Positions 1 to 42,986 of a stretch of DNA of 42,986 nucleotides are shown here, one piece after another. Within the stretch, counting starts at the first letter, position 1. Every line of letters starts with the position of its first letter. The DNA is from a virus, in the IMG/VR virus record IMGVR_UViG_3300046318_000380, positions 1 to 42,986 of that record. One strand, written 5' to 3'. The notes below the pieces were generated by a model that was given only the letters and a program-made list of their open reading frames with translations, did not search any database and was not told the origin of the DNA. A program made the position numbers and the translations under genes.

Positions 1-291
1 AAAATGGATCTTTGGTGCTTCGATACACAGGTATATAATTACGTTCGATTCACCGGAGATTCTGCCGATGATATTATGAGCTACGAATGCAAGGGCGGGG
101 GCGGCACAGACTTTGATGTGAATTTTGAATTTATGAAGGAACAAGGTATTGAACCGAAAAGATTCATCATGTTTACAGATGGATATCCATGCGGAAGTTG
201 GGGAGATGATCAATATTGCGAAAGTTTGTTCATTATTCATGGAAATGAATCCATAATTGCACCCTTCGGCCAGACTGCATATTATAAATAA
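1..291 (+). CDS. vWA-like (DUF2201-type) protein, C-terminal part, truncated by window edge
   Basis: The frame is open from base 1, so this is the C-terminal part of a longer protein whose start lies left of the window; the ATG at base 4 is probably internal. The visible 96 residues carry the second half of a von Willebrand A-like fold: a GGGGTDF segment (a candidate MIDAS threonine) followed by IMFTDGYP, the conserved strand ending in Asp-Gly. This matches the C-terminal vWA-like domain of the DUF2201 putative metallopeptidases, which also occur in T4-like phages of aquatic bacteria. The metal-binding N-terminal part is not visible, so enzymatic activity cannot be judged. The stop codon overlaps a perfect late-promoter octamer. 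Confidence 0.7.
   Translation, partial: KMDLWCFDTQVYNYVRFTGDSADDIMSYECKGGGGTDFDVNFEFMKEQGIEPKRFIMFTDGYPCGSWGDDQYCESLFIIHGNESIIAPFGQTAYYK
283..290 (+). promoter_or_regulatory. T4-type late promoter, TATAAATA
   Basis: A perfect match to the T4 late -10 octamer lies across the last codons and stop of the vWA gene. With T4 spacing, transcription would start near 296, just ahead of the ATG at 304, leaving a leader of only about 8 nt. AT-rich coding sequence could produce the octamer by chance, but its position directly before a new gene supports it. Confidence 0.45.
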
Positions 292-303
292 TATAGGTAC
301 TTT

Positions 304-594
304 ATGGCACTAAATAGAGGAACAGTAAATGCATTAAATGTTTTAGGATTTAGAAAATTATCATTTATCCCGGATCATTTTGCTAAAATCTCTATAGACC
401 ATAAATTCAATACCGAAGCTATTGAACAATGGATAGAATATAATCTAAATAGTAGATACGCTATTAAAGTTATATATAGCTTAGATAGTAATAGGAAGAT
501 TATTCCTATTACTGAGATAGGAATGGAAGATCCTAAAGAATTGACAATGTTTTCTTTAGGATGCCAATATTTACATAAAAAAAAGGAATTTTAA
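304..594 (+). CDS. Hypothetical phage protein (96 aa)
   Basis: I do not recognise a family. The product is a 96-residue soluble protein with mixed alpha/beta character, no membrane segment and a lysine-rich C-terminus (KKKEF). It sits 12 bp after the vWA gene and abuts the next ORF, whose ATG follows its TAA directly. An AAGGAA near its end probably serves as ribosome-binding site for that next gene. Its own AGG at 295-297 is only about 6 bases from the ATG, a weak site. Dense packing and shared orientation support a real gene. Confidence 0.65.
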   Translation: MALNRGTVNALNVLGFRKLSFIPDHFAKISIDHKFNTEAIEQWIEYNLNSRYAIKVIYSLDSNRKIIPITEIGMEDPKELTMFSLGCQYLHKKKEF

Positions 595-819
595 ATGGAA
601 AATCAAGAACAAACTAACACACCTGCACCAGAACTAACTATTACAGATCTAGCAAATCTTAGATCAGTAGTAGATGTTGCAGTTCGGAGAGGTGCGTTTA
701 GTGCCGCAGAAGCATCAGGAGTAGGTTCTGTATTTGATAAGCTAAATGCCTTCTTGGTTGCTGTAGCTCCTCCTGCTGCTGCACCAGAAGAATCAACGCC
801 CGAATCTACAGCACAGTAA
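595..819 (+). CDS. Small conserved phage protein (74 aa), function unknown
   Basis: A short acidic protein. The N-terminal tail is rich in Glu, Gln, Thr and Pro. A predicted helical core (about residues 15-58) contains LTITDLANLRSVVDVAVRRG and a GxVFDKLNAFL segment, and the C-terminus is a disordered Ala/Pro/Glu tail. Small proteins with this LTIxDL...AVxRGAF...VGxVxxKL pattern occur in T4-like phages of marine bacteria, to my knowledge without assigned function. The start is supported by AAGGAA upstream. The gene lies between two other small unknowns in an operon ending in frd-td. Confidence 0.7.
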   Translation: MENQEQTNTPAPELTITDLANLRSVVDVAVRRGAFSAAEASGVGSVFDKLNAFLVAVAPPAAAPEESTPESTAQ

Positions 820-831
820 AAGGAGATACAC

Positions 832-1443
832 ATGAAACATGTGGGAAAAATGAAGAACAACTCTGCCAGGGTAGCAGTAGTGTACAGGACTATTCCTGGA
901 GAATCGACTAATGCACTTGTAGTAGGAACAAGCGGGCTCCCTGACGCGTATCACGATGCGTTGATGAGTGTTATTGAAAGTGATGCAGGTCAACAAGCTA
1001 ATGAATTAGCAGATATACTAGCAGTCAGGAGATTTCCTGACGGAGATGTTATGTTAAATTGGCTACATAATCGTGGACAACTTAAGAAAGTTCCTACAAA
1101 TATTGTGTTAATGACTCCAAATTCTCAAACTCAAATTCCTCTAAATGATCTCAATAAAATGATTGCAGATCAAAAGGGAATTACAGTAGATGAACTTGCA
1201 GTTAATGATGGGAAGCAATCAGATAAATCTACACAAAAAACAAAAGATGCAGTTGTTGAAACTCAAATTGTTGTTCCAGAAATTACTGCTGCACCTGCAA
1301 TCGAAGCTCCTGTAACTGCATCAGACCTGAGATCTATGGCAGACAAATTATTCAAAGAAGCACAAACTCTTAGGAAAAAGGCAGACGAATTAGAACCTCC
1401 AAAGGCAAAAGCTAAAACGTCTAAGGCTACAGTAGCCGAATGA
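832..1443 (+). CDS. Conserved hypothetical phage protein (203 aa)
   Basis: The gene has one of the best ribosome-binding sites of the window, AAGGAG 7 bases before the ATG. The N-terminal domain (residues about 1-125) looks globular: MKHVGKMKNNSARVAVVYRT, then a helix-rich section ending in a conserved-looking IPLNDLNKMIADQKGITVDEL. The rest is low complexity: a Gln/Lys/Thr linker, an Ala/Pro/Val segment, a short predicted helix near 165-190 and a Lys/Ala-rich tail. I recall similar proteins in T4-like aquatic phages but no assigned role. Its last bases overlap frd (ATGA), implying translational coupling to nucleotide metabolism. Confidence 0.7.
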   Translation: MKHVGKMKNNSARVAVVYRTIPGESTNALVVGTSGLPDAYHDALMSVIESDAGQQANELADILAVRRFPDGDVMLNWLHNRGQLKKVPTNIVLMTPNSQTQIPLNDLNKMIADQKGITVDELAVNDGKQSDKSTQKTKDAVVETQIVVPEITAAPAIEAPVTASDLRSMADKLFKEAQTLRKKADELEPPKAKAKTSKATVAE

Positions 1444-1934
1444 TTAATGGTATTGTTGCAGTAGAGCAAGGACAGGGCATAGGATTCAATGGTCAGATGC
1501 CCTGGCCTCACCTAAAAGGTGATATGCAATGGTTTAAAAAACTAACAACTGATCAGGTTGTCATAATGGGATCAACTACTTGGAAAAGTATCGGTTGCAA
1601 ACCTCTGCCAAATAGAATTAACGTAGTGTTGTCAAGAACACACGATTATTCAAGTGACAAGGGGGCTGACCATACGTTTAGTGATCCAGATACTGCATTA
1701 GCATTTTGTGAAAACGAGTACCCAGATAAAGAAATTTTCATCATCGGCGGTGATGCTGTATACACCACATACATTAGTATCATTGATAGATTCTATGTAA
1801 CAGAAATTGATAATGCGTATTCATGTGATAAGTTCTTTAACTTATCTTATGTTAAAGAGCGTTTTACAAAAGTTACAGAACATTCTACATTTACTGAGCC
1901 AGTAAAATACACAATAAGAGAATACAATCAATGA
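1440..1934 (+). CDS. frd: Dihydrofolate reductase (T4 frd / folA family)
   Basis: Reduces dihydrofolate to tetrahydrofolate with NADPH, regenerating the cofactor oxidised by thymidylate synthase, which is encoded directly downstream. At 164 residues it has the usual family length. Visible motifs are GIGFNGQMPWPHLKGDMQWF (residues 13-32), with the conserved Trp22 and the Asp28 that corresponds to the catalytic acid; MGSTTWKSIG (43-52); LPNRINVVLSR (56-66); and IIGGDAVY near 100, the nucleotide-binding GGxxxY element. The start overlaps the upstream stop by 4 bp and its own stop overlaps td in the same way, so the pair is translationally coupled. As in T4, phage DHFR probably raises dTMP supply for replication. 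Confidence 0.96.
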   Translation: MINGIVAVEQGQGIGFNGQMPWPHLKGDMQWFKKLTTDQVVIMGSTTWKSIGCKPLPNRINVVLSRTHDYSSDKGADHTFSDPDTALAFCENEYPDKEIFIIGGDAVYTTYISIIDRFYVTEIDNAYSCDKFFNLSYVKERFTKVTEHSTFTEPVKYTIREYNQ

Positions 1935-2815
1935 CACATCCTGAACACGCATATCTTAATGCACTTAAAGACATTTTAGAAACAGGCGAAAAGCGCCCTG
2001 ACCGAACAGGTGTGGGAACTATTAGCAAGTTCGGAGTTCAAATGAGATTTGACCTAGCAAAAGGATTTCCTGCAATTACTACAAAAAAACTTGCGTGGAA
2101 GGCTTGCAAAAGTGAATTGCTTTGGTTTATAGAAGGCAGCGGCGATGAAAATAGATTAAAAGAAATCTTGCACGGTGAGAGATACACTGACAAGAAAACA
2201 ATCTGGTCGGATAACGCAAGTGCCCCGTATTGGGTTAACAAACGTATTCAACGGCATGCAGGAGATCTAGGTCGAGTGTATGGCGTACAATGGAGAAAAT
2301 GGAGACAACCATTGATCCGTATTAATAAAGTTATCCTTCAAAATTTGGATCAACTATCCGAACTGATTAAGGGAATTAAATCGGATCCGTATGGACGGAG
2401 ACACATTATAACCGCATGGAATCCTGGAGAACTCGAATTAATGGCATTGCCACCGTGTCACATGATGTCTCAATTTTACGTGAGCAATGGAAAATTAAGC
2501 TGTCAAATGTACCAACGTAGTGCAGATATGTTCTTAGGAGTTCCGTTTAATATTGCATCATACGCACTGTTTACTCATATGATTGCACAAGTTTGTAATT
2601 TAGAGGTTGGAGAACTTATTATGGTACTCGGAGATGCTCACATCTATGAAAATCATGTAGAGCAGGTAAAAGAACAATTAGAACGAATTCCATTGAAATT
2701 GGCACAACTTTATCTAACCCCTAACATAACTGACATTAACAAATTTACAATGGATGACATTGAATTAGTAGACTATGTTAGTCATGAAGCCATTAAAGCA
2801 CCAATGGCTGTTTAA
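1931..2815 (+). CDS. td: Thymidylate synthase, ThyA type (T4 td)
   Basis: Methylates dUMP to dTMP using methylene-tetrahydrofolate. At 294 residues it is close to T4 Td and slightly longer than E. coli ThyA. Visible landmarks: RPDRTGVGT near residue 22 (phosphate-binding Arg), LLWFIEGS (63-70), GRVYGVQWR (114-122), DPYGRRHIITAWNP (152-165), the active-site PPCHMMSQFYV with Cys176, RSADMFLGVPFNIASYA (196-212) with the dUMP-binding Asp/Asn, and HIYENH near 237. No intron interrupts it, unlike T4 td. It follows frd with an ATGA overlap and ends in a 4-bp overlap with the convergent fibre gene, leaving no intergenic space. Confidence 0.98.
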   Translation: MTHPEHAYLNALKDILETGEKRPDRTGVGTISKFGVQMRFDLAKGFPAITTKKLAWKACKSELLWFIEGSGDENRLKEILHGERYTDKKTIWSDNASAPYWVNKRIQRHAGDLGRVYGVQWRKWRQPLIRINKVILQNLDQLSELIKGIKSDPYGRRHIITAWNPGELELMALPPCHMMSQFYVSNGKLSCQMYQRSADMFLGVPFNIASYALFTHMIAQVCNLEVGELIMVLGDAHIYENHVEQVKEQLERIPLKLAQLYLTPNITDINKFTMDDIELVDYVSHEAIKAPMAV

Positions 2816-4092
2816 ACTACTAAAATTTCAATCATTCCAAAGCCCTCGGATTGTTTTCCAAGGGCTTTTCCAATTATTGTACCAGTAGCAGCTATGCCAT
2901 TACATGCAGCAGCATACCCTGGAAATTTACTGCTAACCAACAAATCTCCTCTATTAACAGTACCAACAACTTTACACGGAACTCTACCTCTTAAGGCAAT
3001 GTAAGGATGTGTTTCATCTGTGCCTGCACCCGAGTTCATCATGTAGGCAGGATTTTTAGATACTACACCTATTACCCGTGTATCTGCATAAATTTCAGTA
3101 GTTGTAACTTCATGTGTTCCACCTATAACTAATACTGTACCATATTCATATATTGCATCTGCCTCATATCGTTCTGCAATATCTGCATACAATGCAGCAG
3201 ATGCCGTTGTATCTAAAATACCTGTATGAGGATTAAAAACTAAATTAGTATTAGTAAATGCAACAGAGGTAGTTGCAGTACTATTTACAAACGGAACATA
3301 AAAACTTGCATTAATATTATTCGGCTGACACGATAATCCTAATGCATATGTAGCTGTTGTTGCATACAGAGAAAATCTCGATTCTGCTGAAGTTCCCCAA
3401 AAGTATAGATCATCTGACAGCCCTGTGATTTCTTTTCTTGTAGAACCAGTTATTGGATCTGCTCCTGATAATGTTATACCTTTTACAATTTTTGTAAAAT
3501 CTTCTGTTCTTACAGGATAATCAGGAGATGTATCCGATAATGAGTAATCGGGCATTGTATAGGTTTCATTTGATACAATAGCTACTACTTCATTTCCTGA
3601 TCCGATAACTGCTTTAATATTATACACAGGAAGATTTAGGCTAGTTTCATTGTATTCAAAGTCTCCCTTCCATTGGGCTTTTGTATCCGACCCTACCGGA
3701 GGACCAACTACAATATATTCAGTGCCATTAAAAATAGTTAGCTGTTCACTAGATGTATTAAACCAAAGATCACCAGTAGTAGGATCTTTGGTCACTGTAG
3801 GAGAACTATTTTCTACACCAACTTCTAAATTAGCGACAGTTTTCCAATATAAATTATCATATACATTTATTTTTTTATTATACGAATCAAACCATAACTG
3901 CCCTTCTATTGGTTTCAACGGAGGAGTAGTATTTGAAAAATTTTCTAACAATTTTAAAAAATTTTCATTTTGAACTTCTCCGTATCCTGCATAATTTCTA
4001 CCCAGAAAAATTAAATCAGTGGTTAAATCCAGAGATGCATCTTCTACTGTCGCTACAATAGTTCCGTTGGTTTTATTAAGAATATATGGCAT
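2812..4092 (-). CDS. Tail fibre-like protein with C-terminal G2-like domain (426 aa)
   Basis: Third and last of three tandem related fibre proteins. Residues about 25-135 hold the shared module: YGEVQNENFLKLLENF, then PIEGQLWFDS, then TTGDLWFNTSSEQLTIFNG and VVGPP. A Thr/Ser-rich beta-type middle follows. The C-terminal 125 residues start with IAERYEADAIYEYGTVLVIGG and include RVIGVVSKNPAYMMNS and ALRGRVPCKVVGTVNRGDLL. This domain is common at the ends of aquatic phage fibres and resembles the Peptidase_G2/chaperone-like fibre termini, though I see no proven cleavage site. A strong GAGG ribosome-binding site precedes the ATG. It probably contributes to receptor binding or fibre trimerisation. 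Confidence 0.75.
   Translation of the reverse strand: MPYILNKTNGTIVATVEDASLDLTTDLIFLGRNYAGYGEVQNENFLKLLENFSNTTPPLKPIEGQLWFDSYNKKINVYDNLYWKTVANLEVGVENSSPTVTKDPTTGDLWFNTSSEQLTIFNGTEYIVVGPPVGSDTKAQWKGDFEYNETSLNLPVYNIKAVIGSGNEVVAIVSNETYTMPDYSLSDTSPDYPVRTEDFTKIVKGITLSGADPITGSTRKEITGLSDDLYFWGTSAESRFSLYATTATYALGLSCQPNNINASFYVPFVNSTATTSVAFTNTNLVFNPHTGILDTTASAALYADIAERYEADAIYEYGTVLVIGGTHEVTTTEIYADTRVIGVVSKNPAYMMNSGAGTDETHPYIALRGRVPCKVVGTVNRGDLLVSSKFPGYAAACNGIAATGTIIGKALGKQSEGFGMIEILVV
2839..2869 (+). terminator. Possible intrinsic terminator for the frd-td operon, inside a convergent gene
   Basis: AAAGCCCT (2839-2846) pairs with AGGGCTTT (2861-2868); GG/CC inside extends the stem after small bulges, and a short T run follows on the plus strand. 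It lies 24 bases after the td stop but within the last codons of the minus-strand fibre gene. On the minus strand the U tract is weaker. The dual use makes it uncertain. Confidence 0.4.
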
Positions 4093-4101
4093 TTATTTTC
4101 C

Positions 4102-5082
4102 TCAGATAGAGACAATGTTTGTACTAGTTTGAATAAAAGGCGGTGTAGTTGTTATCGATGTATATACTTCATTAGGCACCCATTGATTTTCTAACCTAAA
4201 ATGTCTAACTGATGTAGCTGTATTATATGCACAAATTATCCTCACCTCTGAATCTACTGCATAGTTGTCTACAGGAAACACTAATGCTAATACATCTCTA
4301 ATAGCAGCATTTGCAGTGTTATATGCACTTAAATTTGTTGCAGTAGATCCTGCTCCTGTTGTAGCATAATTTCCACACCATGTTATATCATAATATGATG
4401 ATAGGTATGTTTTAGGTAGATCATCTATATTCACACCATTGTGCAAAATAGATCCTTTAACTTCTAAATCGTTAAAAATTGTTAATCCATTTGCTATAGA
4501 AATAGTAGATGTACTATTGCTAACCAAAACAGCAGCTGACCCAGTTGTTAATGTAAACTGAGTCGTTGATATCATTCCTATATAATTTCCATAAGAGTGA
4601 ATTACACTTGTTTTTTGAACAAGATCCGTAAACAAATCTTTAGTAGTAATAGGGGAAGGCTCTATTCCAAATTTTCCTAATGTAGCAGATACCGCCGGAC
4701 CTATTAATTTATAATCAGTTCCATTCCATAGTTTTAGCTGACTGTTCACTGAATCATACCACAAATCGCCAGTACTTGTAGTTAATGGTTCTGTTGCTCC
4801 TACGTGCGATCCGTAAGTAGGCTGAAACAATATACCATCATATACAGTTAAACGTTTGGTAGTACTATTATACCATAATTGTCCTTCTTGGGGACTGCGA
4901 GGGCTCTGGCCTGCCGATCCAGCAGAATTAGTTAATAATCTAACAAAATTATTATTAATGTATTCTCCATAATTATTAACATTTTTTCCAACTAAATCTA
5001 AACAAGTGCTGATGCTATCAACCTCTCCAATTTCTAGTGTGGTTAAAACTGTATTTGTATTTTTATAAACTGTGTAGGCCAT
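4102..5082 (-). CDS. Tail fibre-like protein, paralogue without collar domain (326 aa)
   Basis: Middle of the three fibre paralogues. The N-terminal module is again clear: LVGKNVNNYGEYINNNFVRL, PQEGQLWYNS, STGDLWYDSVNSQLKLWNG and LIGPAV. The rest is Ser/Thr-rich and beta-like, with no collar or G2-like domain. The C-terminus (ALVFPVDNYAVDSEVRIICAYNTATSVRHFRLENQW) looks like a compact domain I cannot name. The gene sits 4 bp after its upstream paralogue and 9 bp before the next, so all three are co-transcribed. It is probably a virion fibre or a connector between fibres. Confidence 0.7.
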   Translation of the reverse strand: MAYTVYKNTNTVLTTLEIGEVDSISTCLDLVGKNVNNYGEYINNNFVRLLTNSAGSAGQSPRSPQEGQLWYNSTTKRLTVYDGILFQPTYGSHVGATEPLTTSTGDLWYDSVNSQLKLWNGTDYKLIGPAVSATLGKFGIEPSPITTKDLFTDLVQKTSVIHSYGNYIGMISTTQFTLTTGSAAVLVSNSTSTISIANGLTIFNDLEVKGSILHNGVNIDDLPKTYLSSYYDITWCGNYATTGAGSTATNLSAYNTANAAIRDVLALVFPVDNYAVDSEVRIICAYNTATSVRHFRLENQWVPNEVYTSITTTPPFIQTSTNIVSI

Positions 5083-5086
5083 TATA

Positions 5087-6874
5087 TTATATCTTTATTA
5101 TGTATTTTAAATAAGTTCCTGTGCTAGTACCTGTTGTAATATAAGTTGCAGTAGATAAATTAGGAATTTGAAAATTTCCTGCAACAGTTGAACTAGAACT
5201 ATATCTAGTACCTATTATTCCGAATAATTCTGAATATAAAGGATCAGCAGACGACACAGATGCTCCCGAACAGAATGCCCACCCATTGGGCGGTGTTGTT
5301 CCGCCATACGGTACTATCATTCCTGTAACAAATATGCTTTCGTAAATATCTGATAAGAAATTTTTCTTGGAAATTCTCGATAACGACGATGACGATGATG
5401 CGGTATTAACTACAAGTAAAGTTAGACTGTCGTTTGTTGCTGTAATTGCAGTCTGGGATGTAATGAGGCTCTTATGTGCAGTAGTAGTGAATACAATATT
5501 TTGACTTCCATTAAACACCGATGCATTTGTTGTGCTAACTACCCCTTCAACTCTAAATAATCTATTAGATGCTAACGAAGTTGCAGTTGTTACATTTCCA
5601 AAAATATTAACATGGGTGCCTGTGGTACCTATATTTGATACATAGATGTAAGAAAATGGGTTATTTATTGATCCAATTTCTGCCTCGGAATTAACTGCAA
5701 CAATATCCGATACAGTCAATGTATCTGTAACTGTAGCTTTTCCTAATATTCTAGTAGTTCCTGCAATATTTGTATTTCCACTAATATTAACAGATCCTCC
5801 TACATCAAGTGTACTTGTCGAAGTAGTTGATGTAGTTATAGTCACTTTGTTGCTAAATGTTGCTCCACCATTAACAGATAAAGTAGGATGATTTGCTGTT
5901 AAAAAACTTGCAGTGGTATTAATTCCTACCTTACCATTTGTATTAAAAGAAATATACGATGATTCTTGCAATCCAACACGCATAAATGCGTTTGTTCCTG
6001 TAAAGGTAATATATGAATTAGATGCATCTGCATATATTTTTAATTCAGGAGTAATGCCATTTCTTTTTATAGATAGACCATTTACAGATTCTACAACTAA
6101 AGTGCCTGTGTGAATTTGGCGTGAAGCAGACGGAATTTTATTCTTTAAAACTTCATTGGCTTTTATTATTACACCACGAGATATTTCTAATGATGATGCT
6201 TTATCTGCTAACCCATTAAATTTAGCAGAATTTTTACTAGTAAGATTAACTCCAGGTTTGAGCAAGGAAAACCCATCTATTACAATTCTAGGAGTAAATT
6301 CATAATAAGATATAATTTCAACTACATTTCCATCAACCCAATTTAAAATAATAGGATAACTGCCACCTGTAACTGACTCTATTATTTGAGCATCTATACC
6401 TGTTTTATTACCTGAAATAGATGTACTAGGTCCTACTAAGGTCCACTCATCGCCGTATCTAATCTTTAATTGATTTGAGCTAGTATCTACCCATATGTCT
6501 CCATCTTTTACATTTTGTAAATATTGAGTAACAGGATCATTAATTTGTTGATAAATTCCATTTGCTAATGGCCATTTAGATGTATTCAAATCTCCATTAT
6601 TCACTCTTAAAATTTTTCTGTCAGGATCACTTGTATCGTACCACAATTGTCCTTCTAATGCATGCTGCGGAGGTATAGGACCTGAGAAATTTTCTAATAA
6701 TCTTACAAAATTCTGTGCAATTGATTGACCATATCCTATATATCCAGGGCCTACTAACTCCAAACTAGTGTCGTAATTATTTTTTCCAGTACCAACGGTA
6801 ATACCTGGCACTATTATAGTATTACTTTTATTAGGATCCGAAAAGGTTAATGTGTAAACAGTTTGTATTGACAT
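5087..6874 (-). CDS. Tail fibre protein with phage tail collar domain (595 aa)
   Basis: Largest of the three fibre paralogues and first in transcription order. The N-terminal module has LVGPGYIGYGQSIAQNFVRL, ALEGQLWYDT and KDGDIWVDTSSNQLKIRYG. The central part is long and rich in Ser/Thr/Asn, with LSVNGGATFSNKV- and GGSVNISGNTNIAG-type repeats typical of beta-helical fibre shafts. The C-terminus at 516-575 is a phage tail collar domain: GMIVPYGGTTPPNGWAFCSG, then LYSELFGIIGTRY and NFQIPNLS, the pattern seen in T4 short tail fibre gp12. It is likely a receptor-contacting distal fibre. Confidence 0.85.
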   Translation of the reverse strand: MSIQTVYTLTFSDPNKSNTIIVPGITVGTGKNNYDTSLELVGPGYIGYGQSIAQNFVRLLENFSGPIPPQHALEGQLWYDTSDPDRKILRVNNGDLNTSKWPLANGIYQQINDPVTQYLQNVKDGDIWVDTSSNQLKIRYGDEWTLVGPSTSISGNKTGIDAQIIESVTGGSYPIILNWVDGNVVEIISYYEFTPRIVIDGFSLLKPGVNLTSKNSAKFNGLADKASSLEISRGVIIKANEVLKNKIPSASRQIHTGTLVVESVNGLSIKRNGITPELKIYADASNSYITFTGTNAFMRVGLQESSYISFNTNGKVGINTTASFLTANHPTLSVNGGATFSNKVTITTSTTSTSTLDVGGSVNISGNTNIAGTTRILGKATVTDTLTVSDIVAVNSEAEIGSINNPFSYIYVSNIGTTGTHVNIFGNVTTATSLASNRLFRVEGVVSTTNASVFNGSQNIVFTTTAHKSLITSQTAITATNDSLTLLVVNTASSSSSLSRISKKNFLSDIYESIFVTGMIVPYGGTTPPNGWAFCSGASVSSADPLYSELFGIIGTRYSSSSTVAGNFQIPNLSTATYITTGTSTGTYLKYIIKI

Positions 6875-6876
6875 TA

Positions 6877-7539
6877 TTAAATTCCATTACTTAGGCTCTG
6901 AATCCTAATTGTATAATCAACTTGAATCATTCTGTTTAAACTTTTTTGAACAGGATGAAAAATTACATGAGTGAGTAACATACCTTCATTAGGGCCCACT
7001 GGACTATATGATTTTAATCCTAATTCATCAAACACAAAAGGTGATTCTGAATCTGTTGCATTATCAAATGCAAATTGACCATTAGGTTCTCCGAAATCTA
7101 AAAGACAACTAACTAATACATCACTATATGTAACACCAGCAATATGCCGTGTTTCCATAAAATTTCTTGCAGGATCCAACGAATATGATTGCCTAGCATC
7201 AACTGTTTTATAATATGTTTGATTATATAATTCTGCACCGCTGCCAGCTGTATTAGGAGTTAAATATGTAATAATACCAGTAGGATCTACACGGGTGCCG
7301 CCATTTCCAAATACCATTTCTCCAATGGTGCCTTCACCTTGATTAGAAATACTTTGTGCTAATGCAATGCTAAAATTTTCATAATGAATTGCATTTCTTT
7401 TATTAATAAAAACTTCCTTTGTAACAGGATCATAGATTTTAATATGCCCTTGTATACTAACTCCATTAGATTCATTAGGTTTTGAATTTTGCGGAACGTT
7501 CGCTGTTTTTTGTAAATTACTCATATTTGTGTCATTCAT
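6877..7539 (-). CDS. Conserved virion structural protein of the fibre cluster (220 aa)
   Basis: A soluble protein of the type found beside fibre genes in T4-like aquatic phages, without assigned function. Recognisable segments are GHIKIYDPVTKEVFINKRNAI, NQGEGTIGEMVFGNGGTRVD, FDELGLKS and a C-terminal beta strand, MIQVDYTIRI. The start is ambiguous: the first ATG (7539) coincides with the expected transcription start of a late promoter, so the Met6 ATG at 7524 would be the first codon with a leader (15 nt). Neither start has a good Shine-Dalgarno sequence. The gene lies between the S8 protease and the collar fibre. A role as fibre attachment or baseplate periphery protein is inferred from position only. 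Confidence 0.7.
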   Translation of the reverse strand: MNDTNMSNLQKTANVPQNSKPNESNGVSIQGHIKIYDPVTKEVFINKRNAIHYENFSIALAQSISNQGEGTIGEMVFGNGGTRVDPTGIITYLTPNTAGSGAELYNQTYYKTVDARQSYSLDPARNFMETRHIAGVTYSDVLVSCLLDFGEPNGQFAFDNATDSESPFVFDELGLKSYSPVGPNEGMLLTHVIFHPVQKSLNRMIQVDYTIRIQSLSNGI

Positions 7540-7544
7540 AATGA

Positions 7545-7552
7545 TATTTATC
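7545..7552 (-). promoter_or_regulatory. Late promoter candidate GATAAATA (minus strand)
   Basis: The octamer differs from TATAAATA only at its first base and is identical to three other boundary copies in this window. It lies in the 30-bp gap between the protease gene and the 220-aa structural gene. With T4 spacing the RNA would start at about 7539. It would drive the structural protein and the three fibres. Confidence 0.5.
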
Positions 7553-7569
7553 TATATTTTTTTACTAGG

Positions 7570-9243
7570 TTATCTTCCATACTGAAAAATTCTAGATCTA
7601 GGCCAGGCCAATCCAGCAATTGGTCGTAGACTATGATTAAGTTTAGGACTAATCTGCCCTGAATCTTTTCTTTCTTTGAAAAAAAATAAAAAATTATTTT
7701 CAGATCCTTGCAAATCAGTATAGTCTGCTGGACCGCCTGTAGTTGATGCTATTTGATCTTTTTTTGCATGCGTTTTTAGGTATTCTGTTATTTGTGTTTG
7801 CGATGCCCGAGGCCAAGTTTCTAATATGCATGCCACTACTCCTGCTACCTGGGGTGATGCCATCGATGATCCGCTTTTTTTTGTAATATAAAAATTACTA
7901 TTTCTAGGGTCTGTTGCATAAATTCCTGAATTAGAATTTATACTACTCATTACATATTCGCCAGGTGCATACAGATCGACTCTAGGGCCACAGTTACTAT
8001 ATGTTATTTTAGAATCATCAGATAATGCTCCGATTCCGCCTACACAAATTACACCAGGTGCTGCACTGAAAGTACCTCTATTATAATAATAAGTATTAGT
8101 ACCGTTTGAATAATAGTTATTATAGTCATCAGAGTTTTGAACACTATAATTGTCTATTTTTGAATAACTATTGCCAGCAGCTGATATTACAATAATTCCT
8201 TCATTAATTAAATCCTGAAGATCTGCTTCAATGCCGGCGTTCCTGGACACAGTACTTGTATATCCACCTTCATTAAAAATTCCATACGATAGTAATTGAT
8301 TTTCAGTGAATGGACCATTAATAATCGTGCCTCTATATCTTACAGTTGTTATAGTTGTAATATCTACAACAGAAGTAATCCCATAACTATGATTTGTAAC
8401 AGTAGGATTTTTAACACCTGTTACTGGATTTAGTGCTTTATACCTATGCCAAATTTTAATATAGTCTAAAAATGTACTTACTGAAAAATTAAAATTATCA
8501 AAATTTTGATCTGAGCTATAAGGACTTAAATTATATATGTTTGAATCCTTTGCCCACCCTTGTGTATTTCCTGCAACTATGCCTGCGACATGTGCTCCGT
8601 GATTGTTATTATCTGTCCTATCAGATATTCCATTGCCGTTATCATCAGGGTATGTTGGATCAATATAAGGAGTATAAGTATAAGTGCCAGCTGACCCAGA
8701 CGTAACTGTAGGGATTAACTCAAACCAATTATATTGTATTACTCTAGAGCCACCGGTGCCATCTATATTTTTAGAATACTCAGGATGTAACGGATTTATA
8801 TGACCGTCTACTATTACTACATCTACATTTTTACCACTAGCATTGATACCAACTGTACCCGATACATTTCCAGTTCCGTCGGACCCCCAATTAGCTCTTT
8901 GTTCTCCTTCAATTGAACGTAACAACCCCCAATTTTTAAATGTAGAAGAAACTGTATTAGTTTTGCTCCAGTTAGTACTTGTTTCTACCCATGATGGCGT
9001 AAAGAATGTTCCAGTTTCCTCCATACTAAGTTCAACTGCTTCTACCCTAGGATCTTGTCTAACTAACTCTGCCTCATCATAAGTCATTAAATAGTGAGTA
9101 TTTCTGCTAACCGGTCTTCTTTTACTAAGGGTTACTGCTCTATTTGGAATATATAAATTACCATCTACATTTTCCATATCCTCGTAAAAACTTTCTAAAT
9201 CTTCAAACTTATATAAAGTTACTACGTATTCTTTATAAGTCAT
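7570..9243 (-). CDS. Subtilisin-like serine protease (peptidase S8) with I9-like propeptide
   Basis: A 557-residue subtilase in the middle of the fibre operon. The catalytic triad is complete and in subtilisin order: Asp146 in VDVVIVDGHIN, His215 in NNHGAHVAGIVAG, and Ser460 in SGSSMASPQVAG. The oxyanion Asn358 sits in IVISAAGN, and NHSYG (284-288) matches the substrate-cleft segment. Residues about 1-75 resemble an inhibitor-I9 propeptide (YVVTLYK...HYLMTYDEAELVRQDPRVEAVEL), suggesting autoprocessing. No signal peptide or membrane segment is visible, so it probably acts in the infected cell during virion maturation or as part of the virion. GGAG overlapping the upstream stop gives a good ribosome-binding site. 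The substrate is unknown; nearby fibre proteins or host surface proteins are both possible. Confidence 0.92.
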   Translation of the reverse strand: MTYKEYVVTLYKFEDLESFYEDMENVDGNLYIPNRAVTLSKRRPVSRNTHYLMTYDEAELVRQDPRVEAVELSMEETGTFFTPSWVETSTNWSKTNTVSSTFKNWGLLRSIEGEQRANWGSDGTGNVSGTVGINASGKNVDVVIVDGHINPLHPEYSKNIDGTGGSRVIQYNWFELIPTVTSGSAGTYTYTPYIDPTYPDDNGNGISDRTDNNNHGAHVAGIVAGNTQGWAKDSNIYNLSPYSSDQNFDNFNFSVSTFLDYIKIWHRYKALNPVTGVKNPTVTNHSYGITSVVDITTITTVRYRGTIINGPFTENQLLSYGIFNEGGYTSTVSRNAGIEADLQDLINEGIIVISAAGNSYSKIDNYSVQNSDDYNNYYSNGTNTYYYNRGTFSAAPGVICVGGIGALSDDSKITYSNCGPRVDLYAPGEYVMSSINSNSGIYATDPRNSNFYITKKSGSSMASPQVAGVVACILETWPRASQTQITEYLKTHAKKDQIASTTGGPADYTDLQGSENNFLFFFKERKDSGQISPKLNHSLRPIAGLAWPRSRIFQYGR

Positions 9244-9247
9244 CGTA

Positions 9248-9955
9248 TTACTCCAATTTTAACAAAGATAATGTCGCTGATACACTTCGAGTTACAGAAT
9301 CTTTATTGGTTATTGCAAGATATATAGTAGATGTATTAACTGTATCATTGTTAAATCCAATTATACCAGGTGTAATTAATTGAGTTAGTCCTCCGCTAGT
9401 GGTAATAACTTCTGCAATAATTCCACTTCCTGGTAACGGATCTGTTCCCGATGATCTAGTGCTGTCAGATGTTCTGCTAGCACTGTCTGTATAAATTCTA
9501 ACCCATGCAGGATATGTAGTGGCTACTTTAGATAATACATATGTCTTGAACCCAGTAACATCAACTGTTGCTGTTGTATTAGATGCTAGATTTGCAGTTG
9601 TAGCCGTTATATTTGTTCTTGATACACTACTGATTCCAACAACTGTAGCCCACCCAGTATCATAATCCGAAGATGACAGTTTTACCAAGGATTGCCCTAT
9701 TGAACCTCCTTTAGGTATTCCAGTGCCGCCAACACCCCTAGGTCCTTGAATACCTTGTACCGATTGCACTCCTTGAATGCCTTGTAGGCCTTGTACGCCT
9801 TGAATGGTACCAATCGATGCCGATATATCATTAAACACCTGCCCAACTAAACTATTATATGGTATTCGTTTTGTTACGCGATTGTCTACTACAAGTAAAC
9901 TTGTTAATGTCGATGATGCATTGGTAATTATAGGTAATTGATTTATATTTGGCAT
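9248..9955 (-). CDS. Collagen-like tail fibre protein (235 aa)
   Basis: The N-terminus contains ITNASSTLTSLLVVDNRVTKR, a head seen on many small phage fibre proteins. Residues about 50-80 are a collagen-like run of G-X-Q triplets (GVQGLQGIQGVQ, one SVQ interruption, GIQGPRG), expected to form a short triple helix. The C-terminal half (VDVTGFKTYVLSKV, AWVRIYTDSASRTSDSTRS, GIIAEVITTSG, PGIIGFNND) is a beta-rich domain common at the ends of fibres in aquatic T4-like phages. It lies 3 bp after the giant gene and 4 bp before the protease gene. It is probably a trimeric distal fibre. Confidence 0.8.
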   Translation of the reverse strand: MPNINQLPIITNASSTLTSLLVVDNRVTKRIPYNSLVGQVFNDISASIGTIQGVQGLQGIQGVQSVQGIQGPRGVGGTGIPKGGSIGQSLVKLSSSDYDTGWATVVGISSVSRTNITATTANLASNTTATVDVTGFKTYVLSKVATTYPAWVRIYTDSASRTSDSTRSSGTDPLPGSGIIAEVITTSGGLTQLITPGIIGFNNDTVNTSTIYLAITNKDSVTRSVSATLSLLKLE

Positions 9956-9958
9956 ATT

Positions 9959-12900
9959 TTATAATCCTTGAATAACTGTTCCGTCGTCTAATGTTAATGG
10001 AGTGAAATTTTCATCTGTTAAATCAAGATCTCCTCCATAATAATAACTATCAGGTAATTCTGCACCTTTTGCTCGTAAAAACACAGCTTGTTCAACATTG
10101 CTAGATAATAGAGAATCAGATGTCCATATTTTTCCTTGTCGTTGTATTATAGTTATTCTTGTTCCTGCAGTAATTTCTTCATTAATATTTAACATTAATT
10201 GTTGTGTAGATGTAGTTATATAAAATTCCGGTTCAATTATTGTTATACTTGCATCAGAATTGTCATAAGAAATATTACTATCATTAATTTCAATTTCTGT
10301 CTTTCTTAGTTTTCTTCCTCCATAATATACTTCAACTTGATCTACTGCATTAATAGTCGGCAACAGCGAAATCCCGTCACCTATTACTCCTTCTGAAAAT
10401 GTAAGAGTTGATGCGCTAATTATATAGGTAGTTGTATTCGAACTTGGTATATTTTGTTCTAATACATATTCAACTGTGTTAATAGTTTGTTTAATACTTT
10501 GATCTATCACTGTGGTGCCTGCCTGGGAATAATAAGCAGGGCCTGTACCTAAGGTACTTCTTCTAAGTTGAGAAAGAACATTTCCATTTTTAGAAAAATA
10601 TTCAATTCTTTCTCCATCTATCAAAATTACTCCAGGTAAATTTTGAGCAGGATTTGGATGAGTTAAACTATTAGCATTTTTAAGATATATTTCAGTATCT
10701 GTATGGTACAACGGAGATTCTAATTTCGTTGAATGATATTTTGATAGTCTCTTATAATGCTGCCTTCCAAATATATCTTTAAAAATTCTATAACCAATCA
10801 GATGACCGGCTGATAACGGTGGATTAATAGTTGCGATAATAACCTCATCTTCTGGATTGGTATCAATTAAATCGCTAACATTAATAGTCATATAATTATC
10901 TTGAAGATAGAATTCCTGACCATTAACTAACATTCGATCTCCAATTGTAACCCATACATAATTTTGATTCAACACAGGAAGACTTAATTTATATTCTCTC
11001 GCAAGATTTTGCTGAAAACGTTCTGTGCGAATATTCATATTTTCATTGTTAGTGAAAGATATTATCTGAAGAGTAGTATCAGAAATACCAGGTGTAAAAT
11101 AAACATTATTTCCAATTACAATATAATCATAGTTTATTAAACTTTCAATTGCTATTATATCTCCCAATTTTAAAAGATTATTAATGATAGTAATTGTTTC
11201 GTTTGCAGAATTTACATTATAATCAAACCCCGGACGTAAAATAACTCCATTAACATATACTTTTATATTTGTTAAATTATAAACATTAGGGCTATTTTTT
11301 TTGTTGTCTATATCAAACGTTATAGTATTATCGTTAACTTGGTAATAACTTACAGATGGTGGACGTAATCTACGACGAGATGTCATTGGGCCAACTGTTA
11401 CTATTACTTGAGAACTATACGGTTCAAGCGCCGATGGATATAACACAAGCGATTGAGATGAAACCGTAGTTCCTGTGGATATTACATATGTCTCTTCGTT
11501 AAATTTATTAAATTCAGCAAACATTGATTTAAAAAACCAAGCTTCAACATTAAATTTTCCAATAGTTGCAGGAAGAATTACAGCAACAGATGCCCTATTA
11601 TTTTGTGGATGTACAGGTCCTAGTATATAGCCTACGCCACTTCCGGTATAAGGGAATATTTCAACACCGTTAACTGTAACGTATACTGAATTAATATCGT
11701 CAATATTTAATAAACTAGATACAGTTGCAGTAGCAGTTGTTGCAGTTTTATTATCAACGGCTACGTATCCAGAATCCATTTGAGAATAATCTCCAGAGTA
11801 TCCTGCAAACACAGTAGTATAAAATGCTCTTCCATTTTCTATTTGAGGAGCTAATATCAACGTAGATCCATCTAAGAAATATTGATTAGTGTTAGTAAAT
11901 TGTGCCGATACTGCTCTTTCAAACAATGTTCCATTAAAATACACTAATATACCAATTGCATTATCGGGTTCAATAGGAACTAACCAATTGGTAGTTTCTC
12001 CTGCAATAACTGGAATAGAACCAGAAATAACTGTAGGAGATGTAGTTCCGGGATTTGTATAAACGTTAATACCAACACTATCCATTGTATGTCCGGGCAC
12101 AAATTCTTCAGGTGCATAACTAGAATTTGGATTGATAAATTTGTCACCATCGATTACAATATCCTCGGGTGCTATTCCTAGTGCACCCGACAATGTTTCA
12201 TTCCATGCACCGCCATTAATCTCAGAATCTAAGCTAGATGGAGAATCATTATTTGACCATAATTCTACTGTTAAGAATCCTAATAATGAAATATCAATTT
12301 CTGTATTAACTAATGGATCTAGCCCGTCAATTGTAATAATTGCCTTTGGTGGAATACTGTTGCTAGGTACTAGTGTCCATCCGGTGTATGTCGGAGATGC
12401 ATTTATACCTAATGCGGTAATTTCGGAATAAGGTGCATATGTATTAATAATAACGGTACTTGTACCAATCGATGTAGTCAATATATTATCTAATAAATTT
12501 GTAGATGGATTTATATCCATTGTTACAGAATAAATTCTAGCAATTGATAATGTCGAAACTTCAGCTGTAGTCGTAGATAATATAGATGTTGCAGTAACAC
12601 TAAATGTATTATTAGAGCAAGTGGATATCACATATTCATTTTCATATCCACTTGTTGCAATTCCTGATACTAATACTGTGTCACCTACTTTAAAATCTCC
12701 ATTAAAGTTATCCTTAGTTACAAAAACAATAGTTGAGCCCGGCATAACATTGTTAGCTGTTGCCTTACTAATAGTATAACTAGGAGATGAAATTGTTATT
12801 ACATTTGTTAATGAATTTATTGATTCAACAGTTGTACCACTTCTAATAGCAGTAGCATGTACTGAATCTAAAATTGATATATTTTGTCCAGGAATAATTC

Positions 12901-15900
12901 CATGTACGTCTGAAAGTCGAAGCGTTGTATCTGATTTACTTACACTACTTGTTAATTTTGATTTTGCATAGGTACTGATTAAATTACCCCATGGTGCGGT
13001 ATCAAATGATGAGGTTCCCCATGGCGCTGTCTCATTAAAAGTCAATCCTTGCAGTTCAGTTTGAGGATATTCAAGTCCAGACATTAACATGGAATATTCT
13101 TTTCCTGCCATTGTATTTGTAGGGCTGTAATATTTGTCAATCCTATCAATTGCATTAAATAAATCTATATTTTTATTATATGTAATTTTAAATAATTGTC
13201 CTTCTGCTGGAATGTAATTTAAAAATACAAATCTAGAATATTTCTTAGAATACCCTGCATATTCTTCTGTATAATATTCTATATTGTAATCTGCAGATAA
13301 TACAAGTTTTCCATCGACTGTTGGAACAATTTTTAATTTATCAAAATCTGCAAGCCATGATAATATAAATTTATTTTTATCTCCTTGACATATAAAAGTA
13401 TCAGTAACAGAAATATCTTCAATTTCTGATTTCTTAGAAATTCTATCAAATCTCATACCAATAATGTTACTTCTAACTTTATCGTTAGATATAATAGGTG
13501 ATGCTGTTGCAACAGATGTAACATTAGGTCCACCATTAGATATAACAATGTACGGACTTATGGTATAATTACTTCCTGGATTTGTAACTATTATATCATA
13601 CACTGACCCATTTCTAATATAAGCTGTTGCAGATGCACCTGTTCCTGTATCACCGGGATATGTAATGATATTCACTGTCGGATTTTGAGTATATCCTGAC
13701 CCTTTATTAGCAATCTCTACGCGATCGACTTTAAATTTATAATTTTCTGCCCAAGATTTATACGGTGTTTCTAGCAGTAAAGGATCTCCGGGTTCTACTA
13801 TTGTAAATTTGTTAGTTTCTGTATTAAAATACGACGGTACATCAAAATCTGTAATTTGTGCTGCGCCTATTTCTCCTGAAAAATTATCAAGAACCGTATA
13901 ATTAGACGAATACCCTCTTATATTTGTATGATATGGTTTAACTTCTTTTATATATTTTTCAAAATACTCTTCATTATTCAACTTGTAAACAGGACGCTGA
14001 TCTAATGATCCTAATATGTTTTGAACATTTATAAATGAAGTTTTAAATGCCCAATCTAATAATTTTTGTTCTGTTAATGCATACTTTACCGCAGCAAAGA
14101 AAAACAAATTCCAATTAACTTTTAATGTATTAATGAATATTTCATTCTTTAATGCCAATAAAATATAATACAATTCTAGATCGGGTATTTGATCGTACAA
14201 TGTCTCTTCTAACGTTGCTTTATCGTACGCATACATCCCAGAATCATAGTCCCATAATGTATCTAATAATTGCACAGTCCCTTCTTCGCTATATACAATA
14301 TTGTACAATGGACTAAAATTACCATTAATAGTTTTTTCAAGAATAATGTATTTTCCTGATCCATTATTGTTAACTTTAACATATTCCAAATCGGTAATTT
14401 CAGTTAATGAATTTAATTCATATAAATCTGAAACAGTGTATTTTATATTCTTAAATTCATTATAACTGCTACTTTGCCAATCTATTTTTTTCCAATATAA
14501 TGGAGTATTATAGGATTGAGTTTTAATTCTGATCCAGTTACCCGTTGAATAATCATATGAATGTTTTGTCCATCTATTTCCATATTCTGCATTAACTTGA
14601 ACAATTACAGTATGCGATCTAACTTCTAACGTTGGAGTAACTGTAAAATTATATCCTGCATCAAATATAGTAACATTAACTATACTGCCGTATTCATTTA
14701 ATTCTGTTAATAAAGAAGCTGTATTCTTAGTATTAGATATTATTTTTACAGATGGTGGATTTCTATATCCAAATCCAGGATCTATAATATCAACACCATA
14801 AATTTTTCCGTTAACAACAGTACAGGTTAATTTAGCTTGTTTAAAATTAACGGTTTCAACTTCTCCTAACGTTTCAACATCCTCAACAATTAAATCATAT
14901 TCTCTCGAATAGATGTCAGGAATTTCTTCTTTCTTATTCAATAAATTAAATGAATAGTTACCTGTAATTTCATTACTCAATAATACAGAATTTGCAAAAG
15001 TTATTAGATTTCTTACAGCTTGCAATCTATCTTTGAATAATGTCTGCTGAGGCCTAATTCCTATGCCGTATCTATTCCTTGAAGTTAAGTTGTTAGAAGG
15101 AACTAAATTTCCATGTTCATCGTGCCCTAATAAACTATCAAATAATTTCTTTTCTAATAGTGTATTAGGAACACTATTTGCTACACCTTCGGTTAATAAT
15201 AACCATTCTGTATGTCTAGGAATATTATTATCAATTGTATCTGTTGCAATAGATGCATTAATTCTATTGCCAGATAATATAGGTTGTACATTTGCAAATG
15301 CAATAGTATCCTTTGACAATATTTCTACAAATTTTAGTCCATTTGCAACAGGATCTGCAATTATAGATGCTACCTGATAACTACTTAATCTTCTATTTTT
15401 AACACTAGGTATTACAACTTTATTTTTTACCCAGAAATAATATACATTTTCAAAACTTCCTGTTACATTATTGTAAATTTGTTTAACAGAAATAATACTA
15501 TTATCTGGGTATTTAGGTTGCCCACTTATACCTCGAGTTAATCCATCTGTCGTATCTGCTACTGCTGCCCATTCACTAGGCAACACATCTGATTTAACCC
15601 ATTCATATACATCAATAGTTGCTCCAGGAAATAGCTTACCCCAATTATTTTTTCTAAAAATTTCACTACCTTGTTCATACCAGGTATATTTTGCTGTACT
15701 TAAATCCCACCATAAATCACCAACACGCTCGTCTAACCAATTTATTTCTGCGTCATTTACTGTACCTAATCTACCAATAGAATATACTGCTGGATCAAAT
15801 GCAGCTTTATATTTTAATTCTTGATCTGCTATTCCTGCAATTTTACCTTTCAATGGATCGATTACTTCGAGATACTCAATAATTTCTTCATCAAATGAAT

Positions 15901-18900
15901 TAATTAATGAAATTCTTTTTAATCTCGAGACATCTACTGTATCTTCTTGTTCGTGTAAAACATTCCAGCTGTTAACAGTTTGATCAATTTTATCAAATAT
16001 AAACAACTTAGATGTATCAGGATATGATGTTTCTATATACGAAGGAGCACCTACATATATTGCATCATTTGTAGATGCTACAGAATTTCCAAATCTACTT
16101 CCACTAATTACTTGAGAGTTTGATATTTCATCTGCAGGAACAAAATACTCTCCTAATCTGTTGTAAACATAAACTTCTCCGGCATCCAGAATAGGACCTG
16201 TAAATTGTGTCGTATTACTATCAAATGTTGTTTCGCCCGATTCTGACAATAAATCAAATTTCATTAATTTAGATCTATTTGTTCCTAAAGAACTTATTAC
16301 CAATGTATCTTCGTTTTCATTGATAGAAATAGAAGATCCAAATTTTAAATCATTATAAGACACAGGGTTCGATACTATCTGCCACAAAGAATATTGTCCA
16401 TTGCTTTGGATTTTATATATTGATACTTTTCCTTTAGACTCATCTACCGAAGAATATTCCGGATCAGCAACAATTAAATATTTTCCAGATGCAGATACTG
16501 TTAAATCTAGACCAAATCTACCATTAACATCGTAAGGAGGATTAATAGTCTGGTTCAATACAAATGTATTATTTGTTGCGGTATAAACTACAACTTTTCC
16601 TGTTGAAGAAAAGTCAGGTGCACTAATAGCAATAATAGACCCATTACTTGAACCAGCTATTTTATATCCCCATTTATCACCAGCAGTTAAACCAGCTGGC
16701 GACGGAAATGATATTCCTCCCGGATGAGCAGATACTGATACAGTACCATTATTTTTATTCAAATGATATGCATATACCTTTCCTGGTAAACTAGCAGCAG
16801 AAGTATCATCGCCTGGTGCTCCTATAAGCAACATAGTAGAAGTTGTAGCAGATACCTGACTAACAAATATCGAATGCCCAAATCTAGAATGTGCAGCAGC
16901 ATAAGGGTGCGCTATAACAGCATTTGTTATTTCTTCATTAAACTTTGTATTGTTGGTGCTAATTTTTACTAAACCTTCAACTGCATAAGAACGAGTATAG
17001 CCAGACCCTGTGCTTAAAATTACCACTCCTGTTGTATTAGCAGCAACTACGTTAGATGCAGCAGGTGCTCCTGCAATATATAATTCTTTAGCAGCGTCAT
17101 GTGCCAGCGAATATCCAAATTCAGTTACCAATGAAGATGAACAATATAAGATATCGTGACTGTTTATTGTATGTTCAAAATCTTTACGATAAGCATTTTC
17201 AATTTTTGTAAATGCTTGTACTCTACCTAAACTAGATGTACCTGTGGTATTCCAACTCGGCGATGAAACCATCATTATAGGAGAATTATCAGATGCATAC
17301 ACAGTATGTCCAAGTTGTTGACCTAAAATATAATCATTTGATTCTATATATTTTGCAGAATAATTTTTAATTTTTTCATAAACTTGCCATTTTCCGCCTA
17401 GCCCTTGATCAACCCAAAATTTTTCACCTTCTTCCAATTTTAGTAAATCATTATAATTTGCTAGATCTTCAAAATCTGCATACCTCGATTCATCAAATTT
17501 AAAAAGAGCGCCGTATGCAAGTAGTTCTGCATTTTCAATAGATGTTAGGCTAGATAGTACTGTAAATTGATTTAATTTAGGCACACTCGAAACTACATGT
17601 ACACCATTTACCTGTTCATTAAAGTTAACAACAGATACAATGTCTCCTACTGATAATCCATGGTGTGTATCTGTTACAAAGGTAATAGCAGCTCCAGGTG
17701 AACTTACAAACACTCCGGCAACATCAGAAGATTGTCTTATATATCTATAAACGCTCCAGTCTCCATTTTCTAAAAACCCTACCCAAAATGTATTACCTTG
17801 CTGAATAATAGAATTATTTGCAATATCTAACAAACTAGATTTATTATAAGCAGTTGCAGTTACATCATCTAATCTAACATACCCTGCTGTAGTTAATTCC
17901 AAATTAGTATCTGTCCATGTGCCAGCAGACGTAATAAACGTAGCTGTAGATACATATTCATCGGGTGTTATTAAACAATCCGTTGGTTGAATATAATTTA
18001 TTAAAGGATCTTGTTGATCCGGCATAGAATTAACAAATTTAACTAGGTATGGATTTTCTAAAGAAGTTCCTTCAGTTAATGTAAATTCAAGTTCATTATA
18101 AGTTTCAAAACCACCGTAATGCCCGGCCCTAAACGCCCATTCTTCATTAAATTGAATTGCACCTTTATCTAATGTTTGACTTGCCTTAGATAATTTGTCA
18201 ATTGAATTTTTTGTGCCTTTATCTTTAATAAATCCTTGATAAAATTTGTATTGACTAATAGGGTTGGTAAAAATGTTATCAAGATATGTTCTCGGAGTAT
18301 AACCTATTAAATGCTGGGCTAATTGTTGCTGATTGTAATCAAAATTATCAATATCAAGACTGTAAAAATCTTCAAATTGATTTATTTTATAATCAAAATT
18401 AGGAAGTAGTCCAGCTACTGGTTTTTCAGGAAGTTTTACCCATTGTGCAAAATCAAATTCTCTAGAATTTAATACTTTAGATATAGATTCATAATAAGAA
18501 CCATTATATCTAACAACTTCGCCTGGTAAGTAAACTTGATATGATTTCCAGTCTGTTATTTCTACAGAATCGTATACAAATCCAGGACTATACAAATCAC
18601 CATTCCAATTTCTTGTTCTAAATCCAGATAATTTAATTCTACGTTGTTTGTAACCCGATTCAGGATCATAAATTGTATCATTAAAAATCGTAGAATTATT
18701 GAATACCAATGCATGTTCTTTTTGTACAGAATTCAATGTGGCAAAAAATAATCCTTCTTCTGTATTAATAGAAGATATAGTACAATACCCGTCTTCCCTA
18801 GATAAAGTAAATTTATCAATAGGGAATGGTTTTCCATCAGCCTTTAACAAGCTGTATTCATATTTTCCTGATGAAATATTATCAACAACAGAATTTACAA

Positions 18901-21900
18901 ATTGATATTTTAATTTGTCAGAGAATGGACTTAATGTAATTAAATTATTATTTGCCCAATTTTGTGTTGTCCAATATAGAAATTCTTTTCCTGTAAATTT
19001 CCAATCTATTACCTCTCCAAGGTCTGAATTAAATTCATCAAAAATAAATCCTTGACTCTCTAACCATGCACCGTATCCAACGATTACATCATACACATCT
19101 TGCGATGTTGTAAATTCTGATCCATAAGTAATCTTTGCAGATGTTGATTCAAATCTCGACGGCAATTGTACAGATGCTCCTCCTTTTACAGGTAGAGAAC
19201 TTAATTGCTGAAATACAGTAGCATTAAAATTAGCTTCAGCAGTATGTCCAATTTTAACTCTATAAAATTTTCCATTATATCTTACTACCTGTCCTTGCTT
19301 ATAATACCGAGATGTAGGGTTAGCATTTGCTGTGGTGTTATCTATTGCAGAAAGCCCTGTATTGCCATTATTTACAGTACCTGTCCATTCTGTAAATGGT
19401 TCAGATATTCCACCTACTGTTACAGTACCGGAAACTGATGATTTAATAGGTTTTAAAATTTCAAAATACGGTTCTGAAACATTATATCCTTTAATTACAA
19501 AATTTCCATTAACTTTTTGTACCACAATGCCAGAAATGCTAATTGATTTTATAGGATTACTAATATTTAATATTAATGAATAATCTTCTGGTGGCAATAA
19601 CAATCCAGGACTAGTTGATATAGGATCTATAGAATCAATAGTAATCTGTAATTTCTCTTTGCTAGTAAATCCTCCGAGTTTGTGGAATAAATTAAAATCA
19701 AAATATTCAAGATCTTGTGCTAATTCTGTTGTATAATTTTGATTTTTTAATTTACCTATTTCTGCAATATATACCCCGAACCCTGCTAATTGATTACCAT
19801 TCTGTCCTTCAATCAACAGTTTTCTAGGATTAAGATATAAATCGTCCTGAGTATATGTAACTTGATTTAAGGAATTTATTTGCGTTCTACTTACATCATA
19901 CATTTTTGAACAATAAGATAATGGATCAAGTAATGCAGCAAGAATATTAGAAACAAAAGGCCAATAGCTACTACGTCTCCATGCAGTTTCCGCAGGAGAT
20001 TGATCTCCAAAAGACCAAGCCGATTTAGTATCATAATAATTAGTATCAGATATTAAAAACTCAGATGGAGTTTTTAGCTTTCCGTCGTCATCTACTGGAA
20101 TAATTAATGAAAAATCAGGTCTAGCATAATTATCATTTATCTTAGTCGATGGTGGCTCATCTGTATATCCTAATGTAATTGCATTAATTAATGCTGTCCT
20201 TTTAGAACCTGGCGTCCAACTATAATATGTATCCCACCAACTAGGTTTATTATCATGTCCTAACATTTCCCACGGGTGAGTATGTGGTTGATCAGTATCA
20301 AAGAAATATTTGTACAATCCTCTCCAGAATCCAGAGACCTGAGTTTTAAAAACTGTATCAATTCCATTTTTATAATTCCATGAGAATGGTTCTCCTTCGT
20401 CAAAAGAAAGGTTAGAATATGTGTCTACACCATTCATTCCTGCCCATCTAATATAATCTTCTATTAAAATAGAATTAACATCAGATGTAGAAAATTTAGT
20501 ATCTCTAAATGCACCAGGAATAATACTTTTTATATCAAAAATATTAGAGTTATATTTTACTTTTATATTGTTGTAAATTCTCTTTTCTAATTCCAATATG
20601 ATTAAATCTCTATAATCATTATATGCAGCCATTATGCTACCATCATGCCCTTTAATAACTGTAACAGAACCAGAAATATATGTTAAATCTTGATAAATTT
20701 CAGGTTTAAATGCAGGATATAATCCTAATTTTGTAGGGGTCGGAGGAATATATGATCCTAATGTATTCGAATATACATGAATTGCAATTTTATCATTAAT
20801 TGTTAATTCTGTTAATATATTAATGGATCCATTTATTTTATCAAATATATAATCGCTATCTACAATCATCTGAATATCATTAATATATACCAAAACAGAT
20901 TGAAAACTCAATAACGATAAATCAAAGTCAATACCTACAGGATACTCGACATTTTCAACATCTGTTACAGTAAATGTACGTATTATTTTATCTTGTCCAA
21001 ATCCTGCCATGTCAGATCGATAGTATGGAGATCTATAATCTTTTACATTATTAATTTCATTTAAAACATAATCAAGCGCCATTGATGCAGATAATTGACC
21101 ATCTACTTTTGATAAAGTTCTTAAAAAGTTTGATTTAAATTGGTTGTAGTGATTTGCAGATTGTCTTAGCGCATCTACTACATTATGTTCTTTTTTACCT
21201 AAAAATATTTCTGCAAAAGAGATTGGATTTGCATTAACAATTAACCTAGTTCCAAATTTTGTATAGTCTGCAAAGTCTCTAAAATTAGATCCAGTATATC
21301 CTAATATTCCATTCATCATTGTGGTAGCATGATCGGATAATTCGCTAAATGTTATGTCCGATATTGGCCCATTTAATGGATTATTAATAAGAGATATAGG
21401 AGTTTCATAAAACCCATTACTATTTGGTGTTTGGTTTGTTATTATTTTAAATAGTATCGTTTTGTCTTTAGCAACGGTATTGCTAAAATTTACAATCACT
21501 CGGTCAGCTGTTGCAGTAAAAGTTGACGGTATTTTTACGTCGTTAATATATGCTGTTACCGATAATGGAGTATCAATAGGCAAATCTAAAGAAGTGAGAT
21601 ATACACTATTTGTTGCAGTTGTTAGAGTTTGAATTTCTACAATAGGAACTTGATAATTTTCTGCTTCTTTCCAGACATTGGTAAGTGTACCTGTTCCGTC
21701 AAGATTATTAATCTTAAGATACGTCACAGATGTAGATACTAATTTACTTTGATTATTTGCTACAACAGTTATAGAATCTGTCATAAAATAATTGTTAAAC
21801 AAATAACTTCCTACACCTACACTATTTTGATATAATAACGGAAACCCTAGTACTGTATCTGCTGTGCCAGACCCAACAGAATATCCAAAAATTTTATTTC

Positions 21901-23236
21901 CAGAAAAATTGTTAGTATCAGTAACTTTGGTATAGCTTACTCCAAATGAATCAAATAAATCAAATAACGGAGGCTGATTTAATTTGTTATGCTGCTGAGA
22001 AAATATCCATTTTCCTTCATCTATATCGTAATACCAACTAGTACCTGCATATGCATTTCCAAAGTTTACTGCTATAGAATTCATATCATCAGGTGTAGAA
22101 TCTTCACTTAAAGTAATTGTAGGTGATAGCCCTGCTGAATATGCTACTTTATATATTTTTCCCCTAACATTGTTATCTCCGTCTGCATTAAAAATTATTC
22201 TATCCCCGTGCTGTAATAAAGTCCCATCAACATAATAACCATGGGACCCATTTACTGTTTCCAATGCATTAGTAGTTGTAACATCCATATATTCAACATT
22301 CTTGATTCCGGTGTTACCAAATTTATAAAGCTGTATATTAGCTACAAATTCAATGATAGGGCGTTGTGCTCTAGAATTTAATGGAAATACAGGTGTTGTA
22401 TCATTGATATTTGCTATAATTTCTATTATTTCTTTGTGAAACCATCTATTATAACGAGACCATGGATTTAAATCTTTACTAGCACGATTAATGGTAATAT
22501 ATTCAGCATTTAACGGGAGACGCTTATCACCATCAAAAGGATAATCATCAAAACTATCAGAATCAAATGTTTCATTATAAAAAACATTCATAGATTCATA
22601 ACCACTTAATAAATTATAATCAATAAGTTTTATCGATGATCCTACTCCTTCAACAATATAGGTATTGTTCCAATACATCTGTTGCAATGTATTTTTTGCA
22701 AATGAAATTTTCATTCCATTCGATAATTTATATCCGTTACTCATTGTGTATGATTGCTGGCCTACTATGTCAACATCAACATTTAAATCAATTTGATCAA
22801 CAAGAATAGGACTTGGACCTTCTGGTAACCAATAATATTGATTATAATTTACCAATTTGTCCCAATCAATTAATGGATCGTATGAATAAAATTTAGAACG
22901 TAATAATGTGTCTACATTACTTGTATTTGCACCTTGATTATAAAGATCATTTAAAAAATCGTCATATGATATTGCATCTGTAATATTAGAATTTTGATCT
23001 TTGAAAACTAATGCAGGTTCTAAAGAATAATTATTTCTAAAAGATAAAACGTCTTTTAAATAAAAATCAGTTAATGGATTATAATTGGGAGTTATTTTAG
23101 ATCCTATATATCCATCGATTCGTTCTAAATCAGGAGTTTGTATAAATTGATCTAATGTACTTGATAAAAATTTTGAATTTTTATCTGTTCTAAAATATTC
23201 TGGTAATAAATTAACCGATTTCTTTTTATCTGCCAT
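9959..23236 (-). CDS. Giant baseplate/tail structural protein (4425 aa) with integrin-like propeller
   Basis: This single uninterrupted frame of 13.3 kb is almost a third of the window. Its N-terminus (LLPEYFRTDKNSKFLSSTLD, then DWDKLVNYNQYYWLPEGP) matches the very large structural proteins that follow gp6 in T4-like aquatic phages. The sequence is a mosaic: several VYVNGV-type beta domains, a 7-repeat FG-GAP propeller at about 1965-2420, GxGYxxxPxV repeats (for example GFGYRNPPSV, GSGYTQNPTV) around residues 2800-3250, and a C-terminal KxTEIEINDSNI region. Also visible is KPYHTNIRGYSSNY, a motif I recall from phage structural proteins. T4 has gp7, gp8 and gp10 after gp6; this protein may take over peripheral wedge roles, which is inference. 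Translation is probably coupled to gp6 (1-bp gap). Confidence 0.85.
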   Translation of the reverse strand: MADKKKSVNLLPEYFRTDKNSKFLSSTLDQFIQTPDLERIDGYIGSKITPNYNPLTDFYLKDVLSFRNNYSLEPALVFKDQNSNITDAISYDDFLNDLYNQGANTSNVDTLLRSKFYSYDPLIDWDKLVNYNQYYWLPEGPSPILVDQIDLNVDVDIVGQQSYTMSNGYKLSNGMKISFAKNTLQQMYWNNTYIVEGVGSSIKLIDYNLLSGYESMNVFYNETFDSDSFDDYPFDGDKRLPLNAEYITINRASKDLNPWSRYNRWFHKEIIEIIANINDTTPVFPLNSRAQRPIIEFVANIQLYKFGNTGIKNVEYMDVTTTNALETVNGSHGYYVDGTLLQHGDRIIFNADGDNNVRGKIYKVAYSAGLSPTITLSEDSTPDDMNSIAVNFGNAYAGTSWYYDIDEGKWIFSQQHNKLNQPPLFDLFDSFGVSYTKVTDTNNFSGNKIFGYSVGSGTADTVLGFPLLYQNSVGVGSYLFNNYFMTDSITVVANNQSKLVSTSVTYLKINNLDGTGTLTNVWKEAENYQVPIVEIQTLTTATNSVYLTSLDLPIDTPLSVTAYINDVKIPSTFTATADRVIVNFSNTVAKDKTILFKIITNQTPNSNGFYETPISLINNPLNGPISDITFSELSDHATTMMNGILGYTGSNFRDFADYTKFGTRLIVNANPISFAEIFLGKKEHNVVDALRQSANHYNQFKSNFLRTLSKVDGQLSASMALDYVLNEINNVKDYRSPYYRSDMAGFGQDKIIRTFTVTDVENVEYPVGIDFDLSLLSFQSVLVYINDIQMIVDSDYIFDKINGSINILTELTINDKIAIHVYSNTLGSYIPPTPTKLGLYPAFKPEIYQDLTYISGSVTVIKGHDGSIMAAYNDYRDLIILELEKRIYNNIKVKYNSNIFDIKSIIPGAFRDTKFSTSDVNSILIEDYIRWAGMNGVDTYSNLSFDEGEPFSWNYKNGIDTVFKTQVSGFWRGLYKYFFDTDQPHTHPWEMLGHDNKPSWWDTYYSWTPGSKRTALINAITLGYTDEPPSTKINDNYARPDFSLIIPVDDDGKLKTPSEFLISDTNYYDTKSAWSFGDQSPAETAWRRSSYWPFVSNILAALLDPLSYCSKMYDVSRTQINSLNQVTYTQDDLYLNPRKLLIEGQNGNQLAGFGVYIAEIGKLKNQNYTTELAQDLEYFDFNLFHKLGGFTSKEKLQITIDSIDPISTSPGLLLPPEDYSLILNISNPIKSISISGIVVQKVNGNFVIKGYNVSEPYFEILKPIKSSVSGTVTVGGISEPFTEWTGTVNNGNTGLSAIDNTTANANPTSRYYKQGQVVRYNGKFYRVKIGHTAEANFNATVFQQLSSLPVKGGASVQLPSRFESTSAKITYGSEFTTSQDVYDVIVGYGAWLESQGFIFDEFNSDLGEVIDWKFTGKEFLYWTTQNWANNNLITLSPFSDKLKYQFVNSVVDNISSGKYEYSLLKADGKPFPIDKFTLSREDGYCTISSINTEEGLFFATLNSVQKEHALVFNNSTIFNDTIYDPESGYKQRRIKLSGFRTRNWNGDLYSPGFVYDSVEITDWKSYQVYLPGEVVRYNGSYYESISKVLNSREFDFAQWVKLPEKPVAGLLPNFDYKINQFEDFYSLDIDNFDYNQQQLAQHLIGYTPRTYLDNIFTNPISQYKFYQGFIKDKGTKNSIDKLSKASQTLDKGAIQFNEEWAFRAGHYGGFETYNELEFTLTEGTSLENPYLVKFVNSMPDQQDPLINYIQPTDCLITPDEYVSTATFITSAGTWTDTNLELTTAGYVRLDDVTATAYNKSSLLDIANNSIIQQGNTFWVGFLENGDWSVYRYIRQSSDVAGVFVSSPGAAITFVTDTHHGLSVGDIVSVVNFNEQVNGVHVVSSVPKLNQFTVLSSLTSIENAELLAYGALFKFDESRYADFEDLANYNDLLKLEEGEKFWVDQGLGGKWQVYEKIKNYSAKYIESNDYILGQQLGHTVYASDNSPIMMVSSPSWNTTGTSSLGRVQAFTKIENAYRKDFEHTINSHDILYCSSSLVTEFGYSLAHDAAKELYIAGAPAASNVVAANTTGVVILSTGSGYTRSYAVEGLVKISTNNTKFNEEITNAVIAHPYAAAHSRFGHSIFVSQVSATTSTMLLIGAPGDDTSAASLPGKVYAYHLNKNNGTVSVSAHPGGISFPSPAGLTAGDKWGYKIAGSSNGSIIAISAPDFSSTGKVVVYTATNNTFVLNQTINPPYDVNGRFGLDLTVSASGKYLIVADPEYSSVDESKGKVSIYKIQSNGQYSLWQIVSNPVSYNDLKFGSSISINENEDTLVISSLGTNRSKLMKFDLLSESGETTFDSNTTQFTGPILDAGEVYVYNRLGEYFVPADEISNSQVISGSRFGNSVASTNDAIYVGAPSYIETSYPDTSKLFIFDKIDQTVNSWNVLHEQEDTVDVSRLKRISLINSFDEEIIEYLEVIDPLKGKIAGIADQELKYKAAFDPAVYSIGRLGTVNDAEINWLDERVGDLWWDLSTAKYTWYEQGSEIFRKNNWGKLFPGATIDVYEWVKSDVLPSEWAAVADTTDGLTRGISGQPKYPDNSIISVKQIYNNVTGSFENVYYFWVKNKVVIPSVKNRRLSSYQVASIIADPVANGLKFVEILSKDTIAFANVQPILSGNRINASIATDTIDNNIPRHTEWLLLTEGVANSVPNTLLEKKLFDSLLGHDEHGNLVPSNNLTSRNRYGIGIRPQQTLFKDRLQAVRNLITFANSVLLSNEITGNYSFNLLNKKEEIPDIYSREYDLIVEDVETLGEVETVNFKQAKLTCTVVNGKIYGVDIIDPGFGYRNPPSVKIISNTKNTASLLTELNEYGSIVNVTIFDAGYNFTVTPTLEVRSHTVIVQVNAEYGNRWTKHSYDYSTGNWIRIKTQSYNTPLYWKKIDWQSSSYNEFKNIKYTVSDLYELNSLTEITDLEYVKVNNNGSGKYIILEKTINGNFSPLYNIVYSEEGTVQLLDTLWDYDSGMYAYDKATLEETLYDQIPDLELYYILLALKNEIFINTLKVNWNLFFFAAVKYALTEQKLLDWAFKTSFINVQNILGSLDQRPVYKLNNEEYFEKYIKEVKPYHTNIRGYSSNYTVLDNFSGEIGAAQITDFDVPSYFNTETNKFTIVEPGDPLLLETPYKSWAENYKFKVDRVEIANKGSGYTQNPTVNIITYPGDTGTGASATAYIRNGSVYDIIVTNPGSNYTISPYIVISNGGPNVTSVATASPIISNDKVRSNIIGMRFDRISKKSEIEDISVTDTFICQGDKNKFILSWLADFDKLKIVPTVDGKLVLSADYNIEYYTEEYAGYSKKYSRFVFLNYIPAEGQLFKITYNKNIDLFNAIDRIDKYYSPTNTMAGKEYSMLMSGLEYPQTELQGLTFNETAPWGTSSFDTAPWGNLISTYAKSKLTSSVSKSDTTLRLSDVHGIIPGQNISILDSVHATAIRSGTTVESINSLTNVITISSPSYTISKATANNVMPGSTIVFVTKDNFNGDFKVGDTVLVSGIATSGYENEYVISTCSNNTFSVTATSILSTTTAEVSTLSIARIYSVTMDINPSTNLLDNILTTSIGTSTVIINTYAPYSEITALGINASPTYTGWTLVPSNSIPPKAIITIDGLDPLVNTEIDISLLGFLTVELWSNNDSPSSLDSEINGGAWNETLSGALGIAPEDIVIDGDKFINPNSSYAPEEFVPGHTMDSVGINVYTNPGTTSPTVISGSIPVIAGETTNWLVPIEPDNAIGILVYFNGTLFERAVSAQFTNTNQYFLDGSTLILAPQIENGRAFYTTVFAGYSGDYSQMDSGYVAVDNKTATTATATVSSLLNIDDINSVYVTVNGVEIFPYTGSGVGYILGPVHPQNNRASVAVILPATIGKFNVEAWFFKSMFAEFNKFNEETYVISTGTTVSSQSLVLYPSALEPYSSQVIVTVGPMTSRRRLRPPSVSYYQVNDNTITFDIDNKKNSPNVYNLTNIKVYVNGVILRPGFDYNVNSANETITIINNLLKLGDIIAIESLINYDYIVIGNNVYFTPGISDTTLQIISFTNNENMNIRTERFQQNLAREYKLSLPVLNQNYVWVTIGDRMLVNGQEFYLQDNYMTINVSDLIDTNPEDEVIIATINPPLSAGHLIGYRIFKDIFGRQHYKRLSKYHSTKLESPLYHTDTEIYLKNANSLTHPNPAQNLPGVILIDGERIEYFSKNGNVLSQLRRSTLGTGPAYYSQAGTTVIDQSIKQTINTVEYVLEQNIPSSNTTTYIISASTLTFSEGVIGDGISLLPTINAVDQVEVYYGGRKLRKTEIEINDSNISYDNSDASITIIEPEFYITTSTQQLMLNINEEITAGTRITIIQRQGKIWTSDSLLSSNVEQAVFLRAKGAELPDSYYYGGDLDLTDENFTPLTLDDGTVIQGL
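15960..17340 (-). other. Region encoding seven FG-GAP-like repeats (integrin-like beta-propeller)
   Basis: Within the giant protein (residues about 1965-2420) seven consecutive repeats share the pattern xxFGxSV...(15-20)...xhhIGAP...G-hhhY. Cores in order are GQQLGHTVYAS/MMVSSP, TEFGYSLAH/LYIAGAP, SRFGHSIFV/LLIGAP, DKWGYKIAG/IAISAP, GRFGLDLTV/LIVADP, LKFGSSISI/LVISSL and SRFGNSVAS/IYVGAP. Integrin alpha and related FG-GAP domains use exactly seven such blades. Placement of the propeller in a baseplate wedge protein suggests a ligand- or glycan-binding face, which is inference. Confidence 0.75.
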
Positions 23237-23237
23237 T

Positions 23238-26200
23238 TTAAATTCCGGTAGTTGTTATAATTGTTGAAGAAGTCTTTAACTGCGATGCTGTTACAGCATC
23301 AATGATTTCAATATCAGATACAGTTGCTCCACTTATGAAGAGTTCGTTTGATAAACATGCAACTTCGAAATAACTTCCAAAAGGCGCATTTCCCTTCGGA
23401 ACTATAATAAAGTTAGTAAGATCAGGCGTTAGTTGATTCATTACATAGGTTGATAATTCACTAAAATAAAATGATTGTCCAAAATCCCAATTTTCTAGAG
23501 CAAAAAAACTATTAATTGCAGAAAGAATTCTCGTCTTCAAATCATTATCAGTAGTAGACTTTGATGAGTTACGCACAGCTTTAAATTTTGCTCTTAAATT
23601 TACAGGAGCATTATCACCAAATAATATTTTATATTTCACAGGATGAAAAACTATTTCATCACTGATTGCTTTTTTTAGTTTTAATGTTTCGCCGTAATTT
23701 TGTTCTAATTCTTGGCTAGTTGGTGCTAGTGGTTCTTTAGAAAGTGTGCCTGACGCCCAATTTCTAAAATCATTATCATAGTTTAGTGTCAAGACATAGA
23801 TATCAATTATGTTAGATTTACTAGGATCTATCCTTCTTTCTTTTCCACTATTATGAATATAATGAAATTTTAAATCCGATCTACCTGTGCGTGCAAAATA
23901 TTCATCTGTATAAACCAAGCTAGATGTAACTGTAGACCAATATTTAACAACATTAATAGAAGGATCATAAAAATAAAACTTTTGAGTATCTATTTTATTT
24001 TCATCAATAACTTTATCCTCTGTAGGATATGCAATAAATTCATCTCTGTCGGCTAACGAGTAACGTTGCCCGTCTGCAGATTTCTTAAAATAAACAAAAT
24101 TTTCTCTAAAGGTAGTTTCTGTACTTGTTGATAATGGTTGTACAATGTTATTAAATGATTCAGGATCAATAATTTGACCAACATCGTTATAATCATAAAA
24201 ACTTATCTTTACTTTTTTAGGTTGAATATACCCATCATATTCTACCACAGGACCATCTATTTGCCATGATTGATCTACGCCTAGATTAGAATTTAAACTA
24301 GTATTAATAGATAATACATCTATTTTATCTTTTATAACCGTGTTATTAGTAAAGTCATAATTTATAGCAGTTTCGTCAATAAAAAATGCAGTTTCTTTTT
24401 CACTTTCAAAAATATAATCTAATACTCTATATCTAACTTGATAAGATTTTCCAGTCCAAACAAATGCTACTAACCAACTAGAATCTATACCTATATCCTC
24501 ATAATTATTTTGATTAACTAGGCTAAAAGAATCTGTTATATTTAAATTAGAATTTGTTATAATATCCCATGTTCTAGATATAGAATCTATTGTCAATCCA
24601 AAATTTCTCTGAGTCATGCAAATATTTGCAACTTCGTTTTCAATTGAAAATTTTAATACATCTATATATCTAGGGATAATTTCTACAGGTATTGCACCGG
24701 TCGGAACAATTGAAGAAAAAATGATGGGCCCTGTACCGTCTTCAAGTTTTCCTATGCCACTATTGGAGCCATCACCTATAACTTGCTGCACTCTTGACCA
24801 TATGTATGATCTTCCTCCTTGAGGAATTCCTCCACTAGGTATCGTTTTTAAATTATTTTTTTGATCAAAATATTTTCCAGTTGGCGGATTGAATTTAATT
24901 AAAGACCCTACCTGAAAATATTGTAAATTTTCTTCAGCATATGACCCTACAGATTGAATCCCTAATGCATTACTAATATATCCTCTACTTTGTCCAGGAG
25001 TTCTGTTTACTTCTGTCCAGGTTAATGATAATAATTCTAAATTAGGATTATTATATTTTTCAAAATAAAATGATCTCATTGAAGTTGCAGAAATCATAGG
25101 AGCTAATGAATTCTTAATAAATGCAAGCACTTGATTTCTACTGGTAAATTCTAACTCACTAAATTCATCCCGTTCTTCTTGATATAAAATACCATCGTTG
25201 GCAAATATATTTGTTCTACTATAACTGCCGCTTACATCTGACAAATCAAAATACTTGCTTAACCCGCTTGATATTCTGTTTACACTTTTAATTTTTAGAA
25301 TATCTGTTCCTGCTGTTAACGGTGTTATATTATAATCTTCACCGGTTATCATTCGATTCTGAGTATAATAAGACTGAGGTGCTTTTAATTGTATGCTTGC
25401 ATTTGATTCAGGACCAGAGGCATTAGATACTGTATATTGCAAACTCATGGTCAACTGAAGGGTATGAGTTCTACCAGACGCGTTGGTATAAGGAACTTCG
25501 ATTACTACTCCACTCATCTGTTCAGGTTTAATTACATATGTTAACCCGTTACTTTGCCTATAAAATAATCTAAAATTTCCTTTTGGCAAATCACCAAACA
25601 CCCCGTCAGCAAAGTTTAAATCTATTTGATCGTTATCTCTAGAGGTAACTGCATAAATGGTCCTTAAATTTTTATTAAGACTATTATATATAACATTATT
25701 TCCTATAACAGATGGTACTTGTGTCCACAGGGTATCAAAGTTATCATTATTATCTAATTGCCATACCCATACATCTGTATTGTTTATATCAGGTGTATTA
25801 ACTCCTACTATTTCATTTGGCACAGGATTATCTAAACTAAATCTAGCCAGACTTATAGATCCTTGTTTAAAATGTGTAAAGAATCCTGTATCTGCACTGC
25901 CAGATCCTTGATTATCGTTTTTATATATAATACTAAACTGTTGTGCAGGTGCTGGAGGCTGCTCGTATACATAATCTTTTCCTGAAAATGTACAAGGTAC
26001 AATTTCAAATGACATTGGTATACCATTTATATTTTTAGAAAAATTAAAAATAGGAACATCTATATTTGCACTACTAATTTTATATTGTTCAGTAGCAATG
26101 CCGCTGATTGTTTGTCGATCAGATGGATTTCCAAAATTAGAATTCATAGCAGAATTCATAATATTAATAAATTGTTGATACCAATCTGGATTGGTTGCAT

Positions 26201-26633
26201 CATTCCAACCAATAGTTGTATTTGCTAAATTAACACCATTAGAATCATATACATTATCACTGGTAGATATAGCTGTTAATTTTAAAAATCCACTTGCAGG
26301 AGTATTTCTTGCAGGATTATAACTAATTAGTTGTGCAAGACGTAAAATACTGTCTCTTCGTTGTGCGGTTTCTAAAAAATTTTCTCTAGCATTTAAATCA
26401 ACTCTGAAACTTAAATTTTGTCCCAAATAGGCAATTAAATCAATTAATGCAATGTATTCACTAGAGTCAATAAAATCGTTAAATTCTTCGGGATAATTTT
26501 CGCGAAGATAAGAAATCATAGTTCTTCTTAATGTTTCGAAATCATAACTTTTAAAGTCTGCACTTCGAAAAGATTGGTATATTTTTTTCCAATCTTCACT
26601 AACCAGTAATTTTGTATTTGTAGCAGGAATCAT
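23238..26633 (-). CDS. gp6: Baseplate wedge protein gp6 (T4 gp6 family, enlarged)
   Basis: The N-terminus is diagnostic for T4 gp6: FRSADFKSYDFETLRRTMIS, then YPEEFNDFIDSSEYIALIDL, LIAYLGQNLSFRVDLNAREN and QRRDSILRLAQLISYNPARN (residues about 22-110). T4 gp6 forms the continuous inner ring of the baseplate wedges that controls contraction. At 1131 residues this copy is far longer than T4 gp6 (about 660), with extra material in the middle and C-terminal parts. The end carries a LKTRILSAINSFFALENWDF segment and FIIVPKG, typical of the gp6/J-like C-terminal domain. It follows gp25 after a 49-bp gap that holds a late-promoter-like octamer. Confidence 0.95.
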   Translation of the reverse strand: MIPATNTKLLVSEDWKKIYQSFRSADFKSYDFETLRRTMISYLRENYPEEFNDFIDSSEYIALIDLIAYLGQNLSFRVDLNARENFLETAQRRDSILRLAQLISYNPARNTPASGFLKLTAISTSDNVYDSNGVNLANTTIGWNDATNPDWYQQFINIMNSAMNSNFGNPSDRQTISGIATEQYKISSANIDVPIFNFSKNINGIPMSFEIVPCTFSGKDYVYEQPPAPAQQFSIIYKNDNQGSGSADTGFFTHFKQGSISLARFSLDNPVPNEIVGVNTPDINNTDVWVWQLDNNDNFDTLWTQVPSVIGNNVIYNSLNKNLRTIYAVTSRDNDQIDLNFADGVFGDLPKGNFRLFYRQSNGLTYVIKPEQMSGVVIEVPYTNASGRTHTLQLTMSLQYTVSNASGPESNASIQLKAPQSYYTQNRMITGEDYNITPLTAGTDILKIKSVNRISSGLSKYFDLSDVSGSYSRTNIFANDGILYQEERDEFSELEFTSRNQVLAFIKNSLAPMISATSMRSFYFEKYNNPNLELLSLTWTEVNRTPGQSRGYISNALGIQSVGSYAEENLQYFQVGSLIKFNPPTGKYFDQKNNLKTIPSGGIPQGGRSYIWSRVQQVIGDGSNSGIGKLEDGTGPIIFSSIVPTGAIPVEIIPRYIDVLKFSIENEVANICMTQRNFGLTIDSISRTWDIITNSNLNITDSFSLVNQNNYEDIGIDSSWLVAFVWTGKSYQVRYRVLDYIFESEKETAFFIDETAINYDFTNNTVIKDKIDVLSINTSLNSNLGVDQSWQIDGPVVEYDGYIQPKKVKISFYDYNDVGQIIDPESFNNIVQPLSTSTETTFRENFVYFKKSADGQRYSLADRDEFIAYPTEDKVIDENKIDTQKFYFYDPSINVVKYWSTVTSSLVYTDEYFARTGRSDLKFHYIHNSGKERRIDPSKSNIIDIYVLTLNYDNDFRNWASGTLSKEPLAPTSQELEQNYGETLKLKKAISDEIVFHPVKYKILFGDNAPVNLRAKFKAVRNSSKSTTDNDLKTRILSAINSFFALENWDFGQSFYFSELSTYVMNQLTPDLTNFIIVPKGNAPFGSYFEVACLSNELFISGATVSDIEIIDAVTASQLKTSSTIITTTGI

Positions 26634-26654
26634 ATGTTTTATCGGTTGATACCA

Positions 26655-26662
26655 TATTTATT
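26655..26662 (-). promoter_or_regulatory. Late promoter candidate AATAAATA ahead of gp6
   Basis: The octamer AATAAATA (minus strand) sits in the 49-bp gap between gp25 and gp6, one of the few real gaps in the tail block. The predicted start at about 26649 would give a 16-nt leader. No clear Shine-Dalgarno sequence is seen before the gp6 ATG. Confidence 0.4.
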
Positions 26663-26682
26663 TAAAAAATTATATGAGTATA

Positions 26683-27120
26683 TTATTCAGCTCGTAGGCC
26701 AATTTTTTGATCAAACGCCAACTTTAATGTAGTTGATTGATCAATGCCTTTTAACGCCAATGTTATTTCAACTAGGTATCCCTGTTCATACTCATTTATA
26801 TCCAACTGCAAAGGATATACACGACTGTCAAATGTACAAATCGACTCTATATCTTTTGTAAGAAGTTCTTTTACTTGTTCTGTTAATGGTTCCATTAACA
26901 GATCCCAAATAATTGTACCAAACGTTGGATTCATTACACGCTGACCTTTGCGTGTATTAAAATGATTTAATATATTTTGTTTAATTAAATCAAAATCGTA
27001 TAGTTTAGACCCATAATTCGTAGGATCTACTGTACTAAATCCTTTATAAAATTGTCCTAACTTATCAGTATGTTGTATACTGTAATTTGACGTATTGATT
27101 TCTGTATTTTTATATGGCAT
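26683..27120 (-). CDS. gp25: Baseplate wedge protein gp25 (gp25/W lysozyme-like fold)
   Basis: A 145-residue member of the gp25-like sheath-initiator/wedge family, close to T4 gp25 in length. The diagnostic element is at residues 50-80: ILNHFNTRKGQRVMNPTFG followed by IIWDLLMEPLT, corresponding to the G-x-R...P-x-FG...EP core. The N-terminus contains FSTVDPTNYGSKLYDFDLIK, the usual strand that ties gp25 to its partners. In contractile machines gp25 binds gp6 and starts sheath polymerisation, and here the gp25-gp6 gene adjacency is kept. The gene starts 11 bp after the gp5 stop. No Shine-Dalgarno sequence is seen. Confidence 0.95.
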   Translation of the reverse strand: MPYKNTEINTSNYSIQHTDKLGQFYKGFSTVDPTNYGSKLYDFDLIKQNILNHFNTRKGQRVMNPTFGTIIWDLLMEPLTEQVKELLTKDIESICTFDSRVYPLQLDINEYEQGYLVEITLALKGIDQSTTLKLAFDQKIGLRAE

Positions 27121-27125
27121 ACCAT

Positions 27126-27133
27126 TATTTATT
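27126..27133 (-). promoter_or_regulatory. Weak late promoter candidate AATAAATA ahead of gp25
   Basis: The minus-strand octamer overlaps the gp5 stop codon. T4 spacing would place the RNA start at 27120, on the A of the gp25 ATG, giving a leaderless message. Because TAATAAAT is common at stop codons in AT-rich DNA, chance is a serious alternative. Confidence 0.25.
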
Positions 27134-29423
27134 ACCCGCCCGAACCTGTTTTAATTGGGTTTCCTTGACCGTCTGTAACTATGCCACCGTTACCAGAACT
27201 CCATGTAGATCCTGATAATTGCCCTAGAAAACACTCATAATACCCTTTCTTTTTTGCCTTAATATCAGGAGTATTGTATCCAACTGCCTTGCATGCTGCC
27301 TCAAAATATCCAGTGTCAGTTTGTGAAAGTTTACATCTATCTAACATATACTTAACACTAACTTCTGCTGCAATAGTAGCATCAGATAATAATTTAGGAT
27401 TAGCAATCAGGTCCTGTCCTATCATTGCGCCATACTTTGCATAGTTAGATCTGCCAGTAAGTTGTATATAACCTCTTCCGATAAACTTGCCACCATCACC
27501 TGCTTGAGTGTTTCCTAATCCCTTGCCTTTAGCTGTAGTATAACCATATAAAAATTCTGGCAAACTGTTATTAGGATTTCCTGCATATTGTTTAGCAAGA
27601 TCAGCATCTCCCTTAAACACACTAGGAAATACTTGCAACAATCTATCTGCGCTATAATTAAAACCTTCTTCAACTAATTTCCATCTGCATTCGCCACCTG
27701 CAATTCCTAACAATGCTGCAACTGCATACGGACTTGTTACTCCATATTTTGCACATGCTGCCTTAATGGCCGTGATACCTGCAATCGAACCACTAGCATT
27801 AATATCTTTAGCAAACTCTGCATTACAAGTTCCATTAACAACTTCCGGTTGATTTGCAGGTGTTTGTACAGATGCAGCAGGATTAGGTGGAACTCCAGAT
27901 GCGGATCTATCTGCCAAAGTTACATCAGTTGACTGAGGAGAAAATTGAGGAGGGTTTATATTTTCATGCTGAGGCCACGGTTCGTGAGTAGGAACACGTT
28001 GCATTATACTCTTTATATCTGTAGTTGCATAAAAGTTTTTGTTAGACCATCCTGCTGTTGATTTTCTATTTGGCAAACTAAACAATGGAAGATCTGGGGG
28101 AATATCCGCATTATCCGCAGCCGCAGGAGCAGCCGCAGCAGGCCCGTTTAAATGTATTGCTGCACCAGATGCTACTACATTACCATTTGCACCCAGATTT
28201 AAAGAAGATGCTGTCCCTAAATTAATGTTTCCTTCTGCTGCTATATTAACTGATGCTCCTGCACTTTGTTTAATGTCATTTGCAACATTTAAATTATAGG
28301 TATTTGCAATAGAAATTTTTGTTAGGCCACCAATTGTTTCATCATGGGTTCCACGTATTGAAATTTTTTGATCCGAATCAACGGTAAGATAATTATATCC
28401 TGCAATATTGGTCTCCATGTTTTTTCCGGCACGAACATGGATATTTCTTCCTGCTTCAAAGTTAATATCTCTATCTGCTCTAAAATTAAAATCTTGTTCA
28501 GTGTGTATACTAATGCTGTCTTGAGCAAAGATATCAATTTTTCCATTGCTAGTCATTTCTATCCAGGCAGTACCTTTACTGTTAGAAATATAAATCAAAT
28601 CACTACTATTATGCATTAATATTTGATGACCTGTCCTAGTTCTTAATCGTACCAATTCATTTTGTCCATTGATATCTCCATCATCCATAACAAAAGATGT
28701 GCCGCCTAAGCGACTAACTGGTGCTTGCGAATTTCCTTCATACCCAATTTTTCCACGTTTAGCCCCAGGACTATCATCTACTGGACCCGGAGTCGAAATG
28801 CCAAATACACTGCTAGGCACCTCTCGTCTGGCGCTACTCGAAGTAACTCCTCGTATCGTATCTGCTAATAAACCTTGTTGCAATAATCTATCTGCAAAAG
28901 GATGTATAGGTTTTGCATAACGTTCAGCGTTAGGATTATCTAAATTAGACTTAGATTTTTTGTGAAATTCTGCAACAGGTAGATATTCTACTCCATATTT
29001 GTCTAATTGTTCCTTAGTTGCTGCAACTTGTTTACTTGCAGCAATACCGGGTGTCATATGATTTTGATATACATCTTGAACACATCCGAACCAATAACCT
29101 TGGTTAGGATCACCATCAATAAAAATAACCATAACGGTAGTACCGATATCAGGAGGTACCATCCAAAAACCATAACTTTTCTGAACATCATTAAAATCAC
29201 TGCTATTTGTGCCTTCGTGTCTAATCGATGTATTTCCAGAAAATGGACTTAGATACCTAACTACATACGTTTCGCCCTGATCTTTTGTAGAGCTAGGCAT
29301 CCCTTTAATTAAAGCAACTTCAAGACATCCCATGTAGGTAGAATCTAAATGATTTGTTACTTCTGCCAAGAAGGGCCCAGGTGTAGGTAACGGTGAACGT
29401 TTTCTAGTCTCTATAAATTTCAT
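27132..29423 (-). CDS. gp5: Baseplate hub spike gp5 with C-terminal GH19-like lytic domain
   Basis: The 763-residue central spike protein of the cell-puncturing device. Residues about 17-125 form the gp5 OB-fold (GPFLAEVTNHLDSTYMGCLE, then VVRYLSPFSG and WFGCVQD). Residues about 240-425 hold the triple-stranded beta-helix, with repeats such as INFEAGRNIHVRAGKNM. After a Pro/Ala-rich linker comes a GH19/chitinase-like domain at about 545-737: LGIAGGECRWKLVEEGFNYS with Glu578 as candidate catalytic acid and Glu585/586 as second acid, RLLQVFPSVF, and GRGYIQLTGRSNY (649-661). T4 gp5 instead carries a GH24 lysozyme between OB-fold and helix. The enzyme probably cuts host peptidoglycan during tail penetration. 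Confidence 0.92.
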   Translation of the reverse strand: MKFIETRKRSPLPTPGPFLAEVTNHLDSTYMGCLEVALIKGMPSSTKDQGETYVVRYLSPFSGNTSIRHEGTNSSDFNDVQKSYGFWMVPPDIGTTVMVIFIDGDPNQGYWFGCVQDVYQNHMTPGIAASKQVAATKEQLDKYGVEYLPVAEFHKKSKSNLDNPNAERYAKPIHPFADRLLQQGLLADTIRGVTSSSARREVPSSVFGISTPGPVDDSPGAKRGKIGYEGNSQAPVSRLGGTSFVMDDGDINGQNELVRLRTRTGHQILMHNSSDLIYISNSKGTAWIEMTSNGKIDIFAQDSISIHTEQDFNFRADRDINFEAGRNIHVRAGKNMETNIAGYNYLTVDSDQKISIRGTHDETIGGLTKISIANTYNLNVANDIKQSAGASVNIAAEGNINLGTASSLNLGANGNVVASGAAIHLNGPAAAAPAAADNADIPPDLPLFSLPNRKSTAGWSNKNFYATTDIKSIMQRVPTHEPWPQHENINPPQFSPQSTDVTLADRSASGVPPNPAASVQTPANQPEVVNGTCNAEFAKDINASGSIAGITAIKAACAKYGVTSPYAVAALLGIAGGECRWKLVEEGFNYSADRLLQVFPSVFKGDADLAKQYAGNPNNSLPEFLYGYTTAKGKGLGNTQAGDGGKFIGRGYIQLTGRSNYAKYGAMIGQDLIANPKLLSDATIAAEVSVKYMLDRCKLSQTDTGYFEAACKAVGYNTPDIKAKKKGYYECFLGQLSGSTWSSGNGGIVTDGQGNPIKTGSGG

Positions 29424-29435
29424 ATATTATCTATC

Positions 29436-32400
29436 TTATTCTAATGGTGGCATGCCTAGCCGTTTTCTAATAATTGGATCATTACCGGTGTAGGGCGGTG
29501 CAGATGGATCATTTAACTTATTCACTAATTTATCTAGAGGGCTTGATCCAATAGATGAACTACCAAATTTAGACCCAACTGATCCTAAAATATTCTTATC
29601 TAACATTCCAGGTGATCCAATTAACTGCGAAGCAGATTGCAATTTATCTTTCAGAACATTGGCATCTATGCGATTTGATGCAATTGCCGATGATAATGGA
29701 TTAAATGACGAATTAGGAGCAGTTGCAATTGCAGAATTAATTATATCAGCAGGCACAATATTAGACGACAACTTCCTAAAATCATTTACACCGTATAGAT
29801 TTTCAAGTCCCTTAACTCCGCCAGAATCTACTACTTGCTTAACATACGAGGTTTCAATTATCGGGTCAGGTGCCTTAGAAAAAGGTTGTGTTGCAGGAAT
29901 ATTCTTAATCTTATTTGCAGGAATATTTTGTAATAATAACCCAGAATCCACAGCTTGTTTTAGATTTACATTCGAAGGCGTGTTATCAACTAAATTACTT
30001 AACTGAGAAAATACCTTACTTGGCAAAGTTGATAGCCCAGACAGTGCCGCAGTATTAATTCCTAACGAAGCAGCAGTTCCTGCAGGGTCAACTGGAGATG
30101 CTGTTAATTTACTAATTTTATCCCCAACATCGCTAGCAAATTGCCCAACATTTTGAGTAGTGGTTTTAAGAACATTCATTGCAGATGTTTTTAAAGTAGT
30201 CAACGATTGCGACAAATTATTAACACTAATATCGGTTAACTTGGTATCACTTATTGTTTGTCCAGATAACACCTCAATAGCTGTAGCATTTACCGGATTT
30301 ACAACCTTGCCCGTAATAGCCATAGACGCGCCTTCACCTATGCCAGACCCTTCATTAGATTTTTTAAGTGCAGATTGTAATGCATTACCTATTACTCCGC
30401 CTGTCAATACACCAAATGCTCTTTGTGCAGGAAGATTTCCTGAAATTACATTAGATGCTACTGCAAACAATGCAGCATTCCCTAATTTAGGTTGTCCTAA
30501 GCTAGCAAGCCCTGAAGAACTTAATCTAATATTAGATGCAACATCTGTAGGTAAAATCTGCCCAATAGGAGATGAATTTGTCATCAACGCTCCATTTTTA
30601 GAAACTAATCCGTAGGTCCTATTCATTAGAGCAGTTGCATCTCCTGCTAAATTGCCGGGAGCAATAGGCACATTTGCAAGCTCCCCTGGCAAATTGCCGC
30701 CCGGGAATGCTCTGTTAATTTGATCTATAGACGGACGTATCTCAGGGTTTGCCCTAGTTGTATTAGGTAACGTAGTATCATCTGGAGATTCGGTATTAGT
30801 TACTGTTTGCGAAGGATCAGTTGGGCGTATATTATGATCAAGTATTTGCCCAGGAACTCTAATTATCTCAAGACGTTGACTAAACTTACCTTCTTTAAAT
30901 GTACTGATTGCTTTTATAACTCTGTAGACTCCACTAAATGGAACTCTATTAGAATCAAACTCCATGCCGCCTCCACGTTCTAAATCTAAAATATCAATTG
31001 GATTTCTAAAATTTATAGTAACAAATACATCACCGTACAAATGATTTGCTTCTCCATTTACTAATTTTCCTTGGCCAGCAGGTTTTGCATTATAGTTGCC
31101 TACTCCGTTGGTTGCAACATACAAAGGATCTCCTAATATTTCTATTTCACCTGTGATCATACTAGCTTTAGAATTTATAATAGATTCATGCATATTTCTT
31201 GCTAATACGCTATATGGATCATCTAACGGTTGTGCAGCATTAGCACCTGTATATTGTGTTGGAGAATTAGAAACCTTAGTCGGTGTTAATGGTACTTGAT
31301 TTGCCTGTTGTCTACTAACTTCTGATCCTGCAACAGCCGCTTCTGGATCATTTGACGGGCCTGTTCCTGTCTTTGAGCTAGGAACATCTTTATTTCCTAA
31401 CGCCGCAGGAATAGCCTCAAAAAATAATGTATTAAAATTTAATTTAAAGTTCAACACATCAACATTTTTTCCTGTATAAATGTAGTTGTACTCTCTGAGA
31501 CTTTTTTTACTTAATTCTGATTCTTTTACTTGAGCAGAACCGTGCGGCGGAATTCTGGTGTAATGTATACGATAAGGAGATACAATATATGTAAATTTTT
31601 GATATGGTTTTTTACTTACTGTATCTATTACATCAAGATTTGTAACTTCTATACGTACCATAAAATATTCTACCATACCAAATTCATCGATACGTGTTTT
31701 AATATTCTTTAAAATATCTCTCATGTATTCACAATCACGAATTACAGATGTAATAATATCATGAATGTTCATTCCTTCCGCAGACTGTATTACTGTCTTG
31801 CCGGGCGTATATTTTATACTCTCAGGTTGTTTAGCTTGGTCTTGTGCAGATGGTTGTGCTACTCCATTCTTTTTATAAGCATCTGGTTTTTGAGATGTAC
31901 CGGGGTCGGCCATCTTATATAAATTATTCTCTCTGTGCAAATCTGTTAATTTGCTTTTTGATATCTTGTTTTCACCATTTGGTGCTTCTACCCAACCATC
32001 GGATTCTGACCAATTAACAAATTTAACAGCATACTCATCGGACAATTTAGAATCTGCATCAGATCTTCCATCTTTATCCATTCTAGAAACTTGATTATTA
32101 ATGTTTTCCATTAAGTTTTCTAATATTTCTTTAACAGTTGTTCCTGCCATTTTAATAGGTTTTTTTACAACGTTAGGTTGTCCAAATGCACGCTCGTTAT
32201 ACGGAACTGCACTAACTTTATATCTCGTTCCTTTTTCTGTTATATCAACATCGATACCCGTTAACCCTATGGGAAAATATCTAGTAGCAGATTTAATCTG
32301 CACAGGATCTAAAAAATTCTCATCATCGCGATCAGAATACCCCCAAAATTCCATTTTTAGTAGAAAACAAGCAGATAGATAATTTGGATACCCTGCTGAT

Positions 32401-33020
32401 ATTGCAGTTACATGTAATGCTTCAATAAATCCATTTACACTATATGGTTCGATTATTTCAAATTGAATTTTACATGGAAGACTTGCATTACTATTTTCAG
32501 AAAATGCCATCAATGTTTCAATTTCAACATTTTCAATAAACATGTCAAATCTGCCTGGACTGTTTTTATTAAATCCAGCAACTATATCTTGATTTCCTGC
32601 TAAAGTTGTTTTTGCTTTTCTTCTATTATTTTGTGCAGAAAATTTATCATAAACAGGTTCTTCTATATCCTTAGTTTGTGCAGATGATAAACTTGACGGA
32701 GCAGCTACTCCTTTTGTACCTTTTCCTCCAGATTTCAAAATAACCAAATCGAGTTCGCTATCTCTATAGGTGTCGGGCTCGTTAACTTCTAAATTTTTAA
32801 GTGCCGATAAAGTAAAATTATATGTAATGGATCTATAAGAATTTAAAACATTTGATTCCAATGACTGAATTACTTTCTGTTTACTTTCAGCCTGGAATTG
32901 TGTCTCTTTTGGATCTGCATTATTGCTAGATTTGTTTGTTTTATTTTCTATGATTGGAGAATCATTCATGCCGGATGATTCGTCTATTCCATCATAGTCT
33001 CCCATTGCAGTAAATCCCAT
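29436..33020 (-). CDS. Large baseplate hub protein, gp27-like candidate (1194 aa)
   Basis: Adjacent to gp5, in the place where a gp27-type hub would be expected. The N-terminal 75 residues are polar and disordered. The middle (about 150-730) looks like a hub: RFDMFIENVEIETLMAFSEN, ISAGYPNYLSACFLLKMEFW, a long helical segment, YIVSPYRIHYTRIPP, then GDPLYVA and FSGVYRVIKAISTFKEGKF, a pattern seen in tail hub proteins where the last domain threads DNA or the tape measure. The C-terminal 430 residues are low-complexity Ala/Ser/Asn/Leu. The Shine-Dalgarno is AGGA, 8 bases before the ATG. I cannot show direct homology to T4 gp27 from sequence alone; the role is inferred from layout and pattern. Confidence 0.6.
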   Translation of the reverse strand: MGFTAMGDYDGIDESSGMNDSPIIENKTNKSSNNADPKETQFQAESKQKVIQSLESNVLNSYRSITYNFTLSALKNLEVNEPDTYRDSELDLVILKSGGKGTKGVAAPSSLSSAQTKDIEEPVYDKFSAQNNRRKAKTTLAGNQDIVAGFNKNSPGRFDMFIENVEIETLMAFSENSNASLPCKIQFEIIEPYSVNGFIEALHVTAISAGYPNYLSACFLLKMEFWGYSDRDDENFLDPVQIKSATRYFPIGLTGIDVDITEKGTRYKVSAVPYNERAFGQPNVVKKPIKMAGTTVKEILENLMENINNQVSRMDKDGRSDADSKLSDEYAVKFVNWSESDGWVEAPNGENKISKSKLTDLHRENNLYKMADPGTSQKPDAYKKNGVAQPSAQDQAKQPESIKYTPGKTVIQSAEGMNIHDIITSVIRDCEYMRDILKNIKTRIDEFGMVEYFMVRIEVTNLDVIDTVSKKPYQKFTYIVSPYRIHYTRIPPHGSAQVKESELSKKSLREYNYIYTGKNVDVLNFKLNFNTLFFEAIPAALGNKDVPSSKTGTGPSNDPEAAVAGSEVSRQQANQVPLTPTKVSNSPTQYTGANAAQPLDDPYSVLARNMHESIINSKASMITGEIEILGDPLYVATNGVGNYNAKPAGQGKLVNGEANHLYGDVFVTINFRNPIDILDLERGGGMEFDSNRVPFSGVYRVIKAISTFKEGKFSQRLEIIRVPGQILDHNIRPTDPSQTVTNTESPDDTTLPNTTRANPEIRPSIDQINRAFPGGNLPGELANVPIAPGNLAGDATALMNRTYGLVSKNGALMTNSSPIGQILPTDVASNIRLSSSGLASLGQPKLGNAALFAVASNVISGNLPAQRAFGVLTGGVIGNALQSALKKSNEGSGIGEGASMAITGKVVNPVNATAIEVLSGQTISDTKLTDISVNNLSQSLTTLKTSAMNVLKTTTQNVGQFASDVGDKISKLTASPVDPAGTAASLGINTAALSGLSTLPSKVFSQLSNLVDNTPSNVNLKQAVDSGLLLQNIPANKIKNIPATQPFSKAPDPIIETSYVKQVVDSGGVKGLENLYGVNDFRKLSSNIVPADIINSAIATAPNSSFNPLSSAIASNRIDANVLKDKLQSASQLIGSPGMLDKNILGSVGSKFGSSSIGSSPLDKLVNKLNDPSAPPYTGNDPIIRKRLGMPPLE

Positions 33021-33021
33021 A

Positions 33022-33321
33022 TTATATTCCTAATACTCTTTTTAATGTCGACAGTTTAGGCAAATAAATTTTGCGACCAGCTTGTAAATCAAATATAGGA
33101 TCTTTAATTATTGATTTGTTTCTAACTGAAAAAACCCACCATAATTTTTCATCTTGATACAAATCGTATGCTAATAAATCAGGCCTATTATTGTAGGTCG
33201 ACGTAACTTCAAACAGAATATCGTCTCGCTCACTTGGTATGTCTCTAAAATTTAAAACATCTAAATATCCATTTACTATTTCTGTAACGGAGTATGGACT
33301 TGTTTTATTGTAAATAGGCAT
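33022..33321 (-). CDS. gp53: Baseplate wedge protein gp53
   Basis: A short wedge protein with the gp53 signature: ERDDILFEVTSTYNNRPDLL, then AYDLYQDEKLWWVFSVRN, DPIFDLQAGRKIYLP and a final LKRVLGI. In T4, gp53 clamps gp6, gp7 and gp25 near the hub. I choose the ATG at 33321 (MPIYNKTSPYSV): it overlaps the upstream stop as TAATG and has GGGGA about 8 bases upstream, so it is translationally coupled. A frame-consistent ATG at 33336 would add five residues and overlap more; it remains possible. The product is shorter than T4 gp53 (about 196 aa), as in other aquatic T4-like phages. Confidence 0.85.
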   Translation of the reverse strand: MPIYNKTSPYSVTEIVNGYLDVLNFRDIPSERDDILFEVTSTYNNRPDLLAYDLYQDEKLWWVFSVRNKSIIKDPIFDLQAGRKIYLPKLSTLKRVLGI

Positions 33322-34073
33322 TATAGGTGTCCCCATTTTCTATACTGATCACTGGTTAGATAATCAGTAACGTTAAATCGTTGCATTTCATCTCTGCTGT
33401 ACATCGGTAAACAGGTAATACTTATTGTAGATACTGTAGGAATAGAATTCATACCATGAGAATCTTCAGTACTTTGTGTGTAATGAGTAAAATAATCAAC
33501 AGCATCAGGAAGCTCTACTCGTAAACTTGTAATTGCAACAGGTACATTGTTTAACATGTATTCACCGTATGCATCTAATCTACATACAGGAGGTGGGGAC
33601 CCGCTATCTGGATCACCAGATCTAGCACCACCCGATCTCATTTTAGTCAATGCTCGTAACAAATGAATTGTTGCAATATAAAATTCTGCATCTTGACTAT
33701 TTTCAACTGTAAATTTTCCGCTGATACTAATAGGACTAACACTAGATTTTTGATAAAAGTTGATGGCAAAATTACTGTGCAACGGAGATTGCGCGGTATA
33801 ATCTGCTTTAAACTCATAACTTATAGTAGGAGTATACGGAAACAGTACACCGCCAAGTGATGACAACTTTGCTGTCTTTCCTTGAAGATAGCTTTCAGGC
33901 ACACGGATTTTTACTCGTAAATCTTTTCCTAACTTTGTTCCATTTATATCTTTAAATGTTATTGCTGGCCCAGGAGGTAATACAGGTTGTGCACCTTTAG
34001 GAACTCCAGGCACTGTACGTGCACCGTTAAAATTATTTAAAATAGATTTTGTTAAGTCAATTTCGTTATCCAT
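33321..34073 (-). CDS. Baseplate/tail-tube structural protein, gp48/gp54-like position (250 aa)
   Basis: First gene of the minus-strand tail block. It contains VLFPYTPTISYEFKADYTAQ, HLLRALTKMRSG, a Gly/Ser/Asp loop followed by SPPPVCRLDAYGEYMLNNVP, LRVELPDAVDYFTHYTQST and TVSTISITCLPMYSRDEMQRF. This layout (FPYTPTI...HxLRxxTKM...GxPPPVxRLxxYGxYMxNNVP...MYSR) is familiar from structural proteins of T4-like and other myoviruses, where it tends to be annotated only as virion protein. Tail-tube initiator or cap (T4 gp48/gp54) is a guess from position. The ATG has AGGA 7 bases upstream. It overlaps gp53 as TAATG. Confidence 0.65.
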   Translation of the reverse strand: MDNEIDLTKSILNNFNGARTVPGVPKGAQPVLPPGPAITFKDINGTKLGKDLRVKIRVPESYLQGKTAKLSSLGGVLFPYTPTISYEFKADYTAQSPLHSNFAINFYQKSSVSPISISGKFTVENSQDAEFYIATIHLLRALTKMRSGGARSGDPDSGSPPPVCRLDAYGEYMLNNVPVAITSLRVELPDAVDYFTHYTQSTEDSHGMNSIPTVSTISITCLPMYSRDEMQRFNVTDYLTSDQYRKWGHL

Positions 34074-34119
34074 CGTTTTTTCCTATGTAGTATATTTAAC
34101 CGATTTAAAATAGCAGTAG

Positions 34120-34147
34120 TTAAGATTATTTAGATAAATAATCTTAA
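34120..34147. repeat. Perfect palindrome, 13-bp arms with 2-bp centre
   Basis: The arms TTAAGATTATTTA (34120-34132) and TAAATAATCTTAA (34135-34147) are exact inverted copies around GA. It lies in the 85-bp divergent gap between the tail block and the HNH gene, and contains the late octamer GATAAATA. It could be a protein-binding site, a homing-endonuclease-related site or a cruciform or RNA hairpin. Confidence 0.75.
34133..34140 (+). promoter_or_regulatory. Late promoter candidate GATAAATA within the palindrome
   Basis: The octamer GATAAATA occupies the centre and right arm of the palindrome. Transcription would start near 34146, about 13 bases before the HNH endonuclease ATG (34159). The same octamer appears at 41591 (plus), 41626 (minus) and 7552 (minus). 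Confidence 0.45.
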
Positions 34148-34158
34148 GAAATCATCAT

Positions 34159-34578
34159 ATGGAAATTTGGAAATCACTAGCAAGAATACCAGGTTACGAT
34201 ATTAGTAGCATAGGTAGAGTTCGGTCATCAAAACAAAAAAAACCTAAATTATTAAAAATTGCATCTAATAATGCAGGATACGATCTTGTTTGTTTATCTT
34301 ACAACGGTATTAGAGAAACCAATTACATTCATAGACTTGTTGCCGAGGCTTTTATACCAACTAGATTGGATAAAAAACTAACAGAAGTTAACCATAAAGA
34401 TAAAAATAGAAAAAATAATAACGTTAACAATCTAGAATGGTCTAATGACTCAATTAACCAACATTACAAACTAGAACCTGTTAGATATTCATTACATCAA
34501 AAAATAAATGCATTAACAGATTTAATGACTAATGAACAACTAGAAACACTTATTGCATACATTCATGCTAATAAGTAA
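34159..34578 (+). CDS. NUMOD4-HNH homing-type endonuclease (139 aa)
   Basis: The N-terminus EIWKSLARIPGYDISSIGRVRS (residues 2-23) is a NUMOD4 DNA-binding motif. It is followed by an HNH module: YIHRLVAEAFIP with His58, EVNHKDKNRKNNNVNNLEW with Asn78-His79 and Asn91, then SINQHYK. All key positions are present, so it is probably active. These freestanding nucleases cut cognate sites and spread by gene conversion in T4-like phages. It stands alone between the minus-strand tail block and the gp55 promoter, so it looks like an insertion at the boundary. Its own palindrome/late-promoter element lies just upstream. Confidence 0.93.
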   Translation: MEIWKSLARIPGYDISSIGRVRSSKQKKPKLLKIASNNAGYDLVCLSYNGIRETNYIHRLVAEAFIPTRLDKKLTEVNHKDKNRKNNNVNNLEWSNDSINQHYKLEPVRYSLHQKINALTDLMTNEQLETLIAYIHANK

Positions 34579-34593
34579 TGTATTATTGTAAAG

Positions 34594-34622
34594 TTGACAT
34601 TAATATTTCCTATAGCTATACT
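34594..34622 (+). promoter_or_regulatory. Sigma70-type promoter ahead of gp55
   Basis: TTGACA at 34594-34599 and TATACT at 34617-34622 are 17 bases apart, a near-ideal host-type (early) promoter; an overlapping TATAAT follows at 34622-34627. Expected start is near 34629. This fits early or middle expression of the late sigma factor by the host polymerase. An AAGGA at 34630-34634 is 13 bases before the ATG, a weak ribosome-binding site. Confidence 0.65.
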
Positions 34623-34647
34623 ATAATATAAGGATATCAACATAATA

Positions 34648-35559
34648 ATGACTACAACTATAAATCCTGCGGGAAAAAAAGTAAAATACCTAAATAATAG
34701 AGATTTATTAGCAGAAATTCACAGAAGCAAATGTTCGTTTTCAAGTTTTTCTAAACCTGAATACAGTCAACATGATATAATTTTATCAGATTTAAACAAA
34801 ATTGATAATACTACTGTGTTAGATGCAAAAAAGAATAGAGCAAAAAGATTAAGCTTAGAAGCATTTACTCTGGCCAGAGTAAATGGAGATAAAAAAATTA
34901 AACTCGCAGAGTGTGCAATAGATCCTGCTACTATTGAAACAACAGATCTGGTATTTAGAATTATGACATTTAATCATATTCCATTGGCACCAGGAAGAAA
35001 AAAAACTACAAAAACAACAGCAGATAGTCACGAGAAAGTAAATTTTCCACCATATCAGCATTGGAAATATAATAGTACAAACGAGCTAGAATGTATAGGA
35101 AAAAGCCACTGGAAGGGCAGCATAGAAACTGGAAAATTCAGTAAAGAGCACGGTCGAATAACTGAAAATTTAGGAAAAATGTTTATAAAGCTCAGTGAAA
35201 GATATGCTCAAAGAAGTAATTGGAGAGGATATACCTATGTCGACGAGATGCGAGGACAGGCGATTTTGCAATTGAGTCAAATAGGTTTGCAATTTGATGA
35301 AAGTAAATCAGAAAACCCATTTGCATATTACACCGCAGCAGTAACTAATTCTTTTACTCGTGTTCTTAATGTTGAAAAGAAAAATCAAAATATCAGAGAT
35401 GACATGCTAGAAGAGCATGGACTTACTCCTAGCCTTACTAGACAAAATCAACAAGGATATGCAGAAGAAACTGCAAGGCAAGCCGAACTATATAAGAATT
35501 TCAGAATGCCAAAAAGTGAAGAAGATTCTGTTGAAGAAAACGAAGAAACAGACCTTTGA
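34648..35559 (+). CDS. gp55: Late-transcription sigma factor gp55, with long N-terminal extension
   Basis: The C-terminal half (about 168-260) carries the gp55 sigma region-2-like core: GRITENLGKMFIKLSERYAQ, then NWRGYTYVDEMRGQAILQLS, then ENPFAYYTAAVTNSFTRVLN. gp55 directs host RNA polymerase to TATAAATA-type late promoters together with the sliding clamp. At 303 residues the protein is much longer than T4 gp55 (185). The extra about 165 N-terminal residues (KYLNNRDLLAEIHRSK..., IMTFNHIPLAPGRKK, VNFPPYQHWKY) look like a separate conserved domain of unknown role. The C-terminus is acidic. The gene has its own host-type promoter. Confidence 0.9.
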   Translation: MTTTINPAGKKVKYLNNRDLLAEIHRSKCSFSSFSKPEYSQHDIILSDLNKIDNTTVLDAKKNRAKRLSLEAFTLARVNGDKKIKLAECAIDPATIETTDLVFRIMTFNHIPLAPGRKKTTKTTADSHEKVNFPPYQHWKYNSTNELECIGKSHWKGSIETGKFSKEHGRITENLGKMFIKLSERYAQRSNWRGYTYVDEMRGQAILQLSQIGLQFDESKSENPFAYYTAAVTNSFTRVLNVEKKNQNIRDDMLEEHGLTPSLTRQNQQGYAEETARQAELYKNFRMPKSEEDSVEENEETDL

Positions 35560-35570
35560 CTTTGCACTCT

Positions 35571-35590
35571 CTACTAGTTTAAACTAGTAG
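35571..35590. repeat. Perfect 20-bp palindrome between gp55 and gp47
   Basis: CTACTAG (35571-35577), TTTAAA, CTAGTAG (35584-35590): perfectly self-complementary over 20 bp. As RNA it gives a 7-bp stem with a 6-base loop just upstream of gp47. There is no U tract after it, so it is not a standard terminator. An operator or an RNA-stability hairpin is possible. Confidence 0.7.
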
Positions 35591-35609
35591 ATAGAAAAAT
35601 AAAAATAAT

Positions 35610-36623
35610 ATGAACCTTTTTAAAAAAGTAGCAGCAATGACCGACATACATTTTGGTCTAAAATCAAATAGTACCACACATTTAAAAGATTGCGAAGAAT
35701 TCATCGACTGGTTCATCGATGAATCAAAAAAAGAAGGAGCAGAGACCTGTATCTTTTTAGGAGATTGGTCTCATAATCGTAATAGCCTTAACCTAATTAC
35801 CTTAGATACAAGCATTAGATGTTTGGAAAAGCTAGGAGCTGCATTTGAAAACTTTTATTGGTTTCCCGGAAACCATGATTTATTCTACAAAGATAAAAGA
35901 GATATACACAGTTCTGCATTCGGACGGCATATTCCAGGCGTTACTGTAGTTGAAAAAGTAACTACCATAGGTGATGTGACCTTGGTACCGTGGTTAGTAG
36001 GTGACGAATGGAAAGATATCAGTAAGATTAAAAGTAAGTATATGTTCGGTCACTTTGAATTACCATTGTTCTATATGAATGCAATGGTACAAATGCCAGA
36101 CAACGGCGAACTACAAACTACACATTTTAAACATCAAGACTATGTATTCAGTGGACATTTTCACAAACGTCAGCAACGAGACAAAATTGTATACATAGGA
36201 AATGCATTTCCACATAATTTTGCAGATGCCGGTGACGATAAAAGAGGAATGATGATTTTAGAATGGGGCGGCGAACCAAAATTTATCGATTGGCCAGACT
36301 GTCCTAAATTTAGACATGTTAAATTGTCAGATTTAATTGATAATAAAGATACTATAATGAAATCTAAAATGCATTTTAAGGTGCATCTCGACATTGATAT
36401 CAGTTACGAAGAAGCAAATTTTATTAAAGAAACATTTACAAAAGATTATGATATCAGAGAAATTAGCTTGATACAAGACAAAGTTAGTTTAGAAGGAACA
36501 ACTGACGATAATCCAGATACTAAATTCGAGAGTGTTGATCAAATTGTATCAGAAGAACTTGTAAAGATCGAATCTGAACAATTTGATAAGAAAGTATTAT
36601 TAGATATTTACAATAACTTATAA
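35610..36623 (+). CDS. gp47: Recombination endonuclease subunit gp47 (SbcD/Mre11-like)
   Basis: Metallophosphoesterase nuclease of the gp46/gp47 complex, which resects DNA ends for recombination-dependent replication and degrades host DNA in T4. The motifs are complete: TDIHFGL with Asp12 and His14; FLGDWSHNR with Asp52 and His55; WFPGNHD with Asn88-His89; MFGHFE with His148; and FSGHFHKRQ with His183 and His185. At 337 residues it is close to T4 gp47 (339). The gene for its partner gp46 follows after 29 bp, so the two are co-expressed. A perfect palindrome lies 19 bp upstream. Confidence 0.97.
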   Translation: MNLFKKVAAMTDIHFGLKSNSTTHLKDCEEFIDWFIDESKKEGAETCIFLGDWSHNRNSLNLITLDTSIRCLEKLGAAFENFYWFPGNHDLFYKDKRDIHSSAFGRHIPGVTVVEKVTTIGDVTLVPWLVGDEWKDISKIKSKYMFGHFELPLFYMNAMVQMPDNGELQTTHFKHQDYVFSGHFHKRQQRDKIVYIGNAFPHNFADAGDDKRGMMILEWGGEPKFIDWPDCPKFRHVKLSDLIDNKDTIMKSKMHFKVHLDIDISYEEANFIKETFTKDYDIREISLIQDKVSLEGTTDDNPDTKFESVDQIVSEELVKIESEQFDKKVLLDIYNNL

Positions 36624-36652
36624 AACATAACCATTATAATAAACTGGACAAT

Positions 36653-38440
36653 ATGTCACTTCGAATTAAAAATATAACCGTAAAAAATTTCATGAGCGTC
36701 GGTAATCAAACTCAAGCAGTTGATTTTGATAAAGAACATCTAACATTAGTACTAGGCTCCAACCAAGACCTCGGTGGTGACGACACTGGATCTAGAAATG
36801 GCACTGGAAAAACTACAATAGTTAATGCATTGAGTTATGCCCTATACGGCCAGGCTTTAACTAATATTAAAAAAGAAAACTTAATCAATAAAACAAACGG
36901 TAAAAATATGTTGGTTACCGTTGAATTTGAACAAGGGTCCTTAAAATATAGAATAGAAAGAGGACGTAAACCTAATATATTAAAATTATTTGTTAATAAT
37001 CAAGAATTAAAAAGCGAAAATAAGGAAGATGACGACAGTCAAGGAGATAGTAGAGAAACTCAAAAGGCAATTGAACATCTACTTAATATGTCTCATACTA
37101 TTTTCAAACATCTAGTTGCACTTAATACGTATACAGAACCATTCTTGAGCATGAAATCTGCTGATCAGAGAGAGGTAATCGAGCAATTGCTAGGTATTAC
37201 ACTACTATCAGAGAAGGCAGAAACATTAAAAAATTTAATCAAAGAAATTAAAGAAAAGATACAACAAGAGACTTTTAAAATAGAAAGCATTAAAACAGCT
37301 AATAATAATGTACAAAAAAGTATTAATAGTCTAGAATTAAAAAGTAGTGCATGGAATTCTAAAAAAGAAACTGATATAGAAAATCTCGGCAAGGCAATTA
37401 TGCATTTAGAAAGTGTAGATATTGCAGCTGAACTTCAAGAACATATTAATTTAAAAAATTGGACTGAAAATAACAATTCTATAACTGCTCTAAGAAAACA
37501 AAAAGCAACATTAGAATCTGCAATAAGTCAAGCAGAAAAAACTGTTACAAAATATTCAAAAGAAATCGAAAAGCTTAGTGATAAGTCATGTCCTTCATGC
37601 GAACAATCGTTGCATGATCATAAACATGAGGAAATGACTGCTATTGCGACCAATCACTTAACAGAATCACAGAAATATCTAGATAAGGTAACTTCTGATT
37701 TTAACAAAATTGTTAAAGAATTAGAAAAAATTGGAGAGCTGCCTAGGAAACCTACTACTTTTTATGAAACAGAAGCAGAGGCATTAGGCCATAAGAACAA
37801 TGTTGATCAATTAGAAAAGTCATTAACCGCTAGAATAAATGAACAAAATCCTTATGATGAGCAAATCGAAGAATTAAAAAAGACAGCAATTCAAGAAATT
37901 TCCTGGGAACATGCAAATCTGCTAACTAAAGAAAAAGATCATCAAGAATTTTTACATAAGTTGTTAACAAATAAAGATAGTTTCATAAGAAAAAAAATTA
38001 TCGATCAAAATTTATCATATCTTAACAAACGATTAACTTATTACATTGATAAACTAGGATTGCCACATAAAGTTGTTTTTCAAAATGATTTAAATGTAGA
38101 AATTACTCAGTTAGGACAAGAATTAGATTTTGATAATTTGAGCAGAGGCGAAAGAAATAGATTAATATTAAGTATGAGTTTTGCATTCAGAGATGTATGG
38201 GAAGGATTATACCAAAGTATTAATTTATTATTTGTTGACGAGTTAATGGATGCAGGAATGGACTCTGCAGGAGTAGAGGCAGGACTTGCAGTTTTAAAGA
38301 AGATGGCTCGAGAAAGAAGTAAAAATATATATCTAATTTCACACAAAGACGAACTTGTGGGTAGAGTAAACAACGTACTGCGTGTGATAAAGGAAAACGG
38401 ATTTACTTCATATTCAAACGATGTAGACTATGTTGAATGA
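36653..38440 (+). CDS. gp46: Recombination endonuclease subunit gp46 (SbcC/Rad50-like ATPase)
   Basis: ABC-type ATPase partner of gp47. The N-terminal lobe has Walker A GSRNGTGKTT (46-55) and an LNTYTEPFLSM Q-loop-like region near 157-167. Two coiled coils (about 185-300 and 320-460) flank a zinc hook, CPSC, with Cys313 and Cys316. The C-terminal lobe carries the signature LSRGE (496-500), Walker B LLFVDE (525-530) and an H-loop ISHKDE at 562-567. The length of 595 is near T4 gp46 (560). All catalytic elements are intact. Its stop overlaps the start of the next gene by 11 bp, indicating coupling. Confidence 0.97.
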   Translation: MSLRIKNITVKNFMSVGNQTQAVDFDKEHLTLVLGSNQDLGGDDTGSRNGTGKTTIVNALSYALYGQALTNIKKENLINKTNGKNMLVTVEFEQGSLKYRIERGRKPNILKLFVNNQELKSENKEDDDSQGDSRETQKAIEHLLNMSHTIFKHLVALNTYTEPFLSMKSADQREVIEQLLGITLLSEKAETLKNLIKEIKEKIQQETFKIESIKTANNNVQKSINSLELKSSAWNSKKETDIENLGKAIMHLESVDIAAELQEHINLKNWTENNNSITALRKQKATLESAISQAEKTVTKYSKEIEKLSDKSCPSCEQSLHDHKHEEMTAIATNHLTESQKYLDKVTSDFNKIVKELEKIGELPRKPTTFYETEAEALGHKNNVDQLEKSLTARINEQNPYDEQIEELKKTAIQEISWEHANLLTKEKDHQEFLHKLLTNKDSFIRKKIIDQNLSYLNKRLTYYIDKLGLPHKVVFQNDLNVEITQLGQELDFDNLSRGERNRLILSMSFAFRDVWEGLYQSINLLFVDELMDAGMDSAGVEAGLAVLKKMARERSKNIYLISHKDELVGRVNNVLRVIKENGFTSYSNDVDYVE

Positions 38441-38750
38441 AGAGATAAACAAATATATAGAAATGTATTCAGAGCTAGTTAGCGCATACACAGGATTACA
38501 TAACACACATATTAGTTTTTTAAAGTACATAGGTAGAGATACAGGACTAGATACTCGAAAACATCTTAGAAAAATCGAGGTTCTAGCCAAAGAAATGAAA
38601 GTACAAGGCCAGCTCATTTGCAAAAAATCTATGGAACAAAAAAGATTAGAAAAAAAAGCAAGAGTTGCCGAAAATAAAAGATTAAAGGCATTGCCAAAAA
38701 AAATGGGAAGACCCAAAGGAAGAAAAAATGGAAACAACAAATCAACTTAA
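38430..38750 (+). CDS. Small basic protein with AT-hook-like C-terminus (106 aa)
   Basis: I do not recognise the family. Residues 1-65 are predicted helical (LNEEINKYIEMYSELVSAYT; KHLRKIEVLAKEMK). Residues 66-91 are strongly basic and helical. The C-terminus contains GRPKGRK (93-99), the core of an AT-hook minor-groove binding motif, suited to this AT-rich genome. The gene starts inside gp46 and its end overlaps the next small gene by 23 bp, so the three are coupled. A DNA-binding role linked to recombination or replication is inferred from the motif and neighbours. Confidence 0.65.
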   Translation: MLNEEINKYIEMYSELVSAYTGLHNTHISFLKYIGRDTGLDTRKHLRKIEVLAKEMKVQGQLICKKSMEQKRLEKKARVAENKRLKALPKKMGRPKGRKNGNNKST

Positions 38751-38922
38751 AACACAATACGAAGAATTTTTAACCGAAGACGCTAAATTTTCAGCAGGCA
38801 ATAGTGCCGCAGGAACTCGTGCTCGTAAAGCACTTGCAGAATTAGGTAAACTAGTAAAAACACGCCGAAATGAAATTACTGCTGAAAAGAATGCTCGTAA
38901 AGAAGCAAAGGCTACAAAATAA
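38728..38922 (+). CDS. Small histone H1/Hc1-like basic protein (64 aa)
   Basis: The central segment GNSAAGTRARKALAELGKLVK (about residues 24-44) closely resembles the GNKAAGTRARKA core of bacterial histone H1-like Hc1 proteins, and similar short proteins occur in T4-like aquatic phages. The rest is helical and ends in a Lys/Arg/Ala-rich tail (EKNARKEAKATK). It could coat or compact DNA, or act as an accessory to the gp46/gp47 reaction; neither is proven. A GGAAGAAAA ribosome-binding stretch precedes the ATG inside the preceding gene. Confidence 0.65.
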   Translation: METTNQLKTQYEEFLTEDAKFSAGNSAAGTRARKALAELGKLVKTRRNEITAEKNARKEAKATK

Positions 38923-38925
38923 TTA

Positions 38926-39357
38926 ATGAATTGCTGGACTTATCAGAATACTGAAGTCACAGAACTGCCTGAGGACTGTATTGGTTTTGTATATTGCATC
39001 ACTAATACAGTTACAGGTCGCAAATATATAGGCAAAAAGTTAGCAAAATTCTCTAAAACGACCTACAAGACTGTTAAGTTGAAGAACGGCACAAAGAAAA
39101 AGAAAAAGATCCGCAGCAAAATTGATTCGGATTGGCAAGAATATTATGGCTCCAGTGTTGAGCTAACAAAAGATATAGACACATTAGGCAAACAAAACTT
39201 CTCCCGAGAAATATTACATTACTGTAAATCTAAAGCAGAAACATCTTACGTTGAGGCCCGCGAACAATTCGACCGCAAAGTATTAGAATCCGACGATTAC
39301 TATAACGGACATATCCAAGTCCGTGTACATGGCTCACACATTAAATCCAAACTTTAA
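38926..39357 (+). CDS. GIY-YIG endonuclease, SegE-like (143 aa)
   Basis: The N-terminal GIY-YIG fold is visible: GFVYCITNTVTGRKYIGKKL, where VYC replaces GIY (residues 20-26) and YIG is at 34-36. A Lys-rich insertion (about 49-65) is followed by SDWQEYYGSS (68-77) and KQNFSREILHYCKSKAETSY. Glu110 in YVEAREQF is placed as the metal-binding acid of the family. Proteins like this are found freestanding in T4-like phages (Seg-type endonucleases). It lies 3 bp after the Hc1-like gene and directly before the non-coding structured region. Activity is likely but the target is unknown. Confidence 0.8.
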   Translation: MNCWTYQNTEVTELPEDCIGFVYCITNTVTGRKYIGKKLAKFSKTTYKTVKLKNGTKKKKKIRSKIDSDWQEYYGSSVELTKDIDTLGKQNFSREILHYCKSKAETSYVEAREQFDRKVLESDDYYNGHIQVRVHGSHIKSKL

Positions 39358-39359
39358 GG

Positions 39360-39735
39360 TAACTTAATTCAGTTAAAGCTCGCACAGGCTAACCACGTGT
39401 GCCCAGGACAACTCGATAACAAGAGGGACGGAAGACTTGCCGCTGATGCAAGCACTCAATCACTACCCGTAAGGATGAAGATCGCTTAACTGCCGCGATT
39501 TGATTGTTTGAAGATATAATTTAAGGCCCAAGGATGGAGTAATAACAGAAACTCCACGCTTTGCAAGTATGATAGTGTATATTTGCAAGCCGCCGTTGTT
39601 AAGACAGAATGAGTAGGTATCGGTCAACCGCCTACGCTAGCAGAAATGCTTGTAGTTCTAACACTATGTGACTGTGCTACTCAGATAATGCTCAGTTTTT
39701 TCTTAGCCCTTGCTTGGGCTAAGTGTGACCGATTA
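39360..39735 (+). ncRNA. Putative structured non-coding RNA, unclassified
   Basis: There is no gene between 39358 and 39873, very unusual for this packed genome, and this part is visibly more GC-rich. Helices seen: 39360-64/39371-75, GCACA/TGTGC 39382-86/39398-402, CTTGC/GCAAG 39436-40/39448-52, ATCGC/GCGAT 39481-85/39495-99, TGGAGT/ACTCCA 39535-40/39551-56, GC-TTGCAA/TTGCAA-GC 39558-66/39583-90, GTAGG..CGG/CCG-CCTAC 39613-23/39628-35, AGCA-GAAA-TGCT 39639-50 with a GNRA loop, and CTTAGCCC/GGGCTAAG 39702-23. ATCGGTCA (39619-26) also matches TGACCGAT (39726-33), a long-range helix or pseudoknot competing with a local hairpin. Strand and exact ends are inferred. I do not recognise the class. 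Confidence 0.5.
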
Positions 39736-39755
39736 ATCTAGATAATATTAATTCA

Positions 39756-39840
39756 CTGCTACGCTTTGCTTCGCAGAAGATGTATTGCTTCAAGTAAGAG
39801 CGTAAGCGATTACGAAGAAGCAAACGAACGCAGTTCGTTT
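39756..39840 (+). other. Hairpin-rich segment before the late promoter
   Basis: Three further hairpins follow the RNA candidate: CTGC/GCAG (39756-59/39773-76); a two-part stem TTGCTTC/GAAGCAA (39785-91/39817-23) enclosing GTAA-GA-GC, loop GTAA, GC-GA-TTAC, that is, tandem G-A pairs and a GNRA-type loop; and AAACGAA/TTCGTTT (39822-28/39834-40). They could be the 3' domain of the same RNA or terminate it. No U tract follows. Confidence 0.45.
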
Positions 39841-39847
39841 ATAAATA
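39840..39847 (+). promoter_or_regulatory. T4-type late promoter, TATAAATA
   Basis: A perfect late octamer. The predicted start near 39853 is about 21 bases ahead of the ATG at 39874, and AGGA at 39860-39863 is a suitable ribosome-binding site. This is the best late promoter of the window, in non-coding DNA, and it drives the repeat-containing protein. Confidence 0.7.
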
Positions 39848-39873
39848 AAAGATTAATATAGGACTTTCCTAAC

Positions 39874-40488
39874 ATGCGTATAAATGAAATTATCGTTGAA
39901 CAACAAATAGATGAACTTAGCCTTGCAGGTGTAGGTAAGGGAATCGGATCTGCTGCTGGAGCAATTGGCAGAGGAGTTGGAAATATAAAAGGTGCCTGGC
40001 AAGGCGCAAAAGATGCGTACACTCAAGGCAGAGATCAGGCAGCAAGGATTGCCCAAAGAAATGTAAGTAGAGCAGGCCCTGCAAGATCTGCACCAAGTGC
40101 TACTTCAACTGCGCCAAGTACTGCACCGAGTGCTACATCAACTGCACCGAGTGCTACATCAACTGCACCGAGTACTGCGCCAGCTACTAATGCACCAAGT
40201 GCTACTTCAGCTGCACCAAGTACTGCACCGAGTGCTACATCAACTGCACCGAGTACTGCGCCAGCTACTAATGCACCAAGTGCTACTTCAGCTGCACCAA
40301 GTACTGCACCAGGCCCTTCTAGAGTAGGTGTTCCTCAAGGCAAGAAAGCAGTTGACGACGCAGTAGGTGTTATCAAAACTGTAAGAAGTGATCGCAGGCC
40401 CCAAGTTGTAAAATACGCACAGACACAATTGTCAACAATTAGAGAACATGCAGGATTTCAAAGTAAATTTCTAGGTATTGAAATTTAA
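39874..40488 (+). CDS. Repeat-containing Ala/Ser/Thr/Pro-rich protein (204 aa), probably virion-associated
   Basis: The N-terminus MRINEIIVEQQIDELS is of the type at the start of many aquatic phage virion proteins. It is followed by a glycine-rich, possibly amphipathic stretch (GVGKGIGSAAGAIGRGVGNI). Residues about 70-150 are disordered STAPSAT/TAPATNAPSA repeats encoded by an 81-bp tandem repeat. The C-terminal 55 residues (KKAVDDAVGVIKTVRSDRRP, then VKYAQTQLSTIREHAG) look like a short helical domain. A perfect late promoter suggests structural or late function, but I cannot name one. Its stop overlaps the convergent minus-strand gene by 4 bp. Confidence 0.65.
   Translation: MRINEIIVEQQIDELSLAGVGKGIGSAAGAIGRGVGNIKGAWQGAKDAYTQGRDQAARIAQRNVSRAGPARSAPSATSTAPSTAPSATSTAPSATSTAPSTAPATNAPSATSAAPSTAPSATSTAPSTAPATNAPSATSAAPSTAPGPSRVGVPQGKKAVDDAVGVIKTVRSDRRPQVVKYAQTQLSTIREHAGFQSKFLGIEI
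40150..40311 (+). repeat. 81-bp tandem repeat, two copies plus a 21-bp partial copy upstream
   Basis: Copies at 40150-40230 and 40231-40311 differ at only the last base (80 of 81 identical). A further 21-bp partial copy is at 40129-40149. Each unit encodes 27 residues and keeps the frame, so copy-number change would lengthen or shorten the protein linker without a frameshift. Confidence 0.9.
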
Positions 40489-40703
40489 AAGAAAGGAAGT
40501 TGTGTATTCTTTGTTGTTTCGAGGTTGTCTTCGACTAACTTAGCAATGGATATTCTTTCTTCTGTTGTTAATAAATGAGCTTCTGTGTAACTTAATCCAC
40601 CTCTCATAAACCAACAAAGCTTTAATAGTTCATCTTTTAAGGCTTTTGCATCTTTATCGTATTCCTTAACTAACTTCTCAATCTCTTGTAGATTGAGCTG
40701 CAA
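40485..40703 (-). CDS. Small protein after gp26, hub-assembly (gp51-like) candidate, TTG start
   Basis: A 72-residue helical protein: LNLQEIEKLVKEYDKDAKAL, LLKLCWFMRGGLSYTEAHLL and ERISIAKLVEDNLETTK. The segment LCWxMRGGxxYxEAHxLT is familiar from the small gene that follows gp26 in T4-like aquatic phages; in T4 gp26 is followed by gp51, needed to assemble the hub. Direct homology to gp51 is not certain. No ATG exists before Met33, so translation must begin at a non-ATG codon. The TTG at 40703 has AAGG 3-4 bases upstream and lies 5 bp after the gp26 stop. The end overlaps the convergent gene. Confidence 0.6.
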   Translation of the reverse strand: MQLNLQEIEKLVKEYDKDAKALKDELLKLCWFMRGGLSYTEAHLLTTEERISIAKLVEDNLETTKNTQLPFF

Positions 40704-40708
40704 AAGCC

Positions 40709-41578
40709 TTATCCGAAAAAAGCAGCGGCGTCGAATGTTAAAGGAACTTCGATAGTATCGCCTTTAAATCCTTTTTCTTTTAAAGCATCAGTAACAGGAA
40801 CAACAATTGGTCTAACTGAATTTTGTTCTTTTAAAAATTCAAGATGCTGCTGGATTTTATTAAAGATATTTTTATCTGCATTGTCTATAAATTCTTTTAT
40901 AAATTCTTGATTATCAGTTGACCCTTGGCTAGAATCAACCTTAAAAATACTTGCACTTACCATACCTATATTAACACCTGTTAACTTGGTAAAGCTTTCT
41001 TTGAATATCCTGATTTTATCTTCTTCAGACATCTGCTCGTCATTTGCAATTTGCATAATCTTTTGAGTTTCAAATGTTTGTAACGCAAGAGAAGTCATTT
41101 GTTTATAGTTTACAGGACGAACATATACAGTTAAATCGCTGTTAATAGATATAAATGGATCCCATTTGATTTGATTCATTAATGAATCCATGACAGTTCG
41201 TAAGTCGACTGTATATTCCATTTCTAATTCACCGAATGTTAACGGAGTAATCATTTGTTCACCGTAAGTTGCTATTCTAATAGCAATTAAAATCACATCC
41301 ATATCAATAGATGGAATTTTCCAGGCATCTTTAATATTAGGCATGCAATGCTGTATAACATCTACAATTGCTTGTCCATTCATTAATGCATCTGGGATCT
41401 TTAACAGTAATTCATCTTGAGCAGTCATTGAATAAACTGGAAATTCTCCAGTTTCGGACATAATCAAACTGCCATCTGGCCAGAATTCTCCACCACTAGG
41501 AAGTCTTATATATATTTTTGGTTGCCTCATAAATGAAGCTAGGGGATTTTTCTGTGCAAATGATGTGCTGGTAATCAT
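40709..41578 (-). CDS. gp26: Baseplate hub protein gp26 (T4 baseplate protein family)
   Basis: A 289-residue protein matching the T4 gp26-like baseplate family: FMRQPKIYIRLPSGGEFWPD, then GEFPVYSMTAQDELLLKIPD, ALMNGQAIVDVIQHCMPNIK, LIAIRIATYGEQM and ELEMEYTVDLRTVMD. In T4 gp26 is a hub subunit or assembly factor. A TTG at 41650 would extend the frame, but the ATG at 41578 is chosen because GGAGAT lies 6 bases before it and the 41579-41650 stretch contains the late promoter. The C-terminus (IEVPLTFDAAAFFG) is typical. It is divergent from the tape-measure gene. Confidence 0.9.
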   Translation of the reverse strand: MITSTSFAQKNPLASFMRQPKIYIRLPSGGEFWPDGSLIMSETGEFPVYSMTAQDELLLKIPDALMNGQAIVDVIQHCMPNIKDAWKIPSIDMDVILIAIRIATYGEQMITPLTFGELEMEYTVDLRTVMDSLMNQIKWDPFISINSDLTVYVRPVNYKQMTSLALQTFETQKIMQIANDEQMSEEDKIRIFKESFTKLTGVNIGMVSASIFKVDSSQGSTDNQEFIKEFIDNADKNIFNKIQQHLEFLKEQNSVRPIVVPVTDALKEKGFKGDTIEVPLTFDAAAFFG

Positions 41579-41590
41579 AATTTTATCTCC

Positions 41591-41598
41591 GATAAATA
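41591..41598 (+). promoter_or_regulatory. Late promoter candidate GATAAATA (plus), ahead of the tape-measure gene
   Basis: The octamer lies in the 71-bp divergent gap. Expected start near 41604, giving a leader of about 46 nt. It overlaps the gp26 leader region on the other strand. No obvious Shine-Dalgarno sequence is present before the ATG at 41650. Confidence 0.45.
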
Positions 41599-41618
41599 AA
41601 CAATGCGATATAGATAGA

Positions 41619-41626
41619 TATTTATC
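41619..41626 (-). promoter_or_regulatory. Late promoter candidate GATAAATA (minus), ahead of gp26
   Basis: The same octamer on the opposite strand, facing the copy at 41591 across 20 bp. Expected start near 41613 leaves a leader of about 35 nt that contains the GGAGAT ribosome-binding site of gp26. Confidence 0.6.
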
Positions 41627-41649
41627 TACGCAGTTAATCCTTAAAAACA

Positions 41650-42986
41650 ATGGCAGACGTAACAGGAAGAATAGGAAACGAAGAAGTAGAACTGAATAAT
41701 GCAGCTACAGAAGCCACCCTACGGCAACTGTTAAGTATTGCAAAAATTGATTCTAAAAATCTAATAGAATTAGCAAAGAAAGCAGGTGTTGATGCTAAAA
41801 ATCTAAAAGATTTTGACGAAGAATTAAAAAATAGTGCAGCAGCTCAACAGCAAAATACTGTTCAAGTTGACGATAGTACACGAGCACTAACAGCGCAAAC
41901 TGAAAAAAATAGAAAACTCACTTCGATATTAGGGCAGTTAGACCAATCAATGACAAAATTGATGGATGGTAATGCACAAATGAGTGATATGTTTTCTGCA
42001 TTTTCTGATGCAGGGCCGTTGATCAGTGCAGTAGCATTAGCGTTTGAACGTTTAGCATCTATACAACAAAAAAACTTTGAGGCATATCAGAAGCTAACAG
42101 ATGTAGGTGTAGGGTTTAGCGGAAGCTTAACAGAAATGCGGATGGCTGCGGCCAACAGTTATCTTACACTAGAAGAATTTCAAAATGTTATAAAGAACAA
42201 TAGTAAAATGCTATCTATGCTGGGCGGCACCGCAGACGAAGGTGCTAGAAATTTTGCCAAGCTTAGTAATACTTTAATAAAGAGTGAATTCGGAACGTAT
42301 TTGACTAGTATGGGTTATACCACTGAACAGGTAAACACTAATTTAGCAAATTACATTACTATGAGCGGTGGTAGAAGTCGTAAAGAGCTTCAAAACACAG
42401 AAGCTATTGTTCAAGCAAGTGCTGCATACATGGAAAATCTTGATGGATTATCAAGGATTACAGGTGAATCAAGAGAACAAATGCAGGCTCAGATGAAAGA
42501 GCAAGCTGCTAATGCTGCATGGCAAGCAAAATTGGCTACTATGTCTGAAGCCGATAAACAAAAAGCATTAGCAGGAATGAATCAAGCATTGGCAATTGGC
42601 GGAAAAGGAGCCGTTGATGCATTCCAGGCAAAAATAATGGGTGTTCCTCCTTTAACTAAAGAAGCACAAATGTTTGCAGCAACAATGAGTAATGCAAACT
42701 CTGCTATAATGAAATCTGCAGAAACTGCTACAGATTCTACAAAAACAATGGCTGACATGAACGAATCATTCTTTGATGCAGCAACTGGTATACAAGTAGA
42801 TATGAGTAAATTTAGTTTAGAGCAAAGGACTGCGTTAATTGCTAGTGGCGGAGTAATCGGACAGACGTTGCAAGCCGCAGGTACCGCTGCTAATAAATTT
42901 GCACAGCAGACAGATGAACAACGTCGAGCTGCAATGGAAAAACAAAAAATAGAAGCTACACAAGCAGCAGACATGGCAAATGCAAT
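41650..42986 (+). CDS. Tail tape-measure-like structural protein, N-terminal part (open at window end)
   Basis: The frame begins with ATG at 41650 (MADVTGRIGNEEVELNNAAT) and runs open through the window end (445 codons). It is alpha-helical and Ala/Gln/Lys-rich, with long heptad-like stretches and a hydrophobic helix around 117-137 (FSDAGPLISAVALAFERLAS). Later segments include YLTSMGYTTEQVNTNLANYI, LDGLSRITGESREQMQAQMK, MSEADKQKALAGMNQAL and IMGVPPLTKEAQMF. This organisation fits a tail tape-measure or gp29-like protein next to gp26 and its small partner. The rest of the gene is outside the window, so full length and domains are unknown. Confidence 0.6.
   Translation, partial: MADVTGRIGNEEVELNNAATEATLRQLLSIAKIDSKNLIELAKKAGVDAKNLKDFDEELKNSAAAQQQNTVQVDDSTRALTAQTEKNRKLTSILGQLDQSMTKLMDGNAQMSDMFSAFSDAGPLISAVALAFERLASIQQKNFEAYQKLTDVGVGFSGSLTEMRMAAANSYLTLEEFQNVIKNNSKMLSMLGGTADEGARNFAKLSNTLIKSEFGTYLTSMGYTTEQVNTNLANYITMSGGRSRKELQNTEAIVQASAAYMENLDGLSRITGESREQMQAQMKEQAANAAWQAKLATMSEADKQKALAGMNQALAIGGKGAVDAFQAKIMGVPPLTKEAQMFAATMSNANSAIMKSAETATDSTKTMADMNESFFDAATGIQVDMSKFSLEQRTALIASGGVIGQTLQAAGTAANKFAQQTDEQRRAAMEKQKIEATQAADMANA

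Follow-up and report, generated by a model that had tools for sequence, protein, structure and literature searches.

What role does a complete subtilase play when its gene lies among the tail-fibre genes of a virus? The question is raised by IMG/VR virus record IMGVR_UViG_3300046318_000380, of which positions 1 to 42,986 (the window) were analysed. A sequence-only reading of this DNA had proposed three roles for the enzyme: processing of fibres, digestion of host surface proteins by a protease carried in the virion, or a host-range module. Here, we examine the gene, its neighbours and its relatives, and weigh these options against one another.

A predicted intact S8 protease among baseplate genes

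The protease gene and its surroundings are summarised in Table 1. The protein matches Peptidase_S8 (PF00082) in Pfam over residues 137–497 (E 1.1e-28), and the PHROG 9158 profile, which has no named function in PHROG, spans nearly its full length (residues 3–554, E 5.3e-103). The triad residues D146, H215 and S460 lie in S8 motifs and N358 provides the oxyanion residue, bearing out the original description of a complete subtilase. Degradation of the triad in homologues, which would have counted against a working enzyme, was not seen: all four residues are invariant across ~100 proteins at 27–61% identity (the counts in Table 1 come from a 101-member family alignment, each giving the sequences that reach that position).

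Table 1 Features of the protease locus, with positions numbered along the window.
Feature	Position	Strand	Basis
S8 subtilase gene, 557 aa, ATG start	7570..9243	(-)	PF00082, PHROG 9158, AF2
I9-like pro-domain, residues 1-72	9028..9243	(-)	model strand/helix order
Linker, residues 73-90, candidate auto-cleavage region	8974..9027	(-)	pLDDT and structural alignment
Predicted mature catalytic domain, ~residues 85-523	7675..8991	(-)	Z 35.5 to aqualysin I 4dzt
Catalytic Asp146 codon	8806..8808	(-)	conserved 101/101
Catalytic His215 codon	8599..8601	(-)	conserved 100/100
Oxyanion Asn358 codon	8170..8172	(-)	conserved 99/99
Catalytic Ser460 codon	7864..7866	(-)	conserved 98/98
C-terminal double tail, residues 523-557, ERKDSGQISPKLNHSLRPIAGLAWPRSRIFQYGR	7573..7677	(-)	shared by fibC-following S8 and S53
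Downstream gene, PHROG 11259 (function unassigned)	6877..7539	(-)	E 7e-70
Partner fibre gene, 235 aa	9248..9955	(-)	directly upstream, 4 bases before protease start
fibC, fibre C-terminal jelly-roll domain	9251..9640	(-)	AF2 pLDDT 95.5, pairing in relatives
Collagen-like G-x-y stretch of fibre, residues 49-79	9719..9811	(-)	translation
4425-aa virion structural protein upstream of fibre	9959..23236	(-)	PHROG 10938, E 4e-301

An AlphaFold2 (AF2) model of the protease, built from an alignment of 57 sequences, has a mean pLDDT of 89 and a pTM of 0.81. It aligns with proteinase-K-type enzymes, among them aqualysin I and proteinase K itself, with Z-scores of ~34–36 over 270–280 residues, and with PCSK9, a further fold relative, at Z ~32. 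The PDB matches are all S8 enzymes with no kumamolisin among them, giving no support for an S53 identity, and the T4 gp21 prohead protease does not appear among the protein's Pfam and PHROG matches. Fold, triad and oxyanion Asn are thus common to the mature domain and to proteinase K and aqualysin I (MEROPS S8), whereas the window protein differs from these enzymes in its insertions, its C-terminal double tail and the lack of a secretion signal: as noted from the start, no hydrophobic signal sequence is visible at the N-terminus (MTYKEYVVTLYKFEDL). By sequence and by model, the reading frame is a full-length S8 subtilase, predicted to be an intact enzyme.

T4-like baseplate genes surround the protease gene. 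As first reported, it adjoins a collagen-like fibre gene, which lies upstream and holds a GGAG for the protease start inside its last codons. The downstream PHROG 11259 gene is a conserved neighbour of the protease in its closest relatives. The agreement of gene identity, catalytic residues and neighbours with that description is far beyond chance.

The N-terminus resembles a subtilase pro-domain

The propeptide-like N-terminus also found support in the model, where residues 4–72 follow the beta-alpha-beta-beta-alpha-beta order of an I9 pro-domain, a likeness in strand and helix order only. The Pfam I9 family (PF05922) has no match in the window protein and matches weakly in 18 of 50 relatives (best E 0.0025), so that "I9-like" is the right term and assignment to I9 by sequence is marginal. 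A search of PDB sequences with a pro-domain profile returned one match, judged to be due to chance. Mean conservation is 0.63 for residues 1–72 and 0.55 for residues 136–500; by this measure conservation of the pro-domain appears to be no lower than that of the catalytic domain, a further difference from proteinase K and aqualysin I.

Residues 79–82 of the linker fall below a pLDDT of 50, and the mature N-termini of proteinase K and aqualysin (residue 1) and of PCSK9 (residue 153) align at model residues 85–91. On the model, the linker is where we infer that the protease would cleave itself.

The partner fibre ends in a conserved C-terminal domain

A survey of synteny in relatives, which the sequence-only reading had called for, revealed a specific partner domain, which that reading had missed along with the C-terminal tail of the protease. 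In 93 of the 98 S8 loci with a visible upstream gene, that gene terminates in the domain that we call fibC. The fibre genes vary in length from 190 to 1724 aa and in their N-termini, and are separated from the protease by −19 to +9 bases; fibC reaches the C-terminus of the protein in 95 ORFs. The five exceptions are the P-SSM2 clade (L010–L013), which has another C-terminal fibre domain, and L074. The L074 locus carries tandem S8 genes (5986–13520) with no fibC upstream, the second of them with BD-FAE and cadherin-like domains.

The AF2 model of fibC is a confident jelly roll that has no match among PDB structures at Z ≥8 (best Z 7.7), and no known family could be named for it. When fibC itself was used as the query, 90 fibC ORFs were recovered, a set that includes overlapping loci and near copies; the next gene encodes an S8 protease in 72 and another protein in 18. 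The 195-kb record of Sf-CH1b also has fibC, and a search of that record with PF00082 gave no match.

A sedolisin can take the place of the S8 protease

In five of the 18 cases without S8, the gene following fibC encodes a 425-aa sedolisin (S53), and the one that was searched matches kumamolisin at E 1.4e-36. Four relatives (L187–L190) have an operon of the window type with a sedolisin in the S8 position and the C-terminal tail retained. A query with the S53 protein fetched eight loci, four of them on contigs that repeat earlier loci; in all eight the gene just upstream carries fibC and the sedolisin bears the same tail. S53 was found only in relatives L117–L128 and L187–L194; the query had no match among phage records at E 1e-3. 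These kumamolisin-type enzymes thus occupy the same operon place and bear the same tail as the window protease, but have different catalytic residues and a different pro-domain, and belong to a different family. A Pro-kumamolisin domain is present in one S53 lineage; in the other there is no space for it. Because a tailed sedolisin can replace the S8 enzyme, it would be catalysis, rather than the S8 fold as such, that is kept.

In a tree of fibC domains, three S53 rows stand apart, in three places among the S8-paired fibres, and one S53-paired fibre is sister to an S8-paired fibre with a support of 94. The tree is poorly resolved, and the S53-paired fibres may have a single origin.

A short C-terminal tail accompanies fibC

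The S8 and S53 proteins encoded after fibC close with a tail made of one or two R-P-x-x-G-x-x-[YFW]-P-R units; in the AF2 model of the window protease the last 11 residues are disordered. Scored within 30 residues of the C-terminus, the motif is present in 6/6 S53 proteins, 116/133 S8 proteins and 5/638 other ORFs (plus-strand ORFs of at least 100 aa in the loci). Fisher's test for S53 against the rest gives p 5e-12, which is only a guide since the sequences are related. Among the S8 proteins, 108 combine the tail with fibC and four have neither, all four from a single clade, that of P-SSM2 (4/4). The sole odd row in this comparison, L142, is probably an artefact of ORF picking, because L142 has fibC by its fetch. 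A tblastn search of phage records with a 37-aa consensus tail gave no match, the query being too short for a conclusion.

Four of the five tailed "other" genes belong to fibC operons of the same kind, positioned after a gene of an unnamed family that we term X. Family X follows fibC in 11 of the 18 non-S8 cases and has members of ~490–930 aa (L102–L106, L135, L137, L143, L168 and L178). In the complete X loci examined, a tailed protein comes directly after X, usually of 76–120 aa and in one S-SCSM1 case of 368 aa. L071 has a weak, overlapping match to the X profile and no tailed follower. The 368-aa protein was considered as an alpha/beta-hydrolase on account of a GHSQGG motif, which neither Pfam nor PDB searches confirmed. 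In these operons the partner of fibC is tailless and the tail lies on a separate small protein, which counts against a simple reading of fibC as what the tail binds.

The family is widespread in aquatic phages

A tblastn search with the protease matched 42 phage records, all at less than 60% identity and mostly of Synechococcus and Prochlorococcus phages. Several already carry the annotation "subtilisin-like serine protease", so the novelty at first implied for the protease itself does not stand: by sequence, it adds a member to a family that is known but functionally unnamed. None of the matched isolate records states a role for it. A scan of viral contigs with the single protein found only two loci, whereas an alignment-based scan recovered the family, with at least 572 relatives, of which 80 were kept. 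Megablast of the locus against phage records gave no match.

The PHROG 9158 proteins of the cyanomyoviruses (Sf-FR1, S-H38, S-WAM2, S-H9-1, and T4-GC292 of P-SSM2) belong to the same family at 27–42% identity and share the triad and, in most, the type of neighbour. The window phage differs from these viruses in its gp6-type baseplate protein (23238–26633), which is nearest to those of Atu_ph07, Phosso, K64-1 and RaK2 (~35% identity). The best gp6 matches are to jumbo phages of Agrobacterium, Sinorhizobium and Klebsiella, with Synechococcus phages among the 73 matching records. Judged by these matches, the window phage and the cyanophages are not closely related.

Several relatives depart from the common layout. 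In three (L095, L096 and L097), the S8 domain is interrupted between its catalytic residues by ~300 extra residues, and the inserts of the two that were tested, L095 and L097, have no match in the PDB. The S-CAM1 protein that follows fibC (L101, 5317–7572), annotated "putative proximal tail fiber", has an S8-related region (PHROG 9158, E 1e-23). Of 57 relatives, 19 matched Pfam 2C_adapt (best E 0.0017), a likeness attributed to chance.

A divergent relative is labelled as a virion protein

In the record of phage S-SCSM1, the label "virion protein" is attached to an S8 relative (189576–193811 of the record), the fibC fibre, the family X protein paired with it and the tailed protein of 368 aa. 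We counted 47 such labels, against 45 MS-detected proteins in the publication, and the label very probably marks detection by MS. The S8 relative is only 27% identical to the window protein and belongs to the clade without fibC and tail. Presence in virions is therefore supported for this divergent relative, and by extension we infer it for the window protein.

The same S8 relative carries LamG domains (E 1.2e-25). Other fusions join the protease to BD-FAE and cadherin-like domains (L074) and, in the S8 relative of ACG-2014h, to a feruloyl-esterase-like part (E 6e-8). Going by their sequence assignments, the fused domains point outward. The LamG-bearing S8 protease of S-SCSM1 (L011, 7815–12050) carries the annotation "baseplate wedge subunit".

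Proposed function

Digestion of host surface proteins by a virion-borne enzyme, an option that overlaps with the host-range module, is the best supported of the three roles first suggested, because of the fibC pairing, the replacement by S53, the LamG and feruloyl-esterase-like fusions and the S-SCSM1 "virion protein" label; fibre processing is weakened. We lean, with modest confidence, towards a zymogen protease mounted on the fibre and acting on proteins of the host surface. The protease would be translated directly after its partner fibre and would fold with the help of the I9-like N-terminal domain. It would then mount on the fibre, with fibC as the dock and, as the most likely plug, the protease's tail of R-P-x-x-G-x-x-[YFW]-P-R repeats, and release or displacement of the pro-domain would allow it to cut host surface proteins during adsorption. 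A working analogy is provided by gp37/gp38 of T2- and S16-type phages, where the product of a gene next to the fibre gene is located at the fibre tip and encounters the surface of the host (PMC6957217, PMC12892980); gp38, unlike the protease, is a non-enzymatic adhesin, and no sequence relation is implied.

The main rival reading is a maturation protease that, as the particle is assembled, cuts its partner fibre or a different baseplate protein, whether or not it then stays in the particle. Its zymogen layout and its pairing with a structural gene in a late operon would suit such a role, and T4-like phages do use an assembly protease, gp21, for the head. We nevertheless consider fibre maturation less likely, because fibC fibres occur without this protease and the PF00082 search of Sf-CH1b found no S8 gene beside its fibC. 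Enzymes of the S8 and S53 families would, moreover, need the same cut site, and fusions to LamG and esterase-like domains are ill-suited to assembly.

Far less probable is action inside the infected cell, in host takeover or lysis, with adjacency to the fibre reflecting late expression only. Subtilases with pro-domains can act inside cells and the protease has no signal sequence, but neither the S-SCSM1 label nor the way in which widely differing phages keep the same C-terminal fibre domain as its fixed partner fits this role. Least probable of all is a purely structural or receptor-binding part of the fibre whose catalysis no longer matters, for which PCSK9, a fold relative that acts as a binder, is the precedent, because the catalytic residues are invariant in ~100 proteins and another protease family with the same tail substitutes.

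Beyond the fibre-mounted protease itself, fibC and the tail could form a general plug and socket for exchangeable proteins (S8, S53 and others) in aquatic phages, a wider proposal that we hold more tentatively. Unlike the protease, the module of fibC fibre, tail and exchangeable proteases seems to be undescribed; a limited search of open-licence literature found no description of the protease's role or of the fibC/tail pair. If these proposals are correct, many aquatic phages bear a protease on the tail fibre, giving a testable handle on how they deal with host surface proteins. Mounting would be modular, in that a single fibre domain together with a single short tail at the C-terminus would hold unrelated catalytic domains, and fibC plus tail would serve as a reading rule for fibre-borne enzymes now annotated as hypothetical or tail-fibre proteins.

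Elsewhere in the window, the gene at 27132–29423 encodes a gp5-type hub protein whose C-terminal part is endolysin-like (PHROGs 13211 and 181), and adjoining genes at 1440–2815 appear, from their translations only, to be DHFR-like and thymidylate-synthase-like.

Follow-up and report, generated by a model that had tools for sequence, protein, structure and literature searches.

A giant virion-type protein of an uncultured jumbo phage carries seven FG-GAP repeats that are predicted to close into a seven-bladed propeller, and this propeller, judged by sequence comparison, occupies a variable site of a protein found across jumbo phages. The window analyzed here is the complete 42,986-nt stretch of IMG/VR record IMGVR_UViG_3300046318_000380. 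Its giant protein (4425 aa) is encoded at 9959..23236 on the minus strand, directly after a gp6-like wedge gene. The propeller covers residues 1975-2430 (15947..17314, minus strand), close to the 15960-17340 of the preliminary description, and its seven FG-GAP repeats proved real; they begin near residues 1975, 2040, 2119, 2189, 2241, 2299, and 2382.

Seven FG-GAP repeats and the predicted fold

To score the repeats, blade profiles were aligned by hhalign with the FG-GAP_2 repeat profile of gp108 from Sinorhizobium phage Phosso. All blades lie on the minus strand. Blade 1 (residues 1975-2024, 17165..17314), blade 3 (residues 2118-2172, 16721..16885), blade 4 (residues 2188-2232, 16541..16675), blade 5 (residues 2240-2290, 16367..16519), blade 6 (residues 2298-2372, 16121..16345), and blade 7 (residues 2380-2430, 15947..16099) matched with probabilities of 97.5, 96.3, 94.9, 97.2, 95.7, and 96.2, respectively. 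Blade 2 (residues 2039-2110, 16907..17122), in which a long B-C loop is followed by a conserved EGLVKI, reached 76.2. The preliminary description had held that at least five of the seven repeats should resemble FG-GAP families, and six do so at 94.9-97.5. Forty stretches from the rest of the giant protein, aligned with the same profile as a control, reached a probability of 1.0 or less. An HMM of the Phosso repeats scored 45.8 bits on the propeller region and 6.7 bits on the best of 200 shuffles. The Pfam family FG-GAP_2 (PF14312) matched the excised propeller region with E=3.9e-7 (30.6 bits against a cut-off of 23) and was also matched by 14 of 15 aligned homologues, and the sequence profile of the propeller found integrin alpha-4 with E=7.2e-6. 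The classical FG-GAP family (PF01839) gave no match, and a single-sequence PDB search returned weak matches only, the best being a site-determining (MinD-type) protein (E=0.14), with integrin alpha-E at 0.46. The first wording of the repeat motif was loose: blade 1 opens with LGHT and blade 4 with WGYK, and the expected GAP reads SSP, SAP, ADP, and SSL in blades 1, 4, 5, and 6.

Structure prediction, which had been proposed as a check, came out in favor of the propeller. AlphaFold2 run with 15 sequences gave a model (pTM 0.80, mean pLDDT 74.1, some loops below 50) with 28 predicted strands that were assigned to seven four-stranded blades. When this model was searched against PDB folds, every one of the top 50 matches was an integrin alpha chain (E=1.8e-13 for the best, probability 1.0), with TM-scores by query length of 0.34-0.58. 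In a comparison with viral models, the folds matched include those of proteins from giant viruses, from Atu_ph07, and from cyanophage S-TIM5. The strands and fold matches of the model point to a closed seven-blade ring of the integrin alpha type. The opposing reading, that the repeats arose by chance or form an open beta-rich stretch, strikes us as very improbable. It could draw on the whole giant protein scoring 18.4 bits with PF14312, below the cut-off, as well as on the weak blade 2, the mean pLDDT of only 74 with its poorly predicted loops, and the moderate integrin TM-scores, but the shuffles and negative controls, the support from homologues, the seven blades of close relatives, and fold matches at probability 1.0 all count against it.

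The best fold matches, integrin alpha propellers such as 5e6u and 3v4p, likewise consist of seven four-stranded FG-GAP blades. In contrast to these, the phage propeller is part of a phage protein, shares only about 10-15% identity, and lacks the DxDxDG calcium loops: this motif occurs nowhere in the window, and the A-B loops of the propeller are short (3-8 residues). Of the earlier term "integrin-like," the seven-blade fold therefore stands, on profiles and predicted structure, and the kinship in calcium loops does not. The propeller would be integrin-like in fold rather than a member of the integrin alpha family, and would represent an FG-GAP_2 subtype without calcium loops. Its repeat type is identical, by Pfam and hhalign, to that of PF14312 proteins including Phosso gp108. 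Whereas gp108 is a separate long repeat chain, the propeller of the window is a single seven-blade unit within the wedge-cluster giant. Phosso gp108 (L028:1-10332) itself shows FG-GAP_2 repeats in 15 stretches (E=4e-141) plus LamG-type stretches; it is a giant repeat protein apart from the wedge-cluster giant of that phage, which has no propeller.

A giant protein of the wedge cluster

By profile, the open reading frame 9959-23236 belongs to phrog_10938, a family of jumbo-phage giant virion structural proteins (E=4.3e-301). Virion proteins of jumbo-phage isolates match the giant protein in tblastn and blastp searches, and the matches include homologous flanks of the propeller. Such flanks are present in the giant virion proteins of PA5oct/Paride, RaK2, CBB, GAP32, Atu_ph07, and SCTP-2, which, where seen, also adjoin a gp6-like gene. 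Some relatives of the giant protein (L211 and similar) have open frames of up to 6568 residues. In the window, the cluster runs on the minus strand in the order gp53-like, gp5-like, gp25-like, gp6-like, giant. It comprises a baseplate wedge subunit (33022..33336; phrog_7145, E=5.5e-25) whose gp53 number is inferred from gene order, a gp5-like hub-lysozyme protein that also carries a GH19 chitinase-type stretch (27132..29423), a gp25-like wedge subunit (26683..27120; PF04965), and a gp6-like baseplate wedge subunit (23238..26633; phrog_10646, E=1.4e-283). A subtilase S8 family protein (7570-9243, minus strand) also lies within the structural gene run.

In T4, gp7 comes after gp6 in the wedge cluster, and the giant protein likewise follows the gp6-like gene. 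Profiles of its residues 1-830, 800-1750, and 2425-3160 found no T4 gp7 chain among PDB sequences. The original assignment as a T4-like wedge protein therefore survives in part: these three flanking profiles gave no gp7 sequence match, while gene order agrees with it, as does the mass spectrometric detection of the phage CBB orthologue, CBB_236, in virions (PMC5259590). Gene order is the evidence that points to the giant protein as the counterpart of T4 gp7, and synteny suggests its placement in the baseplate.

The giant protein also has a CBM5/12 chitin-binding-type module at residues 1312-1336 (19229..19303, minus strand; E=3.1e-8, two stretches), the second stretch probably lying near residue 1574, and profiles of this region match chitinase A1 and chitin-deacetylase modules. 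The CBM5/12 stretches fit a surface-binding role. One could propose from them that the propeller acts with these stretches on surface polysaccharide or chitin, as a lectin-like module that binds glycans, a proposal that gains something from propellers in other phage host-recognition proteins, such as the phi11 receptor-binding protein with its reportedly five-bladed beta-propeller. We consider this improbable, because no sugar-binding residues were identified in the propeller and the listed fold matches belong to integrins and include no lectin propeller. Another phage structural protein with a beta-propeller is the Kelch protein CBB_552 (PMC5259590). Both the phi11 protein and CBB_552 differ from the case described here in being separate proteins with other propeller families or blade numbers. 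Searches of open-access literature turned up no published FG-GAP propeller from the baseplate of a phage.

An optional domain at a variable site

Six isolate proteins were aligned with the giant protein (those of Paride, Atu_ph07, SCTP-2, Phosso, a Vibrio phage, and RaK2). All six keep both flanks and lack the propeller, and the site holds different or shorter sequence, roughly 130-370 residues or roughly 1500. A tblastn search of GenBank phages with the propeller gave a single weak match, to Phosso gp108. Among the nearest IMG/VR relatives, 79 were checked, and every one of them had blade matches. In a flank tree of 153 rows, one branch separates 144 environmental rows with the propeller from 9 without it, frequencies that are not natural ones because the sample consists of the best hits of two queries. 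The 9 rows include the six isolates. Initial labelling had given 12 rows without the propeller and 4 changes; relabelling of L233, L239, and L255, whose sequences, read afterwards, all contain FG-GAP repeats, left 9 rows and 1 change. Twelve rows with partial flank matches (L180, L182-186, L188-192, L225) were omitted. The tree has no known root, so gain and loss of the propeller look alike in it. Since the flanks are conserved in relatives without the propeller, it is an optional add-on, and the idea of a rigid joint for fibers is weakened as far as a general, essential part is meant.

Read by eye, seven blades are kept in nearly all of 35 aligned homologues. Fewer are detectable in divergent ones (L069, L073, and many of L152-L258), so the constancy of blade number, which had been suggested for comparison, holds for closer relatives only.

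Loop insertions and possible roles of the propeller

The propeller copy in the window is undecorated, with zero loop inserts, whereas closer relatives carry loop inserts of about 70-430 residues. Among 35 aligned homologues, insertions of at least 30 residues fall in loops 3C-3D (11), 5C-5D (8), 6D-7A (5), 7B-7C (4), and 2B-2C (1), and none falls in an A-B loop. A count of 12 for 3B-3C overlaps that for 3C-3D through an aligner gap within strand 3C and is read as 3C-3D. The C-D loop of blade 3 accommodates helical or beta inserts, and that of blade 5 up to about 430 added residues. In some integrins the alpha-I domain is inserted between blades 2 and 3, and the 6D-7A inserts of the phage relatives are comparable to it; the phage inserts differ in falling mostly in the C-D hairpins of blades 3 and 5. 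One helical module (L048:10724-11158 and relatives) is predicted to consist of two four-helix repeats (pLDDT 91). It had no fold match in the PDB (best E=3.1), no convincing Pfam family, and no match in GenBank phages. An IMG/VR scan found it almost only in contigs already known for the giant gene, and in 12 records searched it lies only within the giant open reading frame. Both the helical and the Ig-like inserts were run against Pfam as exact stretches; in a further Pfam check of inserts, three of five queries began with short stretches that are not exact translations of the genes.

We propose that the propeller is a side domain inserted into the giant virion protein of the wedge cluster and would form a platform exposed at the surface of the outer baseplate. 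In this platform the blades would act as a fixed scaffold, and certain edge loops, enlarged in relatives by helical, Ig-like, or beta modules, as exchangeable binding surfaces for contact with the host envelope or for holding fibers. In our estimate, this picture of an integrin-type baseplate scaffold with exchangeable surfaces for host or fiber contact has an even chance of being correct. The earlier suggestion of a ligand-binding disc is plausible. By meander topology, the C-D loops would share one face and the B-C and D-A loops the opposite one; inserts would then occur on both faces, so the topology does not single out one outward-facing face for binding. Two further points weigh against the platform: the copy in the window has no insert, and neutral tolerance would likewise produce loop insertions.

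The main rival to host contact is a structural docking hub, in which the propeller would bind adjacent baseplate or fiber subunits inside the virion. We rate this as less probable, yet a serious contender. In its favor, conservation is high across the seven blades and in some loops, as in an interface, and the B-C loop of blade 6 holds a recurrent TTFDxxxTxF element (16202-16231), with a TxFD..TxF element like it in 80 of 145 propeller-bearing relatives. This element could serve host or fiber contact as well as docking within the virion. Against docking, the isolates without the propeller retain the flanks and infect their hosts, which makes it dispensable for the shared core, and large variable inserts fit a free surface better.

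Returning to the exchangeable scaffold, a bolder extension, which we regard as doubtful though possible, is that a large clade of jumbo phages, uncultured so far, uses an integrin-type baseplate propeller as a standard chassis whose loops exchange modules for recognition, among them a helical domain with a fold not yet on record, giving a modular host-contact device distinct from tail fibers. If the proposed role is true, many environmental phages have, within a protein of the baseplate cluster, an adhesion-type fold that is familiar chiefly from animal integrins and that varies in these phages through loop insertion. The propeller would then account for part of the size of the giant virion proteins and would be a specific candidate, accessible to testing, for the means by which uncultured jumbo phages make contact with their hosts.
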